From positions 1 to 44,260 of the forward strand of contig DULZ01000010.1 of NCBI GenBank assembly GCA_012840125.1: DNA of 44,260 nt. Direction: 5' to 3'. The notes beneath the pieces are model-generated. The model searched no databases and had not been told where the DNA came from. It saw only the letters and a list, made by a program, of their open reading frames with translations. Position 1 is the stretch's first letter. Each line of letters begins with the position of its first letter. Below are positions 1 to 44,260 of the stretch, one piece after another. Made by a program: the position numbers and the translations under genes. The DNA is from Clostridia bacterium (GTDB lineage: Bacteria > Bacillota > DULZ01).

Positions 1-932
1 CCTTGCTGGGAAGGACCGATATCGACACTGGAAGTGGTATGGCAAGCCGTACAATGCTTGGCTTCTTCGTAGGGTTCCCACTTGCCGGCGAAAGCGGCGC
101 TGCCTTCCTTGACATAGCGGTTGAGGAGTTCCAAGGTATAAACGGCTACGTCGCCGGAAAGCTTGGCGCAGCGGTCCTTCTTCTCATCGCTGGAAGTGGA
201 GACGCCGGCGGCCCGGGCCCACTTGCTCACCGACATGTGGCACAGGGGGGAACCCGCCACCGTGGTGACTTGTTTCGGGAACTTGCAGTAGCTTTCGTAG
301 CGCTCGCTGGGAAACTCAAACTGGCAGTACCAGCTCAGCAGGTTATCCACCAGGGCGGGATAGTCTTTCCCCGCTACCATGTTGATGAGCATGGCGGCCG
401 AGTTCAGGGAGCCGCAAATGGTACCCCAGCTCACCACTCCTCCGGAGCCCTGCAGCCACAGGTTGTCGGGCAGGGTGGTCCAGGGATAGCCCACCTTTTC
501 CCGCAATAGATCCACGATGGCGTAGAAAGTAGCGTTGGCGCAGGCGCCCCGGGAGAAGTAAAACTCGTAGCCCCGTCTGGCCACTTCATCGGGATCCAGT
601 TCCGCCCAGGGCCAGGGGAAGGGAGGAGGAGTACCGGGATCGCCGGCAGGTGCAGGGGCCGCGGCGCCGGTGTTGATATGTACCGTCCTGGTGGCCCCGT
701 CCCAATCGACCTTGGCACCCAGTGCCTCCGAAACAAAGCGGATGGGTACTAAAGTGGTGCCGTCTTTGATCATGGCGCCGGCGGAATTGACCAGCTGGCC
801 ATTGACCATGATTTTGACGGCATCAGAAGCCCGCGCCAGCTGCAAACCGCCCAAGCCTAAAACGCTGGTAGCAGCGGCCGTTCCCGCGGCTACGGCCATG
901 AATTTCCGGCGGGACAGTTTTTCTTTCTCCAT
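1..932 (-). CDS. Tat-exported split-Soret cytochrome c-like protein with copper amine oxidase N-terminal domain (3' part outside window)
   Basis: Partial gene of 310 visible codons, running off the window at its 3' end. The ATG at 932 follows AAGGAGG by seven bases. Residues 7-12 (SRRKFM) plus a hydrophobic stretch form a twin-arginine signal peptide. Residues about 39-88 are a copper-amine-oxidase-type N-terminal domain (DGTTLVPIRFVSEALGAKVD), a module common in Bacillota surface proteins. The remainder resembles split-Soret cytochrome c / the C_GCAxxG_C_C family, with Cys131, Cys173, Cys203, Cys216, Cys231, Cys255 and a heme motif CTACH at 294-298. By analogy with its paralogue at 1280-2248 a second CxxCH should lie just outside the window. 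The inferred role is an extracytoplasmic electron carrier or redox enzyme; substrate and partner are unknown. Confidence 0.75.
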   Translation of the reverse strand, partial: MEKEKLSRRKFMAVAAGTAAATSVLGLGGLQLARASDAVKIMVNGQLVNSAGAMIKDGTTLVPIRFVSEALGAKVDWDGATRTVHINTGAAAPAPAGDPGTPPPFPWPWAELDPDEVARRGYEFYFSRGACANATFYAIVDLLREKVGYPWTTLPDNLWLQGSGGVVSWGTICGSLNSAAMLINMVAGKDYPALVDNLLSWYCQFEFPSERYESYCKFPKQVTTVAGSPLCHMSVSKWARAAGVSTSSDEKKDRCAKLSGDVAVYTLELLNRYVKEGSAAFAGKWEPYEEAKHCTACHTTSSVDIGPSQQ

Positions 933-1189
933 ACCTATGCAACCTCCTTGTTAATTATTCTTAATTAAAGCGTAACAATTGGAGCCGTTTACTCCCCGGT
1001 TGTTTCCTTCTTCACCTCCTCTTGGGAAAGTCTCTTTTTTCACAATCTTTATTAGCCCGCAACAACTAGCGATATTGAAATTTATAATTCGCCGCCGGTT
1101 TTCGGATTCCTTTAACAATAACGGAAAAATTCTTTCTAATATTATTAAATTTTCCAAAGATGCGCCGAGCTGGGCTGGAGAAACACAAA

Positions 1190-1218
1190 GCTGCCCGGGT
1201 TCTTTTAACCCGGGCAGC
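1190..1218 (-). terminator. Hairpin downstream of the second cytochrome gene
   Basis: Twelve-base perfect arms GCTGCCCGGGTT/AACCCGGGCAGC enclose a five-base loop about 60 bases beyond the stop codon at 1280. On the minus strand the hairpin is followed by a T-rich but interrupted tract. It is probably the terminator separating the two cytochrome genes; the rest of the 933-1279 gap shows only AT-rich leader sequence for the downstream paralogue and no convincing gene. Confidence 0.55.
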
Positions 1219-1279
1219 GTAAAAGGAGTGTGGAGACCGGAACCAAAAATTAGTGAAGTTTACGGCATTTTGACGCCGC

Positions 1280-2248
1280 CTATTTAGTGTGGTCGTCGTG
1301 GCAGGTGATGCAGTTCATCTTGCCCTGTTGGGTTTTGGGGGAAGCATTGTTAAGGGTGTGGCAGCCGGCGCAGTGGGCAAATTCCGCCTTCGGCTCCCAA
1401 ACGGTGATAAAATCAAGCTTGCCTCCCCTGGCCCAGTACTCGTTGAGCATCTCTACCACTTTGGCGGCTGTATCCCCGGAAACCTTGGCACAGCGATCCA
1501 TCTTTTCCGGGCTGGACGCAGAGACCCCGGCCTCGTTGGCCCACACGCTGACTGAAATATGGCACAAAGGAGACCTGGGGACAGTCGTGATTTGGTCGGG
1601 GTACTTGCAGTAAGCTTCGTGGGCTTTCGTCGGCAATTCGGTAGAAGAGTACCACTCGTACAGTGCGTTAATCATGGCATTGCCGTCTTGGGGGCCTGCC
1701 GCCAACCCCAGCACCATGCCGGCAGAGTTTAATGCACCGCAGAGGGTACCCCATCCGGCGGCGCCTCCCGCGCCGTACCGCCACATGTCATCGGACAGGG
1801 TAGTCCAGGGATAACCCACTTTTGTTTTTAATTGGCTGACGATGGCCAGATAAGCTGCGCTGGCACAACCGCCGTGGGAAAAATAAAACTCATAACCCAG
1901 TTTGGCCGTTTCAGCAGGGTCCAGTTCCACATATGTCCAGGGCAGGGCCGGCGGAACGCCCGGGGTAGCGGCGGTACCGGCCTCGGTGGTGATTCTCACC
2001 GTGTTGGTGGCTCCGTCCCAGTCCACTTTTGCACCCAAGGCTTCGGAAACAAACCGCACCGGTACCAGGGTAGTGCCGTCTTCGATTTTGGCTCCTTTGG
2101 AGTTCACCGGTACTCCGTTCACTAGGATGTTGACACTGGTGGCGGCCGAGGCTAATTTGAGGCCGCTGAGCCCAAAAACACTGCCGGCGGCTGCGGCTCC
2201 CGCGGCAAGAGCCATAAATTTCCGGCGGGAAAGGTTGTTATTCTGCAC
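1280..2248 (-). CDS. Tat-exported split-Soret diheme cytochrome c-like protein with copper amine oxidase N-terminal domain
   Basis: Complete paralogue (322 aa) of the protein at 1-932. The start is taken as the GTG at 2248 because GGAGGT sits eight bases upstream; an ATG 13 codons earlier lacks a ribosome site. Residues 6-12 (LSRRKFM) with the following hydrophobic run form a Tat signal. A copper-amine-oxidase N-terminal domain spans about 39-88. A split-Soret/C_GCAxxG_C_C-like region follows (GGCASAAY near 127, GWGTLCGALNSAG near 165-177; Cys128, 170, 214, 229, 253). Two heme motifs, CAGCH (293-297) and CITCH (313-317), close the protein. The split-Soret family is known from sulfate reducers as a diheme protein with an extra iron centre, which would fit Tat export of a folded precursor. 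Function here is unproven. Confidence 0.75.
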   Translation of the reverse strand: MQNNNLSRRKFMALAAGAAAAGSVFGLSGLKLASAATSVNILVNGVPVNSKGAKIEDGTTLVPVRFVSEALGAKVDWDGATNTVRITTEAGTAATPGVPPALPWTYVELDPAETAKLGYEFYFSHGGCASAAYLAIVSQLKTKVGYPWTTLSDDMWRYGAGGAAGWGTLCGALNSAGMVLGLAAGPQDGNAMINALYEWYSSTELPTKAHEAYCKYPDQITTVPRSPLCHISVSVWANEAGVSASSPEKMDRCAKVSGDTAAKVVEMLNEYWARGGKLDFITVWEPKAEFAHCAGCHTLNNASPKTQQGKMNCITCHDDHTK

Positions 2249-2389
2249 GTAAGGACACCTCCGTTTGATGATAAGTAATGTGAACACTATCCCTTAATCG
2301 GCCGCTTTTGGAGAGAGATTTCACCTCCAAGCGTGATGTTATGTAATTAAAAACAACCAGATAATATTTCCTCAAATATTCTATATAGC

Positions 2390-2406
2390 AGCAGGAATAT
2401 CCTGCT
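2390..2406. promoter_or_regulatory. Inverted repeat between divergent cytochrome and CBS/thrC genes
   Basis: Perfect inverted repeat AGCAGGA-ATA-TCCTGCT in the AT-rich gap 2249-2697, about 140 bases upstream of the cytochrome start. It could be an operator or a leader hairpin; no matching regulator is evident. No other gene is supported in this gap. Confidence 0.3.
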
Positions 2407-2610
2407 GGTTTACAAAAAAAATCATAAAAACTTTCGTTATACATATAGTCGGCGAAATGATTGTTCTTGCAAAAAAGGCTGAATTGGCTGGAGCGAAAAG
2501 GAACAAATCCGCCGCCGGCAGGAGTCAGAGCAGGTGTAAGGGAATTAATACGAAGCGTAGAACCGGTGCCCGGCCGCCGGTTGGAAGTGGTTATGAAAGA
2601 GGTTGCCGGG

Positions 2611-2619
2611 TGTTATAAT
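2611..2619 (+). promoter_or_regulatory. Extended -10 promoter for the CBS/thrC operon
   Basis: TGTTATAAT is an extended -10 element (TG-n-TATAAT) 79 bases ahead of the CBS-domain gene. A weak -35 (TTATGA at 2591-2596) lies 17 bases upstream. Confidence 0.55.
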
Positions 2620-2697
2620 GAAATAGGTCTTTTTGCAAAGTTGTGTTATAGTGTATTGTAGGCTTGCTGGAGGATCATCGGAAAGGAGAGTTGCGTA

Positions 2698-3132
2698 GTG
2701 GTACGGGCAAACATTTCATTTTTTATGATTCCTAAGCAGGATGTGGTTTACCTGCCCTATGACGCTACCATGAGGCAAGCTCTGGAGAAAATGGAGTACC
2801 ATCGTTATACCGCAGTCCCCCTCATCGATGAATGCGGTAAGTACGTGGGCACCTTAACCGAGGGAGACTTGCTGTGGAAAATAAAAAATACTTTTGACTT
2901 CACTTTTGAAAGTCTAAACCGGATTCCGCTGACGGAAGTACCCTTGAGGTGGCAGAATCATCCCGTGCGCATCAATGCCACCATCGGGGATTTAATTGAG
3001 CGAGCCATTGAACAGAATTTTGTGCCGGTGGTGGATGATGACGACGTGTTCATCGGCATCGTGCGCCGGCGGGAAATCATCGAATACTGTGCGAAGCTTC
3101 TCTCTTTGCAGCGGGAGGAGAAGACAGAGTAA
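2698..3132 (+). CDS. Stand-alone CBS-pair domain protein
   Basis: 144 aa, GTG start nine bases after AAGGAG. The protein is essentially two CBS motifs (about residues 8-60 and 75-132) with typical segments such as YTAVPLIDECGKYVGTLTEGDLL and NFVPVVDDDDVFIGIVRRREI, shown here only as landmarks of the two halves. CBS pairs bind adenine nucleotides or S-adenosylmethionine and act as energy or ligand sensors. It lies 17 bases before threonine synthase under the same promoter, so a role in sensing for amino acid metabolism is possible but unproven. Confidence 0.85.
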   Translation: MVRANISFFMIPKQDVVYLPYDATMRQALEKMEYHRYTAVPLIDECGKYVGTLTEGDLLWKIKNTFDFTFESLNRIPLTEVPLRWQNHPVRINATIGDLIERAIEQNFVPVVDDDDVFIGIVRRREIIEYCAKLLSLQREEKTE

Positions 3133-3149
3133 AGTAAGGAGTGGAACCG

Positions 3150-4649
3150 ATGTACATCAGCACCAGGGGAAATTACCCGGAAATATCGGCCTCGCAAGCC
3201 ATCAAGGTGGGTATGGTACCCGCCGGGGGATTGTTTGTCCCCACAGCCATTCCCCGGCTTTCCCTTGAGGAAATAGGGAGTTTGGTGGGTACTTCTTATC
3301 AAGCACTGGCTGAGACGATCCTAGCCCGTTACCTGGATGATTACACAGGGAGTGAAATCCGGTCTTGCGTAGCCCAAGCGTACAATGAAAGCAGTTTCGG
3401 CGCCCCGGAAGTGACGCCCTTGCGCCGGCTGGAGGACGGGCTGCACATCCTGGAATTGTGGCACGGCCCTACGGCGGCCTTTAAGGATGTGGCACTGCAG
3501 CTGATGCCGCACTTGTTGTCGAGGGCGGTCCGGAAAGTAGGTTCCCAAGAGGAAACAGTCATTTTGGTGGCTACTTCCGGCGACACCGGCAAAGCCGCCC
3601 TGGAGGGTTTCAAAGACGTACCCGGGATCCGGATCATCGTTTTTTACCCCCATGAAGGGGTGAGCAAGATCCAGCAGCTGCAGATGACCACCACCGACGG
3701 CGCCAACACTTATGTGGTCGGGGTGAAAGGGAACTTCGACGATTGCCAGACCGGGGTAAAAAACATTTTCGGGGACAAGGCTTACGCCGGTTACCTGGCC
3801 GCGCAGGGTTTTGCATTGTCGTCTGCCAACTCCATCAACTGGGGCCGGCTGCTGCCCCAGGTGGTGTATTACTTTTCCGCTTATTTGCAGTTGGTAGCCC
3901 GGGGCGTGATCACCCTGGGAGACCGGATCAATTTTGTGGTGCCCACTGGCAACTTCGGCAACATCCTGGCGGGATGGTATGCTTCCGCCATGGGGCTGCC
4001 GGTGCACAAGTTGATTTGCGCTTCCAATGAGAACAAAGTACTGGCGGATTTCTTCGCCAGCGGGACTTACGATCGCCGGCGCGAATTCCGCCCGACCATC
4101 AGCCCCTCCATGGACATTTTGATTTCCAGCAATTTGGAGCGGTTTCTCTTTGAAATGAACGGGCGGGATGCCGCCGCCATTCAGAGGTGGATGGAGTCCC
4201 TGCAGGCGGAAGGATATTTCGCCGTGGATCCCCGGACGAAAGAGGCCATGGATGAGGTGATCTGGGGCGGTTATGCCACCGAGGCGGAAACCCTAGAGGC
4301 TATCCGTGAGGTTTACCGGGAATACGGTTATACCCTGGATCCCCATACCGCCGTCGGCATGAAAGTGTACCGGGACTACCGCCGGGCGACCGGGGATACC
4401 GGGGTGACGGTACTGGCGGCCACCGCCAGCCCCTTTAAATTCAATGCCAGTGTGCTCATGGCCATTGCCGGGGAGGAGAGCTTGCAGGGTCTGGACGAGT
4501 TTGCCATGCTGGAGGAACTGGCACGGCTTACCGGTATGCCGGTGCACCCGGGGTTGGCAGGATTGGACCGGAAAGAGGTGCGCCATCACCGGTTGGCAGC
4601 CAAGGATGAGTTTAGAGCCCGGATCGAAGAAATCCTGGGCCTGAAATAG
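3150..4649 (+). CDS. thrC: Threonine synthase
   Basis: 499 aa, normal family length. The ATG at 3150 is preferred over the GTG at 3141 because AAGGAG ends at 3141, giving an eight-base spacer to the ATG. It is a fold type II PLP enzyme converting O-phosphohomoserine to threonine and phosphate. Visible marks are GPTAAFKD with the PLP lysine near residue 112, TSGDTGKAALEGF (phosphate and cofactor loop), and the N-terminal RGNYPEISASQAI typical of bacterial ThrC. It follows the CBS-pair gene closely and is likely co-transcribed. No other threonine-pathway gene lies in the window. Confidence 0.95.
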   Translation: MYISTRGNYPEISASQAIKVGMVPAGGLFVPTAIPRLSLEEIGSLVGTSYQALAETILARYLDDYTGSEIRSCVAQAYNESSFGAPEVTPLRRLEDGLHILELWHGPTAAFKDVALQLMPHLLSRAVRKVGSQEETVILVATSGDTGKAALEGFKDVPGIRIIVFYPHEGVSKIQQLQMTTTDGANTYVVGVKGNFDDCQTGVKNIFGDKAYAGYLAAQGFALSSANSINWGRLLPQVVYYFSAYLQLVARGVITLGDRINFVVPTGNFGNILAGWYASAMGLPVHKLICASNENKVLADFFASGTYDRRREFRPTISPSMDILISSNLERFLFEMNGRDAAAIQRWMESLQAEGYFAVDPRTKEAMDEVIWGGYATEAETLEAIREVYREYGYTLDPHTAVGMKVYRDYRRATGDTGVTVLAATASPFKFNASVLMAIAGEESLQGLDEFAMLEELARLTGMPVHPGLAGLDRKEVRHHRLAAKDEFRARIEEILGLK

Positions 4650-4736
4650 GAGGCAGCCCCGTTGATGCTCTTAAAGAATGGTTGTCTTGGTCCGCGGCAG
4701 CTTTTTAGGTAAGCGGGAAACGGGGGAATACATTTT

Positions 4737-4765
4737 TTGCATAACCGGCGGTGTTGTTTCATAAA
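4737..4765 (+). promoter_or_regulatory. Possible promoter for the small membrane protein
   Basis: TTGCAT-17 bases-CATAAA in the 153-base gap after thrC. The -10 is a four-of-six match, so the call is tentative. Confidence 0.35.
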
Positions 4766-4802
4766 GATCACCAAGAGAAAGATTAATGTAGGGGGGACAA
4801 AA

Positions 4803-5240
4803 ATGCCGCCGGTATTTGAAAAGTTTCAGTTCCGGGTGATCCCGCTGGTGGTGGGGGCCGTCTTTGTCGTGGCCGGTTATTTCATCGTGCCTTATGATGT
4901 AACTTCCTCGGCTGACTACGTGCCTACCCTGGCGGTGACCGCGGAACAAGTGGTGCAGCTGGAAGGTGTGTTGGGCAAAGTACTTATCGGTTCTTTGTTG
5001 ATGATTCTCGGTTCCGTCCTGGCCCTGGCCTATTCGTATTTTGAAATCTATCATTCCGTCAAGGCCTGGGGCAGGCCCCACCGGATCCGCCATGCGGTTA
5101 AGGGCGCTTTGGCGGTGCTGGTGGCGGTGACCGCCTTCGAGGTGGGCGGCCCCAGTTTAATCTGGCTGGCCGTAGGCGCCGTGGTGGTGCTGTTGATCTT
5201 TGGTTCTTATCACCTGCTGGCGGGAAAAGGATTTAACTAA
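4803..5240 (+). CDS. Small four-helix membrane protein of unknown function
   Basis: 145 aa. The ATG at 4803 follows a GGGGGGA ribosome site by four to five bases; an upstream in-frame start at 4737 lacks one. Hydrophobic segments are visible at about residues 10-30, 58-80, 100-116 and 120-138, the middle two linked by a basic loop (HSVKAWGRPHRIRHAVKG). No catalytic motif or family is recognised. It ends just before a convergent terminator shared with the folate transporter gene. Confidence 0.7.
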   Translation: MPPVFEKFQFRVIPLVVGAVFVVAGYFIVPYDVTSSADYVPTLAVTAEQVVQLEGVLGKVLIGSLLMILGSVLALAYSYFEIYHSVKAWGRPHRIRHAVKGALAVLVAVTAFEVGGPSLIWLAVGAVVVLLIFGSYHLLAGKGFN

Positions 5241-5247
5241 AACATAA

Positions 5248-5273
5248 AATAGGCACCGGTGACGGTGCCTATT
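5248..5273 (-). terminator. Terminator between convergent genes
   Basis: Eleven-base arms AATAGGCACCG/CGGTGCCTATT with a four-base loop. On the minus strand it is followed by TTTATGTTTT, so it mainly terminates the folate transporter gene; it may also serve the plus-strand membrane gene. Confidence 0.75.
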
Positions 5274-5274
5274 G

Positions 5275-5808
5275 TTATGCTTGACGTTCTCTTAAGCTCA
5301 GGACGAAAGAGCGATTGACCACAGTATGGATGACCAGTGTGTAAATAACGATGAGGAGTAACCTGGCCAGGGTTCTGGCCGGAAGCAAAGCCACCATGGG
5401 TACTCCCATGGCCAAGGAGAGCCAGAAAGTGTTGAGGCAAATGGAGACCACTACCTCGGTCAGAGCGATAGCCCCCAGCAGCCGCAAGAAAGTCAGCTCT
5501 TTATCCACATTCCGCAGCAGCAAGCCGGGAAGGAGACCGGTTAACCCGGCGCTCAGGGTGAGACCGGGGATGTAGGCCCCGCCGAAAGTGTTGATCATGT
5601 AGCCCAGCAAATCTGCTGCGATGCCGGTAAGGAATCCGGCCAGGGGGCCGAAGAGAATGCCGGCCAGGATAATCGGGATTTCCCCGAAGCTGAGCCTTAG
5701 TGTCATGGCGCCGGCGACGGGCAGCATGACCGCCATGGTCCTGGTCAGGATAATGCTGACGGCAATCAACATGGCCAGTACCGGTAAGACTTTGATATTC
5801 AGCTTCAC
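5275..5808 (-). CDS. folT: ECF transporter S component, folate type (FolT-like)
   Basis: 177 aa with about six hydrophobic segments. The RLSFGEIPIILAGILFGP region followed by GFLTGIAADLLG is characteristic of the folate family of energy-coupling-factor S components, which bind the vitamin and use shared EcfA/A'/T modules encoded elsewhere. A GGAGGTG ribosome site precedes the ATG at 5808. Identity as folate-specific is strongly supported by the tetrahydrofolate riboswitch upstream (5892-5991). The gene is monocistronic, closed by the hairpin at 5248-5273. Confidence 0.88.
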   Translation of the reverse strand: MKLNIKVLPVLAMLIAVSIILTRTMAVMLPVAGAMTLRLSFGEIPIILAGILFGPLAGFLTGIAADLLGYMINTFGGAYIPGLTLSAGLTGLLPGLLLRNVDKELTFLRLLGAIALTEVVVSICLNTFWLSLAMGVPMVALLPARTLARLLLIVIYTLVIHTVVNRSFVLSLRERQA

Positions 5809-5858
5809 AAACGAACACCTCCTTTCCCTTTGGTAGGCAGACTTGCCACACCAAAGAG

Positions 5859-5876
5859 AAAAGAGGCGACCTCTTT
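5859..5876 (-). terminator. Putative expression-platform terminator of the folate leader
   Basis: On the minus strand AAAGAGG-TCG-CCTCTTT followed by a CTCTTT tract, between the riboswitch aptamer and the folT ribosome site. The 3' aptamer strand includes TGCCAC (plus coordinates 5890-5895), which can alternatively pair with GTGGCA at 5844-5849 nearer the start codon. These mutually exclusive pairings would fit ligand-dependent control, but the mechanism is inferred. Confidence 0.4.
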
Positions 5877-5891
5877 CGCAATCTTTAATGT

Positions 5892-5991
5892 GGCAGCGGA
5901 TGCGAGATCAACACCGCAGAGGCGGTACGCCTCTTTCGTCCGGGAGCAACTTCCCATCTCCCGGCACTTAACGCGTGATCCCTACTCTGCC
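5892..5991 (-). ncRNA. Tetrahydrofolate (THF-I) riboswitch
   Basis: The minus strand carries the conserved elements of the THF-I aptamer in order: P1 GGCAG/CTGCC, AGTAG, CGCGTTAAGTG, the P3 arm CCGGGAG/CTCCCGG followed by ACGAA, a P4 hairpin AGAGGCG/CGCCTCT, GCGGTG and GCATCCGCTGCC. The loop of P3 (GATGGGAAGTTGC) matches the pseudoknot loop of the class. It lies between a good promoter and folT, the usual target of this riboswitch in Bacillota. Confidence 0.92.
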
Positions 5992-6022
5992 TTTTCCAAT
6001 ATGAAATTTTCACGACAGTTCC

Positions 6023-6051
6023 ATTCTACTCCTTTTTCTTGAAAAAGACAA
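6023..6051 (-). promoter_or_regulatory. Promoter of the riboswitch-folT transcript
   Basis: TTGTCT (6046-6051) - 17 bases - TAGAAT (6023-6028) on the minus strand, placing the start of transcription a few bases before the aptamer. Confidence 0.7.
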
Positions 6052-6147
6052 GCATAATTTATCAGAATAAACAAAATTCGTAATTGAATGAGTTTTGCGG
6101 CAACAAGTTTATGGCCGGTGGTATTACTTTTTGCCCCGGAGTAAAAG

Positions 6148-6156
6148 TGGTATAAT
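6148..6156 (+). promoter_or_regulatory. Extended -10 promoter for the DUF815 ATPase operon
   Basis: TGGTATAAT, an extended -10 with consensus hexamer, about 40 bases before the ribosome site of the ATPase gene. A poor -35 (TTTTTG) lies 17 bases upstream. Confidence 0.6.
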
Positions 6157-6194
6157 ACCCTTATGTGAGACGAGAACCGGTGGGAGGGATGACA

Positions 6195-7577
6195 GTGACA
6201 GGTCACGGCGACATGTTGGTGCAGGCACGCCTCGCCCTGAAAAAGCTGACCCTGTTGCGGGATATTGGACAAAAAGACGGTATTTTCCCCGTGCTGGAGC
6301 AATTCTTGGGGGAATTGTCTGGTGCGCAGGGGGCCTGGGACAGGGCGTTAACATATTACCACGAGTTGGTGGGGAGGTTGTTGGAGCATTCTTTCCAAAC
6401 TCCTTTTCCGCCGGTGGGTAGCCTTTGGCAGGATTATCTCCTGGACAGCCTGCTCCTGCTGGACAACCCCTTTACCCGGCAGGCGGCCCAAAGGGACTGG
6501 GAAGGGCTGCCGGAACCGGTGATTCAGGCAGCGGCCAGGGACCTGCTCCACTTGCAGTGTCTCTATAACCTGGACGCTGCCGTGCTGCGGCAGGCCATGG
6601 AGGCGGCTTCCTTTGCCGCCGGTGGCGGGGCCGAAGGATGGGATTTTTCCCTCTGGGAGCCCGGAGGGCAATCCTCCTCCGGTGATGCCGGGTTTGCCTT
6701 CCAGTTGAAGCAGTCCTTCCAGTCCGGGGTGGCTTGGGATAAGCTCTTGCAGCCTCTGGTGTTTTATTATCATACCGTCGGCACCGGTGCGTTTAGCTAT
6801 TGTTATGCCTTTCGCTTCCAGGTGAACGAAGCGGGATGCCGGCTGAAACCGGTATTGGAGCCGGATCCCATCCGGCTGGCCAATTTGATCGGTTATGAAA
6901 ACCAAAGGCAGCAGGTGGTCCGCAACACCGAACAGTTCGTCAGGGGGTTTCCGGCCAACAACCTGCTGTTATACGGCGACCGGGGTACGGGCAAGTCTTC
7001 CACCATTAAGGCTTTGGTGCATGAGTATGGTCCCCGGGGGCTCCGGGTGGTGGAAATGGCCAAGCAGGACTTGAACCGGCTGCCCGAGCTGTTGGATATG
7101 ATCCGGTATCGCCCGCACAGGTTCATTATTTTCATTGATGACTTATCTTTCGAAGAGGGAGAAGTGGATTACAAGTTCTTAAAAGCGGTGCTGGAAGGCA
7201 GCTTGGAAGCCCGGCCCGGCAATGTGCTCATTTACGCCACTTCGAATCGGCGCCACCTCATCAGGGAACGGTTCAGTGACCGGGAATTTACCGGTGACGG
7301 GGAGGTCAGGGCCCAGGACACCCTGCAGGAAAAACTGTCTTTGGCGGATCGATTTGCCATGACCATTACCTTTACTTCCCCGGATCAGGAACAATACTTG
7401 GCCATTGTGGCCGGGTTGGCGGAGCAGGCAGGGCTGGGGATGGAGCCGGAACAACTGCGAGAAGCGGCTTTGAAATGGGCTCTGTGGCATAACGGCTTTT
7501 CCGGCCGCACGGCGCGGCAGTTTATCGATGATTTAAGAGGCAAATTGGGAATGGAGGAGAAGAACCATCGCCGGTAA
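6195..7577 (+). CDS. DUF815-family AAA ATPase
   Basis: About 460 aa. Start chosen as GTG 6195 because GGGAGGG ends six bases upstream; ATG 6189 abuts the ribosome site and is the alternative. The N-terminal half (to about residue 230) is a helical region without recognised motif. The C-terminal half is a P-loop ATPase: Walker A GDRGTGKSS near 261-269, Walker B IIFIDDLSF near 311-319, and a sensor-like ATSNRRHLI. This arrangement is that of the DUF815 family, whose cellular role is not established. It is followed by a HAD hydrolase gene that overlaps its 3' end and then by a carboxypeptidase gene, forming a three-gene operon. Confidence 0.85.
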   Translation: MTGHGDMLVQARLALKKLTLLRDIGQKDGIFPVLEQFLGELSGAQGAWDRALTYYHELVGRLLEHSFQTPFPPVGSLWQDYLLDSLLLLDNPFTRQAAQRDWEGLPEPVIQAAARDLLHLQCLYNLDAAVLRQAMEAASFAAGGGAEGWDFSLWEPGGQSSSGDAGFAFQLKQSFQSGVAWDKLLQPLVFYYHTVGTGAFSYCYAFRFQVNEAGCRLKPVLEPDPIRLANLIGYENQRQQVVRNTEQFVRGFPANNLLLYGDRGTGKSSTIKALVHEYGPRGLRVVEMAKQDLNRLPELLDMIRYRPHRFIIFIDDLSFEEGEVDYKFLKAVLEGSLEARPGNVLIYATSNRRHLIRERFSDREFTGDGEVRAQDTLQEKLSLADRFAMTITFTSPDQEQYLAIVAGLAEQAGLGMEPEQLREAALKWALWHNGFSGRTARQFIDDLRGKLGMEEKNHRR

Positions 7578-8241
7578 AGGACTGTTAATCTTCGATTTGG
7601 ATGATACGCTGGTACACTCTAAAATTGATTTTGACACTTTGGGGAAGTGGATGCGAAGGGAACTGGTGGACCGGGGTATTGCCCGGGATGGCCGGGAACT
7701 GGCGGCCATGTCCGTCTCCCAGCTGCTGCAGTTGGCCGACTTGTTCGACCGGGAGCACGGGACCGGTCACGGGGCAGAACTCTGGCGCAAAGTCGAGGAG
7801 GCGGAAATGGAAGGCATGGCCCGGGCCACGGTGGAGGACGGAGCCCCGGGAGTGTTAGCGGAACTGAAAGCCAGGGGTTTTGTTTTATGTATTCTGACTA
7901 ACAATACCCGGTTGGTAGCCACCACGGTGCTGCGGAAGTTTTCCCTGGACCAATACATCGATACTCTCATGACCCGGGAAGAGGTGACCAGGCTGAAACC
8001 GGATCCGGAAGGGCTCCTGCGCCTCAAGGAAAAATACCGGGAACAGGTGGACCGGGTGTTTTTCGTTGGCGACAGCTGGATTGACGGGTTGGCGGCCAAC
8101 CGGGCCGGGATACCTTTTATCGGTTTCAATTGTCTTGAGCCCCGGGATGTGGAGATGGTGGACAATGTTTCCAATTTGAGGGAATTGGTTAGGTTATTAA
8201 GAGAAATCAGTCCCCTTGAGGAAGGTGGTTGTGATGGCTAG
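7567..8241 (+). CDS. HAD-superfamily hydrolase, apparent AUC start
   Basis: About 224 aa, phosphatase of the HAD fold. Motif I (FDLDDTLVHS) supplies the nucleophile Asp and acid Asp; motif II is LTNNT, motif III lies around RLKPDP, and motif IV is GDSWIDGLAANRAG. The reading frame has no ATG, GTG or TTG upstream of motif I after a stop at 7534; the TTG at 7597 would cut motif I. GGAGGA at 7553-7558 sits eight bases before an ATC (7567), giving MAGKGLLIFDLDDT if read as start, which matches the family N-terminus. A CTG at 7582 is the alternative. Overlaps the ATPase stop by 11 bases and the next gene by 8. Confidence 0.8.
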   Translation: MAGKGLLIFDLDDTLVHSKIDFDTLGKWMRRELVDRGIARDGRELAAMSVSQLLQLADLFDREHGTGHGAELWRKVEEAEMEGMARATVEDGAPGVLAELKARGFVLCILTNNTRLVATTVLRKFSLDQYIDTLMTREEVTRLKPDPEGLLRLKEKYREQVDRVFFVGDSWIDGLAANRAGIPFIGFNCLEPRDVEMVDNVSNLRELVRLLREISPLEEGGCDG

Positions 8242-9376
8242 AAAGACCCTGTATCTCTGCTTGGTTGCTGCCCTCATCTTATCCTTTTTTCCCGGCGTAC
8301 CGGCGGCGGCCGCCGGGCCCCCTCCGCCGGAAGTTACGGCGCCGGTGGCCCTGCTGATGGATGTGACTTCCGGGGACATCATCTATGCCAAAGGAGAAAA
8401 CGAACGCTGGGAACCGGCCAGTTTGACCAAGATCATGACCCTCTACTTGCTCAATGAGGCCCTGGCAGAGGGCAAGATCAGCTTGGAGGAGGAGGTGCTG
8501 ATCTCGGAAAACGCCTGGCGCACCACCGGCTCGAAAATGTTTATTGAAGTGGATACCAGGGTGCCGGTGGAAGAGCTGATCAAAGGTATTACCATCGTGT
8601 CCGGCAATGATGCTTGCGTGGCCGTTGCGGAGCGGCTGAGCGGTTCCGTGAGTGCCTTTGCGGATCAGATGAACGCGAAAGCCAAGGAATTGGGGATGGA
8701 AAATACCCATTTCGTTAATCCCCACGGGTTGGGAGACCCGGATCATTATTCCACCGCTAAAGATTTGGCCACTTTGGCGCGGCATTACCTGCTGCGCTTC
8801 CCCGAAATGTTGCAGTATCACTCCACCCCCAGTTACACCTACAACAATATCAAGCAGCAAAACTATAACGGGCTGCTCAAGTACCCGGAAATTGACGGCC
8901 TCAAGACAGGCAGGCTGACCGGGACTTATAACTTGATCGCCACCGGGCAGAAAGACGGCTACCGCTTGCTGGCGGTGATTCTGGGCGCCGGCAGCGAAAA
9001 AGAAAGAGAAGCCGATGCATATGCCCTCTTAACCTACGGTTTCAACAACTATCAAGCCCTGAAAGTGGGCGATCAGGGACAAGAATACGGTACCGTCCGT
9101 GTCTACAAGGGCAAGAAGGGACGGGTGGCCGCGGTGCTGCCTGAAGATTTGCTGGTGACGGTCTTAAAGGGTGAAAACCCGGAAATCAAAGCCGATTTGC
9201 CCAAGTACCTGGAGGCCCCTCTCCAAGCCGGGGATCAGATCGGGGAACTGGTGGTGCAAACCCGGGACGGGGAGAAAAGGTACCCCCTGGTGGCAAAGGA
9301 GGAAGTCCCCAGAGGGAATTTCTTGAAAGTGTTTTTCCATTCCATCTGGCTTACTTTACGCGGGCTATTTAGCTAA
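8234..9376 (+). CDS. dacF: D-alanyl-D-alanine carboxypeptidase (penicillin-binding protein, peptidase S11)
   Basis: 380 aa exported serine peptidase that trims the terminal D-Ala of peptidoglycan stem peptides. ATG 8234 follows GGAAGGTGG; the first 27 residues are a Sec signal peptide. The three penicillin-binding motifs are present: SLTK (Ser63, Lys66), SGN (123-125) and KTG (224-226). A C-terminal beta domain is followed by an amphipathic tail (FLKVFFHSIWLTLRGLF), typical for membrane anchoring in the DacA/DacF group. The symbol dacF is by resemblance; dacA or dacB-type roles cannot be excluded. Confidence 0.9.
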   Translation: MARKTLYLCLVAALILSFFPGVPAAAAGPPPPEVTAPVALLMDVTSGDIIYAKGENERWEPASLTKIMTLYLLNEALAEGKISLEEEVLISENAWRTTGSKMFIEVDTRVPVEELIKGITIVSGNDACVAVAERLSGSVSAFADQMNAKAKELGMENTHFVNPHGLGDPDHYSTAKDLATLARHYLLRFPEMLQYHSTPSYTYNNIKQQNYNGLLKYPEIDGLKTGRLTGTYNLIATGQKDGYRLLAVILGAGSEKEREADAYALLTYGFNNYQALKVGDQGQEYGTVRVYKGKKGRVAAVLPEDLLVTVLKGENPEIKADLPKYLEAPLQAGDQIGELVVQTRDGEKRYPLVAKEEVPRGNFLKVFFHSIWLTLRGLFS

Positions 9377-9382
9377 ATGAAC

Positions 9383-9409
9383 AGGGACCCGGAGATGCAG
9401 CGGGTCCCT
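9383..9409 (+). terminator. Terminator after the carboxypeptidase gene
   Basis: AGGGACCCG/CGGGTCCCT arms with a nine-base loop, seven bases after the stop codon and followed by TTTAG. Confidence 0.6.
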
Positions 9410-9447
9410 TTAGACTGTATGCAAAGGAACAGCCTGTCAACAAGCTG

Positions 9448-9477
9448 CAGGGACCCGGAAAAGCGCCCGGGTCCCTG
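9448..9477. repeat. Second copy of the GGGACCCGG hairpin
   Basis: CAGGGACCCGG/CCGGGTCCCTG arms repeat the stem of the hairpin at 9383-9409 about 60 bases away. It is placed directly after the stop of the minus-strand amidohydrolase, so it may be the terminator of that operon, though no T-run follows on the minus strand. Confidence 0.5.
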
Positions 9478-9480
9478 TCC

Positions 9481-10380
9481 TTATGCTTGGGCTCTTAAGC
9501 CCGCTTGGGCCATTAGTTTTAGAGCGTTGTCCCGCAGGATCATCTGCTCCTCGGCCGGCGTGAGGCCCCCGTTGGTCTTGATGTCGTCCAGGAACATGGC
9601 GAAGTCTGCCTCCTTTTGCCGTTTGGGGTAGAGGAGCAGGGGAAAATCCGAGCCGTACAGGAGTTTCTCCGGTCCCACCAGGCGGCATACGGCACGGAAG
9701 ACCCGGCTGCCGTACAAGAGGGGGCTGGCGGCCGTGTCGTAATACACGTTTTGCATGGCCGCCTTAATCTCCGGCCAGAGCTCATAGTAGGGAAGTCCGC
9801 CGCCCCAGTGGGCCAGGATGAGTTTCAAGTTGGGGAATTCCCTGGCCAGATCATAGAAGCCGGCTAAGGGGGTGGGGTCTTTGCCAGGGTAGATCCTGCC
9901 CACCGGCTCACCTACATGGATATTGACCAGCATCCCGCAGGCATCGGCTGCTTCCATGACCTGGCGGAATTGGGGATCCCGGAGTTCCCAGCCCTGAGCG
10001 CCGGGGCCCATTTCCCCCACGCCGATAAAGCCGGCCCGGTAGCATCTTTCCACTTCCCAAACCGCCCGCCAACCGGCCTTGGGGTTTACACTGGCGAAGG
10101 CTTCGAACCGGTCCGGGTATTTCTTGATGATCTCCATCATGTAATCGTTGTGGTACTGGCACAGGCCGTGATCCCGCCAGTACCAGCCCTGCATGACGAT
10201 TTTTTCCACCCCGGCGGCATCGGCCAGGGCAACGGCTTCTTCCGCCGTGGCATAACGCTGCAGGGTGCATTTGGGGTCCGCCAGCAGGCCGAAATAGGTG
10301 TCCAGGCGGCAGTACTTTTCCTGGTTCTTGATCACGTCCAGGGGAAACATGTGGGTATGAATATCGATTATGCCCGGCAT
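9481..10380 (-). CDS. Amidohydrolase-2 family metal-dependent hydrolase
   Basis: 299 aa TIM-barrel hydrolase (PF04909 type). ATG 10380 is preceded by GGAGGGGAGGAAG. Metal-site marks are the N-terminal HTH (IIDIHTHMFP), ILAHWGGGLPYYE, YYDTAASP and LLYGSDFP with the catalytic Asp. Its first 13 bases overlap the 3' end of a paralogue (10368-11279), and both share the order of all motifs, so they are a tandem duplication, possibly working as a pair. Family members include decarboxylases and hydrolases; the substrate is not predictable. Confidence 0.87.
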   Translation of the reverse strand: MPGIIDIHTHMFPLDVIKNQEKYCRLDTYFGLLADPKCTLQRYATAEEAVALADAAGVEKIVMQGWYWRDHGLCQYHNDYMMEIIKKYPDRFEAFASVNPKAGWRAVWEVERCYRAGFIGVGEMGPGAQGWELRDPQFRQVMEAADACGMLVNIHVGEPVGRIYPGKDPTPLAGFYDLAREFPNLKLILAHWGGGLPYYELWPEIKAAMQNVYYDTAASPLLYGSRVFRAVCRLVGPEKLLYGSDFPLLLYPKRQKEADFAMFLDDIKTNGGLTPAEEQMILRDNALKLMAQAGLRAQA

Positions 10381-11279
10381 GACTCTTCCTCCCCTCCCTT
10401 TTCGAGCCCGAGGAGCCTGGCGGCATTGTGGTAAAAGACGTTGTGTAAAGCCGGCTGGCCGGCAATTGCCCCTTGCAGGCCGGCCAGCCAAGAGCCGTAA
10501 TCCGGTTCCTCCGGGCCGGCGGTCTTGAACACCAACGGGTAATTGGAGCCAAACAGGATCTTCCGGTCCCCGGTGATGCAGACGGTGTCCGCCAGCATTT
10601 TCGGCGAGCCGGGCTTGGTATGGCCGGCGGTGTCGTAATAAACATTGGCTAGGCATTGCGGCAAGCCTTTTAAGAGCTCATAAAAGGGCAGGCCACCGCC
10701 CCAGTGGGCCAGCACCATTTTCAAGAGCGGTTTCTTTTGAGCTAGGTCCACATACTGCTGTAAAGGCACGGTAGACCTGCCCTGGTACCGGGGCCCCAGC
10801 GGTTCGCCGGCATGCAGGGTAATGGGTACGTCCAGTTCGATGCATAAATCACAGATGCGCAAGAAATCCTCATCATCCAGGCGAAACCCTTGCCCCTCCG
10901 GGTCTAATTCGCCGACGCCTTTCATCCCGGCGGCAATGCACCTTTCGATCTCCCGCAGGGCATTAATCCCGTCATTTGGATTCACCGTGCAAAACCCGAT
11001 AAAAAGGTCCGGGTGAGCCTGCATGGCCGCCAAGGTATACTCATTTTGCCTCCGGCAGCTTTCGTAGGAGATCATGGGCCAGCCCTGGACCACGGCGCGC
11101 TGCACCCCGGTTTTAGCCATGTCCCGTGCAGCTTCGTCATAGTTCACCCAGCGGTGCCCGCCGCGGCGGCGCGGTGTATCCACCAACCGGTAACCGAAGT
11201 AGGGATCAACGGCGGCGAAGGCCGGCGGGTCTGTTCCTATTTCTTCCGGCAGCAGGTGGATGTGAAAATCGATGATCAA
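10368..11279 (-). CDS. Amidohydrolase-2 family protein with Asn in place of the catalytic Asp
   Basis: 303 aa paralogue of the downstream hydrolase. TTG 11279 is the likely start, seven bases after GGAGGAGGG; another TTG six codons upstream overlaps the ribosome site. Motifs are DFHIHLLP, VLAHWGGGLPFYE and YYDTAG, but the conserved GSDYP motif reads ILFGSNYP, so the usual metal-binding and proton-transfer Asp is Asn. The protein may therefore be inactive, use a different mechanism, or have a non-catalytic role beside its neighbour. It lies 21 bases after the DedA gene, in the same operon. Confidence 0.83.
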   Translation of the reverse strand: MIIDFHIHLLPEEIGTDPPAFAAVDPYFGYRLVDTPRRRGGHRWVNYDEAARDMAKTGVQRAVVQGWPMISYESCRRQNEYTLAAMQAHPDLFIGFCTVNPNDGINALREIERCIAAGMKGVGELDPEGQGFRLDDEDFLRICDLCIELDVPITLHAGEPLGPRYQGRSTVPLQQYVDLAQKKPLLKMVLAHWGGGLPFYELLKGLPQCLANVYYDTAGHTKPGSPKMLADTVCITGDRKILFGSNYPLVFKTAGPEEPDYGSWLAGLQGAIAGQPALHNVFYHNAARLLGLEKGGEEESCRA

Positions 11280-11300
11280 GATGTTTCCCTCCTCCAATGT

Positions 11301-11882
11301 TCAGCGGCTGGTTCTCGCTAACCGGCGTGTCAGGCAGAAAACCAACACCAGTGACAGAATCAGGCTGAAACCCACCAGCGCATACTGGCTGACAATTTCT
11401 ACGGCTTGGAGCCAGTGCTTACCCAGGATCATACCCAGGTAAAGGTACGCGAATATCCAGGGCGCAATCCCCAGTCCCGTGCAGATTAGGAACGGGATCA
11501 ACCTGGTCTTGGCCATACCGGCAATGAAAGAGACATAATTGCCAAACAGGAAAGGCCGGCTGACGGCCACGATAATTAATCCGTAGCGATCAAACCACTC
11601 CTGAGCTGTATCGAGATAGACGGCCGGCAGGCGAAAACGGCGAAAAACCTTTTCCACGGCGGGACGCCCTCCGTAGCGACCCAAGAGATAAGGAATGATA
11701 GCGCCTGCCATGTAACCGGCCACCCCCAAGCCTGTGGCCGCGGCCAAATCCTGCATATCCCGGCCCAGGATAAAGCCGGACCAGGCCAGCAGCAGTCCGC
11801 CCGGCAGGGGAATGGCTATCCCTTCCATCAGGGTGGTGAGCAGGATTAGGGGATAACCTTGGAGCTTAAACAACCATTCCAT
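11301..11882 (-). CDS. DedA-family membrane protein
   Basis: 193 aa. ATG 11882 follows GGAAGGA by about seven bases; longer upstream readings have no ribosome site. Hydrophobic segments with the family marks EGIAIPLPGG near the N-terminus and SRPFLFGNYVSFIAGMAKTR in the middle (shown as landmarks) place it in the DedA/SNARE-associated family, several of whose members act in polyprenyl- or phospholipid transport and envelope homeostasis. It is the first gene of the operon with the two amidohydrolases. A second, distinct DedA protein is at 22088-22702. Confidence 0.87.
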   Translation of the reverse strand: MEWLFKLQGYPLILLTTLMEGIAIPLPGGLLLAWSGFILGRDMQDLAAATGLGVAGYMAGAIIPYLLGRYGGRPAVEKVFRRFRLPAVYLDTAQEWFDRYGLIIVAVSRPFLFGNYVSFIAGMAKTRLIPFLICTGLGIAPWIFAYLYLGMILGKHWLQAVEIVSQYALVGFSLILSLVLVFCLTRRLARTSR

Positions 11883-11920
11883 GGGCAATCCTTCCAAAAT
11901 ATGAAATGTGGGGCAATAAT

Positions 11921-11949
11921 AGCATAATCCAAGGAAAGCCGTTTGGCAA
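11921..11949 (-). promoter_or_regulatory. Promoter of the DedA/amidohydrolase operon
   Basis: TTGCCA (11944-11949) - 17 bases - TATGCT (11921-11926) on the minus strand, about 40 bases ahead of the DedA start. Confidence 0.5.
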
Positions 11950-12102
11950 CTACCGGCATGATCGGATTCGTTATCCGGGCAGGCCGTGGGGGACGGGGGC
12001 CGGAGGCCGGGCCTGTCTAGCAGAAATTGGCTGGCGAATGGCGGAGGAAAACCGGCGATATGAGTCGAACTATTCAATCAATTCTGTATAAGGGGGAAAG
12101 AA

Positions 12103-13704
12103 ATGCTCCTCAAGCCCTTGGGCCTTCAGGCCAAGATTACCTGGCTGGCCTTTAGCGTGGTGCTGATATCCCTGGTGCTGGGAGCTGTGGTGCTGGTAGG
12201 TCATTACGCCAGGAGCCTGGAGCAGGAAATCGGGTACCGGGCCCTGGCCATCGCGCGAGCCCTGTCGCAAATGGAAGAAATCCAGCAAAACGTAGGCAAG
12301 CCCGGCGGCAGTGAAGTCATTCAACCGATTGCCGAGCGGACCAGGTTGGCCACCAATGTGGAGTATATCGTCGTCCTGGATATGAACAAGATCAGGTATT
12401 CTCACCCGCTGGAGTCGTACATTGGCACCACCTTCGGCGGTGGGGATGAAGGCCCCGCTTTTGCCAACCACGAGTATTTGTCCCGGGCGGAAGGTGTTCT
12501 TGGCCCGTCGATCCGGGCTTTCGTGCCGGTGAAAACCGATGAAGGATTAACCCAAGTCGGCGTGGTAGTGGTGGGAGTGTTAACGCCGACTCTCCGGCAG
12601 ATCCTGTTTGATATTCGCTGGGAAATCGGTGTTTCTTTACTGGTGGGCATCCTGGCCGGTTTTATCGGTTCTGTTTACCTGGCCAAAGATATTAAGAAAA
12701 CTCTATTTAACCTGGAGCCCTGGGAGATTGCCCAGTTATTGGAAGAAAGAATCGCGATTTTTCAGGCTTTGGAAGACGGTATTGTGGCTATTGACCGGGA
12801 ACACAAGATTACCGTGTTTAATGAAGCGGCAAGAAGGCTGACCGGTGTTTCCGGTGATGTCATCGGCAAACCCATCCTGGAAGTGATCCCCGATTCCCGC
12901 CTGCCCAAGACGGCGGTTACGGGGGAAGCGGTGTTCAACCAGGAACGCCCCATCGGCAAATCCGTGATTCTGACCAGCCGCTTTCCCATCAAAGTGAAGG
13001 GCGAAATTGTCGGAGCTGTTTCCTTGTTCCGCGACAAAACGGAAGTGCGCCGCCTGGCCGAGGAACTGACGGGGGTGAAACAGTTCATCGAGGCCTTGCG
13101 GGTCCAGAGCCATGAATATATGAATAAGCTGCATACCATTGCCGGCCTTTTGCAGCTGAAGCGCTATGAAGAAGCCATGGAGTATATTTTCGCCGTCAGC
13201 GAGGAACAGCAGGAATTGACTACTTTTCTGGGACGGAATATCAAAGACTACAGCGTGGCCGGGCTGCTGCTAGGCAAGTACAGCCGCGCCAAAGAGCTGC
13301 AGATTGAGCTGGTAATAGACCGGCGCAGCCGCATGTCTTCTTGGCCGGAGCAGGGAGAGAGTGCGCCGCTGGTTATCATTCTGGGCAACTTGCTGGAAAA
13401 TGCCATGGAAGCCGTGGCCGACATGCCTGCCGAAAGGCGAAAAGTCTACTGCTCCCTGCGGGAGGAGCAGGGCATTTTGGAAATTGTGATCCGGGATACA
13501 GGTCAGGGCATACCGGCAGCCATCCGGGACCGGATCTTCGTGCAGGGCTTTTCCACCAAAGGTACCCAACGGGGATACGGCCTCGCTTTGGTCCGGCAGG
13601 CGGTGCTGAGCTGCCGGGGGGAGATACAAGTGGAGAGTATTGAGAACCAGGGGACTACCTTTACGGTTCGTTTACCTGTTGGCACAGGAGGTCGAGAGCC
13701 ATGA
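12103..13704 (+). CDS. Membrane sensor histidine kinase, CitA/DcuS family
   Basis: 533 aa. An N-terminal helix (about 9-32) and a second one (about 170-190) flank an extracytoplasmic Cache-type sensor domain. A cytoplasmic PAS domain (about 210-320) follows. The phosphoacceptor is His337 in VQSHEYMNKLHTIAGLLQL, the Spo0B-like helix typical of the citrate/C4-dicarboxylate sensors. The ATPase domain has NLLENAMEAV, DTGQGIP and STKGTQRGYGLAL boxes. The stop overlaps the response regulator start by four bases. With the TRAP binding protein two genes on, the likely signal is a carboxylic acid. Confidence 0.92.
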   Translation: MLLKPLGLQAKITWLAFSVVLISLVLGAVVLVGHYARSLEQEIGYRALAIARALSQMEEIQQNVGKPGGSEVIQPIAERTRLATNVEYIVVLDMNKIRYSHPLESYIGTTFGGGDEGPAFANHEYLSRAEGVLGPSIRAFVPVKTDEGLTQVGVVVVGVLTPTLRQILFDIRWEIGVSLLVGILAGFIGSVYLAKDIKKTLFNLEPWEIAQLLEERIAIFQALEDGIVAIDREHKITVFNEAARRLTGVSGDVIGKPILEVIPDSRLPKTAVTGEAVFNQERPIGKSVILTSRFPIKVKGEIVGAVSLFRDKTEVRRLAEELTGVKQFIEALRVQSHEYMNKLHTIAGLLQLKRYEEAMEYIFAVSEEQQELTTFLGRNIKDYSVAGLLLGKYSRAKELQIELVIDRRSRMSSWPEQGESAPLVIILGNLLENAMEAVADMPAERRKVYCSLREEQGILEIVIRDTGQGIPAAIRDRIFVQGFSTKGTQRGYGLALVRQAVLSCRGEIQVESIENQGTTFTVRLPVGTGGREP

Positions 13705-14369
13705 TCGGTATCGTGATCGTCGAAGATGACCCAATGGTGTTAGAAATAAACCAGCAATACATTGAAGCAGTGGGAGGCTTTCGCATTCTCGGCACGGCGA
13801 CTCATGCCGCCGAGGGATTGGAATTGGTGCGCCAGCTGCGCCCGCAGCTGCTGCTCTTGGATGTGTTTTTGCCGGATCAGAAAGGAATTGAAGTGCTGCA
13901 GGAAATCAGGCGTTTGGAGCTGCCCACCGATGTGCTGATGGTGACGGCCGCCCGGGATGTGGAGACCATCCAGCTGGGTTTTCGCTACGGGGTGGTGGAT
14001 TATATTATCAAGCCCTTCCGTTTTGAAAGGATTAAAAGCTCCCTGGAATCTTACCGGGAGATGTACTACCGCCTGCAGGAAAAAGAGGCATTGAACCAAG
14101 CGGACATTGATAACATGGGACTGGGCAAAGTTAAGGCGGTGAAGGAGGAACTGCCGAAAGGCCTGACGGAAACCACTTTGAAACAGGTTTTGCTCCTGCT
14201 GGTGAAAGGGAGAAAGAGTTATTCCGCCGAGGAAGTGGCCGCTGAAGTCGGTTTGTCCAGGGTGACGGCCCGCCGCTATCTGGAATACCTGGAGAAGACG
14301 GGCCGAGCGGAACTGGAACTGCAGTACGGCTCCGTCGGCAGGCCGGTCAACCGGTATCGCCTCAAATAG
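13701..14369 (+). CDS. Response regulator, CitB/DcuR family
   Basis: 222 aa. The receiver domain occupies about 1-120, with the acidic pair EDD at 8-10, phosphorylation site Asp54 (LLLLDVFLPD), and a Lys in IIKPF. The C-terminal part (about 150-222) contains a helix-turn-helix (YSAEEVAAEVGLSRVTARRY), as in DcuR/CitB regulators. It is translationally coupled to the kinase (ATGA overlap). Likely targets are transport genes for the sensed acid, possibly the TRAP operon at 23056-26008. Confidence 0.92.
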   Translation: MIGIVIVEDDPMVLEINQQYIEAVGGFRILGTATHAAEGLELVRQLRPQLLLLDVFLPDQKGIEVLQEIRRLELPTDVLMVTAARDVETIQLGFRYGVVDYIIKPFRFERIKSSLESYREMYYRLQEKEALNQADIDNMGLGKVKAVKEELPKGLTETTLKQVLLLLVKGRKSYSAEEVAAEVGLSRVTARRYLEYLEKTGRAELELQYGSVGRPVNRYRLK

Positions 14370-14385
14370 CGAAAAGGTGTTAGCC

Positions 14386-15417
14386 ATGATGAACAAGGTG
14401 TACGTCTTTTGCCTGATTTGCCTTTTCTTACTGCCGTTGGTGTCCGGATGCCAGACGCGGGCCATGGACTTGGAGCAGGTAAGTTACGAGGAAAGAATAG
14501 TGATCAAGTTCTCCCATGTGGTAGCGGAATCCTCACCGAAAGGGCAAGCGGCCAATCGTTTCGCCGCTTTGGTGAAGGAAAGGACCGGCGGGAGGGTGGA
14601 AGTGCAGGTTTATCCCAATTCCGTCCTCTATAAGGATGGGGAAGAAATGGAAGCTCTAGTCAAGGGACAGGTGCAGATGATCGCCCCCGCCACGGCGAAA
14701 GTGGCGGAGAAGTTCCCCCTGTGGCAGATTTTTGACTTGCCTTTTCTCTTCCTGAATGAGGAAGAAGTACACCGGGTGATGGACGGGGAAGTGGGGCAGC
14801 AGTTGTTTCAAATGCTGGAACCTCACCGGATCAAAGCCATCGCCATGTGGGACAACGGGTTTAAACAGATTACCACCACCGTCCCATTGCGAAAACTGGA
14901 GGATTTTAGGGGCATCAAGTTCAGGGTGATGCCGGGCAGCCTGGTGCTGGAGCGGCAGTTCCGCTTGCTGGGCGCGGAACCGGTGCCCTATGCTTTCGAT
15001 GATGTTTATAAAGCCCTGGAAGAAGGAAGAGTCCAGGGAACGGAAAACTCCGCCTCCAACATCTATTCCAAGAAGTTCTATGAACTGCAGCCCTATCTTA
15101 CGATCAGCAATCACGGGTTCTTAGGCTACGTGGTTCTGGTGAACGGTCCTTTTTGGGATAACTTGCCGGAGGATATCAAGTTGATCATCGAGGAAACCAT
15201 GGAGGAGGTTACCCAGTGGCAGCGGGAGATGGCGGCGGAGCAAAATGCAGCTGACCTGGAAGCCATCCTGGGCACCGGCCGGGTGGAAGCCTGGTGGTTA
15301 ACCCCGGAGGAAAAAGAACGCTGGCGTCAAATGATGCAGCCTGTTTACCGGGATTTTGAAAACCTGGGCGGGGCTCAGTTGCTGGCCAGCGCCAGGCGAG
15401 ATCTGGGCCTCGATTGA
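14386..15417 (+). CDS. TRAP transporter solute-binding lipoprotein (DctP family), linked to the two-component system
   Basis: 343 aa. ATG 14386 lies about nine bases after AAAAGG. The N-terminus is a lipoprotein signal with lipobox LVSGC (Cys22). The body has DctP-family features: IKFSHVVAESSPKGQAANRF, a conserved basic stretch near KFRVMPGSLV that contains the carboxylate-binding Arg of the family, and FDDVYKALEEGRVQGTEN. No Q or M membrane genes follow; a terminator does. A binding protein encoded next to a Dcu-type sensor pair resembles Bacillus DctB, which assists signal perception, so a co-sensor role is plausible. Confidence 0.88.
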   Translation: MMNKVYVFCLICLFLLPLVSGCQTRAMDLEQVSYEERIVIKFSHVVAESSPKGQAANRFAALVKERTGGRVEVQVYPNSVLYKDGEEMEALVKGQVQMIAPATAKVAEKFPLWQIFDLPFLFLNEEEVHRVMDGEVGQQLFQMLEPHRIKAIAMWDNGFKQITTTVPLRKLEDFRGIKFRVMPGSLVLERQFRLLGAEPVPYAFDDVYKALEEGRVQGTENSASNIYSKKFYELQPYLTISNHGFLGYVVLVNGPFWDNLPEDIKLIIEETMEEVTQWQREMAAEQNAADLEAILGTGRVEAWWLTPEEKERWRQMMQPVYRDFENLGGAQLLASARRDLGLD

Positions 15418-15435
15418 TGGTTTAAGCAAGGGGTA

Positions 15436-15532
15436 GGCACAGGCCAGAGGCTGTGCCGTCTTCCCGGGCAGCCGGTATGGACCGGAGGCAGCTCAGGTAC
15501 GGCTCGCTCCGGTGATACCGGTTGCCTTTTTT
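15436..15532 (+). terminator. Compound terminator after the sensor/binding-protein operon
   Basis: A first hairpin GGCACAG/CTGTGCC (15436-15457) is followed by a longer structure (15467-15526) in which GGCA-CCGGTAT pairs with ATACCGG-TGCC and the inner ACCGGAG pairs with CTCCGGT. Six T residues follow directly (15527-15532), making this a strong intrinsic terminator. Confidence 0.85.
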
Positions 15533-15570
15533 GTTAGGTGATCCCGCCGGGCAGGCCGTGTCTTGTCACG

Positions 15571-15599
15571 TTGACTGTTAAAAGGAGGAGGAGTACAAT
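15571..15599 (+). promoter_or_regulatory. Promoter of the znu-AmmeMemoRadiSam operon
   Basis: TTGACT (15571-15576) - 17 bases - TACAAT (15594-15599). An inverted repeat ATACACC/GGTGTAT (15613-15633) lies just beyond the expected start point and could be an operator for a metal regulator or a leader hairpin; no recognised Zur box is visible. Confidence 0.65.
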
Positions 15600-15669
15600 C
15601 TACTTGAATGAAATACACCGGTCCCGGGTGTATCCGGGGTGCTATCCGGTAATACTGGAAGTAGACGCC

Positions 15670-16635
15670 ATGATCCGGTGGTGGTTTTCCATGCGCAAAG
15701 CGGTGATTGTTTTTTTATTGGCTATATGTCTGCTGGCCGGCGGTTGTGCTCCCGGCAGCGGTGAAATGAGTACCGGTCCGGGTGCCGGGACGGCAGCCAA
15801 GCCCCTGGTGGTGGCCACCATTTTTCCATTGGCTGACCTGGTCCGCCAGATCGGGGGAGACAAGGTGGAGGTGGCGGCTTTACTGCCGGCCGGTGCCAGT
15901 CCTCATACTTTTGAGCCTACGCCGAAGGAGATGAAGGCAGTGAGCCGGGCCAGTCTCTTCGTGTCCGTGGGGGCGGGTTTGGATGTCTGGGGACAAAAGC
16001 TCCTGGCCGCGGCGGGCACCGGTGTGCCGGCTTTGGCGGTTACGGACGGATTGAGATTGCTTCCTTTAGCGGGGCGGCATGACCGGCACGGTGAAGAACA
16101 CGAACATGCAGGAGAGGAGGGCGATCCCCACGTCTGGTTGGATCCGGTGCTGGTCCGGGATGAGATCGCGCCTAGGCTGGCCGGGGAAATGTCCCGCTTG
16201 TGGCCCGCCTGGGCTGACTATTTTCAGGAGAACCTGCATAAGCTGCAAGGGGAACTGAGCAAGTTGGATGAGGAGTTCCTGTCTTCGACGGCGGGGCCGG
16301 AAAAACCGAGGTTTATTTCCTTCCATGCCGCCTGGGGTTACCTGACCCGGCGTTACGGCTGGGAAGAAGTGGCCAGCGTCCTGGCATATCCGGGCCAGGA
16401 ACCCTCTGCCCGCTGGCTGAAAGAATTGACGGACCTGGCGGTACGGGAAGGGGTAAAAACCGTTATCATCGAGCCCCAGTTTAACCCGCAGCCGGCAGAG
16501 CTTTTGGCGGAGGAAATCGGCGGCCGGGTGTTAATCCTGGATCCCATCGGCGGGGAAGGAGTAGAGGGACGTGACAGTTACTTGGCGCTGATGCGGTACA
16601 ACCTGACCGTGATGAAGGAGGCGCTGGAATTCTAA
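15670..16635 (+). CDS. znuA: Zinc ABC transporter substrate-binding lipoprotein
   Basis: 321 aa. The start at ATG 15670 has GGAAG eight bases upstream; ATG 15691 is possible. A lipoprotein signal ends in LAGGC (Cys26). Cluster A-I metal-binding marks are GASPHTFEPTPKEM (first His), a short His/Glu-rich loop (HDRHGEEHEHAGEEGDPH) followed by VWLDP, FISFHAAWGYL and ILDPIGG, supplying the three His and one Asp/Glu ligand set. The His-rich loop favours zinc over manganese, so znuA is the best name. The stop overlaps the znuC start by one base. Confidence 0.9.
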   Translation: MIRWWFSMRKAVIVFLLAICLLAGGCAPGSGEMSTGPGAGTAAKPLVVATIFPLADLVRQIGGDKVEVAALLPAGASPHTFEPTPKEMKAVSRASLFVSVGAGLDVWGQKLLAAAGTGVPALAVTDGLRLLPLAGRHDRHGEEHEHAGEEGDPHVWLDPVLVRDEIAPRLAGEMSRLWPAWADYFQENLHKLQGELSKLDEEFLSSTAGPEKPRFISFHAAWGYLTRRYGWEEVASVLAYPGQEPSARWLKELTDLAVREGVKTVIIEPQFNPQPAELLAEEIGGRVLILDPIGGEGVEGRDSYLALMRYNLTVMKEALEF

Positions 16636-17342
16636 TGCTGGCTTTGGAGGTGGCGGGTCTAAAAGCCTGTATCGGTAATCACGTTATACTGGATCAAGTA
16701 AGCTTTCGGGTGCAAGAAGGAGAATTGGCGGCGCTGATTGGTGCCAACGGCGCCGGGAAGACTACCCTCCTGAAGGTGCTGACGGGGATCATGAAGCCGG
16801 TAGAAGGAATGGTCAAGGTTTTTGGGGAACCCCTCACCAAGGAAAACCGGAAACTCCTCAGCTACCTGCCGCAGAAGAGCCATTTCGACCCGCATTTTCC
16901 CCTGCGGGTTTTTGATGCCGTGCAGCTGGGCCGGACGGCCTGGTCCTTGTTCCGGCGTCCCCGCCGGGAGGACATGGAGCGGGTGGAGTGGTGCCTGGCC
17001 CAAGTCGGCCTGCTGGATCTGGCCCACCGGCCCATCGGGGAGCTGTCCGGGGGCCAGCAGCAGCTGGTTTTCCTGGCCAGGGCGCTGTTCGGCCGGCCCC
17101 GCTTGTTATTGTTGGATGAACCCACTACCGGTTTGGATGTCACGGCGCGGCAGCGTTTTTACCGGTTGTTAAAGGACTTAAAGCACCAACTGGGCTTGAC
17201 GGTATTAATCGTCACCCATGACCTGGAGGCCGTCGTAGCCCATGCCGACCGGGTGATCCTGCTGGAAAACCAAAAAGTAGCCTATGAAGGCAGCCCTAAC
17301 GCCGCGGTTAAGACTCAGGCTTTTCTCCGGGTGGTGGATTAA
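16635..17342 (+). CDS. znuC: Zinc ABC transporter ATP-binding protein
   Basis: 235 aa ATPase of the metal-type ABC importer. Walker A GANGAGKTT (about 36-44), Q-loop LPQKSH, signature ELSGGQQQLV, Walker B LLLLDEPTTGLD and switch THD are all present. Start ATG overlaps the znuA stop, and znuB follows after two bases. Confidence 0.92.
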   Translation: MLALEVAGLKACIGNHVILDQVSFRVQEGELAALIGANGAGKTTLLKVLTGIMKPVEGMVKVFGEPLTKENRKLLSYLPQKSHFDPHFPLRVFDAVQLGRTAWSLFRRPRREDMERVEWCLAQVGLLDLAHRPIGELSGGQQQLVFLARALFGRPRLLLLDEPTTGLDVTARQRFYRLLKDLKHQLGLTVLIVTHDLEAVVAHADRVILLENQKVAYEGSPNAAVKTQAFLRVVD

Positions 17343-17344
17343 AA

Positions 17345-18199
17345 GTGGAAATGTTGTCTTACGGTTTCATGCAAAAAGCCGTCCTGGCCAGTTTGGTGCT
17401 GAGCCTGGTGTCAGCGGTAGCCGGGTTTTTTGTGGTGCTGAAAAGATTGTCCTTTATCGGTGCCGGCATTTCCCATTCCGCTTTTGGCGGGGTGGCTTTC
17501 GGCTTGGTGCTGGGGCTAAATCCCCTGGGGACGGCAGGTGTCTTTGCCCTGGCGGTGGCCCTGTTCCTCGCCTGGATTAGCCGGCGGGGAGCCCTGCCTG
17601 AAGATACGGCCATCGGGATCTTTTTCAGCGGGGCCATGGCCATGGGTATTGCTTTCTTGAGCTTTGGCAAAGGCTATTACGGCGATGCCATGAGCTACCT
17701 TTTCGGAAACGTGCTGGCGGTGTCCACGGGGGATCTATGGTTGCTGGCCGGGGCGGGAGCTGTGGTGCTGGTCTTCCTGTTGGCGACCTTCAAGGCCCTG
17801 CTCTGCCTGTGCTTTGACGAGGAGCTGGCCTATGCCAGCAACTTGCCGGTGGGTATCCTCTATTACGGTTTGATGGTGGCCCTGGCTTTGACCGTCATGG
17901 TGGCGGTGAAGACCGTGGGGATTGTGCTGGCGTCCGCCTTGCTGGTAACGCCGGCGGCCACCGGTTACCAGCTGTCCAAAGACTACAAAGGGATGCTGCT
18001 CATCAGTGTGGCCAGCAGCCTGGTCTCTTCCTTTGCCGGCTTGTGGCTGTCTTACCAGTACGGCCTGGCCTCAGGCGCCGCCATTGTGCTTTGCGCCACC
18101 GGCATCTTCCTGCTGGCTTTTCTTTTTTCCCCGCGTAAAGCAGTCTTCTGGCGGCCCAAAGCCCGGGGGGACGTGGAAACAAAACAGGAAACGATGTGA
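17345..18199 (+). CDS. znuB: Zinc ABC transporter permease
   Basis: 284 aa with eight or so hydrophobic segments and the family marks LVLSLVSAVAGFFVVLKRLSF, ISHSAFGGVAFG and VGIVLASALLVTPAATGY (quoted as separate landmarks). The GTG at 17345 is used; ATG 17351 is possible. It completes the znuACB importer, and 29 bases separate it from the LigB/AMMECR1 fusion gene with no terminator between. Confidence 0.92.
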   Translation: MEMLSYGFMQKAVLASLVLSLVSAVAGFFVVLKRLSFIGAGISHSAFGGVAFGLVLGLNPLGTAGVFALAVALFLAWISRRGALPEDTAIGIFFSGAMAMGIAFLSFGKGYYGDAMSYLFGNVLAVSTGDLWLLAGAGAVVLVFLLATFKALLCLCFDEELAYASNLPVGILYYGLMVALALTVMVAVKTVGIVLASALLVTPAATGYQLSKDYKGMLLISVASSLVSSFAGLWLSYQYGLASGAAIVLCATGIFLLAFLFSPRKAVFWRPKARGDVETKQETM

Positions 18200-18228
18200 A
18201 TGATATGCTCAGGAAGGAGGTTTTTGCC

Positions 18229-19638
18229 GTGGGTGAACTGGTGATGGCGGCTATTGTACCTCACCCGCCGGTCATGGTGGAGGAAGTGGGACGGGGTGAA
18301 GAGTTGAGAGTGCAGGCAACCCGGGACAGCATGAAGACCTTGGCCGGGAACCTGGCACAGCTGCAGCCGGACACTCTGGTGGTCATTACGCCCCATGGAG
18401 CCCTGTTCTCCGACGCTATTACCATGCCGGCTCAAGATACCCTGGCGGGGGATTTGGGGCGGTTTCGCGCCCCTCAGGTCCGGCTGGAGTACGAAAGGGA
18501 CCGGGAACTGGCGGAGCTTCTTTATCGCTGCGCTTGGGAGCGGAACATACCCACCCATCATTTGGAGCCGGACCTGGCCCGAAGGTACGGGATCAGCCCC
18601 CAGCTGGATCACGGCATTGTGGCGCCGCTGTCTTTCTTCCGGCATTTGGAGCCGAAACCGCGGCTGCTGCAGGTGAACATGGGGCTCTTTGGCCGGGAAC
18701 GGCTGTACGAGTTTGGCATCGCCATGCAAGAGGCCATCAAGCAATCCTCCCGCCGGGTGGCGGTGATTGCCAGCAGCGACCTGTCCCACCGGGTGACGCC
18801 GGATGCGCCGGCAGGATACGATCCCCGTGGGCAGGAATTCGACCTGGCCCTCAAGGGGCTGCTGGAAGCCTTTGACGTGCCGGGTATTCTGGCGATACCT
18901 GAGGAACTACGGGAAGCGGCGGGAGAATGCGGTTACCGGGCCATTGTCATGGCTTTAGGTGCCCTGGACGGTTACGAAGTGGACCACCGGGTGCTCTCCT
19001 ACGAGGCTCCTTTTGGCGTGGGTTACCTGGTGGCGCGGTTTATACCCGGCTCCCCTGCTGAGAAGCGTAAGCTGCTGGACTGGCTCTTGCAGGAACGGCA
19101 GGCCAGGCGCGCCGCCAGAAAGCAGGCGGAATCGCCGGTGGTGCAGCTGGCGCGGCAAAGCCTGGAGCATTATTACGACACGGGTAAGATGCTCCGGGAT
19201 ACGGAGATTAAGCTGCCCCCTGATTTACCGCCCCGGGCCGGTGTCTTTGTTTCTTTGAAAAAGGACGGGCAGCTGCGGGGGTGTATCGGCACCACCGCCC
19301 TGACGACACCGAGTTTAAGAGACGAGATCATCGCCAACGCCCTGAAGGCGGCGTTGGAGGATCCCCGGTTTGAACCGGTGGAAAGGGATGAGCTGGATGA
19401 ACTGACCATTTCCGTGGACGTACTGGGGCAGCCGGAGCCGGTGGCCGGCCTGGCGGATTTGGACCCCCAGCAATACGGTGTCATCGTCAGCAGCGGCGGC
19501 AAGCGGGGGTTGTTACTGCCGGCCCTGGAAGGGGTCAATACCGCTGAGCAGCAGGTGGAGATTTGCCGGCGGAAAGCAGGTATTGGACCCCGGGAGCCGG
19601 TGAAACTGGAACGGTTTACGGTCACCCGTTTTACATAG
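18229..19638 (+). CDS. AmmeMemoRadiSam system: fused LigB/MEMO-like and AMMECR1 domain protein
   Basis: 469 aa. GTG 18229 is the start (AAGGAGG eight bases upstream). Residues 1-265 form a class III extradiol-dioxygenase-like domain related to MEMO, with candidate metal-binding His at PHPP (His12), TPHG (His56) and SSDLSH (His187). Residues about 295-469 are an AMMECR1 domain, including GCIGTT and the RFEPVERDELDELTISVDVL block. These families, with the radical SAM enzyme encoded next, form the conserved AmmeMemoRadiSam set of unknown biochemical function; here two of them are one polypeptide. Co-transcription with znuACB suggests a metal-related role, which is an inference. Confidence 0.88.
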   Translation: MGELVMAAIVPHPPVMVEEVGRGEELRVQATRDSMKTLAGNLAQLQPDTLVVITPHGALFSDAITMPAQDTLAGDLGRFRAPQVRLEYERDRELAELLYRCAWERNIPTHHLEPDLARRYGISPQLDHGIVAPLSFFRHLEPKPRLLQVNMGLFGRERLYEFGIAMQEAIKQSSRRVAVIASSDLSHRVTPDAPAGYDPRGQEFDLALKGLLEAFDVPGILAIPEELREAAGECGYRAIVMALGALDGYEVDHRVLSYEAPFGVGYLVARFIPGSPAEKRKLLDWLLQERQARRAARKQAESPVVQLARQSLEHYYDTGKMLRDTEIKLPPDLPPRAGVFVSLKKDGQLRGCIGTTALTTPSLRDEIIANALKAALEDPRFEPVERDELDELTISVDVLGQPEPVAGLADLDPQQYGVIVSSGGKRGLLLPALEGVNTAEQQVEICRRKAGIGPREPVKLERFTVTRFT

Positions 19639-19653
19639 AAAGGAAGGTCCGCC

Positions 19654-20658
19654 ATGCGTGAAGCTCTGTGGTACCGCTCCGTGGGAGACCAAAGAACGGT
19701 TTGCTCCCTGTGCCCCCATCACTGCCGGCTGGCCCCGGGGCAAGCGGGCCTGTGCCGGGTGCGGTACAACCGGAACGGGATGCTCTATACCCGCAATTAC
19801 GGCCTGTGTACCCAGCCGGTGCTGGATCCCATGGAGAAAAAACCTTTGTATCATTTTTATCCCGGCAGCTCCATTTTGTCCGTGGGAACCCTGGGCTGCA
19901 ATTTCCGGTGCAAGTTTTGTCAAAACTGGCAATTGGCCCACGGCGATCCGGTCCTGTTTCAGGTGAAGCCGGAAGAACTGGCGGAGCTGGCGGTGCGGGC
20001 CAAAGAACATGGTTGCGCCGGCATTGCCTACACTTATTCGGAACCCACCGTCTGGTATGAATTTGTGTTGGAAACTGCCAGGTTGATCCATGAGCAAGGT
20101 TTAAAGAATGTACTGGTGACCAACGGCTTTATGGCGGCGGAGCCTTTCGAGGAACTGCTCCCCTATATCGATGCCCTCAATATTGATGTCAAAGGGTTCA
20201 ACCGGGAATTCTATCAAAAGACGGTGGGTGGGGATTACCGGCCGGTACTCGACAGAGCCAAACAAGCTCACCGGGCGGGCAAACATGTGGAGATCACCAC
20301 CCTGCTGGTGCCGGGCTTGAACGACGGGGAAGAGGAAATTGAGGCGCTGGTGACCTGGTTGGCAACGGAGTTGGGGGCGGAGGTACCCCTGCACTTGTCC
20401 CGCTATGTACCTCATTACCGGTTGGAACTCCCGCCCACGCCTGGGGAAACCTTGCTCAAAGCGAAAGAAATTGCCGGGCAAAAACTCCACCATGTATACC
20501 TGGGCAACGCCCCTGAACTGGGAGGGTCTCCTACCTACTGTCCCCAGTGTCGCCGGCCCGTCATTGAAAGAAAGGGTTTTTGGGTCGTGAAGACCGTTCT
20601 TGAGAAAAATGCTTGCGGGTATTGTGGCTACACCCTGAATATCGTTGTTAAGTCTTGA
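19654..20658 (+). CDS. AmmeMemoRadiSam system radical SAM enzyme
   Basis: 334 aa. ATG 19654 follows AAGGAAGG by six bases. The radical SAM cluster motif is CNFRCKFC (Cys82, Cys86, Cys89). An N-terminal Cys-rich block (CSLCPHHC, then LCRVR) and a C-terminal pair of CxxC motifs (CPQC, CGYC) can bind additional iron-sulfur cluster or zinc. GIAYTYSEPTVWYEF and NVLVTNGFM are typical of the PflA-related branch. The substrate is unknown. The gene lies 15 bases after the fusion gene and 18 before the aminopeptidase gene. Confidence 0.92.
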   Translation: MREALWYRSVGDQRTVCSLCPHHCRLAPGQAGLCRVRYNRNGMLYTRNYGLCTQPVLDPMEKKPLYHFYPGSSILSVGTLGCNFRCKFCQNWQLAHGDPVLFQVKPEELAELAVRAKEHGCAGIAYTYSEPTVWYEFVLETARLIHEQGLKNVLVTNGFMAAEPFEELLPYIDALNIDVKGFNREFYQKTVGGDYRPVLDRAKQAHRAGKHVEITTLLVPGLNDGEEEIEALVTWLATELGAEVPLHLSRYVPHYRLELPPTPGETLLKAKEIAGQKLHHVYLGNAPELGGSPTYCPQCRRPVIERKGFWVVKTVLEKNACGYCGYTLNIVVKS

Positions 20659-20676
20659 ACACGGGAGGTTTTACAT

Positions 20677-21633
20677 TTGCACGGTTTAGCACAGGCAGCC
20701 AGGGTGGTGCTGGCTGATTGTTTAGGCGTCAAAGGAAACGAGAACGTATTGGTTGTCATCGATGAACCCCTGCGCGCCGTTGGGGAGGCCCTGTGGGCGC
20801 AAGCCCGGGAACTGGGGGCGGAAGCGGTCCTGATGGAGATGCTCCCCAGGGAGTCCAACGGCCAAGAACCGCCGGCCATGGTGGCCCAGGCGATGCTGGC
20901 GGCCGGTGCCGTGGTCCTGGCTACTTCCAAATCCCTCTCCCACACCAAAGCCAGGAAAGAAGCCAATAACCGCGGCGCCAGGGTGGCTTCCATGCCCGGC
21001 ATCACGGCCGAAGCCATGGCCCGGACCTTGCAAGGGGTAGATGAAGGGTTAAAAGCCAGGGCCCGGCGGTATGCCGCCCTGTTAAGGGACGCCAGGGAGG
21101 TGCGCCTTACCACCCCGGCCGGCACGGATTTAACTTTCTCCATTGAGGGACGGCCGGCGACAGCGGATGGAGGAGACTTGTCCTTTCCCGGGGCCTTCGG
21201 CAATTTGCCTGCCGGCGAAGCCTTTGTGGCGCCGGTGGAAGGCACCGCTGAGGGCAGGCTGGTTATAGACGGGTCCATGGCCGGGATTGGGTTGCTCACC
21301 CAGCCCATCCGCATCCAAGTGGAGCAGGGGACGGCGGTGCGCATCACCGGGGGGCAGGAAGCGGCCCGGCTGGAAGCACTGCTGGCTCCCCACGGGGAAA
21401 AGGCGAGGAATATTGCGGAACTGGGCATCGGCTTAAATGAGTTTGCCCGGATCACCGGCCTGGTGCTGGAGGACGAAAAAGCCATGGGTACGGTGCACAT
21501 TGCCCTGGGCGACAACAGCACCTTTGGGGGGCAGGTGGAAGTGCCCAGTCATTTGGACGGCGTCATCCTCAAACCCACCCTCTGGCTGGATGGGCAAAAG
21601 GTCATCGAAAACGGGAAACTCCTGGTGGAATAG
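20677..21633 (+). CDS. Aminopeptidase, M29-related (short form)
   Basis: 318 aa; TTG start eight bases after GGGAGG. The C-terminal half carries elements of the thermophilic M29 metallo-aminopeptidases: AELGIGLN (Glu ligand), LEDEKAMGTVHIALGDN (Glu, His and Asp) and STFGG. It is shorter than classical M29 enzymes of about 410 residues, consistent with the shorter COG2309 branch. It removes N-terminal residues from peptides if active. As the last gene of the znu/AmmeMemoRadiSam operon it adds another metal-dependent protein to that cluster. Confidence 0.8.
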   Translation: MHGLAQAARVVLADCLGVKGNENVLVVIDEPLRAVGEALWAQARELGAEAVLMEMLPRESNGQEPPAMVAQAMLAAGAVVLATSKSLSHTKARKEANNRGARVASMPGITAEAMARTLQGVDEGLKARARRYAALLRDAREVRLTTPAGTDLTFSIEGRPATADGGDLSFPGAFGNLPAGEAFVAPVEGTAEGRLVIDGSMAGIGLLTQPIRIQVEQGTAVRITGGQEAARLEALLAPHGEKARNIAELGIGLNEFARITGLVLEDEKAMGTVHIALGDNSTFGGQVEVPSHLDGVILKPTLWLDGQKVIENGKLLVE

Positions 21634-21637
21634 AGTG

Positions 21638-21666
21638 TTGTGTTCTGCTGTTTCCTTCGCTAAAAT
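21638..21666 (+). promoter_or_regulatory. Promoter of the 113-aa helical protein gene
   Basis: TTGTGT (21638-21643) - 17 bases - TAAAAT (21661-21666), 40 bases before the start codon, so this gene need not belong to the preceding operon. Confidence 0.6.
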
Positions 21667-21705
21667 AATGGGTGGTAAAGTATCAGGAGAAATGGAGGTT
21701 GCAAG

Positions 21706-22047
21706 TTGGAACAGCAGTTTGAGAAGCTCAAGGAGTACCTGAACATGGATACGGAGATTTCCTTTGAAGAGTTCGAATCTTACTATAATGACGTGATCGG
21801 GTACCTGCAGCAAAACTACCAGGAGATGGATCACGCCTCTTTAATCAAAGCCCGGTATATTACTTCCATCGTGGCGGCCAACGCCTTTGACCGGGCGCGC
21901 CGGAAAGGGCCCCAGCACAAGAAATACCGCAAGATGGCGGAAAAATGCGAGTTCTGGGCTGAGGCCATCAAGTATCGCTTGTTAAAAGAAGGGCTGACGG
22001 AAGCACAGCTGGAGGAAGCGGAGCAGAAATTAAGCGAAGCCGTATAA
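21706..22047 (+). CDS. Small helical hypothetical protein
   Basis: 113 aa, TTG start six bases after GGAGGT. The sequence is charged and predicted helical throughout, without signal peptide, membrane segment or Cys motif; it contains a basic stretch RARRKGPQHKKYRKM and a C-terminal acidic helix. No family is recognised. It has its own promoter and shares a terminator hairpin with the convergent DedA gene. Confidence 0.7.
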   Translation: MEQQFEKLKEYLNMDTEISFEEFESYYNDVIGYLQQNYQEMDHASLIKARYITSIVAANAFDRARRKGPQHKKYRKMAEKCEFWAEAIKYRLLKEGLTEAQLEEAEQKLSEAV

Positions 22048-22053
22048 AATGGA

Positions 22054-22086
22054 AAATCCTCCTGCCGGGAACGGCAAGGAGGATTT
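22054..22086. terminator. Terminator between convergent genes
   Basis: Fourteen-base arms AAATCCTCCTGCCG/CGGCAAGGAGGATTT (one bulge) with a GGAA-type loop. A T-rich tract follows on the minus strand (for the DedA gene); the plus side is weaker. Confidence 0.8.
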
Positions 22087-22087
22087 C

Positions 22088-22702
22088 CTATTGGTCTAGG
22101 AACCGCTTCTTAATGAATACGGCCACCACCGCCAGGGTCAGGATAACCAGCAGTACCAGGGCAACGGTGGAATAGGTGTCAAAATACCCGGCGATTTTTT
22201 CCCAGGCCTGGCCTGCGGCCCGGCCGAGATAAACCAGGACTAAGTTCCAAATAGAGGTACCTATTGTTGTCAAAACCAGGAAGAAGGTGAATTTCATCCG
22301 GGCCATCCCGGCCGGTACGGAAATCAAGCTGCGCACGATGGGAATAAAGCGGCAGAAAAAAACGGCGGCGCTGCCGTGCCGGTGAAACCATCTTTCCGCC
22401 AGACGCACGTCTTCCCTCTTCAGGCGCAGGGTTCTGCCGACGGGACCGCCAAACAGCGCTTCCAGGCGGTCTACATGGAGCAGGCGTCCCAAGCTGTAGA
22501 GGATAATAGCCCCGGCAACAGATCCCAGGGTAGCCGCCACGACAACCCCCCAGACCTTTAGAGGCGTCATGGTGGTCATAAAGCCGGCGAAGGTAAGGAT
22601 CACTTCCGACGGGATCGGCGGGAAAATGTTTTCCAGGGCGATCAAGAGGAATACGCCCAGGTAACCGTATTGACTGATGACTGCCAAAACTGTCTCCTGC
22701 AA
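22088..22702 (-). CDS. DedA-family membrane protein
   Basis: 204 aa, TTG start six bases after a G-run ribosome site. Family marks are LENIFPPIPSEVIL at the N-terminus and FFCRFIPIVRSLISVPAGMA with the conserved Arg residues, plus several hydrophobic segments and a basic C-terminus (KKRFLDQ). Members are membrane transporters or scramblase-like proteins affecting envelope lipid carriers. It belongs to a different DedA branch from the protein at 11301-11882, which lacks the ENxxPPxPSE form. Confidence 0.88.
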   Translation of the reverse strand: MQETVLAVISQYGYLGVFLLIALENIFPPIPSEVILTFAGFMTTMTPLKVWGVVVAATLGSVAGAIILYSLGRLLHVDRLEALFGGPVGRTLRLKREDVRLAERWFHRHGSAAVFFCRFIPIVRSLISVPAGMARMKFTFFLVLTTIGTSIWNLVLVYLGRAAGQAWEKIAGYFDTYSTVALVLLVILTLAVVAVFIKKRFLDQ

Positions 22703-22830
22703 ACTGTGCCCCCCTAATGACTAAAGATGATTTACGCATACAGTTAACACCGGTTGCCCGGTGGTGTCTTGCCAAGCGGCCGCTTCTACTAGCATACCAG
22801 ATTCCGGCGCGAAAAAAAACCACCAACCTG

Positions 22831-22859
22831 TTGACGAAACTCCCGCCATTGTCTATTAT
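22831..22859 (+). promoter_or_regulatory. Promoter of the TRAP operon leader
   Basis: TTGACG (22831-22836) - 17 bases - TATTAT (22854-22859). The predicted start near 22866 leaves an untranslated leader of about 190 bases before the binding-protein gene. Confidence 0.75.
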
Positions 22860-22884
22860 ATTAAGCAAGAAAGCGGCCATAATT

Positions 22885-23016
22885 CCATACTGGGTAGTAC
22901 GGTGAGGACGGTAGGATTTCGCAACGGAAAGGGTGGGTACACCCTTGTCCATGTATTCATGATGCATGGGTGTTTTTGTGCCGTTGGTTGATTAGCTCCC
23001 TATCGGGAGCTTTTTT
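22885..23016 (+). ncRNA. Structured leader with terminator ahead of the TRAP operon (candidate cis-regulatory RNA)
   Basis: Successive structures are visible in the untranslated leader. A hairpin CC-TACT/AGTA-GG lies at 22885-22902. CAACGG (22922-22927) can pair with CCGTTG (22981-22986), enclosing a perfect hairpin AAGGGTG/CACCCTT (22929-22946) and a second hairpin CCATG/CATGG (22949-22969). ACACCC (22939-22944) can alternatively pair with GGGTGT (22968-22973), which is followed by TTTT. The intrinsic terminator AGCTCCC/GGGAGCT with six T (22994-23016) then follows. Such an arrangement fits transcription attenuation by a ligand- or protein-sensing RNA. It does not match a riboswitch class that I recognise. 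Confidence 0.5.
22994..23016 (+). terminator. Intrinsic terminator inside the TRAP leader
   Basis: AGCTCCC-TATC-GGGAGCT followed by TTTTTT. It lies between the promoter at 22831 and the start codon at 23056 on the same strand, with no upstream plus-strand gene nearby to terminate, so it should act as an attenuator. Confidence 0.8.
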
Positions 23017-23055
23017 ATTAAGTTCAGCTTGAGAGTGTTAAGGAGGCATGAATTG

Positions 23056-24123
23056 ATGGTAAAGAGAAGGTTGTACGGTAGGATGGCAGGTTTTTTATTG
23101 CTCATCGGTTTATTGGTACTGGCAGGAGTGGCGGCGGGCTGCTCCTCCGGGGGAGGACAGCAGGGCAGTGAGGTAGTGGAGCTGAAGCTGGCTCATTTCT
23201 TCCCCAGCGTGCACCCGGTAGAAACGGAACTGCTGCAGCCCTGGGCCAAGGCCATTGAAGAGGCCACCGGGGGACGGGTGCGGATCACCACTTATCCCGG
23301 GGAAACCCTGGCCAAAGCCACGGATATTTATGCCGGCGTGGTAGACGGTATTGCCGATATCGGTTTATCTTGCTTTTCCTATACCAGGGGACGGTTCCCG
23401 GTGTTGGAAGCTTTTGAATTGCCCGGAATCATCTACAAGAATTCCAAAGTAGCCAGCCAAGTGGCCTGGGAAGGGATTCAGGAACTGAACCCCCAGGAAG
23501 TGCAGGATACCAAACTGTTCATGGTGTTTGCCACCGGTTCCGGGGATTTGTTCACCAAGAAGCCGGTGCGGAATTTGGATGACCTGCAGGGCATGTTGAT
23601 TAGAGCCACCGGGCTGAGCGCCAAGACACTGCAGGCGTTAGGGGCGGTGCCGGAAGCCATGGCCCAGTCGGAAGCTTACGAGGCGTTGGCAAAAGGGGTT
23701 GTCCACGGTAACATGGGGCCCATGGAAATCCTGCAAGGATGGAAAATTGCTGAAGTGACCGATTATATTACGAAAACTCCTTTTCTTTACAATACTCTGT
23801 TCTTCATCACCATGAATTTAGACAAATGGAACTCCCTCCCGCAGGATGTGCAGGAAGCAATCCTGAAAGTGAATGAGGAGTATTTCAATAATGTCGCCGT
23901 AGGATTGTGGGATTGGCAAAACGAGCAAGCTTTTGAATACGCCGTCGGTGAGATGGGGATGGAAGTCATTGAGCTCAGTGCTGAGGAAACGGAGCGCTGG
24001 ATTAAACAAGTGGAAGGGATTCAGAACGAGTATCTGGCCAATACGCGGGAGCAGGGATTGCCGGGCGACAAAGCTTTAGAGCTAGTCAAGACTTTGGCAG
24101 CAAAATACAACCAGGAATTTTAA
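23056..24123 (+). CDS. dctP: TRAP transporter solute-binding lipoprotein (DctP family)
   Basis: 355 aa; ATG 23056 is nine bases after AAGGAGG. A lipoprotein signal ends with VAAGC (Cys29). DctP-family marks include LKLAHFFPSVHPVETELLQ, a DDLQGMLIRATGLSAKT segment with the ligand-binding Arg, and AKGVVHGNMGPMEIL. It captures the substrate, probably an organic acid, outside the membrane and delivers it to the Q and M subunits encoded next. It differs substantially from the orphan TRAP binding protein at 14386-15417. Confidence 0.92.
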   Translation: MVKRRLYGRMAGFLLLIGLLVLAGVAAGCSSGGGQQGSEVVELKLAHFFPSVHPVETELLQPWAKAIEEATGGRVRITTYPGETLAKATDIYAGVVDGIADIGLSCFSYTRGRFPVLEAFELPGIIYKNSKVASQVAWEGIQELNPQEVQDTKLFMVFATGSGDLFTKKPVRNLDDLQGMLIRATGLSAKTLQALGAVPEAMAQSEAYEALAKGVVHGNMGPMEILQGWKIAEVTDYITKTPFLYNTLFFITMNLDKWNSLPQDVQEAILKVNEEYFNNVAVGLWDWQNEQAFEYAVGEMGMEVIELSAEETERWIKQVEGIQNEYLANTREQGLPGDKALELVKTLAAKYNQEF

Positions 24124-24144
24124 GTTGCATAAGGTGGGACTGAT

Positions 24145-24705
24145 ATGAAACAAGCATCGGAAAGAACCGTTCGTTATGATACTTCCGTCAGTTGGCCAAA
24201 ATGGTTAACGGGAACTCCTTTGGCAAGCTTGGTCATGAGTACCAGCAAACTGCTGGACCGGATTGCCGGGCTGGCGGTCACCGCGGCCATGCTGCTGGTG
24301 GTGGCCAATGTGATCATGCGTACCTTGTTCAATAAGCCGATTCTAGGTGCTTTGGAGTACGTCAGCATGTTGTTTGCCGTGGCCGTTGGATTCTCCCTGG
24401 CCTTGTGTGCCGCCCACAACGGCCACATTGCCATTGACCTGTTGGTGGAACGGCTGCACCCAAGGGTCAGGTTACTGGTTGATGCTGTCATCCGCCTGGT
24501 GACCATCATCTTCTTGGGCGCCTGTACCTGGGGCCTGGTCCTGTATGCCAGGACCACCGCCGCCAGCGGTTTGGTTTCGCCTACCACCCAGACCCCTGTT
24601 CATCCCTTTATCGGTCTGGTGGCCTTGGGCTTCTTCCTTTTTTCCCTGGTGCAGGTGCTAAAGCTGGTGCAGGGCCTGGGCAAAGGCGGTCGTGGGGATG
24701 AGTGA
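24145..24705 (+). CDS. dctQ: TRAP transporter small permease subunit
   Basis: 186 aa with four hydrophobic segments, as in DctQ. A cytoplasmic N-terminal extension of about 30 residues precedes the first helix. The mark NVIMRTLFNKPILGALEY and the loop GHIAIDLLVERLHPRVR are typical. The gene is 21 bases after dctP and overlaps dctM by eight bases. Confidence 0.9.
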   Translation: MKQASERTVRYDTSVSWPKWLTGTPLASLVMSTSKLLDRIAGLAVTAAMLLVVANVIMRTLFNKPILGALEYVSMLFAVAVGFSLALCAAHNGHIAIDLLVERLHPRVRLLVDAVIRLVTIIFLGACTWGLVLYARTTAASGLVSPTTQTPVHPFIGLVALGFFLFSLVQVLKLVQGLGKGGRGDE

Positions 24706-26008
24706 GTTTGCCATCGGTTGTATGGGCATCATTGCTTTGCTGGTTCTCATGGGTTTGCGCATGCCCATCGCCCTGGCCATGGCGCTGGTGGGTTTTGCCG
24801 GTTTCAGCATCTTGACCAGCCCGCAAGCCGCCCTGCGCATGCTGGCGACGGAGATCTATGCCAATTTCTCGTCCGCCACTCTAAGCGTCATCGTCATGTT
24901 TATTTGGATGGGTTTTCTCGCCTATTATTCCGGCATCGGCACCCAGCTGTATCAATTTGCCTATAAGCTCATGGGCCATTTGCCGGGTGGGCTGGCCATG
25001 GCCACCCAAGGGGCCTGTGCCATTTTCGGGGCCATTTGCGGGTCCAATACGGCGACGGCGGCTACCATTGGCGCCATTGCCCTGCCGGAAATGAAAAAAT
25101 ATAACTATGATGCTTCCTTGGCCACGGCCGGCGTGGCGGCGGGCGGTGTCTTAGGGGTTCTCATTCCCCCCAGCGTCATCTTGCTGATATACGGCACTGC
25201 CACGGAGCAATCCATCGGCAAGCTGTTCATGGCAGGAGTGCTCCCGGGCTTGCTGCTGGCGCTGCTGTACATGCTGGTGGTCTACATCCTGGCTCTGCGC
25301 AATCCCGGCATTGCCCCGCCCGGGCCCAAGGCTAGCTGGCAAGAGAGACTGTCCTCATTAAAGGGCGGTCTATGGGAAGTAGTCTGTGTCTTTTGCTTAT
25401 CCATCGGCGGGCTGTTTGCCGGTTGGTTCAGTCCTACGGAAGCAGGTGCGGTGGGAGCCGGCGGAGTACTGTTGGTGTCTTTGGTCGGCAGGAAGCTCGA
25501 TTGGAAAGGTTTTGAAAAATCCCTGCTGGATACCACCAGGACGACAGCCATGATCATGCTTCTAGTGGCCGGAGCCGTTGTTTTCGGGCGCTTCATGGCC
25601 GTAAGCCGGGTGCCTTTCGAGTTTGCTAACTGGGCCAGTTCCCTGTCCTGGCCGCCCTTTGCCATCATGGGGATTGTGCTGGTGATTTACTTTATCCTTG
25701 GCTGCTTTATTGATTCCCTGGCCCTGGTGCTGTTGACCATCCCCATTTTTTACCCGGTGGTGGTCGATACCCTTGGCTATGACCCGATTTGGTTTGGGGT
25801 CATGATCGTGATGGTAGTGGCCATGGGAGTAATTACACCTCCGGTGGGCATGAATGTTTACGTGATCAAAGGAGTAGCGCCGGAGGTCAGCCTGGAAACG
25901 ATTTTTAGAGGCATTTGGCCGTTCCTCTTGGCAATTGTGGCCTGTATTGTGATCTTGATGATTTTCCCTCCTTTGGCTACCTATCTACCAAGCCTGATGG
26001 GATCATAA
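24698..26008 (+). CDS. dctM: TRAP transporter large permease subunit
   Basis: 436 aa, about a dozen hydrophobic segments. Start is given as ATG 24698; GTG 24692, two codons earlier, is possible. DctM marks are GICGSNTATAATIGAIALPEM in the discontinuous-helix region (read here as AICGSNTATAATIGA), GVLGVLIPPSVILLIYG and GVITPPVGMNVYVIKG. It transports the captured solute with sodium ions. A strong hairpin terminator follows. Confidence 0.92.
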   Translation: MSEFAIGCMGIIALLVLMGLRMPIALAMALVGFAGFSILTSPQAALRMLATEIYANFSSATLSVIVMFIWMGFLAYYSGIGTQLYQFAYKLMGHLPGGLAMATQGACAIFGAICGSNTATAATIGAIALPEMKKYNYDASLATAGVAAGGVLGVLIPPSVILLIYGTATEQSIGKLFMAGVLPGLLLALLYMLVVYILALRNPGIAPPGPKASWQERLSSLKGGLWEVVCVFCLSIGGLFAGWFSPTEAGAVGAGGVLLVSLVGRKLDWKGFEKSLLDTTRTTAMIMLLVAGAVVFGRFMAVSRVPFEFANWASSLSWPPFAIMGIVLVIYFILGCFIDSLALVLLTIPIFYPVVVDTLGYDPIWFGVMIVMVVAMGVITPPVGMNVYVIKGVAPEVSLETIFRGIWPFLLAIVACIVILMIFPPLATYLPSLMGS

Positions 26009-26011
26009 CGC

Positions 26012-26047
26012 AAGCCGGTATTAATGGCATTCCATTGATACCGGCTT
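26012..26047 (+). terminator. Terminator of the TRAP operon
   Basis: AAGCCGGTAT pairs with ATACCGGCTT, and the inner AATGG pairs with CCATT around a CATT loop. It begins four bases after the dctM stop and is followed by TCTTA. Confidence 0.8.
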
Positions 26048-26093
26048 TCTTAGTGGGTATAGGCCGGCTTAAGCCCATGATTCGGAGAGTTAA

Positions 26094-26255
26094 TTATATG
26101 TCCGGGTGCACCGCCAGAGAGTTGTTGTTTCTTTGATGCCTTCTATAACAGGCACAACCGTTTACCGGCCCGGCGCCGGTTACGGTCCCCATATCACATG
26201 TTCCGTCTCCGAATAAAGGGCAGTAGCCGTCGCACACGGCGTCTTTCAAAGACAT
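26094..26255 (-). CDS. Small cysteine-rich protein
   Basis: 53 aa; ATG 26255 is preceded by a GAGGTG ribosome site at close spacing. The sequence has five Cys in a short span (VCDGYC, GTCDMG, GCACYRR), suggesting metal or cluster binding, followed by a basic-polar tail. It is divergent from argC, from which it is separated by an AT-rich region. No family is recognised. The alternative is a chance ORF, but ribosome site, Cys spacing and position favour a real gene. Confidence 0.45.
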   Translation of the reverse strand: MSLKDAVCDGYCPLFGDGTCDMGTVTGAGPVNGCACYRRHQRNNNSLAVHPDI

Positions 26256-26327
26256 CACCTCGCTTTTATCCCTAGTTTGCCCGGGGAAATTTTTTTTAGA
26301 CCGGGGCGGGAAAAACAAAAGTTCTTG

Positions 26328-26373
26328 TTGCATTAATATACAGCAGAATGTATAATTATAAACAATATTAATG
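26328..26373 (+). promoter_or_regulatory. argC promoter with overlapping inverted repeat (possible ArgR operator)
   Basis: TTGCAT (26328-26333) - 17 bases - TATAAT (26351-26356). A perfect nine-base inverted repeat CATTAATAT (26331-26339)/ATATTAATG (26365-26373) brackets the -10, and the centre TGTATAATTATAAACA is itself near-palindromic. AT-rich palindromes at arginine biosynthesis promoters are typical ArgR targets, so arginine repression is likely, though the match to the ArgR box is only approximate. Confidence 0.55.
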
Positions 26374-26387
26374 GTGGTGATGTGATT

Positions 26388-27428
26388 ATGATTAAAGCGA
26401 GCATTATCGGCGCCACGGGCTATACCGGGGTGGAACTGGTCAGGATCCTGTCCTGCCATCCGGAAGTGCAGCTTACGGTGCTGACTTCCCAAAGCTACGT
26501 TGGGGAAAACATGGCTGACATCTATCCCAGCCTGAAGGGTAAAGTGGATTTAGCCTGCGCGGAGCAGGATATCCCGCAGGTCATCTCCGCCAGCGACGTG
26601 GTTTTTGTGGCTTTGCCCCATGGGCATTCAGTGCCGGTGGTGCAGGAAGCGGTCCGGCAGGGTAAGAAGGTAATTGATTTAGGGGCGGATTTCCGTTTCC
26701 GCCGGGCGGAGGTCTATGAACAGTGGTATCAAGTCCGGCACGAAGCACCGGAACTGGCGGCTGCTGCCGTCTACGGGCTGCCGGAACTATACCGCAGGGA
26801 CATCAAGGAAGCTGCCCTGGTAGCCAATCCGGGCTGTTACCCTACCTGCAGCATTTTAGCTCTGGCTCCGGCGCTGACAGGGGGATTCATTGAACCTGAA
26901 ACCATTATTATCGACGCTAAATCGGGCCTGTCCGGAGCGGGCCGGAAAGCCACTTTGACCACCCATTTTGGGGAGGTCAACGAGAATGTGAATCCTTATG
27001 GAGTGGCCGGCCACCGTCACACTCCGGAAATCGAGCAGGAATTGGCGGTCCTGGCCGGGGTTGATGTCCGGGTGTCCTTCACGCCCCATTTGATGCCTAT
27101 GACGCGGGGTATTCTGGCTACTTGTTACGCCGCCGTCAAACCCGGTGTCACGGAAAAAGAGGTGCGGGAGGCATATGAGCAGTTCTACGAGGGGGAAGCT
27201 TTTGTCCATGTGCTGCCGCCGGGGGCCTGGCCTCATACTAAATGGGTATACGGGTCCAACCGCTGCCTGGTGAACCTGACCGTAGACAAAAGGACTAATC
27301 GTTTAATCGCCTGCGCCGTGATCGATAACCTGGTCAAGGGTGCCTCCGGGCAAGCGGTGCAGAATATGAACTTGCTTTTTGGTTTACCTGAAACCATGGC
27401 CTTGGACTTCAATGGAATATATCCGTAA
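26388..27428 (+). CDS. argC: N-acetyl-gamma-glutamyl-phosphate reductase
   Basis: 346 aa. ATG 26388 follows GGTGGTG; the N-terminus MIKASIIGATGYTGVEL is the NADP-binding start typical of ArgC. The catalytic Cys150 is in NPGCYPT. The enzyme reduces N-acetylglutamyl phosphate to the semialdehyde, third step of the arginine pathway. First gene of argCJBDF. Confidence 0.96.
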   Translation: MIKASIIGATGYTGVELVRILSCHPEVQLTVLTSQSYVGENMADIYPSLKGKVDLACAEQDIPQVISASDVVFVALPHGHSVPVVQEAVRQGKKVIDLGADFRFRRAEVYEQWYQVRHEAPELAAAAVYGLPELYRRDIKEAALVANPGCYPTCSILALAPALTGGFIEPETIIIDAKSGLSGAGRKATLTTHFGEVNENVNPYGVAGHRHTPEIEQELAVLAGVDVRVSFTPHLMPMTRGILATCYAAVKPGVTEKEVREAYEQFYEGEAFVHVLPPGAWPHTKWVYGSNRCLVNLTVDKRTNRLIACAVIDNLVKGASGQAVQNMNLLFGLPETMALDFNGIYP

Positions 27429-27445
27429 AGGTGGGAATAGGTAAA

Positions 27446-28675
27446 ATGTGCGCTTGGCAAGTGATTGAAGGAGGGGTGACGGAACCCCAAGGCTTTACCG
27501 CTGCGGGCGTCAGTGCCGGTATTAAGGAAAGCGGCAAGAAAGACATGGCTTTGATCTATGCCGGAAAACCCTGCAGCGCCGCCGGGGTGTTCACCCAAAA
27601 CCTGGTGAAAGCAGCGCCGGTGCTGCTGGATATGGAACACTTGAAGAAAACCAAGGGGATAGCCCAGGCGATCATTGTCAACAGCGGCAATGCCAATGCC
27701 TGCACCGGGGGACAAGGCATGCAGGATGCCCGGGCCATGGCCCAGCTGACCGCGGCAAAGTTGGGGATTGAGCCGGAGACAGTGCTGGTGTCCTCCACCG
27801 GGGTCATCGGACAGCTTCTGCCCATGGAGAAGGTCGAGGCGGGTGTTGCGCTGGCAGCGGCCTCCCTTTCCAAGGCCGGCAGCCGCGATGCGGCGGAGGC
27901 TATTATGACCACCGACACCAAGCCGAAGGAAATAGCCGTCAAATTTACCCTGCAGGGCAAGGAAGTGACCATCGGGGCGATGGCCAAAGGGGCCGGGATG
28001 ATTCATCCCAATATGGCTACCATGCTCTGCTTTATTACCACCGATGCGGTGATTGAACCGGCAGCTTTAAAGCAAGCCTTGCAAACTGCGGTCGATGCCA
28101 CCTTTAATATGCTGACGGTGGACGGGGATACCAGTACCAACGACACGGTGCTGATCCTGGCCAGCGGGCTGGCCGGCCACGAGGAATTGACGGAGGGCAG
28201 TGACGGCTACGCTGATTTTGTGGATGCCCTGACCTATGCTTGCGGGGATTTGGCCAGGAAGATTGCCGCCGACGGGGAGGGAGCGACGAAGCTGCTTGAG
28301 GTGGAAGTCAGGAACGCTCCCAGCCTCCGGGACGCCCGGCTGGTGGCCAAGGCAGTGGCTTCTTCCAATCTAGTGAAGACCGCCCTTTTTGGGGAAGATG
28401 CCAACTGGGGCCGGATTCTCTGTGCTGCCGGCTATTCGGGGGCCCAGTTTGACCCGTATAAAGTGGATATCTATTTAAAGAGCCGGGCCGGACAACTGCA
28501 AACAGCGGCTCAGGGAGCAGGCATTCCCTTTGATGAGGAGCAGGCGGCTCTGATTCTCAAGGAAAAGGAAATCACCTTTATCCTGGACCTGCACGGGGGA
28601 GAGGCCGGAGCCACGGCTTATACCTGTGATTTCTCCTACGATTACGTGAGGATCAATGCGGATTACCGGACTTAA
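27446..28675 (+). CDS. argJ: Bifunctional ornithine acetyltransferase / N-acetylglutamate synthase
   Basis: 409 aa. ATG 27446 is chosen, with AAAGGTGGG about ten bases upstream. ArgJ recycles the acetyl group from N-acetylornithine to glutamate. The self-cleavage nucleophile is Thr192 in NMATML, preceded by KGAGMIHP; this splits the precursor into alpha and beta chains. With no argA or argE nearby, the acetyl-cycle pathway is implied. Gap to argC is 17 bases. Confidence 0.95.
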
Positions 28676-28683
28676 GGGAGGGA

Positions 28684-29550
28684 TTGGCGCTGGTACTGAC
28701 AGCTCTGGAAAAGGCGGGCATTTTGGTGGAAGCCCTGCCCTATATTAAGAAATTCCACGGGAAGACCATCGTCATCAAATACGGCGGCCATGCCATGTTG
28801 AACAATGAATTAAAAGAAGCGGTCATACAAGATGTAATTTTGATGAAGCTGGTAGGGATGCACCCCGTACTGGTGCACGGCGGGGGCCCGGAAATCAACG
28901 ACATGCTGAAGCGGCTGGGTATAAAATCTTCCTTTGTGCAGGGACTGCGGGTAACCGATGAGGAAACCATGGCCATTGTGGAGATGGTTCTCGTGGGCAA
29001 GGTCAACAAGGAGATTGTGGCCCTCATTAACCACCTGGGCGGTAAGGCCGTCGGTTTCAGCGGGCAGGACGGCAACCTCATTCAAGCCGTCAAGCGGAGC
29101 GGCGAAATAGACCTGGGCTATGTAGGCGATGTGAAGGCCATCAACCCGGAAGTTGTCCACACGGTGATTGCCCAGGGATACATCCCGGTCATCGCCCCCA
29201 CGGGTATCGGGGAGGACGGGAAACCCTATAACATCAACGCCGATTACGTGGCCGGTGAACTGGCCGCCGCTTTGAAGGCGGATAAACTGATCCTGCTTAC
29301 CGATGTGGAAGGCATCTTTGCCGATTACGAGGATAAGTCCACCCTGATTTCCTCCCTCCACATTGATGAAGTGGAAGAACTTATCACCCGGGGCATCATC
29401 GCCGGGGGCATGATCCCGAAAGTGGAGTGCTGCGTGAAAGCGCTGAAAGCGGGGGTGGCGAAAACCCACATTATTGACGGCCGTTTGCCCCATTCCATCC
29501 TGTTGGAGATCTTTACTGATGAGGGGATTGGCACGGAAGTGGTGCAATAA
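28684..29550 (+). CDS. argB: Acetylglutamate kinase
   Basis: 288 aa, amino acid kinase family; phosphorylates N-acetylglutamate. Marks are [11 protein letters not shown] (ATP site Lys), [11 protein letters not shown] and LLTDVEGIF. The TTG at 28684 is only a base from the GGGAGGG ribosome site; a CTG at 28690 has the better seven-base spacing and matches the usual N-terminal length, so the exact start is unsure. Eight bases after argJ. The 156 bases to argD hold no clear gene or signal. Confidence 0.94.
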
Positions 29551-29706
29551 AAGGTGGTTGTTGCCGGCGGTAGGTCCGGGAGCCTCAATGAAGAGCGGTT
29601 TGCCCCTATCTGGCGGCTGTCTTGGCCAGCCGGGAGAAGCGAAATGAAAACTGCCGTACCCGGCCACCAGCGCCGGACGACCGTTGACCGGTAATGGAGG
29701 TGTATC

Positions 29707-30909
29707 ATGAACAACGAGAGTATTATCGCAGCCGGAAAGCAATACGTGATGAACACATACGGGCGGCTGCCGTTAGCCCTGGTCAAGGGGGAAGGGGCCA
29801 GGGTTTGGGATGCGGACGGGAAGGTATATTTGGATTTTGTCTCCGGGTTGGCCGTCAACTCCCTGGGACATGGCCACCCGGCCCTGGTGCAAGCCATTCA
29901 GGAGCAGGCAGCCCAGCTTATTCACGTGTCTAATTTGTACTGGATTAAACCCCAGGTAGAGCTTGCTAAACTGCTGGTGGAAAACTCCTGCTTCGACAAA
30001 GTGTTTTTCTGCAACAGCGGGGCCGAAGCCAACGAAGGTGCCATAAAACTGGCCCGCAAGTATGCCAAAAAGCACCTGGGCGAAGACAAGTTTGAAATCA
30101 TCACCATGAAGAAGTCATTCCACGGCCGGACCCTGGCCACCTTGACGGCCACGGGCCAGGAAAAATTCCATCAAGGCTACAGCCCGCTGCCGCCTGGTTT
30201 TAAATATGTGCCCTTCAATGACCTGCAAGCTTTGGCGGAGGCCATAAGTCCCAACACCTGTGCCGTGATGCTGGAGCCCATTCAAGGGGAGGGCGGGGTC
30301 TACCCGGCGGAGCAGGAGTACTTGCAAGCCGTGCGCCGGTGGTGTGATGAGAAAGGATTGCTTCTGATTTTTGATGAAGTCCAGACCGGCGTGGGCAGGA
30401 GCGGTGAACTGTTTGCCTATCAGACCTACGGGGTAGAACCAGACATCATGACCCTGGCGAAGGGATTGGCCGGCGGTGTCCCCATCGGGGCTTTGCTGGC
30501 TAAGGAGCAAGTGGCGGCGGCTTTCCAGCCGGGAGATCATGCTTCCACCTTTGGCGGCAATCCCTTGGCGACGGCTTCCGGCGTGGCCGTCTTGAAGACA
30601 ATCCTGGCGGACGGCTTTTTGCCCGGCGTTAAAGAAATGAGCAGTTATTTTTTCAGTAAACTCAACGAACTGCAAACCAAATATCCCGTCGTGAAAGAAG
30701 TCCGGGGTAAGGGCCTGTTAATCGGGGTGGAGCTGCACATTCCCGCCGCCGGTGTAGTCAGCGCCTGCCGTGAAAAGGGGCTGCTGGTCAACGGCGTAGG
30801 CGAGAAAACCTTACGCTTCTTGCCGCCGCTCATTATAACCAAGGCGGATGTGGATGAGGCCGTCGCTATCCTGGATGAAGCCCTGTGCCAGGCATGCCTA
30901 GAAGATTAA
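29707..30909 (+). CDS. argD: Acetylornithine aminotransferase
   Basis: 400 aa, class III PLP aminotransferase converting N-acetylglutamate semialdehyde to N-acetylornithine. ATG follows GGAGGTG. Marks are NSGAEANEGAIKLARKY, FDEVQTGVGRSG and the PLP Lys252 in LAKGLAGG. Length and motif order are normal. Next is argF, 12 bases later. Confidence 0.95.
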   Translation: MNNESIIAAGKQYVMNTYGRLPLALVKGEGARVWDADGKVYLDFVSGLAVNSLGHGHPALVQAIQEQAAQLIHVSNLYWIKPQVELAKLLVENSCFDKVFFCNSGAEANEGAIKLARKYAKKHLGEDKFEIITMKKSFHGRTLATLTATGQEKFHQGYSPLPPGFKYVPFNDLQALAEAISPNTCAVMLEPIQGEGGVYPAEQEYLQAVRRWCDEKGLLLIFDEVQTGVGRSGELFAYQTYGVEPDIMTLAKGLAGGVPIGALLAKEQVAAAFQPGDHASTFGGNPLATASGVAVLKTILADGFLPGVKEMSSYFFSKLNELQTKYPVVKEVRGKGLLIGVELHIPAAGVVSACREKGLLVNGVGEKTLRFLPPLIITKADVDEAVAILDEALCQACLED

Positions 30910-30921
30910 GGAGGGATGACT

Positions 30922-31869
30922 ATGTTGGTGGAAATGAACAAGAAATTCAAGGGACGGGATTTCCTGTCGCTGAAGGATTACACACCGGAGGAAATCAATT
31001 ATCTCCTGGATGTGGCCGGGGACTTGAAATACAAGCAGAAAAACGGTATTCCCCACCGGTACCTGGCGGGAAAAACCCTGGGTATGATTTTCCAGAAAAA
31101 CTCCACCCGGACGAGGGTTTCTTTTGAAGTAGGGATGTACCAGTTGGGCGGCATGGCTCTGTTCCTTTCCGCCAATGACCTGCAGCTGGGCCGGGGGGAA
31201 ACCATCAAGGATACAGCCTTGACTCTGTCCCGCTACCTGGACGGCATCATGATCCGGACTTACAGCCATGACGAGGTGGTGGAACTGGCCCAGCATGCCA
31301 CCATCCCGGTCATTAACGGTTTGACGGACCTGCTGCACCCGTGTCAAGTCCTGGCGGATTTGATGACCATCCAGGAGCATAAGGGCCGTTTGGCCGGTTT
31401 GAAGATGACCTATATCGGCGACGGTAACAACATGGCCCATTCCCTCATGTACGGCGGGGCCAAGATGGGCATGCATGTGGTGATTGCTTGCCCGGCCGGT
31501 TACACACCCAAGGAGGAAATAGTCCAAGAAGCCACCCAGATAGCGGCCGCCACCGGCGGGAGTATCACCGTCACCCATGACATCCAAGGTGCGGCCCAAG
31601 ATGCGGACGTGTTCTACACCGACGTCTGGGCCAGTATGGGCCATGAAAAACAAGTAGAAGAGAGAAAAAGGGCCTTTGCTTCCTTTCAGGTGAACACCGA
31701 ATTGCTGAAACTGGCCAAACCCGATGTGATCGTGCTGCACTGCCTGCCGGCCCACCGCGGGGAAGAGATCACCGATGAAGTCATCGACGGGCCCCATTCC
31801 GTGGTCTTTGACGAAGCGGAAAACCGGCTCCATGCCCAGAAAGCCATCATGGCCCTGTTGATGGCCTAA
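30922..31869 (+). CDS. argF: Ornithine carbamoyltransferase
   Basis: 315 aa. ATG 30922 lies six bases after AAGGAGGG; the ATG at 30916 abuts it. Marks are FQKNSTRTRVSFE (carbamoyl phosphate site), HPCQVLADL and HCLPAHRGEEI. It forms citrulline from ornithine and carbamoyl phosphate. It closes the arginine operon; argG, argH and carAB are not in the window. Confidence 0.95.
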   Translation: MLVEMNKKFKGRDFLSLKDYTPEEINYLLDVAGDLKYKQKNGIPHRYLAGKTLGMIFQKNSTRTRVSFEVGMYQLGGMALFLSANDLQLGRGETIKDTALTLSRYLDGIMIRTYSHDEVVELAQHATIPVINGLTDLLHPCQVLADLMTIQEHKGRLAGLKMTYIGDGNNMAHSLMYGGAKMGMHVVIACPAGYTPKEEIVQEATQIAAATGGSITVTHDIQGAAQDADVFYTDVWASMGHEKQVEERKRAFASFQVNTELLKLAKPDVIVLHCLPAHRGEEITDEVIDGPHSVVFDEAENRLHAQKAIMALLMA

Positions 31870-31873
31870 AAGA

Positions 31874-31903
31874 AAAGGATACCGGGATTATCCCTGGTAT
31901 CCT
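31874..31903. repeat. 30-bp palindromic repeat, copy 1 (left edge of the HicAB islet)
   Basis: A hairpin with GGATACC/GGTATCC arms just after argF. A copy with 29 of 30 identical bases is at 33326-33355 in the same orientation. The two copies bracket the HicAB islet. Here no T-run follows, so it is not a good terminator at this site. Confidence 0.75.
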
Positions 31904-31960
31904 CCGGAACGCTGACAAACTGTCGTTGGGCGTTTGGTTTTCAGCGCCGGCTGCAGTCCG

Positions 31961-31984
31961 AGAGCCCTAGGGCTCTTTTTTTTG
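31961..31984 (+). terminator. Intrinsic terminator after argF
   Basis: AGAGCCC-TA-GGGCTCT followed by a run of T to 31984. It probably ends the argCJBDF transcript. Confidence 0.85.
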
Positions 31985-32012
31985 CAGAAAAGACGGCCTT
32001 GCCGGCATTAGT

Positions 32013-32417
32013 CTAATATTTAGGTTCACGGATGCCTAAGTAAGCCTTTAAAGCGTCCTGCAGTATGGCCGAGAAGTTGACGTTGGCGGCTTCAGCTTCT
32101 TCGTTTAACCAGGCAGGAATTGACAGAGTCTTTTTGACTGCCTTGGAGTTCTTACGACGCCGGTAAGCCTGCATATCTACATCAATTATCGTGACGAATT
32201 CGCCATCCTTTAGACTGATTTCATTAGGTTTTGAAGGAGTTGGAATAGGCTGTTTTTCGTCCAGAAGATAATCGAGCCAAGTTGCTAAAGCATCACGGGC
32301 CATATAGATTGCTTCGGCCATATCCCTACCCTGGCTATTGGTTCCAGGCAAATCAGGAAAACGGATTGCATATCCGTAATCACACGGCGTAAAAACAGCA
32401 GGAAAGACATATACCAT
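32013..32417 (-). CDS. hicB: HicB-family antitoxin
   Basis: 134 aa; ATG 32417 follows AGGAGGT. The N-terminal partial RNase H-like fold (VFTPCDYGYAIRFPDLPG, and MARDALATWLDYLLDE) is typical of HicB; the C-terminal KKTLSIPAWLNEEAEAANV with SAILQDALKAYL resembles a ribbon-helix-helix DNA-binding domain. It should neutralise the HicA toxin and autorepress the operon. It is the downstream gene of the pair, 57 bases after hicA. Confidence 0.9.
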   Translation of the reverse strand: MVYVFPAVFTPCDYGYAIRFPDLPGTNSQGRDMAEAIYMARDALATWLDYLLDEKQPIPTPSKPNEISLKDGEFVTIIDVDMQAYRRRKNSKAVKKTLSIPAWLNEEAEAANVNFSAILQDALKAYLGIREPKY

Positions 32418-32474
32418 GGTTTGATACCTCCTCGCTTACATATTGCTTTTATGTTGTATCCCCAAGACCGGGGC

Positions 32475-32663
32475 TTATTTCAGCCCCGCGTCTTTTAGAA
32501 TCTGCTTGGCAGTGACTTCGTTTATTTCTCTGTGTCTTGGGACTTGGACCAAAATCCTTTCGCCGGGTGGGTTGTCGTGCCTGTAGATATCGTGATCGTG
32601 CCCGTGTCTGACCAGGTACCATCCGGCAGCCCTGAGTTTCTTTATTAAGTCCCGTCTCTTCAT
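32475..32663 (-). CDS. hicA: HicA-family mRNA interferase toxin
   Basis: 62 aa, full HicA length. The double-stranded-RNA-binding-like fold is recognisable from KRRDLIKKLRAAGWYLVRHG, with the catalytic His in RHGHDHDIYRH, and VPRHREINEVTAKQILKDAGL at the C-terminus. It inhibits translation by cutting mRNA when free of HicB. The toxin precedes the antitoxin, the standard hicAB order. Confidence 0.9.
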   Translation of the reverse strand: MKRRDLIKKLRAAGWYLVRHGHDHDIYRHDNPPGERILVQVPRHREINEVTAKQILKDAGLK

Positions 32664-32698
32664 CTATCTATCACCATCTTGGGTAACCTGCTGAATTC

Positions 32699-32727
32699 AT
32701 TATAATACGTAAAATACGTAACATCAA
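32699..32727 (-). promoter_or_regulatory. hicAB promoter with repeated operator-like sequence
   Basis: TTGATG (32722-32727) - 17 bases - TATAAT (32699-32704) on the minus strand. The spacer consists of two copies of TTACGTAT-like sequence (TTACGTAT-TTTACGTAT), a good candidate for HicB autorepression. Confidence 0.7.
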
Positions 32728-32815
32728 GACATGTCGAGAAAAAAGTATTTATTAGTGCACGGTTCTTTTTACTTTTCAGGGGAGTTATTCCTTTTACAGG
32801 ATTGCGGAAGGTGAA

Positions 32816-33073
32816 ATGGGGGTTTTTGTGGTTAAGGACAAGAAATGTACAAAATGCCAGGGAGAAATGAAGGAAATCTGTAACAAAGGATGTTCTTCTG
32901 GTGTAGGAAACGATGGAGCCTAGGGCGGGACAGCTACATTAAGATATATGTGTGAGAACTGTGGTCACATGGAAGAGCACCCGGTCAATCCCAGATTTCA
33001 CAAGTCAGTAAGGCAAGATCCACCGGGCTCTCTGTCGCTTGTTGACGGACTGTTCCTTAATCGTTCGTTGTAA
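32816..33073 (+). pseudogene. Zinc-ribbon protein gene interrupted by an in-frame TAG
   Basis: Reading from ATG 32816 (GGAAGGTG ribosome site) gives 35 codons with CTKC, then TAG at 32921-32923, then 49 further codons in the same frame ending at TAA 33071-33073. The second part contains LRYMCENCGHMEEH, the other half of a typical CxxC...CxxC zinc ribbon. The two halves together look like one 85-residue protein broken by a single nonsense change. Amber suppression is possible but unsupported. It lies inside the islet bounded by the 30-bp repeats. Confidence 0.55.
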
Positions 33074-33113
33074 TCGCCGGCTGCGAGGAGCCCTGGTTAG
33101 GGATGAGTCCAAC

Positions 33114-33247
33114 AACGGTGGTCGGACTTCGGTCGCCGGTCGTTAAGTGGGCATGTTATCCCTTGGGGTCTTAGTAGCTCTAACGGTTCAACCGAAGGAC
33201 GACGGAAACACAGCCAGGCCACTGGAGGCTGACGGCCGACCACCGTT
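33114..33247. other. Highly structured non-coding stretch with nested inverted repeats
   Basis: A perfect 12-base pair of arms AACGGTGGTCGG (33114-33125)/CCGACCACCGTT (33236-33247) encloses CTTCGGT (33127-33133)/ACCGAAG (33191-33197), CGTTA (33141-33145)/TAACG (33181-33185) and a hairpin CAGCC (33211-33215)/GGCTG (33227-33231). The nesting gives a consistent branched RNA fold on either strand. No convincing protein is encoded. It could be an RNA of a mobile element (for example a transposon-associated guide RNA or HEARO-type element) or another structured RNA; identity is unknown. Confidence 0.5.
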
Positions 33248-33325
33248 AAAGGCTCTTTTACTCTCTTGCTTCTTTCTCCCGGGGAGCCTTGCGATTAACA
33301 CCGATTACCCTTTTGTCAACAGTCT

Positions 33326-33355
33326 AAAGGATACCGGGATCATCCCTGGTATCCT
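33326..33355. repeat. 30-bp palindromic repeat, copy 2 (right edge of islet; also ThiT terminator)
   Basis: Same 30-base element as at 31874-31903 with one mismatch. On the minus strand the hairpin follows the ThiT coding region and leads into CCTTT, so it probably works as the ThiT terminator. The first copy may derive from it, or both from an integration or recombination event. Confidence 0.75.
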
Positions 33356-33993
33356 TTTGCTACGGTCTCCGATTTCATGGCCCTGATCATATGCCTGATC
33401 TGGGGCAGTAAAGACACGGCTAAACAGACCAGGGTTTCCGTGCCGATAATCAATCCGTTGACCAGCAGGGAGTAAATGATCGGGCTCATCCCTTCCGGGG
33501 CGTATGACCCGAAGAAGATCACCCCGGATAAAAAACTGGAGAAGAACCGGCCGAAACCTCCCAGCAGGATGCCCCAGCTCGGGTTGCGCGGCGCGAAACC
33601 GGCCAGGCCTAAAGCGGCAAAAGCGATGATGTAATCCAGCATCACTTGTACGGGATGGAGAATGTACGGGTCTTGAATGAGCTGCAGCAAGCCGTAAGCG
33701 GCACCGGCGGTAATCCCGGCCCGGGGACCGAAAACATAAGCATAGACAAAGATGGGCAGCATGCTGGCCGGGGTGATGGAGCCCCCTTGGGGCCACCGGT
33801 ACAACCTGATATAGGACAGCACAAAGGCCATGGAGATCAAAAGGCCCCCGTAAACCAGGGCTTTGACGTTGACCTTGGCTTGGGGTTTGGCGGCCAAGCC
33901 GAGGACGGACAAGGTCACCAGGCCACCAAGGAGGTACCAAGTGGTGGCGGAGATTTCGGACAAGTCTTGAAAGATGCTGATGACCGTTTCCAA
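33340..33993 (-). CDS. thiT: Energy-coupled thiamine transporter S component ThiT
   Basis: 217 aa from TTG 33993, which has GGAGGTG six bases upstream; an ATG ten codons earlier lacks a ribosome site. About six membrane segments are seen. The thiamine-binding marks LYRWPQGGSITPASMLPIF and GLLQLIQDPYILHPVQ identify ThiT (YuaJ). It imports thiamine using a shared ECF module encoded elsewhere. The upstream TPP riboswitch confirms the ligand. The end of the gene lies within the repeat at 33326-33355. Confidence 0.93.
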   Translation of the reverse strand: METVISIFQDLSEISATTWYLLGGLVTLSVLGLAAKPQAKVNVKALVYGGLLISMAFVLSYIRLYRWPQGGSITPASMLPIFVYAYVFGPRAGITAGAAYGLLQLIQDPYILHPVQVMLDYIIAFAALGLAGFAPRNPSWGILLGGFGRFFSSFLSGVIFFGSYAPEGMSPIIYSLLVNGLIIGTETLVCLAVSLLPQIRHMIRAMKSETVAKGYQG

Positions 33994-34049
33994 ACTACTC
34001 ACCTCCTCTCCTGCACTTTCCATACCTGTGTCCGGAGAGCAAGGGAGTC

Positions 34050-34074
34050 AAAAAGCCGTCATGTACATGACGGC
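34050..34074 (-). terminator. Riboswitch-controlled terminator ahead of thiT
   Basis: On the minus strand a self-complementary ten-base-arm hairpin (GCCGTCATGT/ACATGACGGC, 34055-34074) followed by TTTTT. It lies between the TPP aptamer and the start codon, so ligand binding should favour termination. Confidence 0.8.
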
Positions 34075-34091
34075 CACAGAGCGAGCGGACC

Positions 34092-34178
34092 CACTTCCCT
34101 TCGCTAGTATTACCTAGGTCAGGTTCCAAGGGTCGGCAAGCCGTTGCTTACCCTCTCAGCACGAAGCTCCCCTAGTGG
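34092..34178 (-). ncRNA. TPP riboswitch
   Basis: The minus strand contains the conserved THI-box parts in order: ACTAGGGGAGC, GCTGAGAGGGT, a variable P3 arm, GACCCTTGGAACCTGACCT, GGTAATACTAGCG and AAGGGAAG. It precedes an intrinsic terminator and thiT, the expected arrangement for TPP-dependent attenuation of thiamine uptake. Confidence 0.96.
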
Positions 34179-34220
34179 ACATCAAGGTAATCTTATGGAC
34201 TTTTACCAAATTCTAAGACC

Positions 34221-34249
34221 ACTATACTACTGTACCGCGACCTTGTCAA
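34221..34249 (-). promoter_or_regulatory. Promoter of the TPP riboswitch-thiT transcript
   Basis: Consensus TTGACA (34244-34249) - 17 bases - TATAGT (34221-34226) on the minus strand. Confidence 0.8.
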
Positions 34250-34365
34250 CTGAAGGAGAGCCGGGTCTTGTCCAGTCCAGGGTGGCAGAAATGCTTTTGC
34301 CGGGATCTCCCGGAACTAATTAATGCCTAATTGCGTCTAAAAAACTGCGCTGTGCAGCAAAAATG

Positions 34366-34374
34366 TGGTATATT
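34366..34374 (+). promoter_or_regulatory. Extended -10 promoter
   Basis: TGGTATATT, an extended -10, 18 bases before the start codon of the 153-aa membrane protein gene; no clear -35. Transcription would begin very close to the ribosome site. Confidence 0.45.
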
Positions 34375-34391
34375 AGGGCAAGGGGTGTATT

Positions 34392-34853
34392 ATGATTGCT
34401 TCAATTTCCGTGTTGGTTTTAGTGTTCATTGTCGGGACGGCGTTAGTCCTGGTCATTGCGGCGGCAGTCCGGGCCAGCGCCGCGGAAGGAGGAGATGGCA
34501 TGATAAAAAGCGTGTATGTCTATCTGGTTTTATTTGCTACCCTGATGATGATTATCGGGGGCAGCGTCAGCGCCTTTATGGCCGTAGCCGATATTGTGGC
34601 GCCCACACCTTACTACCAGACTTTTGAAGACTTCCGGCGCTACTCCGTCGATGTGGAGTACAGGGAAGGCTCGGGAGAGGGAACGACGCAGGTTTCCGAG
34701 GAAGAGCTGCGGGCCAGGTACGATGCCATGGTGCAGGCTGAAAAAGAGCGCCGTATCAATCAAGCAAAAAACAGCCTCATCAAGAGCTTGGGCTGGATTG
34801 TCATTCCCCTGCCTGTGTTCATGTATTTCCAAAGGATGAGGAAAGAAGCCTAG
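34392..34853 (+). CDS. Small membrane protein, unknown function
   Basis: 153 aa; ATG 34392 follows AAGGGGTG. Three hydrophobic segments are visible: 5-25, 42-64 and 127-145. Between the second and third lies a charged soluble loop (PTPYYQTFEDFRRY, then Glu-rich SEEELRARYDAMVQAEKERR). The YLVLFATLMMIIGG helix recalls DUF5671-type proteins, but this is weak. Own promoter and own terminator, so monocistronic. Confidence 0.7.
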   Translation: MIASISVLVLVFIVGTALVLVIAAAVRASAAEGGDGMIKSVYVYLVLFATLMMIIGGSVSAFMAVADIVAPTPYYQTFEDFRRYSVDVEYREGSGEGTTQVSEEELRARYDAMVQAEKERRINQAKNSLIKSLGWIVIPLPVFMYFQRMRKEA

Positions 34854-34858
34854 CCGCT

Positions 34859-34882
34859 AACCGGAGCCCAGCTCCGGTTTTT
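34859..34882 (+). terminator. Terminator of the 153-aa membrane protein gene
   Basis: AACCGGAGC-CCA-GCTCCGGTT followed by TTTT, five bases after the stop codon. Confidence 0.85.
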
Positions 34883-34911
34883 CATTTCCCGCAAAAGGGA
34901 CAAGTGGCATC

Positions 34912-34939
34912 TTGCCATTTAATGGTCAAGAAATATAAT
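34912..34939 (+). promoter_or_regulatory. Promoter of the isochorismatase-family gene
   Basis: TTGCCA (34912-34917) - 16 bases - TATAAT (34934-34939). The -35 and part of the spacer form an imperfect inverted repeat (CTTG-CCAT/ATGG-CAAG), a possible operator. Confidence 0.6.
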
Positions 34940-35015
34940 TAAACATACAGAAATAACCATATTTCTAGGAGTATTCAAGCTCATCTTCATGGGCTGGTTA
35001 AAGGAGGGACAGCTG

Positions 35016-35558
35016 GTGGAAAAGTTTACATTAAACGCGGCGGAATCCCTGCTGCTGGTAATTGACATCCAGGATCGGTTGGTGGCGGCCATGAGTCACG
35101 GTGCACAGGTCATTGAGAAAACCGGTATCTTGCTGCAAGTGGCCAAGAAACTGAACATCCCGGCCATCGTGACGGAGCAATATCCCAAAGGCTTGGGCCG
35201 TACCGTAGCTGAACTGCCCATTCAGGAGGCCAAGGTTTTCGAGAAGATTACCTTTACCGGTTACACCCCGGAAGTGGCGGAAGCTTTGCGGGAAGCCAAC
35301 CGGAAAAAGATCATCGTCACCGGCATGGAAACCCACGTTTGCGTTTTCCAGACGGTGCGGGACCTGCTGCAGCACGGCTACCAGGTCTTTGTGGTGGAAG
35401 ATGCCGTGTGTTCCCGTTGGAAAATGAACTTCAAAAGCGGCATTTCTTTAATGGCCGCCATGGGTGCCGTTATTACCAACACGGAAACCGTATTCTTTGA
35501 TCTAATGAAAAAAGCCGGCACGCCTGAGTTTAAAGAGCTTTCCAAGTTAATTAAATAA
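35016..35558 (+). CDS. Isochorismatase-family cysteine hydrolase
   Basis: 180 aa; GTG 35016 is preceded by AAGGAGGG with an eight-base spacer. Catalytic elements are VIDIQDRL (Asp), a Lys in the FEKITFTGY region, and the nucleophile Cys109 in GMETHVCVFQT; the cis-peptide VTGMETH motif is typical. Members hydrolyse amides or enol ethers (nicotinamidase-like, YcaC-like). The substrate is not deducible. Single gene with its own promoter. Confidence 0.87.
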   Translation: MEKFTLNAAESLLLVIDIQDRLVAAMSHGAQVIEKTGILLQVAKKLNIPAIVTEQYPKGLGRTVAELPIQEAKVFEKITFTGYTPEVAEALREANRKKIIVTGMETHVCVFQTVRDLLQHGYQVFVVEDAVCSRWKMNFKSGISLMAAMGAVITNTETVFFDLMKKAGTPEFKELSKLIK

Positions 35559-35673
35559 AGAAGGGCGGCTGTACCTTTACTTGTGCGGTCTTGGGAAGAG
35601 TTGCCGGGATAGGGCCGGAGATTATGGGCAAAATAACGAAAAACACCATCATTTGATAAGGGAGGTATTCTGC

Positions 35674-35892
35674 TTGCGGAAAATCACTCCGGCGGAAATG
35701 CTGCAGCTGCGGGAACTCCTGCAGATGGAGATCAATGCCTTAGCGAAGGCCAAGACCGTACATCCCCTAGTGGAAGATGAAGAATTGAAAACACAAATTG
35801 CTTCCGGCATTCAAGCCAGTGAAGCGAGGATCAAAGGCATCCAGCAATTCTTAACGGAACATCAACTGGTGGAAGTGGAGGTACAGCACTAA
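35674..35892 (+). CDS. Small helical protein paired with CotF-like coat protein
   Basis: 72 aa from TTG 35674, seven bases after GGGAGGT. Two long charged helices (TPAEMLQLRELLQMEINALAK and TQIASGIQASEARIKGIQQF, as landmarks) form a probable helical hairpin. The stop overlaps the start of the CotF-like gene by one base. Short partners of this kind are common before CotF-domain genes in spore formers, so a spore coat role is inferred. Confidence 0.7.
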   Translation: MRKITPAEMLQLRELLQMEINALAKAKTVHPLVEDEELKTQIASGIQASEARIKGIQQFLTEHQLVEVEVQH

Positions 35893-36194
35893 TGGTATCG
35901 TTGCTGCAAAGTATGATGGGTGGTGCCGGTTTCAAAATGAACGACCAGGTCATCGCCAACGATGCCCTGATGGGATTAAAAGGAGGGGCAGTGGCGTACT
36001 TAGGCGCCATTCTGGAATCGGCTACTCCGGAAGTAAGACGGTTGTACTCGGAATACCTGACCCAGATGATCATGGCCCACGAGGCGATGACCACCTTGGC
36101 GGTGAAGAAAGGCTGGTACCAGCCGTATCTTTCCGCCGGTGAACAACTGAAAGTCACTTACCAGCAGGCGGAATGGGTCCTCAATACCCAGTAG
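35892..36194 (+). CDS. CotF-family spore coat protein
   Basis: 100 aa. The sequence (MNDQVIANDALMGLKGGA, then LESATPEVRRLYSEYLTQM and HEAMTTLAVKKGWYQPY) matches the CotF ferritin-like helical domain of spore coat proteins in Bacilli and Clostridia. Translationally coupled to the 72-aa gene. It supports an endospore-forming host. A terminator follows. Confidence 0.88.
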   Translation: MVSLLQSMMGGAGFKMNDQVIANDALMGLKGGAVAYLGAILESATPEVRRLYSEYLTQMIMAHEAMTTLAVKKGWYQPYLSAGEQLKVTYQQAEWVLNTQ

Positions 36195-36220
36195 AAAACG
36201 GCTTTCCGGCCGTTTTTTTT
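36195..36220 (+). terminator. Terminator of the CotF operon
   Basis: AACGGC/GCCGTT arms with a six-base loop, followed by a run of T to 36220, directly after the stop codon. Confidence 0.85.
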
Positions 36221-36231
36221 ATGGAGGGCTT

Positions 36232-36259
36232 TTGCTCTGTCAAGCAAAACTGGTACAAT
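36232..36259 (+). promoter_or_regulatory. Promoter of the 92-aa protein/cupin operon
   Basis: TTGCTC (36232-36237) - 16 bases - TACAAT (36254-36259), with an extended TGG in front of the -10. Confidence 0.6.
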
Positions 36260-36296
36260 AAATACGGGTAATACTTAACGGAAAGGGCTGAAGGTT

Positions 36297-36575
36297 TTGA
36301 CTAATCCGTGTGGTACCACTAAGGCTAATATCTTTGAAAAAGAAGAGGTCAACGGTCTTACCGTTTACTTCGGGTCCGGAGTAAACCCGGTCAATTCCCC
36401 GGCCCAGTTTTTTGTCGCGTGGGGCAGCCAGGTGCTGGCCCACGGCTTAATCCCTACGTATAACAAGGACACGCAAGCAGAAGGCCACCTGTGGTTTGTG
36501 GATGAAGATGAGGCGGAAGCTAAATACCGGGCCCTGGTGGCGGCCGCCGGAGGAAGCTCATCCACTAATAAATAG
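36297..36575 (+). CDS. Hypothetical protein
   Basis: 92 aa from TTG 36297, nine bases after GAAAGGG. No signal peptide or membrane segment; contains a plausible mixed alpha/beta fold with VYFGSGVNPVNSPAQFFVAWG and an acidic segment DEDEAEAKYRALVAAAGG. No family is recognised. It is 16 bases ahead of the cupin gene and shares its promoter. Confidence 0.65.
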   Translation: MTNPCGTTKANIFEKEEVNGLTVYFGSGVNPVNSPAQFFVAWGSQVLAHGLIPTYNKDTQAEGHLWFVDEDEAEAKYRALVAAAGGSSSTNK

Positions 36576-36591
36576 GGGAGGAGTATGGACG

Positions 36592-36939
36592 ATGATTGTT
36601 GGGCGCAGCAAGGATGTTACTGGGATGACACTGCAAGGGGAAGGCATCCACAAAGTGGTGAAAAAGGTGCTGGTATCCCCTAAGGAAGGCTGGGAGGGCT
36701 GGGTGATGCGGCTCTTTGAGTTGGGCGCCGGCGGGTATACTCCCAAGCATGCCCATCCCTGGCCTCATATCAACTGGATTGCCGGGGGCAGGGGCACCCT
36801 TTACCTGGAAGGTAAAGAATACGAGATCCGTGCCGGGGATTATGCTTATGTTCCCAGCAACGCCCTGCATAGATTTAAAGCGGCGGAAGACAGCGAGTTG
36901 AGTTTTGTCTGCATTGTACCGGAAGAAGGAGACGTGTAA
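36592..36939 (+). CDS. Single-domain cupin protein
   Basis: 115 aa; ATG 36592 is eight bases after GGGGAGGAG. The conserved cupin motifs are present: KHAHPWPHINWIAGG with GTLYLEG (motif 1, metal-binding His pair) and AGDYAYVPSNALHRF (motif 2, third His). Such proteins bind a divalent metal and act as small-molecule isomerases, dioxygenases or ligand sensors. Function here is not defined. Confidence 0.85.
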   Translation: MIVGRSKDVTGMTLQGEGIHKVVKKVLVSPKEGWEGWVMRLFELGAGGYTPKHAHPWPHINWIAGGRGTLYLEGKEYEIRAGDYAYVPSNALHRFKAAEDSELSFVCIVPEEGDV

Positions 36940-36947
36940 AGCAGATG

Positions 36948-36973
36948 TCCCGCGAGTGGTCGCGGGATTTTTT
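36948..36973 (+). terminator. Terminator of the cupin operon
   Basis: TCCCGCGA-GTGG-TCGCGGGA followed by TTTTTT. Confidence 0.9.
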
Positions 36974-37132
36974 GTGCCTTGTTGGTTTTCGCCGGGAGCA
37001 ATCGAGAATCGAGCAGGAAATAACCTGTATGGATAGAAAAATAATCCATGAGCAGAACAAAGTATGATGGCGGCCACTTGGGCCGCAACGGCGCCGGCCC
37101 TGTGGAGCGCGGCGAAAAGGGGATTGAGGAGA

Positions 37133-37393
37133 ATGGATCTGTTTCCTTACGTAATATGGGCTATGGTGGGTTTGGGATTCATCTATTACTTCAGGCAGGT
37201 GAAGACCGCCTCGCCAGAACGGCGCGACCGGATCCGGGACTTGCTGGTGGTAGGAGCCATGACGGCCGTTACCCCTTTCTTTACGGAGGCTAAAGGATGG
37301 GCATTTAACATGAAAGTCACCGGGGGCCTAATCTTTGCCTACGGCTGGGTTCTGCTTGTCATTGACCGGTTTAAAGCCGGGTATAAAGAATAA
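37133..37393 (+). CDS. Small membrane protein
   Basis: 86 aa; ATG 37133 with GAGGAG and AAAAGGGG upstream. Helices are seen at about 5-21, a weaker one at 37-50 and one at 61-79, with a basic loop (KTASPERRDRIRD) after the first. No family is recognised. Followed by a 31-codon membrane peptide gene with a strong ribosome site. Confidence 0.6.
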   Translation: MDLFPYVIWAMVGLGFIYYFRQVKTASPERRDRIRDLLVVGAMTAVTPFFTEAKGWAFNMKVTGGLIFAYGWVLLVIDRFKAGYKE

Positions 37394-37447
37394 TGCGCCC
37401 CAGGATGTAAGGAGAAAAAACTTATTTGGCAAAGAGGAGGTCAAAAC

Positions 37448-37543
37448 ATGGCGGTGGGGCCCTTTGAACTCGTATTCACCCTTGTGTTTTGCGGGGCGAT
37501 AATTTATGGGCACAAGGGGGTGTTCAGGCGCAGCGAGAATTAG
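37448..37543 (+). CDS. 31-residue single-helix membrane peptide
   Basis: ATG 37448 has AGGAGGT six to seven bases upstream, as strong a site as any in the window. The peptide is one hydrophobic helix (FELVFTLVFCGAIIYG) followed by a basic tail ending in RRSEN. It is 54 bases after the 86-aa membrane protein and probably co-transcribed. Function unknown; a weak hairpin CCGCCA/TGGCGG follows its stop. Confidence 0.5.
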   Translation: MAVGPFELVFTLVFCGAIIYGHKGVFRRSEN

Positions 37544-37633
37544 GCCGCCAACCTGGGCTGTGGCGGTCTTGCTGAACCTGCCGCGGGTGCCCGGTGCATA
37601 CTTTGGCATGGACAGGGAAATGGTGAGTGGGAA

Positions 37634-38302
37634 TTATCCGGTCTCAACGGCCTGAATACACTCCGGTATATCATTCGCCGGGCTATTTACCAGCCTTGAT
37701 ACCGGGTACATGGTCATTTCCCCTGCCGGGTAGGGGACAAGCAGCGACTTCAATACCAAGGGTTCAGTGACGCTGTTATCCAGCCAGAGCTGTTCCGCCT
37801 CCCGGGTCAGGATGACGGGCATTCTATTGTGTACTTGCCGGGTCAGCTCATTGGGCGTAGTAGTAATGATGGTGCAGCTTCTAATGGCATCTCCCTCCGG
37901 AGAAAGCCACTCATCCCATAAACCGGCTAAGGAAAAGATGCCGTGGTCTTTCTTAATGAATCTCACAGGCACCTTTTGACCGTTGGCCTTCCATTCGTAG
38001 AAGCCGTCCGCGGGGATCAAGCACCGTCTTCTTCTCAGCAAGCGGGCAAAGGACGGCTTGACATCCACCGTTTCCGCCCGGGCATTGATCAGCTTATTGC
38101 CGATGGACTTATCCTTGGCCCAGGATGGGATTAAACCCCATTTCAACATCGCCGGCTCCTTTCGTCCTTGTTTATTGACGATGGCTAAGATGTCCTGGGA
38201 CGGGGCGATGTTGTAACGCGGTTGATGGTCAAATCCCTTGTCCAGCCCGTAATGCTCCACGATTAACTTCATGTCTTTGGTCAGGGTAAAACGCCCGCAC
38301 AT
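37634..38302 (-). CDS. SRAP-domain protein (abasic-site DNA-protein crosslinking, HMCES/YedK family)
   Basis: 222 aa; ATG 38302 follows GGGGAGGT. The mature N-terminus after Met removal is Cys2 (MCGRFTL), the residue that forms a stable thiazolidine link with abasic sites in single-stranded DNA. Other family marks are NIAPSQ, the RCLIPADGFYEWK block with the catalytic Glu, and HNRMPVIL with the conserved His. It protects DNA from strand breaks at abasic sites. Lies five bases after a membrane-anchored protein gene in the same direction. Confidence 0.92.
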   Translation of the reverse strand: MCGRFTLTKDMKLIVEHYGLDKGFDHQPRYNIAPSQDILAIVNKQGRKEPAMLKWGLIPSWAKDKSIGNKLINARAETVDVKPSFARLLRRRRCLIPADGFYEWKANGQKVPVRFIKKDHGIFSLAGLWDEWLSPEGDAIRSCTIITTTPNELTRQVHNRMPVILTREAEQLWLDNSVTEPLVLKSLLVPYPAGEMTMYPVSRLVNSPANDIPECIQAVETG

Positions 38303-38307
38303 GGTGG

Positions 38308-38877
38308 TTACCTCCCCTTGACTTTGATGATAGGAGCTTCTCGCCATACAGGTCTTTCCGGTGTATACTCCAACTGCCCAAAGCGCCCTTCAGGGATGTT
38401 TTGTCCCAGGAATTCGTACAGTTCTTGCACGGCCAAGGAGTATTTTGCCTGCCGGTTGGTGCGCCCGGCATCGAAAATGTTGGAGTACAAAGGGGCTAAT
38501 GTGTCGCAGTTCTCTTTCACAAAAGCTTGCCTGTCCTTAGTTTGCATGTCACCTAAGAGCATAATACAGGCATGATCCAGCATAAATTCAACGTCTGAGG
38601 TATAACCGGCCGATCGTTCCATATCCATGGTGAATTTGGTGAGCAACATGATGTTTTGGGCCAAGGGATCTATGCCTTCCGGCTCGGTGGCATCCTTGCG
38701 GAAATTTCCCGCGATCTGGTTGAGAATATCATAATCTACTTTGGCGGAAGGGATCTGGGATGGAGAAGAATCGGCGGACAGCAGCAGGTATAAATTGGCA
38801 ATCAAGAGCAGCCCACAGCATACAGACAAAATAAATGTGGCCTTCCGGTAATGGCTAACCCTTTTATCACCCGCCAT
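38308..38877 (-). CDS. Membrane-anchored hypothetical protein upstream of SRAP
   Basis: 189 aa. A short basic N-terminus and one hydrophobic segment (about 12-33, FILSVCCGLLLIANLYLLLS) anchor it; the rest is a soluble extracytoplasmic domain rich in helices, with three Cys (one in the anchor pair, DHACIML, ENCDTL). ATG 38877 has GGAAGG close by and AGGAGG 16 bases up. No family is recognised. The stop is five bases before the SRAP start, so the two are co-transcribed. Confidence 0.65.
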   Translation of the reverse strand: MAGDKRVSHYRKATFILSVCCGLLLIANLYLLLSADSSPSQIPSAKVDYDILNQIAGNFRKDATEPEGIDPLAQNIMLLTKFTMDMERSAGYTSDVEFMLDHACIMLLGDMQTKDRQAFVKENCDTLAPLYSNIFDAGRTNRQAKYSLAVQELYEFLGQNIPEGRFGQLEYTPERPVWREAPIIKVKGR

Positions 38878-39396
38878 TGCCTTCCATCCAACCTCCTGTC
38901 CCCAAGAAGCTCTCAGTTTGGTTCATTCAATAATTCTAACAATTTCAGGCAATTCCTCCTCTGGATACGGACCACCAACAGCATAACCCTAGGCCCACCT
39001 GGCGTCATGGGCCGGCATGATGCACTCCCGGGGCAGGTTGAGAGATATTTCCGGGTAAGGGCACAGGAGACGGGAGGCCTGGTTCCCGGTGCTTTCCGTT
39101 TCTAGGACCAGCTTCTGCCTGCATGCCAGAGGATGTTCCCCCGGGGAGACGCTGTGGGAAGGGGTGAGAGCCGGAAGGCCGGTCACGGCGGACACGGTGA
39201 TGATTGCCGGGAAAAGATTTCCTTTCCATGAGGTTGCCGCCTTTGGCCACTGGCGCTATATTCCCAACCGGCGGTACCTGCCGCCAGGGTTAGGGTTTGC
39301 CGCGGGGCCGGCCGGCGGCCGGAGGGTAGGGGCGGCGTTTGAGGTGATGGCGGGAGGGAAAAATAGAAATATGACAAAAAAACGATCCGGTTGGTG
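38878..39396. other. Non-coding or decayed stretch
   Basis: Over 500 bases between the SRAP operon and the cysK promoter. Short overlapping open frames exist on both strands but none has a ribosome site, and their translations look like GC-rich shadows. It may contain a decayed gene; no RNA family is recognised. Confidence 0.4.
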
Positions 39397-39425
39397 TTGA
39401 CAACACCGGCGGGAGATATTATAAT
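39397..39425 (+). promoter_or_regulatory. Consensus promoter of cysK
   Basis: TTGACA (39397-39402) - 17 bases - TATAAT (39420-39425): a perfect consensus promoter, with a leader of only about 35 bases, too short for an S-box or T-box. Confidence 0.9.
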
Positions 39426-39467
39426 GCAACTAAACATAGTAAATTGATATGAATTGGAGGGTTTTAT

Positions 39468-40388
39468 ATGGGTCGGATTTTAAATCATATTGCGGAAGCG
39501 ATAGGAAAAACTCCTCTAGTCCGGTTGAACCGCATCAATACCACCGAAGCGGAAATCCTGGCCAAGATGGAATATTTCAACCCCGGCGGCAGCGTCAAGG
39601 ACCGGATTGCCCTGAACATGATTGAGGCGGCGGAACGGGAAGGGAAGATTAACAAGGATACGGTGATTGTGGAGCCGACCAGCGGCAATACCGGCATCGG
39701 TTTGGCTTTGGTGGCCGCCGCGAAAGGATATAGACTGGTGATCACCATGCCGGAAACCATGAGCATCGAGCGCCGCAACCTGTTGAAAGCATTTGGCGCG
39801 GAAGTAGTCTTAACGCCCGGTTCTGAGGGTATGAGGGGCGCTATCAAGAAAGCGGAGGAACTGCTCCAAGAATACGATAACGCTTTCATGCCCCAGCAGT
39901 TTATGAACCCGGCCAACCCGGAAATCCACCGCCTGACCACCGCCGAGGAAATCTGGGAGGACACCGGCGGCCAGGTGGACATCATCGTCGGCGGTGTGGG
40001 CACCGGCGGTACCATTACCGGCGTGGGGCAAGTGCTAAAACCGAGGCTGCCGCACCTCAAGATCGTCGCCGTGGAACCGAAAGCTTCCCCGGTGCTGTCC
40101 GGCGGCGAACCGGGGCCCCACAAAATCCAAGGTATTGGCGCCGGGTTTGTGCCTCAGGTTTTTGACCGGGAAGTGGTGGATGAGATTATTCAGGTAGCCG
40201 ACCAGGATGCTTTCGAGACCTCCAGACAGCTGGCACGATTAGAAGGGCTGCTGGTGGGCATTTCCTCCGGGGCCGCCGCTTGGGCCGCTTTGGAAGTGGC
40301 CAAACGGGAAGAAAACGCCGGCAAGCGCATTGTGGTGGTCTTGCCGGATACCGGCGAGCGGTACCTGTCTACCCCCCTCTTTCAATAG
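39468..40388 (+). CDS. cysK: Cysteine synthase (O-acetylserine thiol-lyase)
   Basis: 306 aa PLP enzyme, fold type II; makes cysteine from O-acetylserine and sulfide. ATG follows GGAGGG. PLP Lys44 is in [10 protein letters not shown]; the phosphate-binding loop [10 protein letters not shown] and [13 protein letters not shown] are present, as is the substrate loop ending in [10 protein letters not shown]. Length is typical of CysK. Followed by a terminator, so monocistronic. Confidence 0.95.
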
Positions 40389-40405
40389 ATGTTCCTAGCG
40401 TCACC

Positions 40406-40464
40406 GGATCCCCGTCAGGCGAGGATGAGCCGGAACAGGCCTCCTCGCCGGCGGGGATTCTTTT
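40406..40464 (+). terminator. Terminator of cysK
   Basis: ATCCCCG (40408-40414)/CGGGGAT (40452-40458) outer arms with an inner CGAGGA/TCCTCG pairing, followed by TTCTTTT. Confidence 0.75.
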
Positions 40465-40472
40465 ATGTCCTA

Positions 40473-40522
40473 TTGACAACAGTGTTCATACTGCATATAA
40501 TCAATATATACAGTATGAACAC
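40473..40522 (+). promoter_or_regulatory. GntR operon promoter with 12-bp inverted-repeat operator
   Basis: Perfect consensus TTGACA (40473-40478) - 17 bases - TATAAT (40496-40501). GTGTTCATACTG (40482-40493), inside the spacer, and CAGTATGAACAC (40511-40522), just past the start point, form a perfect inverted repeat flanking the -10. Binding of the GntR-family product of the next gene there would block the promoter, so autorepression is the natural reading. Confidence 0.85.
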
Positions 40523-40546
40523 ACCTAAACATTAAGGGATGGTTCT

Positions 40547-40921
40547 ATGGATTTGGTGATTGTCAATTCCAGTACGGAACCCATTTATGAGCAGATTGCC
40601 CGCCAGGTCAAGGCCATGATCATCCAGGGCAAGCTAAAACCGGGGGATCCCCTGCCTTCCATCAGAGGTCTGGCCAAGGAACTGCAGATCAGCGTGATCA
40701 CCACCAAAAGAGCCTATGATGAACTGGAGAAGGAAGGGCTGATCGTTTCCGTTGGGGGCAAGGGCTCTTTCGTGGCGGAACAAAATGCCGAGTGGCTGCG
40801 GGAAAAACGGTTGAAGCTAATTGAAGAGAAATTAGCCGCCGTGGTCCGGGAGGCCAGGCTGGTGGGTCTAAACCTGGCGGAATTGCAGCAAATGCTGGAA
40901 CTCTTGTATGAGGAGGTTTGA
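40547..40921 (+). CDS. GntR-family transcriptional regulator, YtrA type
   Basis: 124 aa. The winged helix-turn-helix domain (about 10-78: EQIARQVKAMIIQGKLKPGD, then LPSIRGLAKELQISVITTKRAY) is followed by only a short helical tail, the mark of the YtrA subfamily. YtrA regulators control adjacent ABC transporter operons and respond to envelope stress or antibiotics. It is followed after two bases by the ABC ATPase gene and has a matching operator upstream. Confidence 0.92.
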   Translation: MDLVIVNSSTEPIYEQIARQVKAMIIQGKLKPGDPLPSIRGLAKELQISVITTKRAYDELEKEGLIVSVGGKGSFVAEQNAEWLREKRLKLIEEKLAAVVREARLVGLNLAELQQMLELLYEEV

Positions 40922-40923
40922 GG

Positions 40924-41802
40924 GTGGAGCCGATTTTGGAAGTGAAGGGATTGCGGAAGACTTTTCCGGGTTTTGTCTTGCAAGACATTAGCTTTTCCCT
41001 GCCCCGGGGTTTCATCATGGGTCTGATCGGCCCTAACGGGTCCGGCAAAAGTACCACCATGAAGTTGATTATGAACCTGCTGAAAAAAGAGGCCGGGGAA
41101 GTCAGGATCGGTGGGCGGGACGCGGACCGCCATGCACTGGCCGTCAAGCAAAAAATAGGTTTTGTCTATGACGAGAGCTGTTTTTATGGCGAATTGACCG
41201 TAGTGGAGATGAAGAAGATCATCGCCCCTCTTTATCAGGAATGGGATGAAGCCGCCTTTCAAGACTACGCCGGTAGATTTCAACTGCCGACCCGCAAAAA
41301 GATTAAGGACCTGTCCAAAGGCACGAAAATGAAATTGGCGCTGGCCCTGGCCCTGTCCCACCGGGCGGAATTGATTATCATGGATGAACCCACCGCCGGC
41401 CTGGATCCGGTGATGCGCTCCGAATTGCTGGACGTCTTGCGGGAATTGCTGCAGGATGAGCGCAAAGGTGTCCTGTTCTCTACCCATATCGTGACGGATT
41501 TGGACCGGGTGGCGGATTACATCACAATGATTAACAACGGGAAACTGGTCTTCAGTGCCGACAAAGATGCGCTGATGGAAACCTTCGGCCTGGTGAAAGG
41601 AGGCCGGGGCCTGTTGACGCCGGAGCTGCGAGAGAAACTCTTGGGTCTCCGGGAAAGCAGTTTCGGCTTTGAAGGTTTGACTATCGATAAAGTTCAGGTG
41701 GCAAAGCTGCTCGGGGGACAGGGGGTTATTGAAAAACCTTCCCTTGAGGACATCATGGTTCACCTGGTGAGGGGGCAAGTAGATGCTTACATTAGTGTAT
41801 AA
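40924..41802 (+). CDS. ABC transporter ATP-binding protein
   Basis: 292 aa. GTG 40924 is seven bases after AGGAGG, which lies inside the regulator gene. Walker A GPNGSGKST, signature LSKGTKMKLALA (a degenerate ABC signature typical of the YtrB/EcsA branch), Walker B LIIMDEPTAGLD and a switch His in STHI are present. It powers the permease encoded next, overlapping its start by 20 bases. The cargo is unknown. Confidence 0.92.
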   Translation: MEPILEVKGLRKTFPGFVLQDISFSLPRGFIMGLIGPNGSGKSTTMKLIMNLLKKEAGEVRIGGRDADRHALAVKQKIGFVYDESCFYGELTVVEMKKIIAPLYQEWDEAAFQDYAGRFQLPTRKKIKDLSKGTKMKLALALALSHRAELIIMDEPTAGLDPVMRSELLDVLRELLQDERKGVLFSTHIVTDLDRVADYITMINNGKLVFSADKDALMETFGLVKGGRGLLTPELREKLLGLRESSFGFEGLTIDKVQVAKLLGGQGVIEKPSLEDIMVHLVRGQVDAYISV

Positions 41803-42436
41803 AGATCTCGTCTGTCAAAAAAGGAATCTTTGGCTGGTCTTCGCTTATGCTGTGCTGATGCATCTTGCCTTCTTCAGCCTGTCCGATTACGGTGCGTATT
41901 TAGCCGGGGCCGTGGCCATCACCTATAACTTGGTGACAGGCCAGTGTGCTCAGGAAGAGAACAGTAAAGCGGATATTTTAATCAACAGTCTACCGGTGGG
42001 GCGGGACACCGTGGTCAAAGCCAAGTATCTGGCCGCCTGTGCGTTTACATTGCTGGGCTTGTTCGCTTCCGCACTGGTGGGGAGTCTGATCCACTATTTA
42101 GGGTTTGACAAGAGCCCCGCCGACCTCCATATTCTGGTGCTCATGGGGGCCGTTTCCGTTTTCTTGTGGTCCGTGTTTTATCCCGTGTATTTCAAATTCG
42201 GATATATCAAGGCCCGGTACTACAATCTTATTCTCTTCCTGCTGGTCATGTTCGGTTCCTTCCAATTGGTGGAACGGTTTAGCAATTCTTGGAGCGACGG
42301 TTGGGCAGGTTTGGCCACCTCGGCGGCTTCGTCTGACTTCATTCCGGCCGTTCTTTTACTGGGGGTGAGCTTCTTGCTTGGCTCAGTTTCCATGGGTGTT
42401 TCTCTTTGGATTTACCGGGGAAGGGAATTCTCTTAA
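41783..42436 (+). CDS. ABC-2 type permease
   Basis: 217 aa, six hydrophobic segments. The start overlaps the ATPase gene. The motif QEENSKADILINSLPVGR after the second helix is characteristic of ABC2_membrane_5-type permeases found in YtrA-regulated operons. It forms the membrane part of an exporter with the preceding ATPase, and probably belongs to the regulator's control circuit. Confidence 0.88.
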   Translation: MLTLVYKDLVCQKRNLWLVFAYAVLMHLAFFSLSDYGAYLAGAVAITYNLVTGQCAQEENSKADILINSLPVGRDTVVKAKYLAACAFTLLGLFASALVGSLIHYLGFDKSPADLHILVLMGAVSVFLWSVFYPVYFKFGYIKARYYNLILFLLVMFGSFQLVERFSNSWSDGWAGLATSAASSDFIPAVLLLGVSFLLGSVSMGVSLWIYRGREFS

Positions 42437-42586
42437 TACGGGGGGATGGCAAAATGCTCTTTCATTAGTGTTGCCGGTAATGTATACTGGAAATAGCATG
42501 GGCAGGGAGGAGGATTCCAGCGATAAGTCAGGTTTGCAACAGCATGTTTTGACGGTTTAAATGCTACTAACAAAAGGAGGAGAACC

Positions 42587-43861
42587 ATGAGGAAGAGACT
42601 GCAACGCGCACTAAGTACAATTCTGGCTGTAGTATTTGTCATGTCTTTAGTTGGAGCTGCCGGAGCCGCCGGGGAATTGAAACTGACGGTGAACGGCGCG
42701 GCAGCTGAAGCCGATCTGCTCCTGCAAGATGGTACTACTTTGATTGAATTAGGAAACCTGGAAGCGATCAACGGGGCTGAAGTGCCGGACGCAGCAGCGA
42801 AAGCCGTCATCGTAAACGGTAAGAAATATGTACCGCTGCGTGCCGTGGCGGAGTCTCTCGGTTTCACCGTCCACTGGACTCCGGAATCGATTGCCCTGGA
42901 GCGGGTGGCACCGGAAACCATCGACGGTATGACCGCCATGGATGTGCTGGTGAAATCCACTCAAGCATCCCAACAGGTGAATACTTACAGCATGGCCGGC
43001 ACCGTCGATCAGGAAATGGCGATGGAAATGGACGGTGAGGCAGAGGCCGTCAAGATGACCCATGAAATCGTTGGCCAATTCCAGAACGAACCCTTGAAAA
43101 TGTACATGAAGCAAATCGTTGCCCTGCCGGAAGTCACCCCTGAAGATCTGGATGAGGAAGCGGCAGCCATGCTGGACGGTATGGAAATGGAAATATACCT
43201 GGATGAAGAATTCATGTATACCAGGATGCCGGGCCAAGAAGGCTGGTTGAAACAGCCCCACTTCCTGCCGGTGGAACTCCTGAAAGAACAACAGCAGCTT
43301 TCCACCGATCCCCTCAAGGCCGCTGAAGAAATGCTGACCATGGGCTATGCACCTAGCTTTGGCAAAAATGTAGTCATGGACGGGCGCGAGTGCTATACCG
43401 TCCACGCCACCATTGACATGGCCAAAGCCTTTGAAAGCCAACAAGAAACTCTCCGGCAAGTGATCGGCAGTATCGGCCAAGCGACAGTAAATGAGCTGGG
43501 CGGAGAAATGGATCCGGCGATGGCGGAACGTGTAACACAGGCCATCGAGGCGATCACCCAAAAGATCTTAACCGAAGGGATCATGGATTACCGGCTGACC
43601 ATGTATGTGGATAAAGAAACCTTCCTGCCGGCCGGGATGGATCTCTACCTGGTGATGAAGCTGGACCTGAATGTACAGGAATTGCTCCAATCCCTCGGGG
43701 ATATCATCGGTGAAGACGTGCCGGAAGAACTGGCCGATATCCAAGGGAACTTCAGACTGGAAACTGTCCAGCAAGGCGAGATACGGGTCTTTGATTACGG
43801 GAAAGAGTTCGTCACCCCGGATCTGAGCAATGTCATTGATTTGAATGCTGCGGTAGAATAA
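42587..43861 (+). CDS. Exported protein with copper amine oxidase N-terminal domain
   Basis: 424 aa; ATG follows AAAGGAGGAG. A Sec signal peptide (1-28) precedes a copper-amine-oxidase-type N-terminal domain (about 30-105; KKYVPLRAVAESLGFTVHW). The rest is a long lipoprotein-like domain rich in Met and acidic residues (VDQEMAMEMDGEAEAV; LDGMEMEIYLDEEFMY), similar in style to DUF6612/LppX-type extracellular proteins of Bacillota. No lipobox is seen. The same N-terminal module appears in the cytochromes at 1-2248. Function unknown. Confidence 0.78.
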   Translation: MRKRLQRALSTILAVVFVMSLVGAAGAAGELKLTVNGAAAEADLLLQDGTTLIELGNLEAINGAEVPDAAAKAVIVNGKKYVPLRAVAESLGFTVHWTPESIALERVAPETIDGMTAMDVLVKSTQASQQVNTYSMAGTVDQEMAMEMDGEAEAVKMTHEIVGQFQNEPLKMYMKQIVALPEVTPEDLDEEAAAMLDGMEMEIYLDEEFMYTRMPGQEGWLKQPHFLPVELLKEQQQLSTDPLKAAEEMLTMGYAPSFGKNVVMDGRECYTVHATIDMAKAFESQQETLRQVIGSIGQATVNELGGEMDPAMAERVTQAIEAITQKILTEGIMDYRLTMYVDKETFLPAGMDLYLVMKLDLNVQELLQSLGDIIGEDVPEELADIQGNFRLETVQQGEIRVFDYGKEFVTPDLSNVIDLNAAVE

Positions 43862-43873
43862 GCGATTTTCACG

Positions 43874-43902
43874 GAGCACCGCCTACGGCGGTGTTCTTTT
43901 TT
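43874..43902 (+). terminator. Terminator of the exported protein gene
   Basis: GAGCACCGCC-TAC-GGCGGTGTTC followed by TTTTTT. Confidence 0.9.
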
Positions 43903-43915
43903 GCCCGGCGAAGGC

Positions 43916-43945
43916 TTGTCCCCTTGCCAAGACTAGTGTTAGAAT
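43916..43945 (+). promoter_or_regulatory. Promoter of iorA
   Basis: TTGTCC (43916-43921) - 18 bases - TAGAAT (43940-43945), with an extended TGT before the -10. Confidence 0.55.
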
Positions 43946-44010
43946 GAATGAAGTAGTGTGAAGGCGCAGGTGAAAGGGCCGGAAGAGTATTGATGCGGGG
44001 AGGGAAAACC

Positions 44011-44260
44011 TTGAAAGCATTGTTAACAGGAAACCAGGCAATTGCCCGGGGAGCCTATGAAGCAGGAGTGACGGTCGCCTCTGCCTATCCGGGCACCCCG
44101 AGCACGGAAATCATAGAAACGATGGCTGCTTATCCGGAAATCAAGGCCCAGTGGTCCACTAATGAAAAAGTGGCCATGGAAGTGGGAATTGGGGCTTCCA
44201 TTGGCGGGGCCAGGGCCTTAGTGGCTATGAAGCATGTCGGTGTCAATGTGGCCGCCGACC
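44011..44260 (+). CDS. iorA: Indolepyruvate:ferredoxin oxidoreductase alpha subunit (5' part)
   Basis: Only the first 83 codons are inside the window. TTG 44011 follows GGGGAGGG by six bases; an in-frame ATG 18 bases upstream is the alternative. [44 protein letters not shown] and [13 protein letters not shown] are the opening of IorA, a thiamine-diphosphate and iron-sulfur enzyme that oxidises aryl pyruvates with ferredoxin in anaerobes. The iorB subunit gene should follow outside the window. Confidence 0.9.

Follow-up and report, generated by a model that had tools for sequence, protein, structure and literature searches.

The gene cluster and its limits

The window, by which we mean the whole 44,260-nucleotide stretch of DNA analysed, is contig C10 in the draft genome, 2.47 Mb in size, of a deep Bacillota-like lineage. 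Seven genes follow one another on its plus strand (Table 1): znuA, znuC and znuB of a metal importer, a LigB-AMMECR1 fusion, a radical SAM gene, a gene for an M29-like protein and a gene for a protein of 113 residues. The sequence-only reading had placed the first six in one apparent operon with a single good promoter, gaps of at most 29 bases and no terminator inside the run, and we found these genes, their order, strand and spacing as it described them. Its list was short by one, in that the seventh gene, which is conserved beside the M29-like gene in G002, a genome of the same family, belongs to the unit as well.

The genes are closely packed. znuA, which starts at an ATG at 15670 or 15691, overlaps znuC by 1 base, 2 bases separate znuC from znuB, and the radical SAM gene lies 15 bases after the fusion and 18 bases before the M29-like gene; the 29-base gap is that between znuB and the GTG start of the fusion at 18229, which is preceded by an AAGGAGG Shine-Dalgarno sequence. 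The promoter is the sole plus-strand sigma-70-like site within 15300-22300, no internal plus-strand promoter-like site being found between it and 22300, and when G002 was compared by eye its counterpart, with an 18-base spacer, stood at the corresponding place before znuA. Given the strong terminator-like hairpin upstream of it, this promoter would be insulated. Given also that there is one conserved promoter and no internal one, that terminator-like hairpins lie at both ends, and that the gene order is found in two genera, the simplest reading is a single transcription unit from about 15600 to 22090, in which the znu genes and the fusion and radical SAM genes of the AmmeMemoRadiSam set are probably co-transcribed.

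A perfect palindrome, ATACACC-N7-GGTGTAT (15613-15633), overlaps the expected transcript start, and the genome has one Fur-family regulator gene. No second good copy of the palindrome was found in the genome, where matches with two mismatches occur at the level of the control pattern, and no counterpart was seen in G002; for these reasons we rejected it as a Zur operator. What marks a Zur-regulated operon, an operator that is conserved and shared with other zinc genes, was not found here.

Table 1. Features of the gene cluster and its surroundings in the window.
Feature	Position	Strand	Evidence or remark
Strong hairpin with T-run, ends upstream DctP gene	15466..15530	+	118-nt fold -62.1 kcal/mol, z -5.3
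Promoter TTGACT-17-TACAAT	15571..15599	+	Sole plus-strand site in 15300-22300; TTGACT-18-TACAAT upstream of znuA in G002
znuA-like lipoprotein substrate-binding protein	15670..16635	+	PF01297, 246.7 bits; His-rich loop
znuC-like ATPase	16635..17342	+	ABC_tran
znuB-like permease	17345..18199	+	PF00950, 252 bits
LigB-AMMECR1 fusion	18229..19638	+	LigB residues 7-268 (PF02900), AMMECR1 residues 305-468 (PF01871)
AmmeMemoRadiSam radical SAM enzyme	19654..20658	+	TIGR04337; CX3CX2C and eight further conserved Cys
M29-like / NicX-like metalloenzyme, TTG start	20677..21633	+	PF02073
113-aa helical-looking protein, matches no known family	21706..22047	+	Same place in G002
Strong hairpin between convergent genes, probable unit end	22052..22092		-26.9 kcal/mol, z -4.4
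argC-argJ-argB-argD-argF	26382..31869	+	Common downstream neighbour of AMMECR1/radical SAM genes

The encoded proteins

The first three genes bring together PF01297, PF00950 and an ABC ATPase in one operon, as in metal ABC importers (cluster A-I), and the genome encodes no strong ABC-3 permease other than this one. The metal is likely to be zinc, although the scores for the zinc equivalogs all fell below their cut-offs (146 against 350 bits for AztC, 107 against 268 for ZnuA, 185 against 220 for AztA, 173 against 280 for AztB and 136 against 284 for ZnuB), so that of the "zinc importer" originally proposed the importer is upheld and the zinc label is not certified.

AMMECR1/MEMO proteins, which occur in organisms as far apart as bacteria, archaea and humans, have to our knowledge been assigned no biochemical reaction. 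The AMMECR1 domain of the fusion passes TIGR04335 (138.3 bits, cut-off 99), and the R, G, C, I and G tested in its LRGCIG motif are invariant in 129 fusion proteins. The N-terminal domain is LigB-type (PF02900, 137.6 bits); the fusion does not reach the cut-off of Memo PF01875 (18.6 bits, cut-off 27) and marginally passes TIGR04336 (Memo/LigB; 29.1 bits, cut-off 26). The AlphaFold model (pLDDT 90) is closer to ring-cleaving dioxygenases and TK2203 (target TM 0.79-0.86) than to MEMO1 (0.55). Naming this a MEMO domain was rejected on the sub-threshold PF01875 score and the fold ranking.

Residues H56, D184, H187 and C234 are invariant in the 129 aligned fusions, as is H12 wherever its position is present, and position 233 holds E in 123 of them and Q in the other 6. 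Given that E233 aligns with a Glu of the dioxygenase 8iq8 while the residues with which human MEMO1 binds Fe and Cu are H49, H81 and C244 (PMC11081632; copper binding by MEMO1 is also described in PMC9477392), the third metal ligand of the LigB domain may be either E233 or C234. We sought an equivalent of C244 through a bona fide MEMO relative (L152), whose alignment to MEMO1 ended before that residue. An oxygen-using LigB reaction is argued against here, since PF01871 ranks among the top anaerobe markers, present in 3.4% of aerobes and 50.7% of anaerobes (PMC13386939).

The two domains are fused in 131 of 141 AMMECR1 loci, a proportion biased both ways, as 80 loci were retrieved by searching with the fusion and several others were chosen for their unfused look; among 40 relatives from the phylum fetched regardless of fusion, three are unfused. 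Fusion is thus the normal form in Bacillota, partly by sampling, and is not special evidence here for the direct interaction of the two domains that the sequence-only reading saw supported by it.

The radical SAM protein passes TIGR04337 (325.4 bits, cut-off 220). C82, C86 and C89 (CX3CX2C) are present in all 105 relatives, and eight further cysteines, which could bind additional Fe-S clusters or zinc, are kept in nearly all of them; the protein has a C-terminal four-Cys motif. A radical SAM gene follows AMMECR1 within 600 bases in 117 of the 127 loci with enough sequence. Both the fusion and the radical SAM gene behind AMMECR1 are features of the known AmmeMemoRadiSam set; "Memo-Ammecr1 systems" are named in PMC7159879, which credits them to Burroughs et al. 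2019.

The M29-like protein passes PF02073 (50.3 bits, cut-off 27). At 318 residues it is shorter than M29 aminopeptidases, which have about 400-410, with its N-terminal part reduced. The five M29 metal-ligand positions, which we take to be those of the AmpT numbering and of which E316 and H345 were checked against alignments, correspond to E181, E248, H274, H292 and D294; the first four are present in 12 of 12 aligned M29-like proteins, and D294 in 11, with one gap. Among solved proteins the Fe(II) ring-cleaving enzyme NicX is the best match both in sequence (4e-20) and in fold (TM 0.84 by query), ahead of the M29 aminopeptidases. Of the NicX Fe(II) ligands, H265, S302, H318 and D320 (PMC7910607), the last two are kept as H292 and D294, and the first two are replaced by E248 and A276, so that this iron site is not conserved. 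The family assignment of the sequence-only reading and the five ligand positions hold, "aminopeptidase" being a loose name for a fold nearer NicX; a metallo-peptidase is a possible identity for the protein.

The association of this protein with the set recurs. Of 117 testable loci, 11 have its gene immediately behind the radical SAM gene, as does G001, on a short contig; on the tree this adjacency takes 6 changes against a shuffled mean of 11.6, at least 3 of them forced by well-supported branches. A close homologue (>390 bits, by a profile built from linked copies, whose scores therefore favour linked copies) is found in 15 of 61 relatives; in 9 of the 15, which represent 6 of 12 families, it adjoins the radical SAM gene.

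Genomic neighbourhood of AMMECR1

The survey comprised 141 AMMECR1 loci, nearly all from Bacillota, with five from records labelled Chloroflexota or Actinomycetota, in which znu was absent. A znuA or znuB gene was found no more than 10 kb from AMMECR1 in three of the 141, those of the window, G002 and G001, all of one family, and in none of the others; on the tree of 129 proteins this is one change. Among the 97 loci flanked on either side by 3 kb of sequence or more, znu was present in the window and G002 alone. By whole-genome coordinates AMMECR1 and ABC-3 genes came together in three of 61 genomes (G000, G001 and G002), and in a survey of 399 genomes of the phylum no other close pair was among the matches listed, the nearest by eye being 16 kb apart in G290. 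The window's class is represented by three genomes: its own, G001 and G002. In the literature we found no report of an operon that links AMMECR1 with zinc uptake.

The neighbours that do recur in 121 loci are typically housekeeping genes. Typical AMMECR1 loci have cwlD (49 loci), rplM/rpsI (28-29) and truA upstream, ecfA/T also recurs, and downstream there is argC (29), argJ (24), argB (20) and argD (18), or cdaA-ybbR-glmM; the cluster names were assigned from sequences, the window's arg genes being separately confirmed. No other metal-uptake family was found among these clusters, nor among the first 25 families listed in each Pfam scan of 80 immediate unclustered neighbours, 11 and 38 single-member families lying outside the respective listings. 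The enrichment of metal-transporter genes by which the sequence-only reading had proposed to judge a role in metal handling thus did not appear, and the role inferred from the coupling to zinc uptake loses its footing with a juxtaposition confined to one lineage.

Given that argCJBDF is kept downstream, the window's AMMECR1 locus is at the ancestral site. Both genera of the family share the gene order, their fusion proteins being 67-69% identical. On the upstream side, synteny with G002 covers the genes at 6165-12077. In G002 the counterpart of 11301-12077 stands immediately before znuA, and the two-component and DctP genes found at 12103-15417 in the window are missing. That the arrangement was kept in both genera, and so was not selected against, counts against reading it as an accident of the lineage; the upstream genes are syntenic too and there are three genomes only, which makes conservation of the znu linkage hard to weigh.

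Assuming that a genome has about 1000 transcription units, of which about one is a znu operon, we roughly estimate the chance of placement next to a given locus at about 0.2% per independent arrangement, at which rate one znu-linked case among about 100 is not surprising. The placement of the set beside the zinc importer is specific to this lineage, and because the two adjoin in one small lineage only, little about the function of the enzymes can be read from their surroundings.

Interpretation

We consider it quite probable that the cluster is one unit, in which an importer, most likely for zinc, that arrived once is joined to a vertically inherited AmmeMemoRadiSam pair with its M29-like partner and the small protein. 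The importer would have been placed, in the ancestor of the small family, upstream of a pre-existing AmmeMemoRadiSam locus, where cwlD or ribosomal genes are usually found. ZnuA would capture metal outside the cell for import by ZnuB and ZnuC. Separately from import, the radical SAM enzyme would make a 5'-deoxyadenosyl radical and act on a substrate that the LigB-AMMECR1 protein may hold or process with a metal centre of its own, and the M29-like enzyme may carry out a further metal-dependent step. Metal sites in the proteins of the unit are probable from their conserved residues; since they are a family property, present where no znu is near, they give no pointer to zinc.

Functional coupling within the lineage, in which the AmmeMemoRadiSam set and the M29-like protein would be induced together with zinc uptake, in the manner of a Zur-type operon, and would need, save or replace scarce zinc, is in our judgement unlikely. 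The shared promoter and tight spacing, a permease that is the genome's sole strong one of its type, the fully conserved M29-type metal site, the four-Cys motif of the radical SAM protein, the order kept in two genera and the single Fur-family regulator would all suit it, but the znu linkage is found in one lineage only, and the palindrome, lacking a second good genomic copy and not seen in G002, establishes no operator. It is rather improbable that the cluster is two or more transcription units that are mere neighbours, divided by a promoter or terminator ahead of the fusion gene. Such a division could be suggested by a weak stem followed by a T-rich tail (18099-18116) in the last part of znuB, but this stem lies inside the coding region, terminator-like sites are at chance level (9 found, 9.5 expected), the junction at 18165-18232 is unstructured by folding, and neither the lack of an internal promoter nor the Shine-Dalgarno sequence in the 29-base gap favours a break. 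Direct metal handling, in which the LigB/MEMO-like domain would carry or sense the ion brought in by the importer, is very improbable: MEMO1 does bind metal through two His and a Cys, and the window's domain has H12, H56 and H187 and, beside E233, the invariant C234, but the MEMO1 ligands bind Fe/Cu rather than zinc (PMC11081632; PMC9477392), the same residues occur in all 129 aligned fusions with znu near only three surveyed loci, and the model is nearer the ring-cleaving dioxygenases and TK2203 than MEMO1.

In the reading that we prefer, that of an importer set once before an inherited locus, this is an ordinary operon of known parts, and the inference to metal handling was an over-reading; closing this false zinc lead is worthwhile for work on AMMECR1/MEMO function. 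A more testable handle than zinc, and a lead worth following, is the recurrent M29/NicX-like partner. We tentatively suggest, at somewhat less than even confidence, that in Bacillota it is a fourth, optional AmmeMemoRadiSam component, which would act on what the radical SAM and LigB-AMMECR1 proteins make or use; if so, its role would narrow the chemistry to peptide/amide hydrolysis or ring opening, which can be assayed.

Relation to known systems

Like Znu/Azt-type zinc ABC importers, the window's importer has three subunits, the A-C-B gene order and a His-rich loop in the binding protein, and it differs from them in falling below every zinc-specific equivalog cut-off. The M29-like protein shares all five metal-ligand positions with the M29 aminopeptidases AmpT, AmpS and PepS, but is shorter and nearer NicX in sequence and fold; NicX (2,5-dihydroxypyridine 5,6-dioxygenase; PDB 7cn3; PMC7910607), with which it shares H292 and D294 and which is its best match, has an iron site that the window's protein does not conserve. 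The LigB domain has the fold class of MEMO1, with two His and a Cys positioned plausibly for ligands, but similarity is low, the protein is nearer the LigB dioxygenases, and Glu233 adjoins Cys234. Finally, all three models of the AmmeMemoRadiSam system (TIGR04335/04336/04337) are passed and the radical SAM gene comes immediately after the AMMECR1 gene, the arrangement of 117 of the 127 testable loci; the differences are that A and B are one fused protein, the usual Bacillota form, with a B domain of LigB type, and that znu genes lie upstream, a trait limited to the window's family.

Genes around the operon and features of its products

The operon that runs from the likely zinc importer genes to a small last gene is flanked on both sides by gene groups containing DctP, and in G002, a related genome from another genus of the family with the same operon order, the three genes of the upstream group are lacking at the equivalent position. 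The palindrome spans the expected transcript start; it has no second copy within the genome, and no counterpart was seen in G002. The last gene, whose product has no match in Pfam or NCBIfam, is kept 3' of the M29-like gene in G002. Arginine biosynthesis genes often adjoin AMMECR1 and the radical SAM gene in Bacillota.

Coordinates of features in the window and in two loci from other Bacillota (L152, L153)
Position	Feature
12103-15417	Upstream: DcuS/DcuR-like two-component system, DctP protein
15613-15633	ATACACC-N7-GGTGTAT, perfect palindrome
19654-20658	AmmeMemoRadiSam radical SAM enzyme
20677-21633	M29-like (annotated M29)
21706-22047	113-aa protein
23029-26008	Downstream: complete TRAP set (DctP, DctQ-like, DctM)
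26382-31869	Downstream: argC-J-B-D-F, arginine biosynthesis
L152:1426-2307	Memo-family protein
L153:1300-2253	Memo-family protein

The Memo-family genes of L152 and L153 lie apart from the AMMECR1 locus, and their products are apparently exported, judging from N-terminal signals that look hydrophobic or lipoprotein-like. Besides its CX3CX2C motif, the radical SAM enzyme carries eight conserved cysteines, four per end, a pattern suggestive of auxiliary Fe-S clusters, or else of a zinc ribbon. The M29-like gene recurs next to the radical SAM gene of the AmmeMemoRadiSam set; the closest solved relative of its product is the Fe(II) ring-cleaving dioxygenase NicX (PDB 7cn3).
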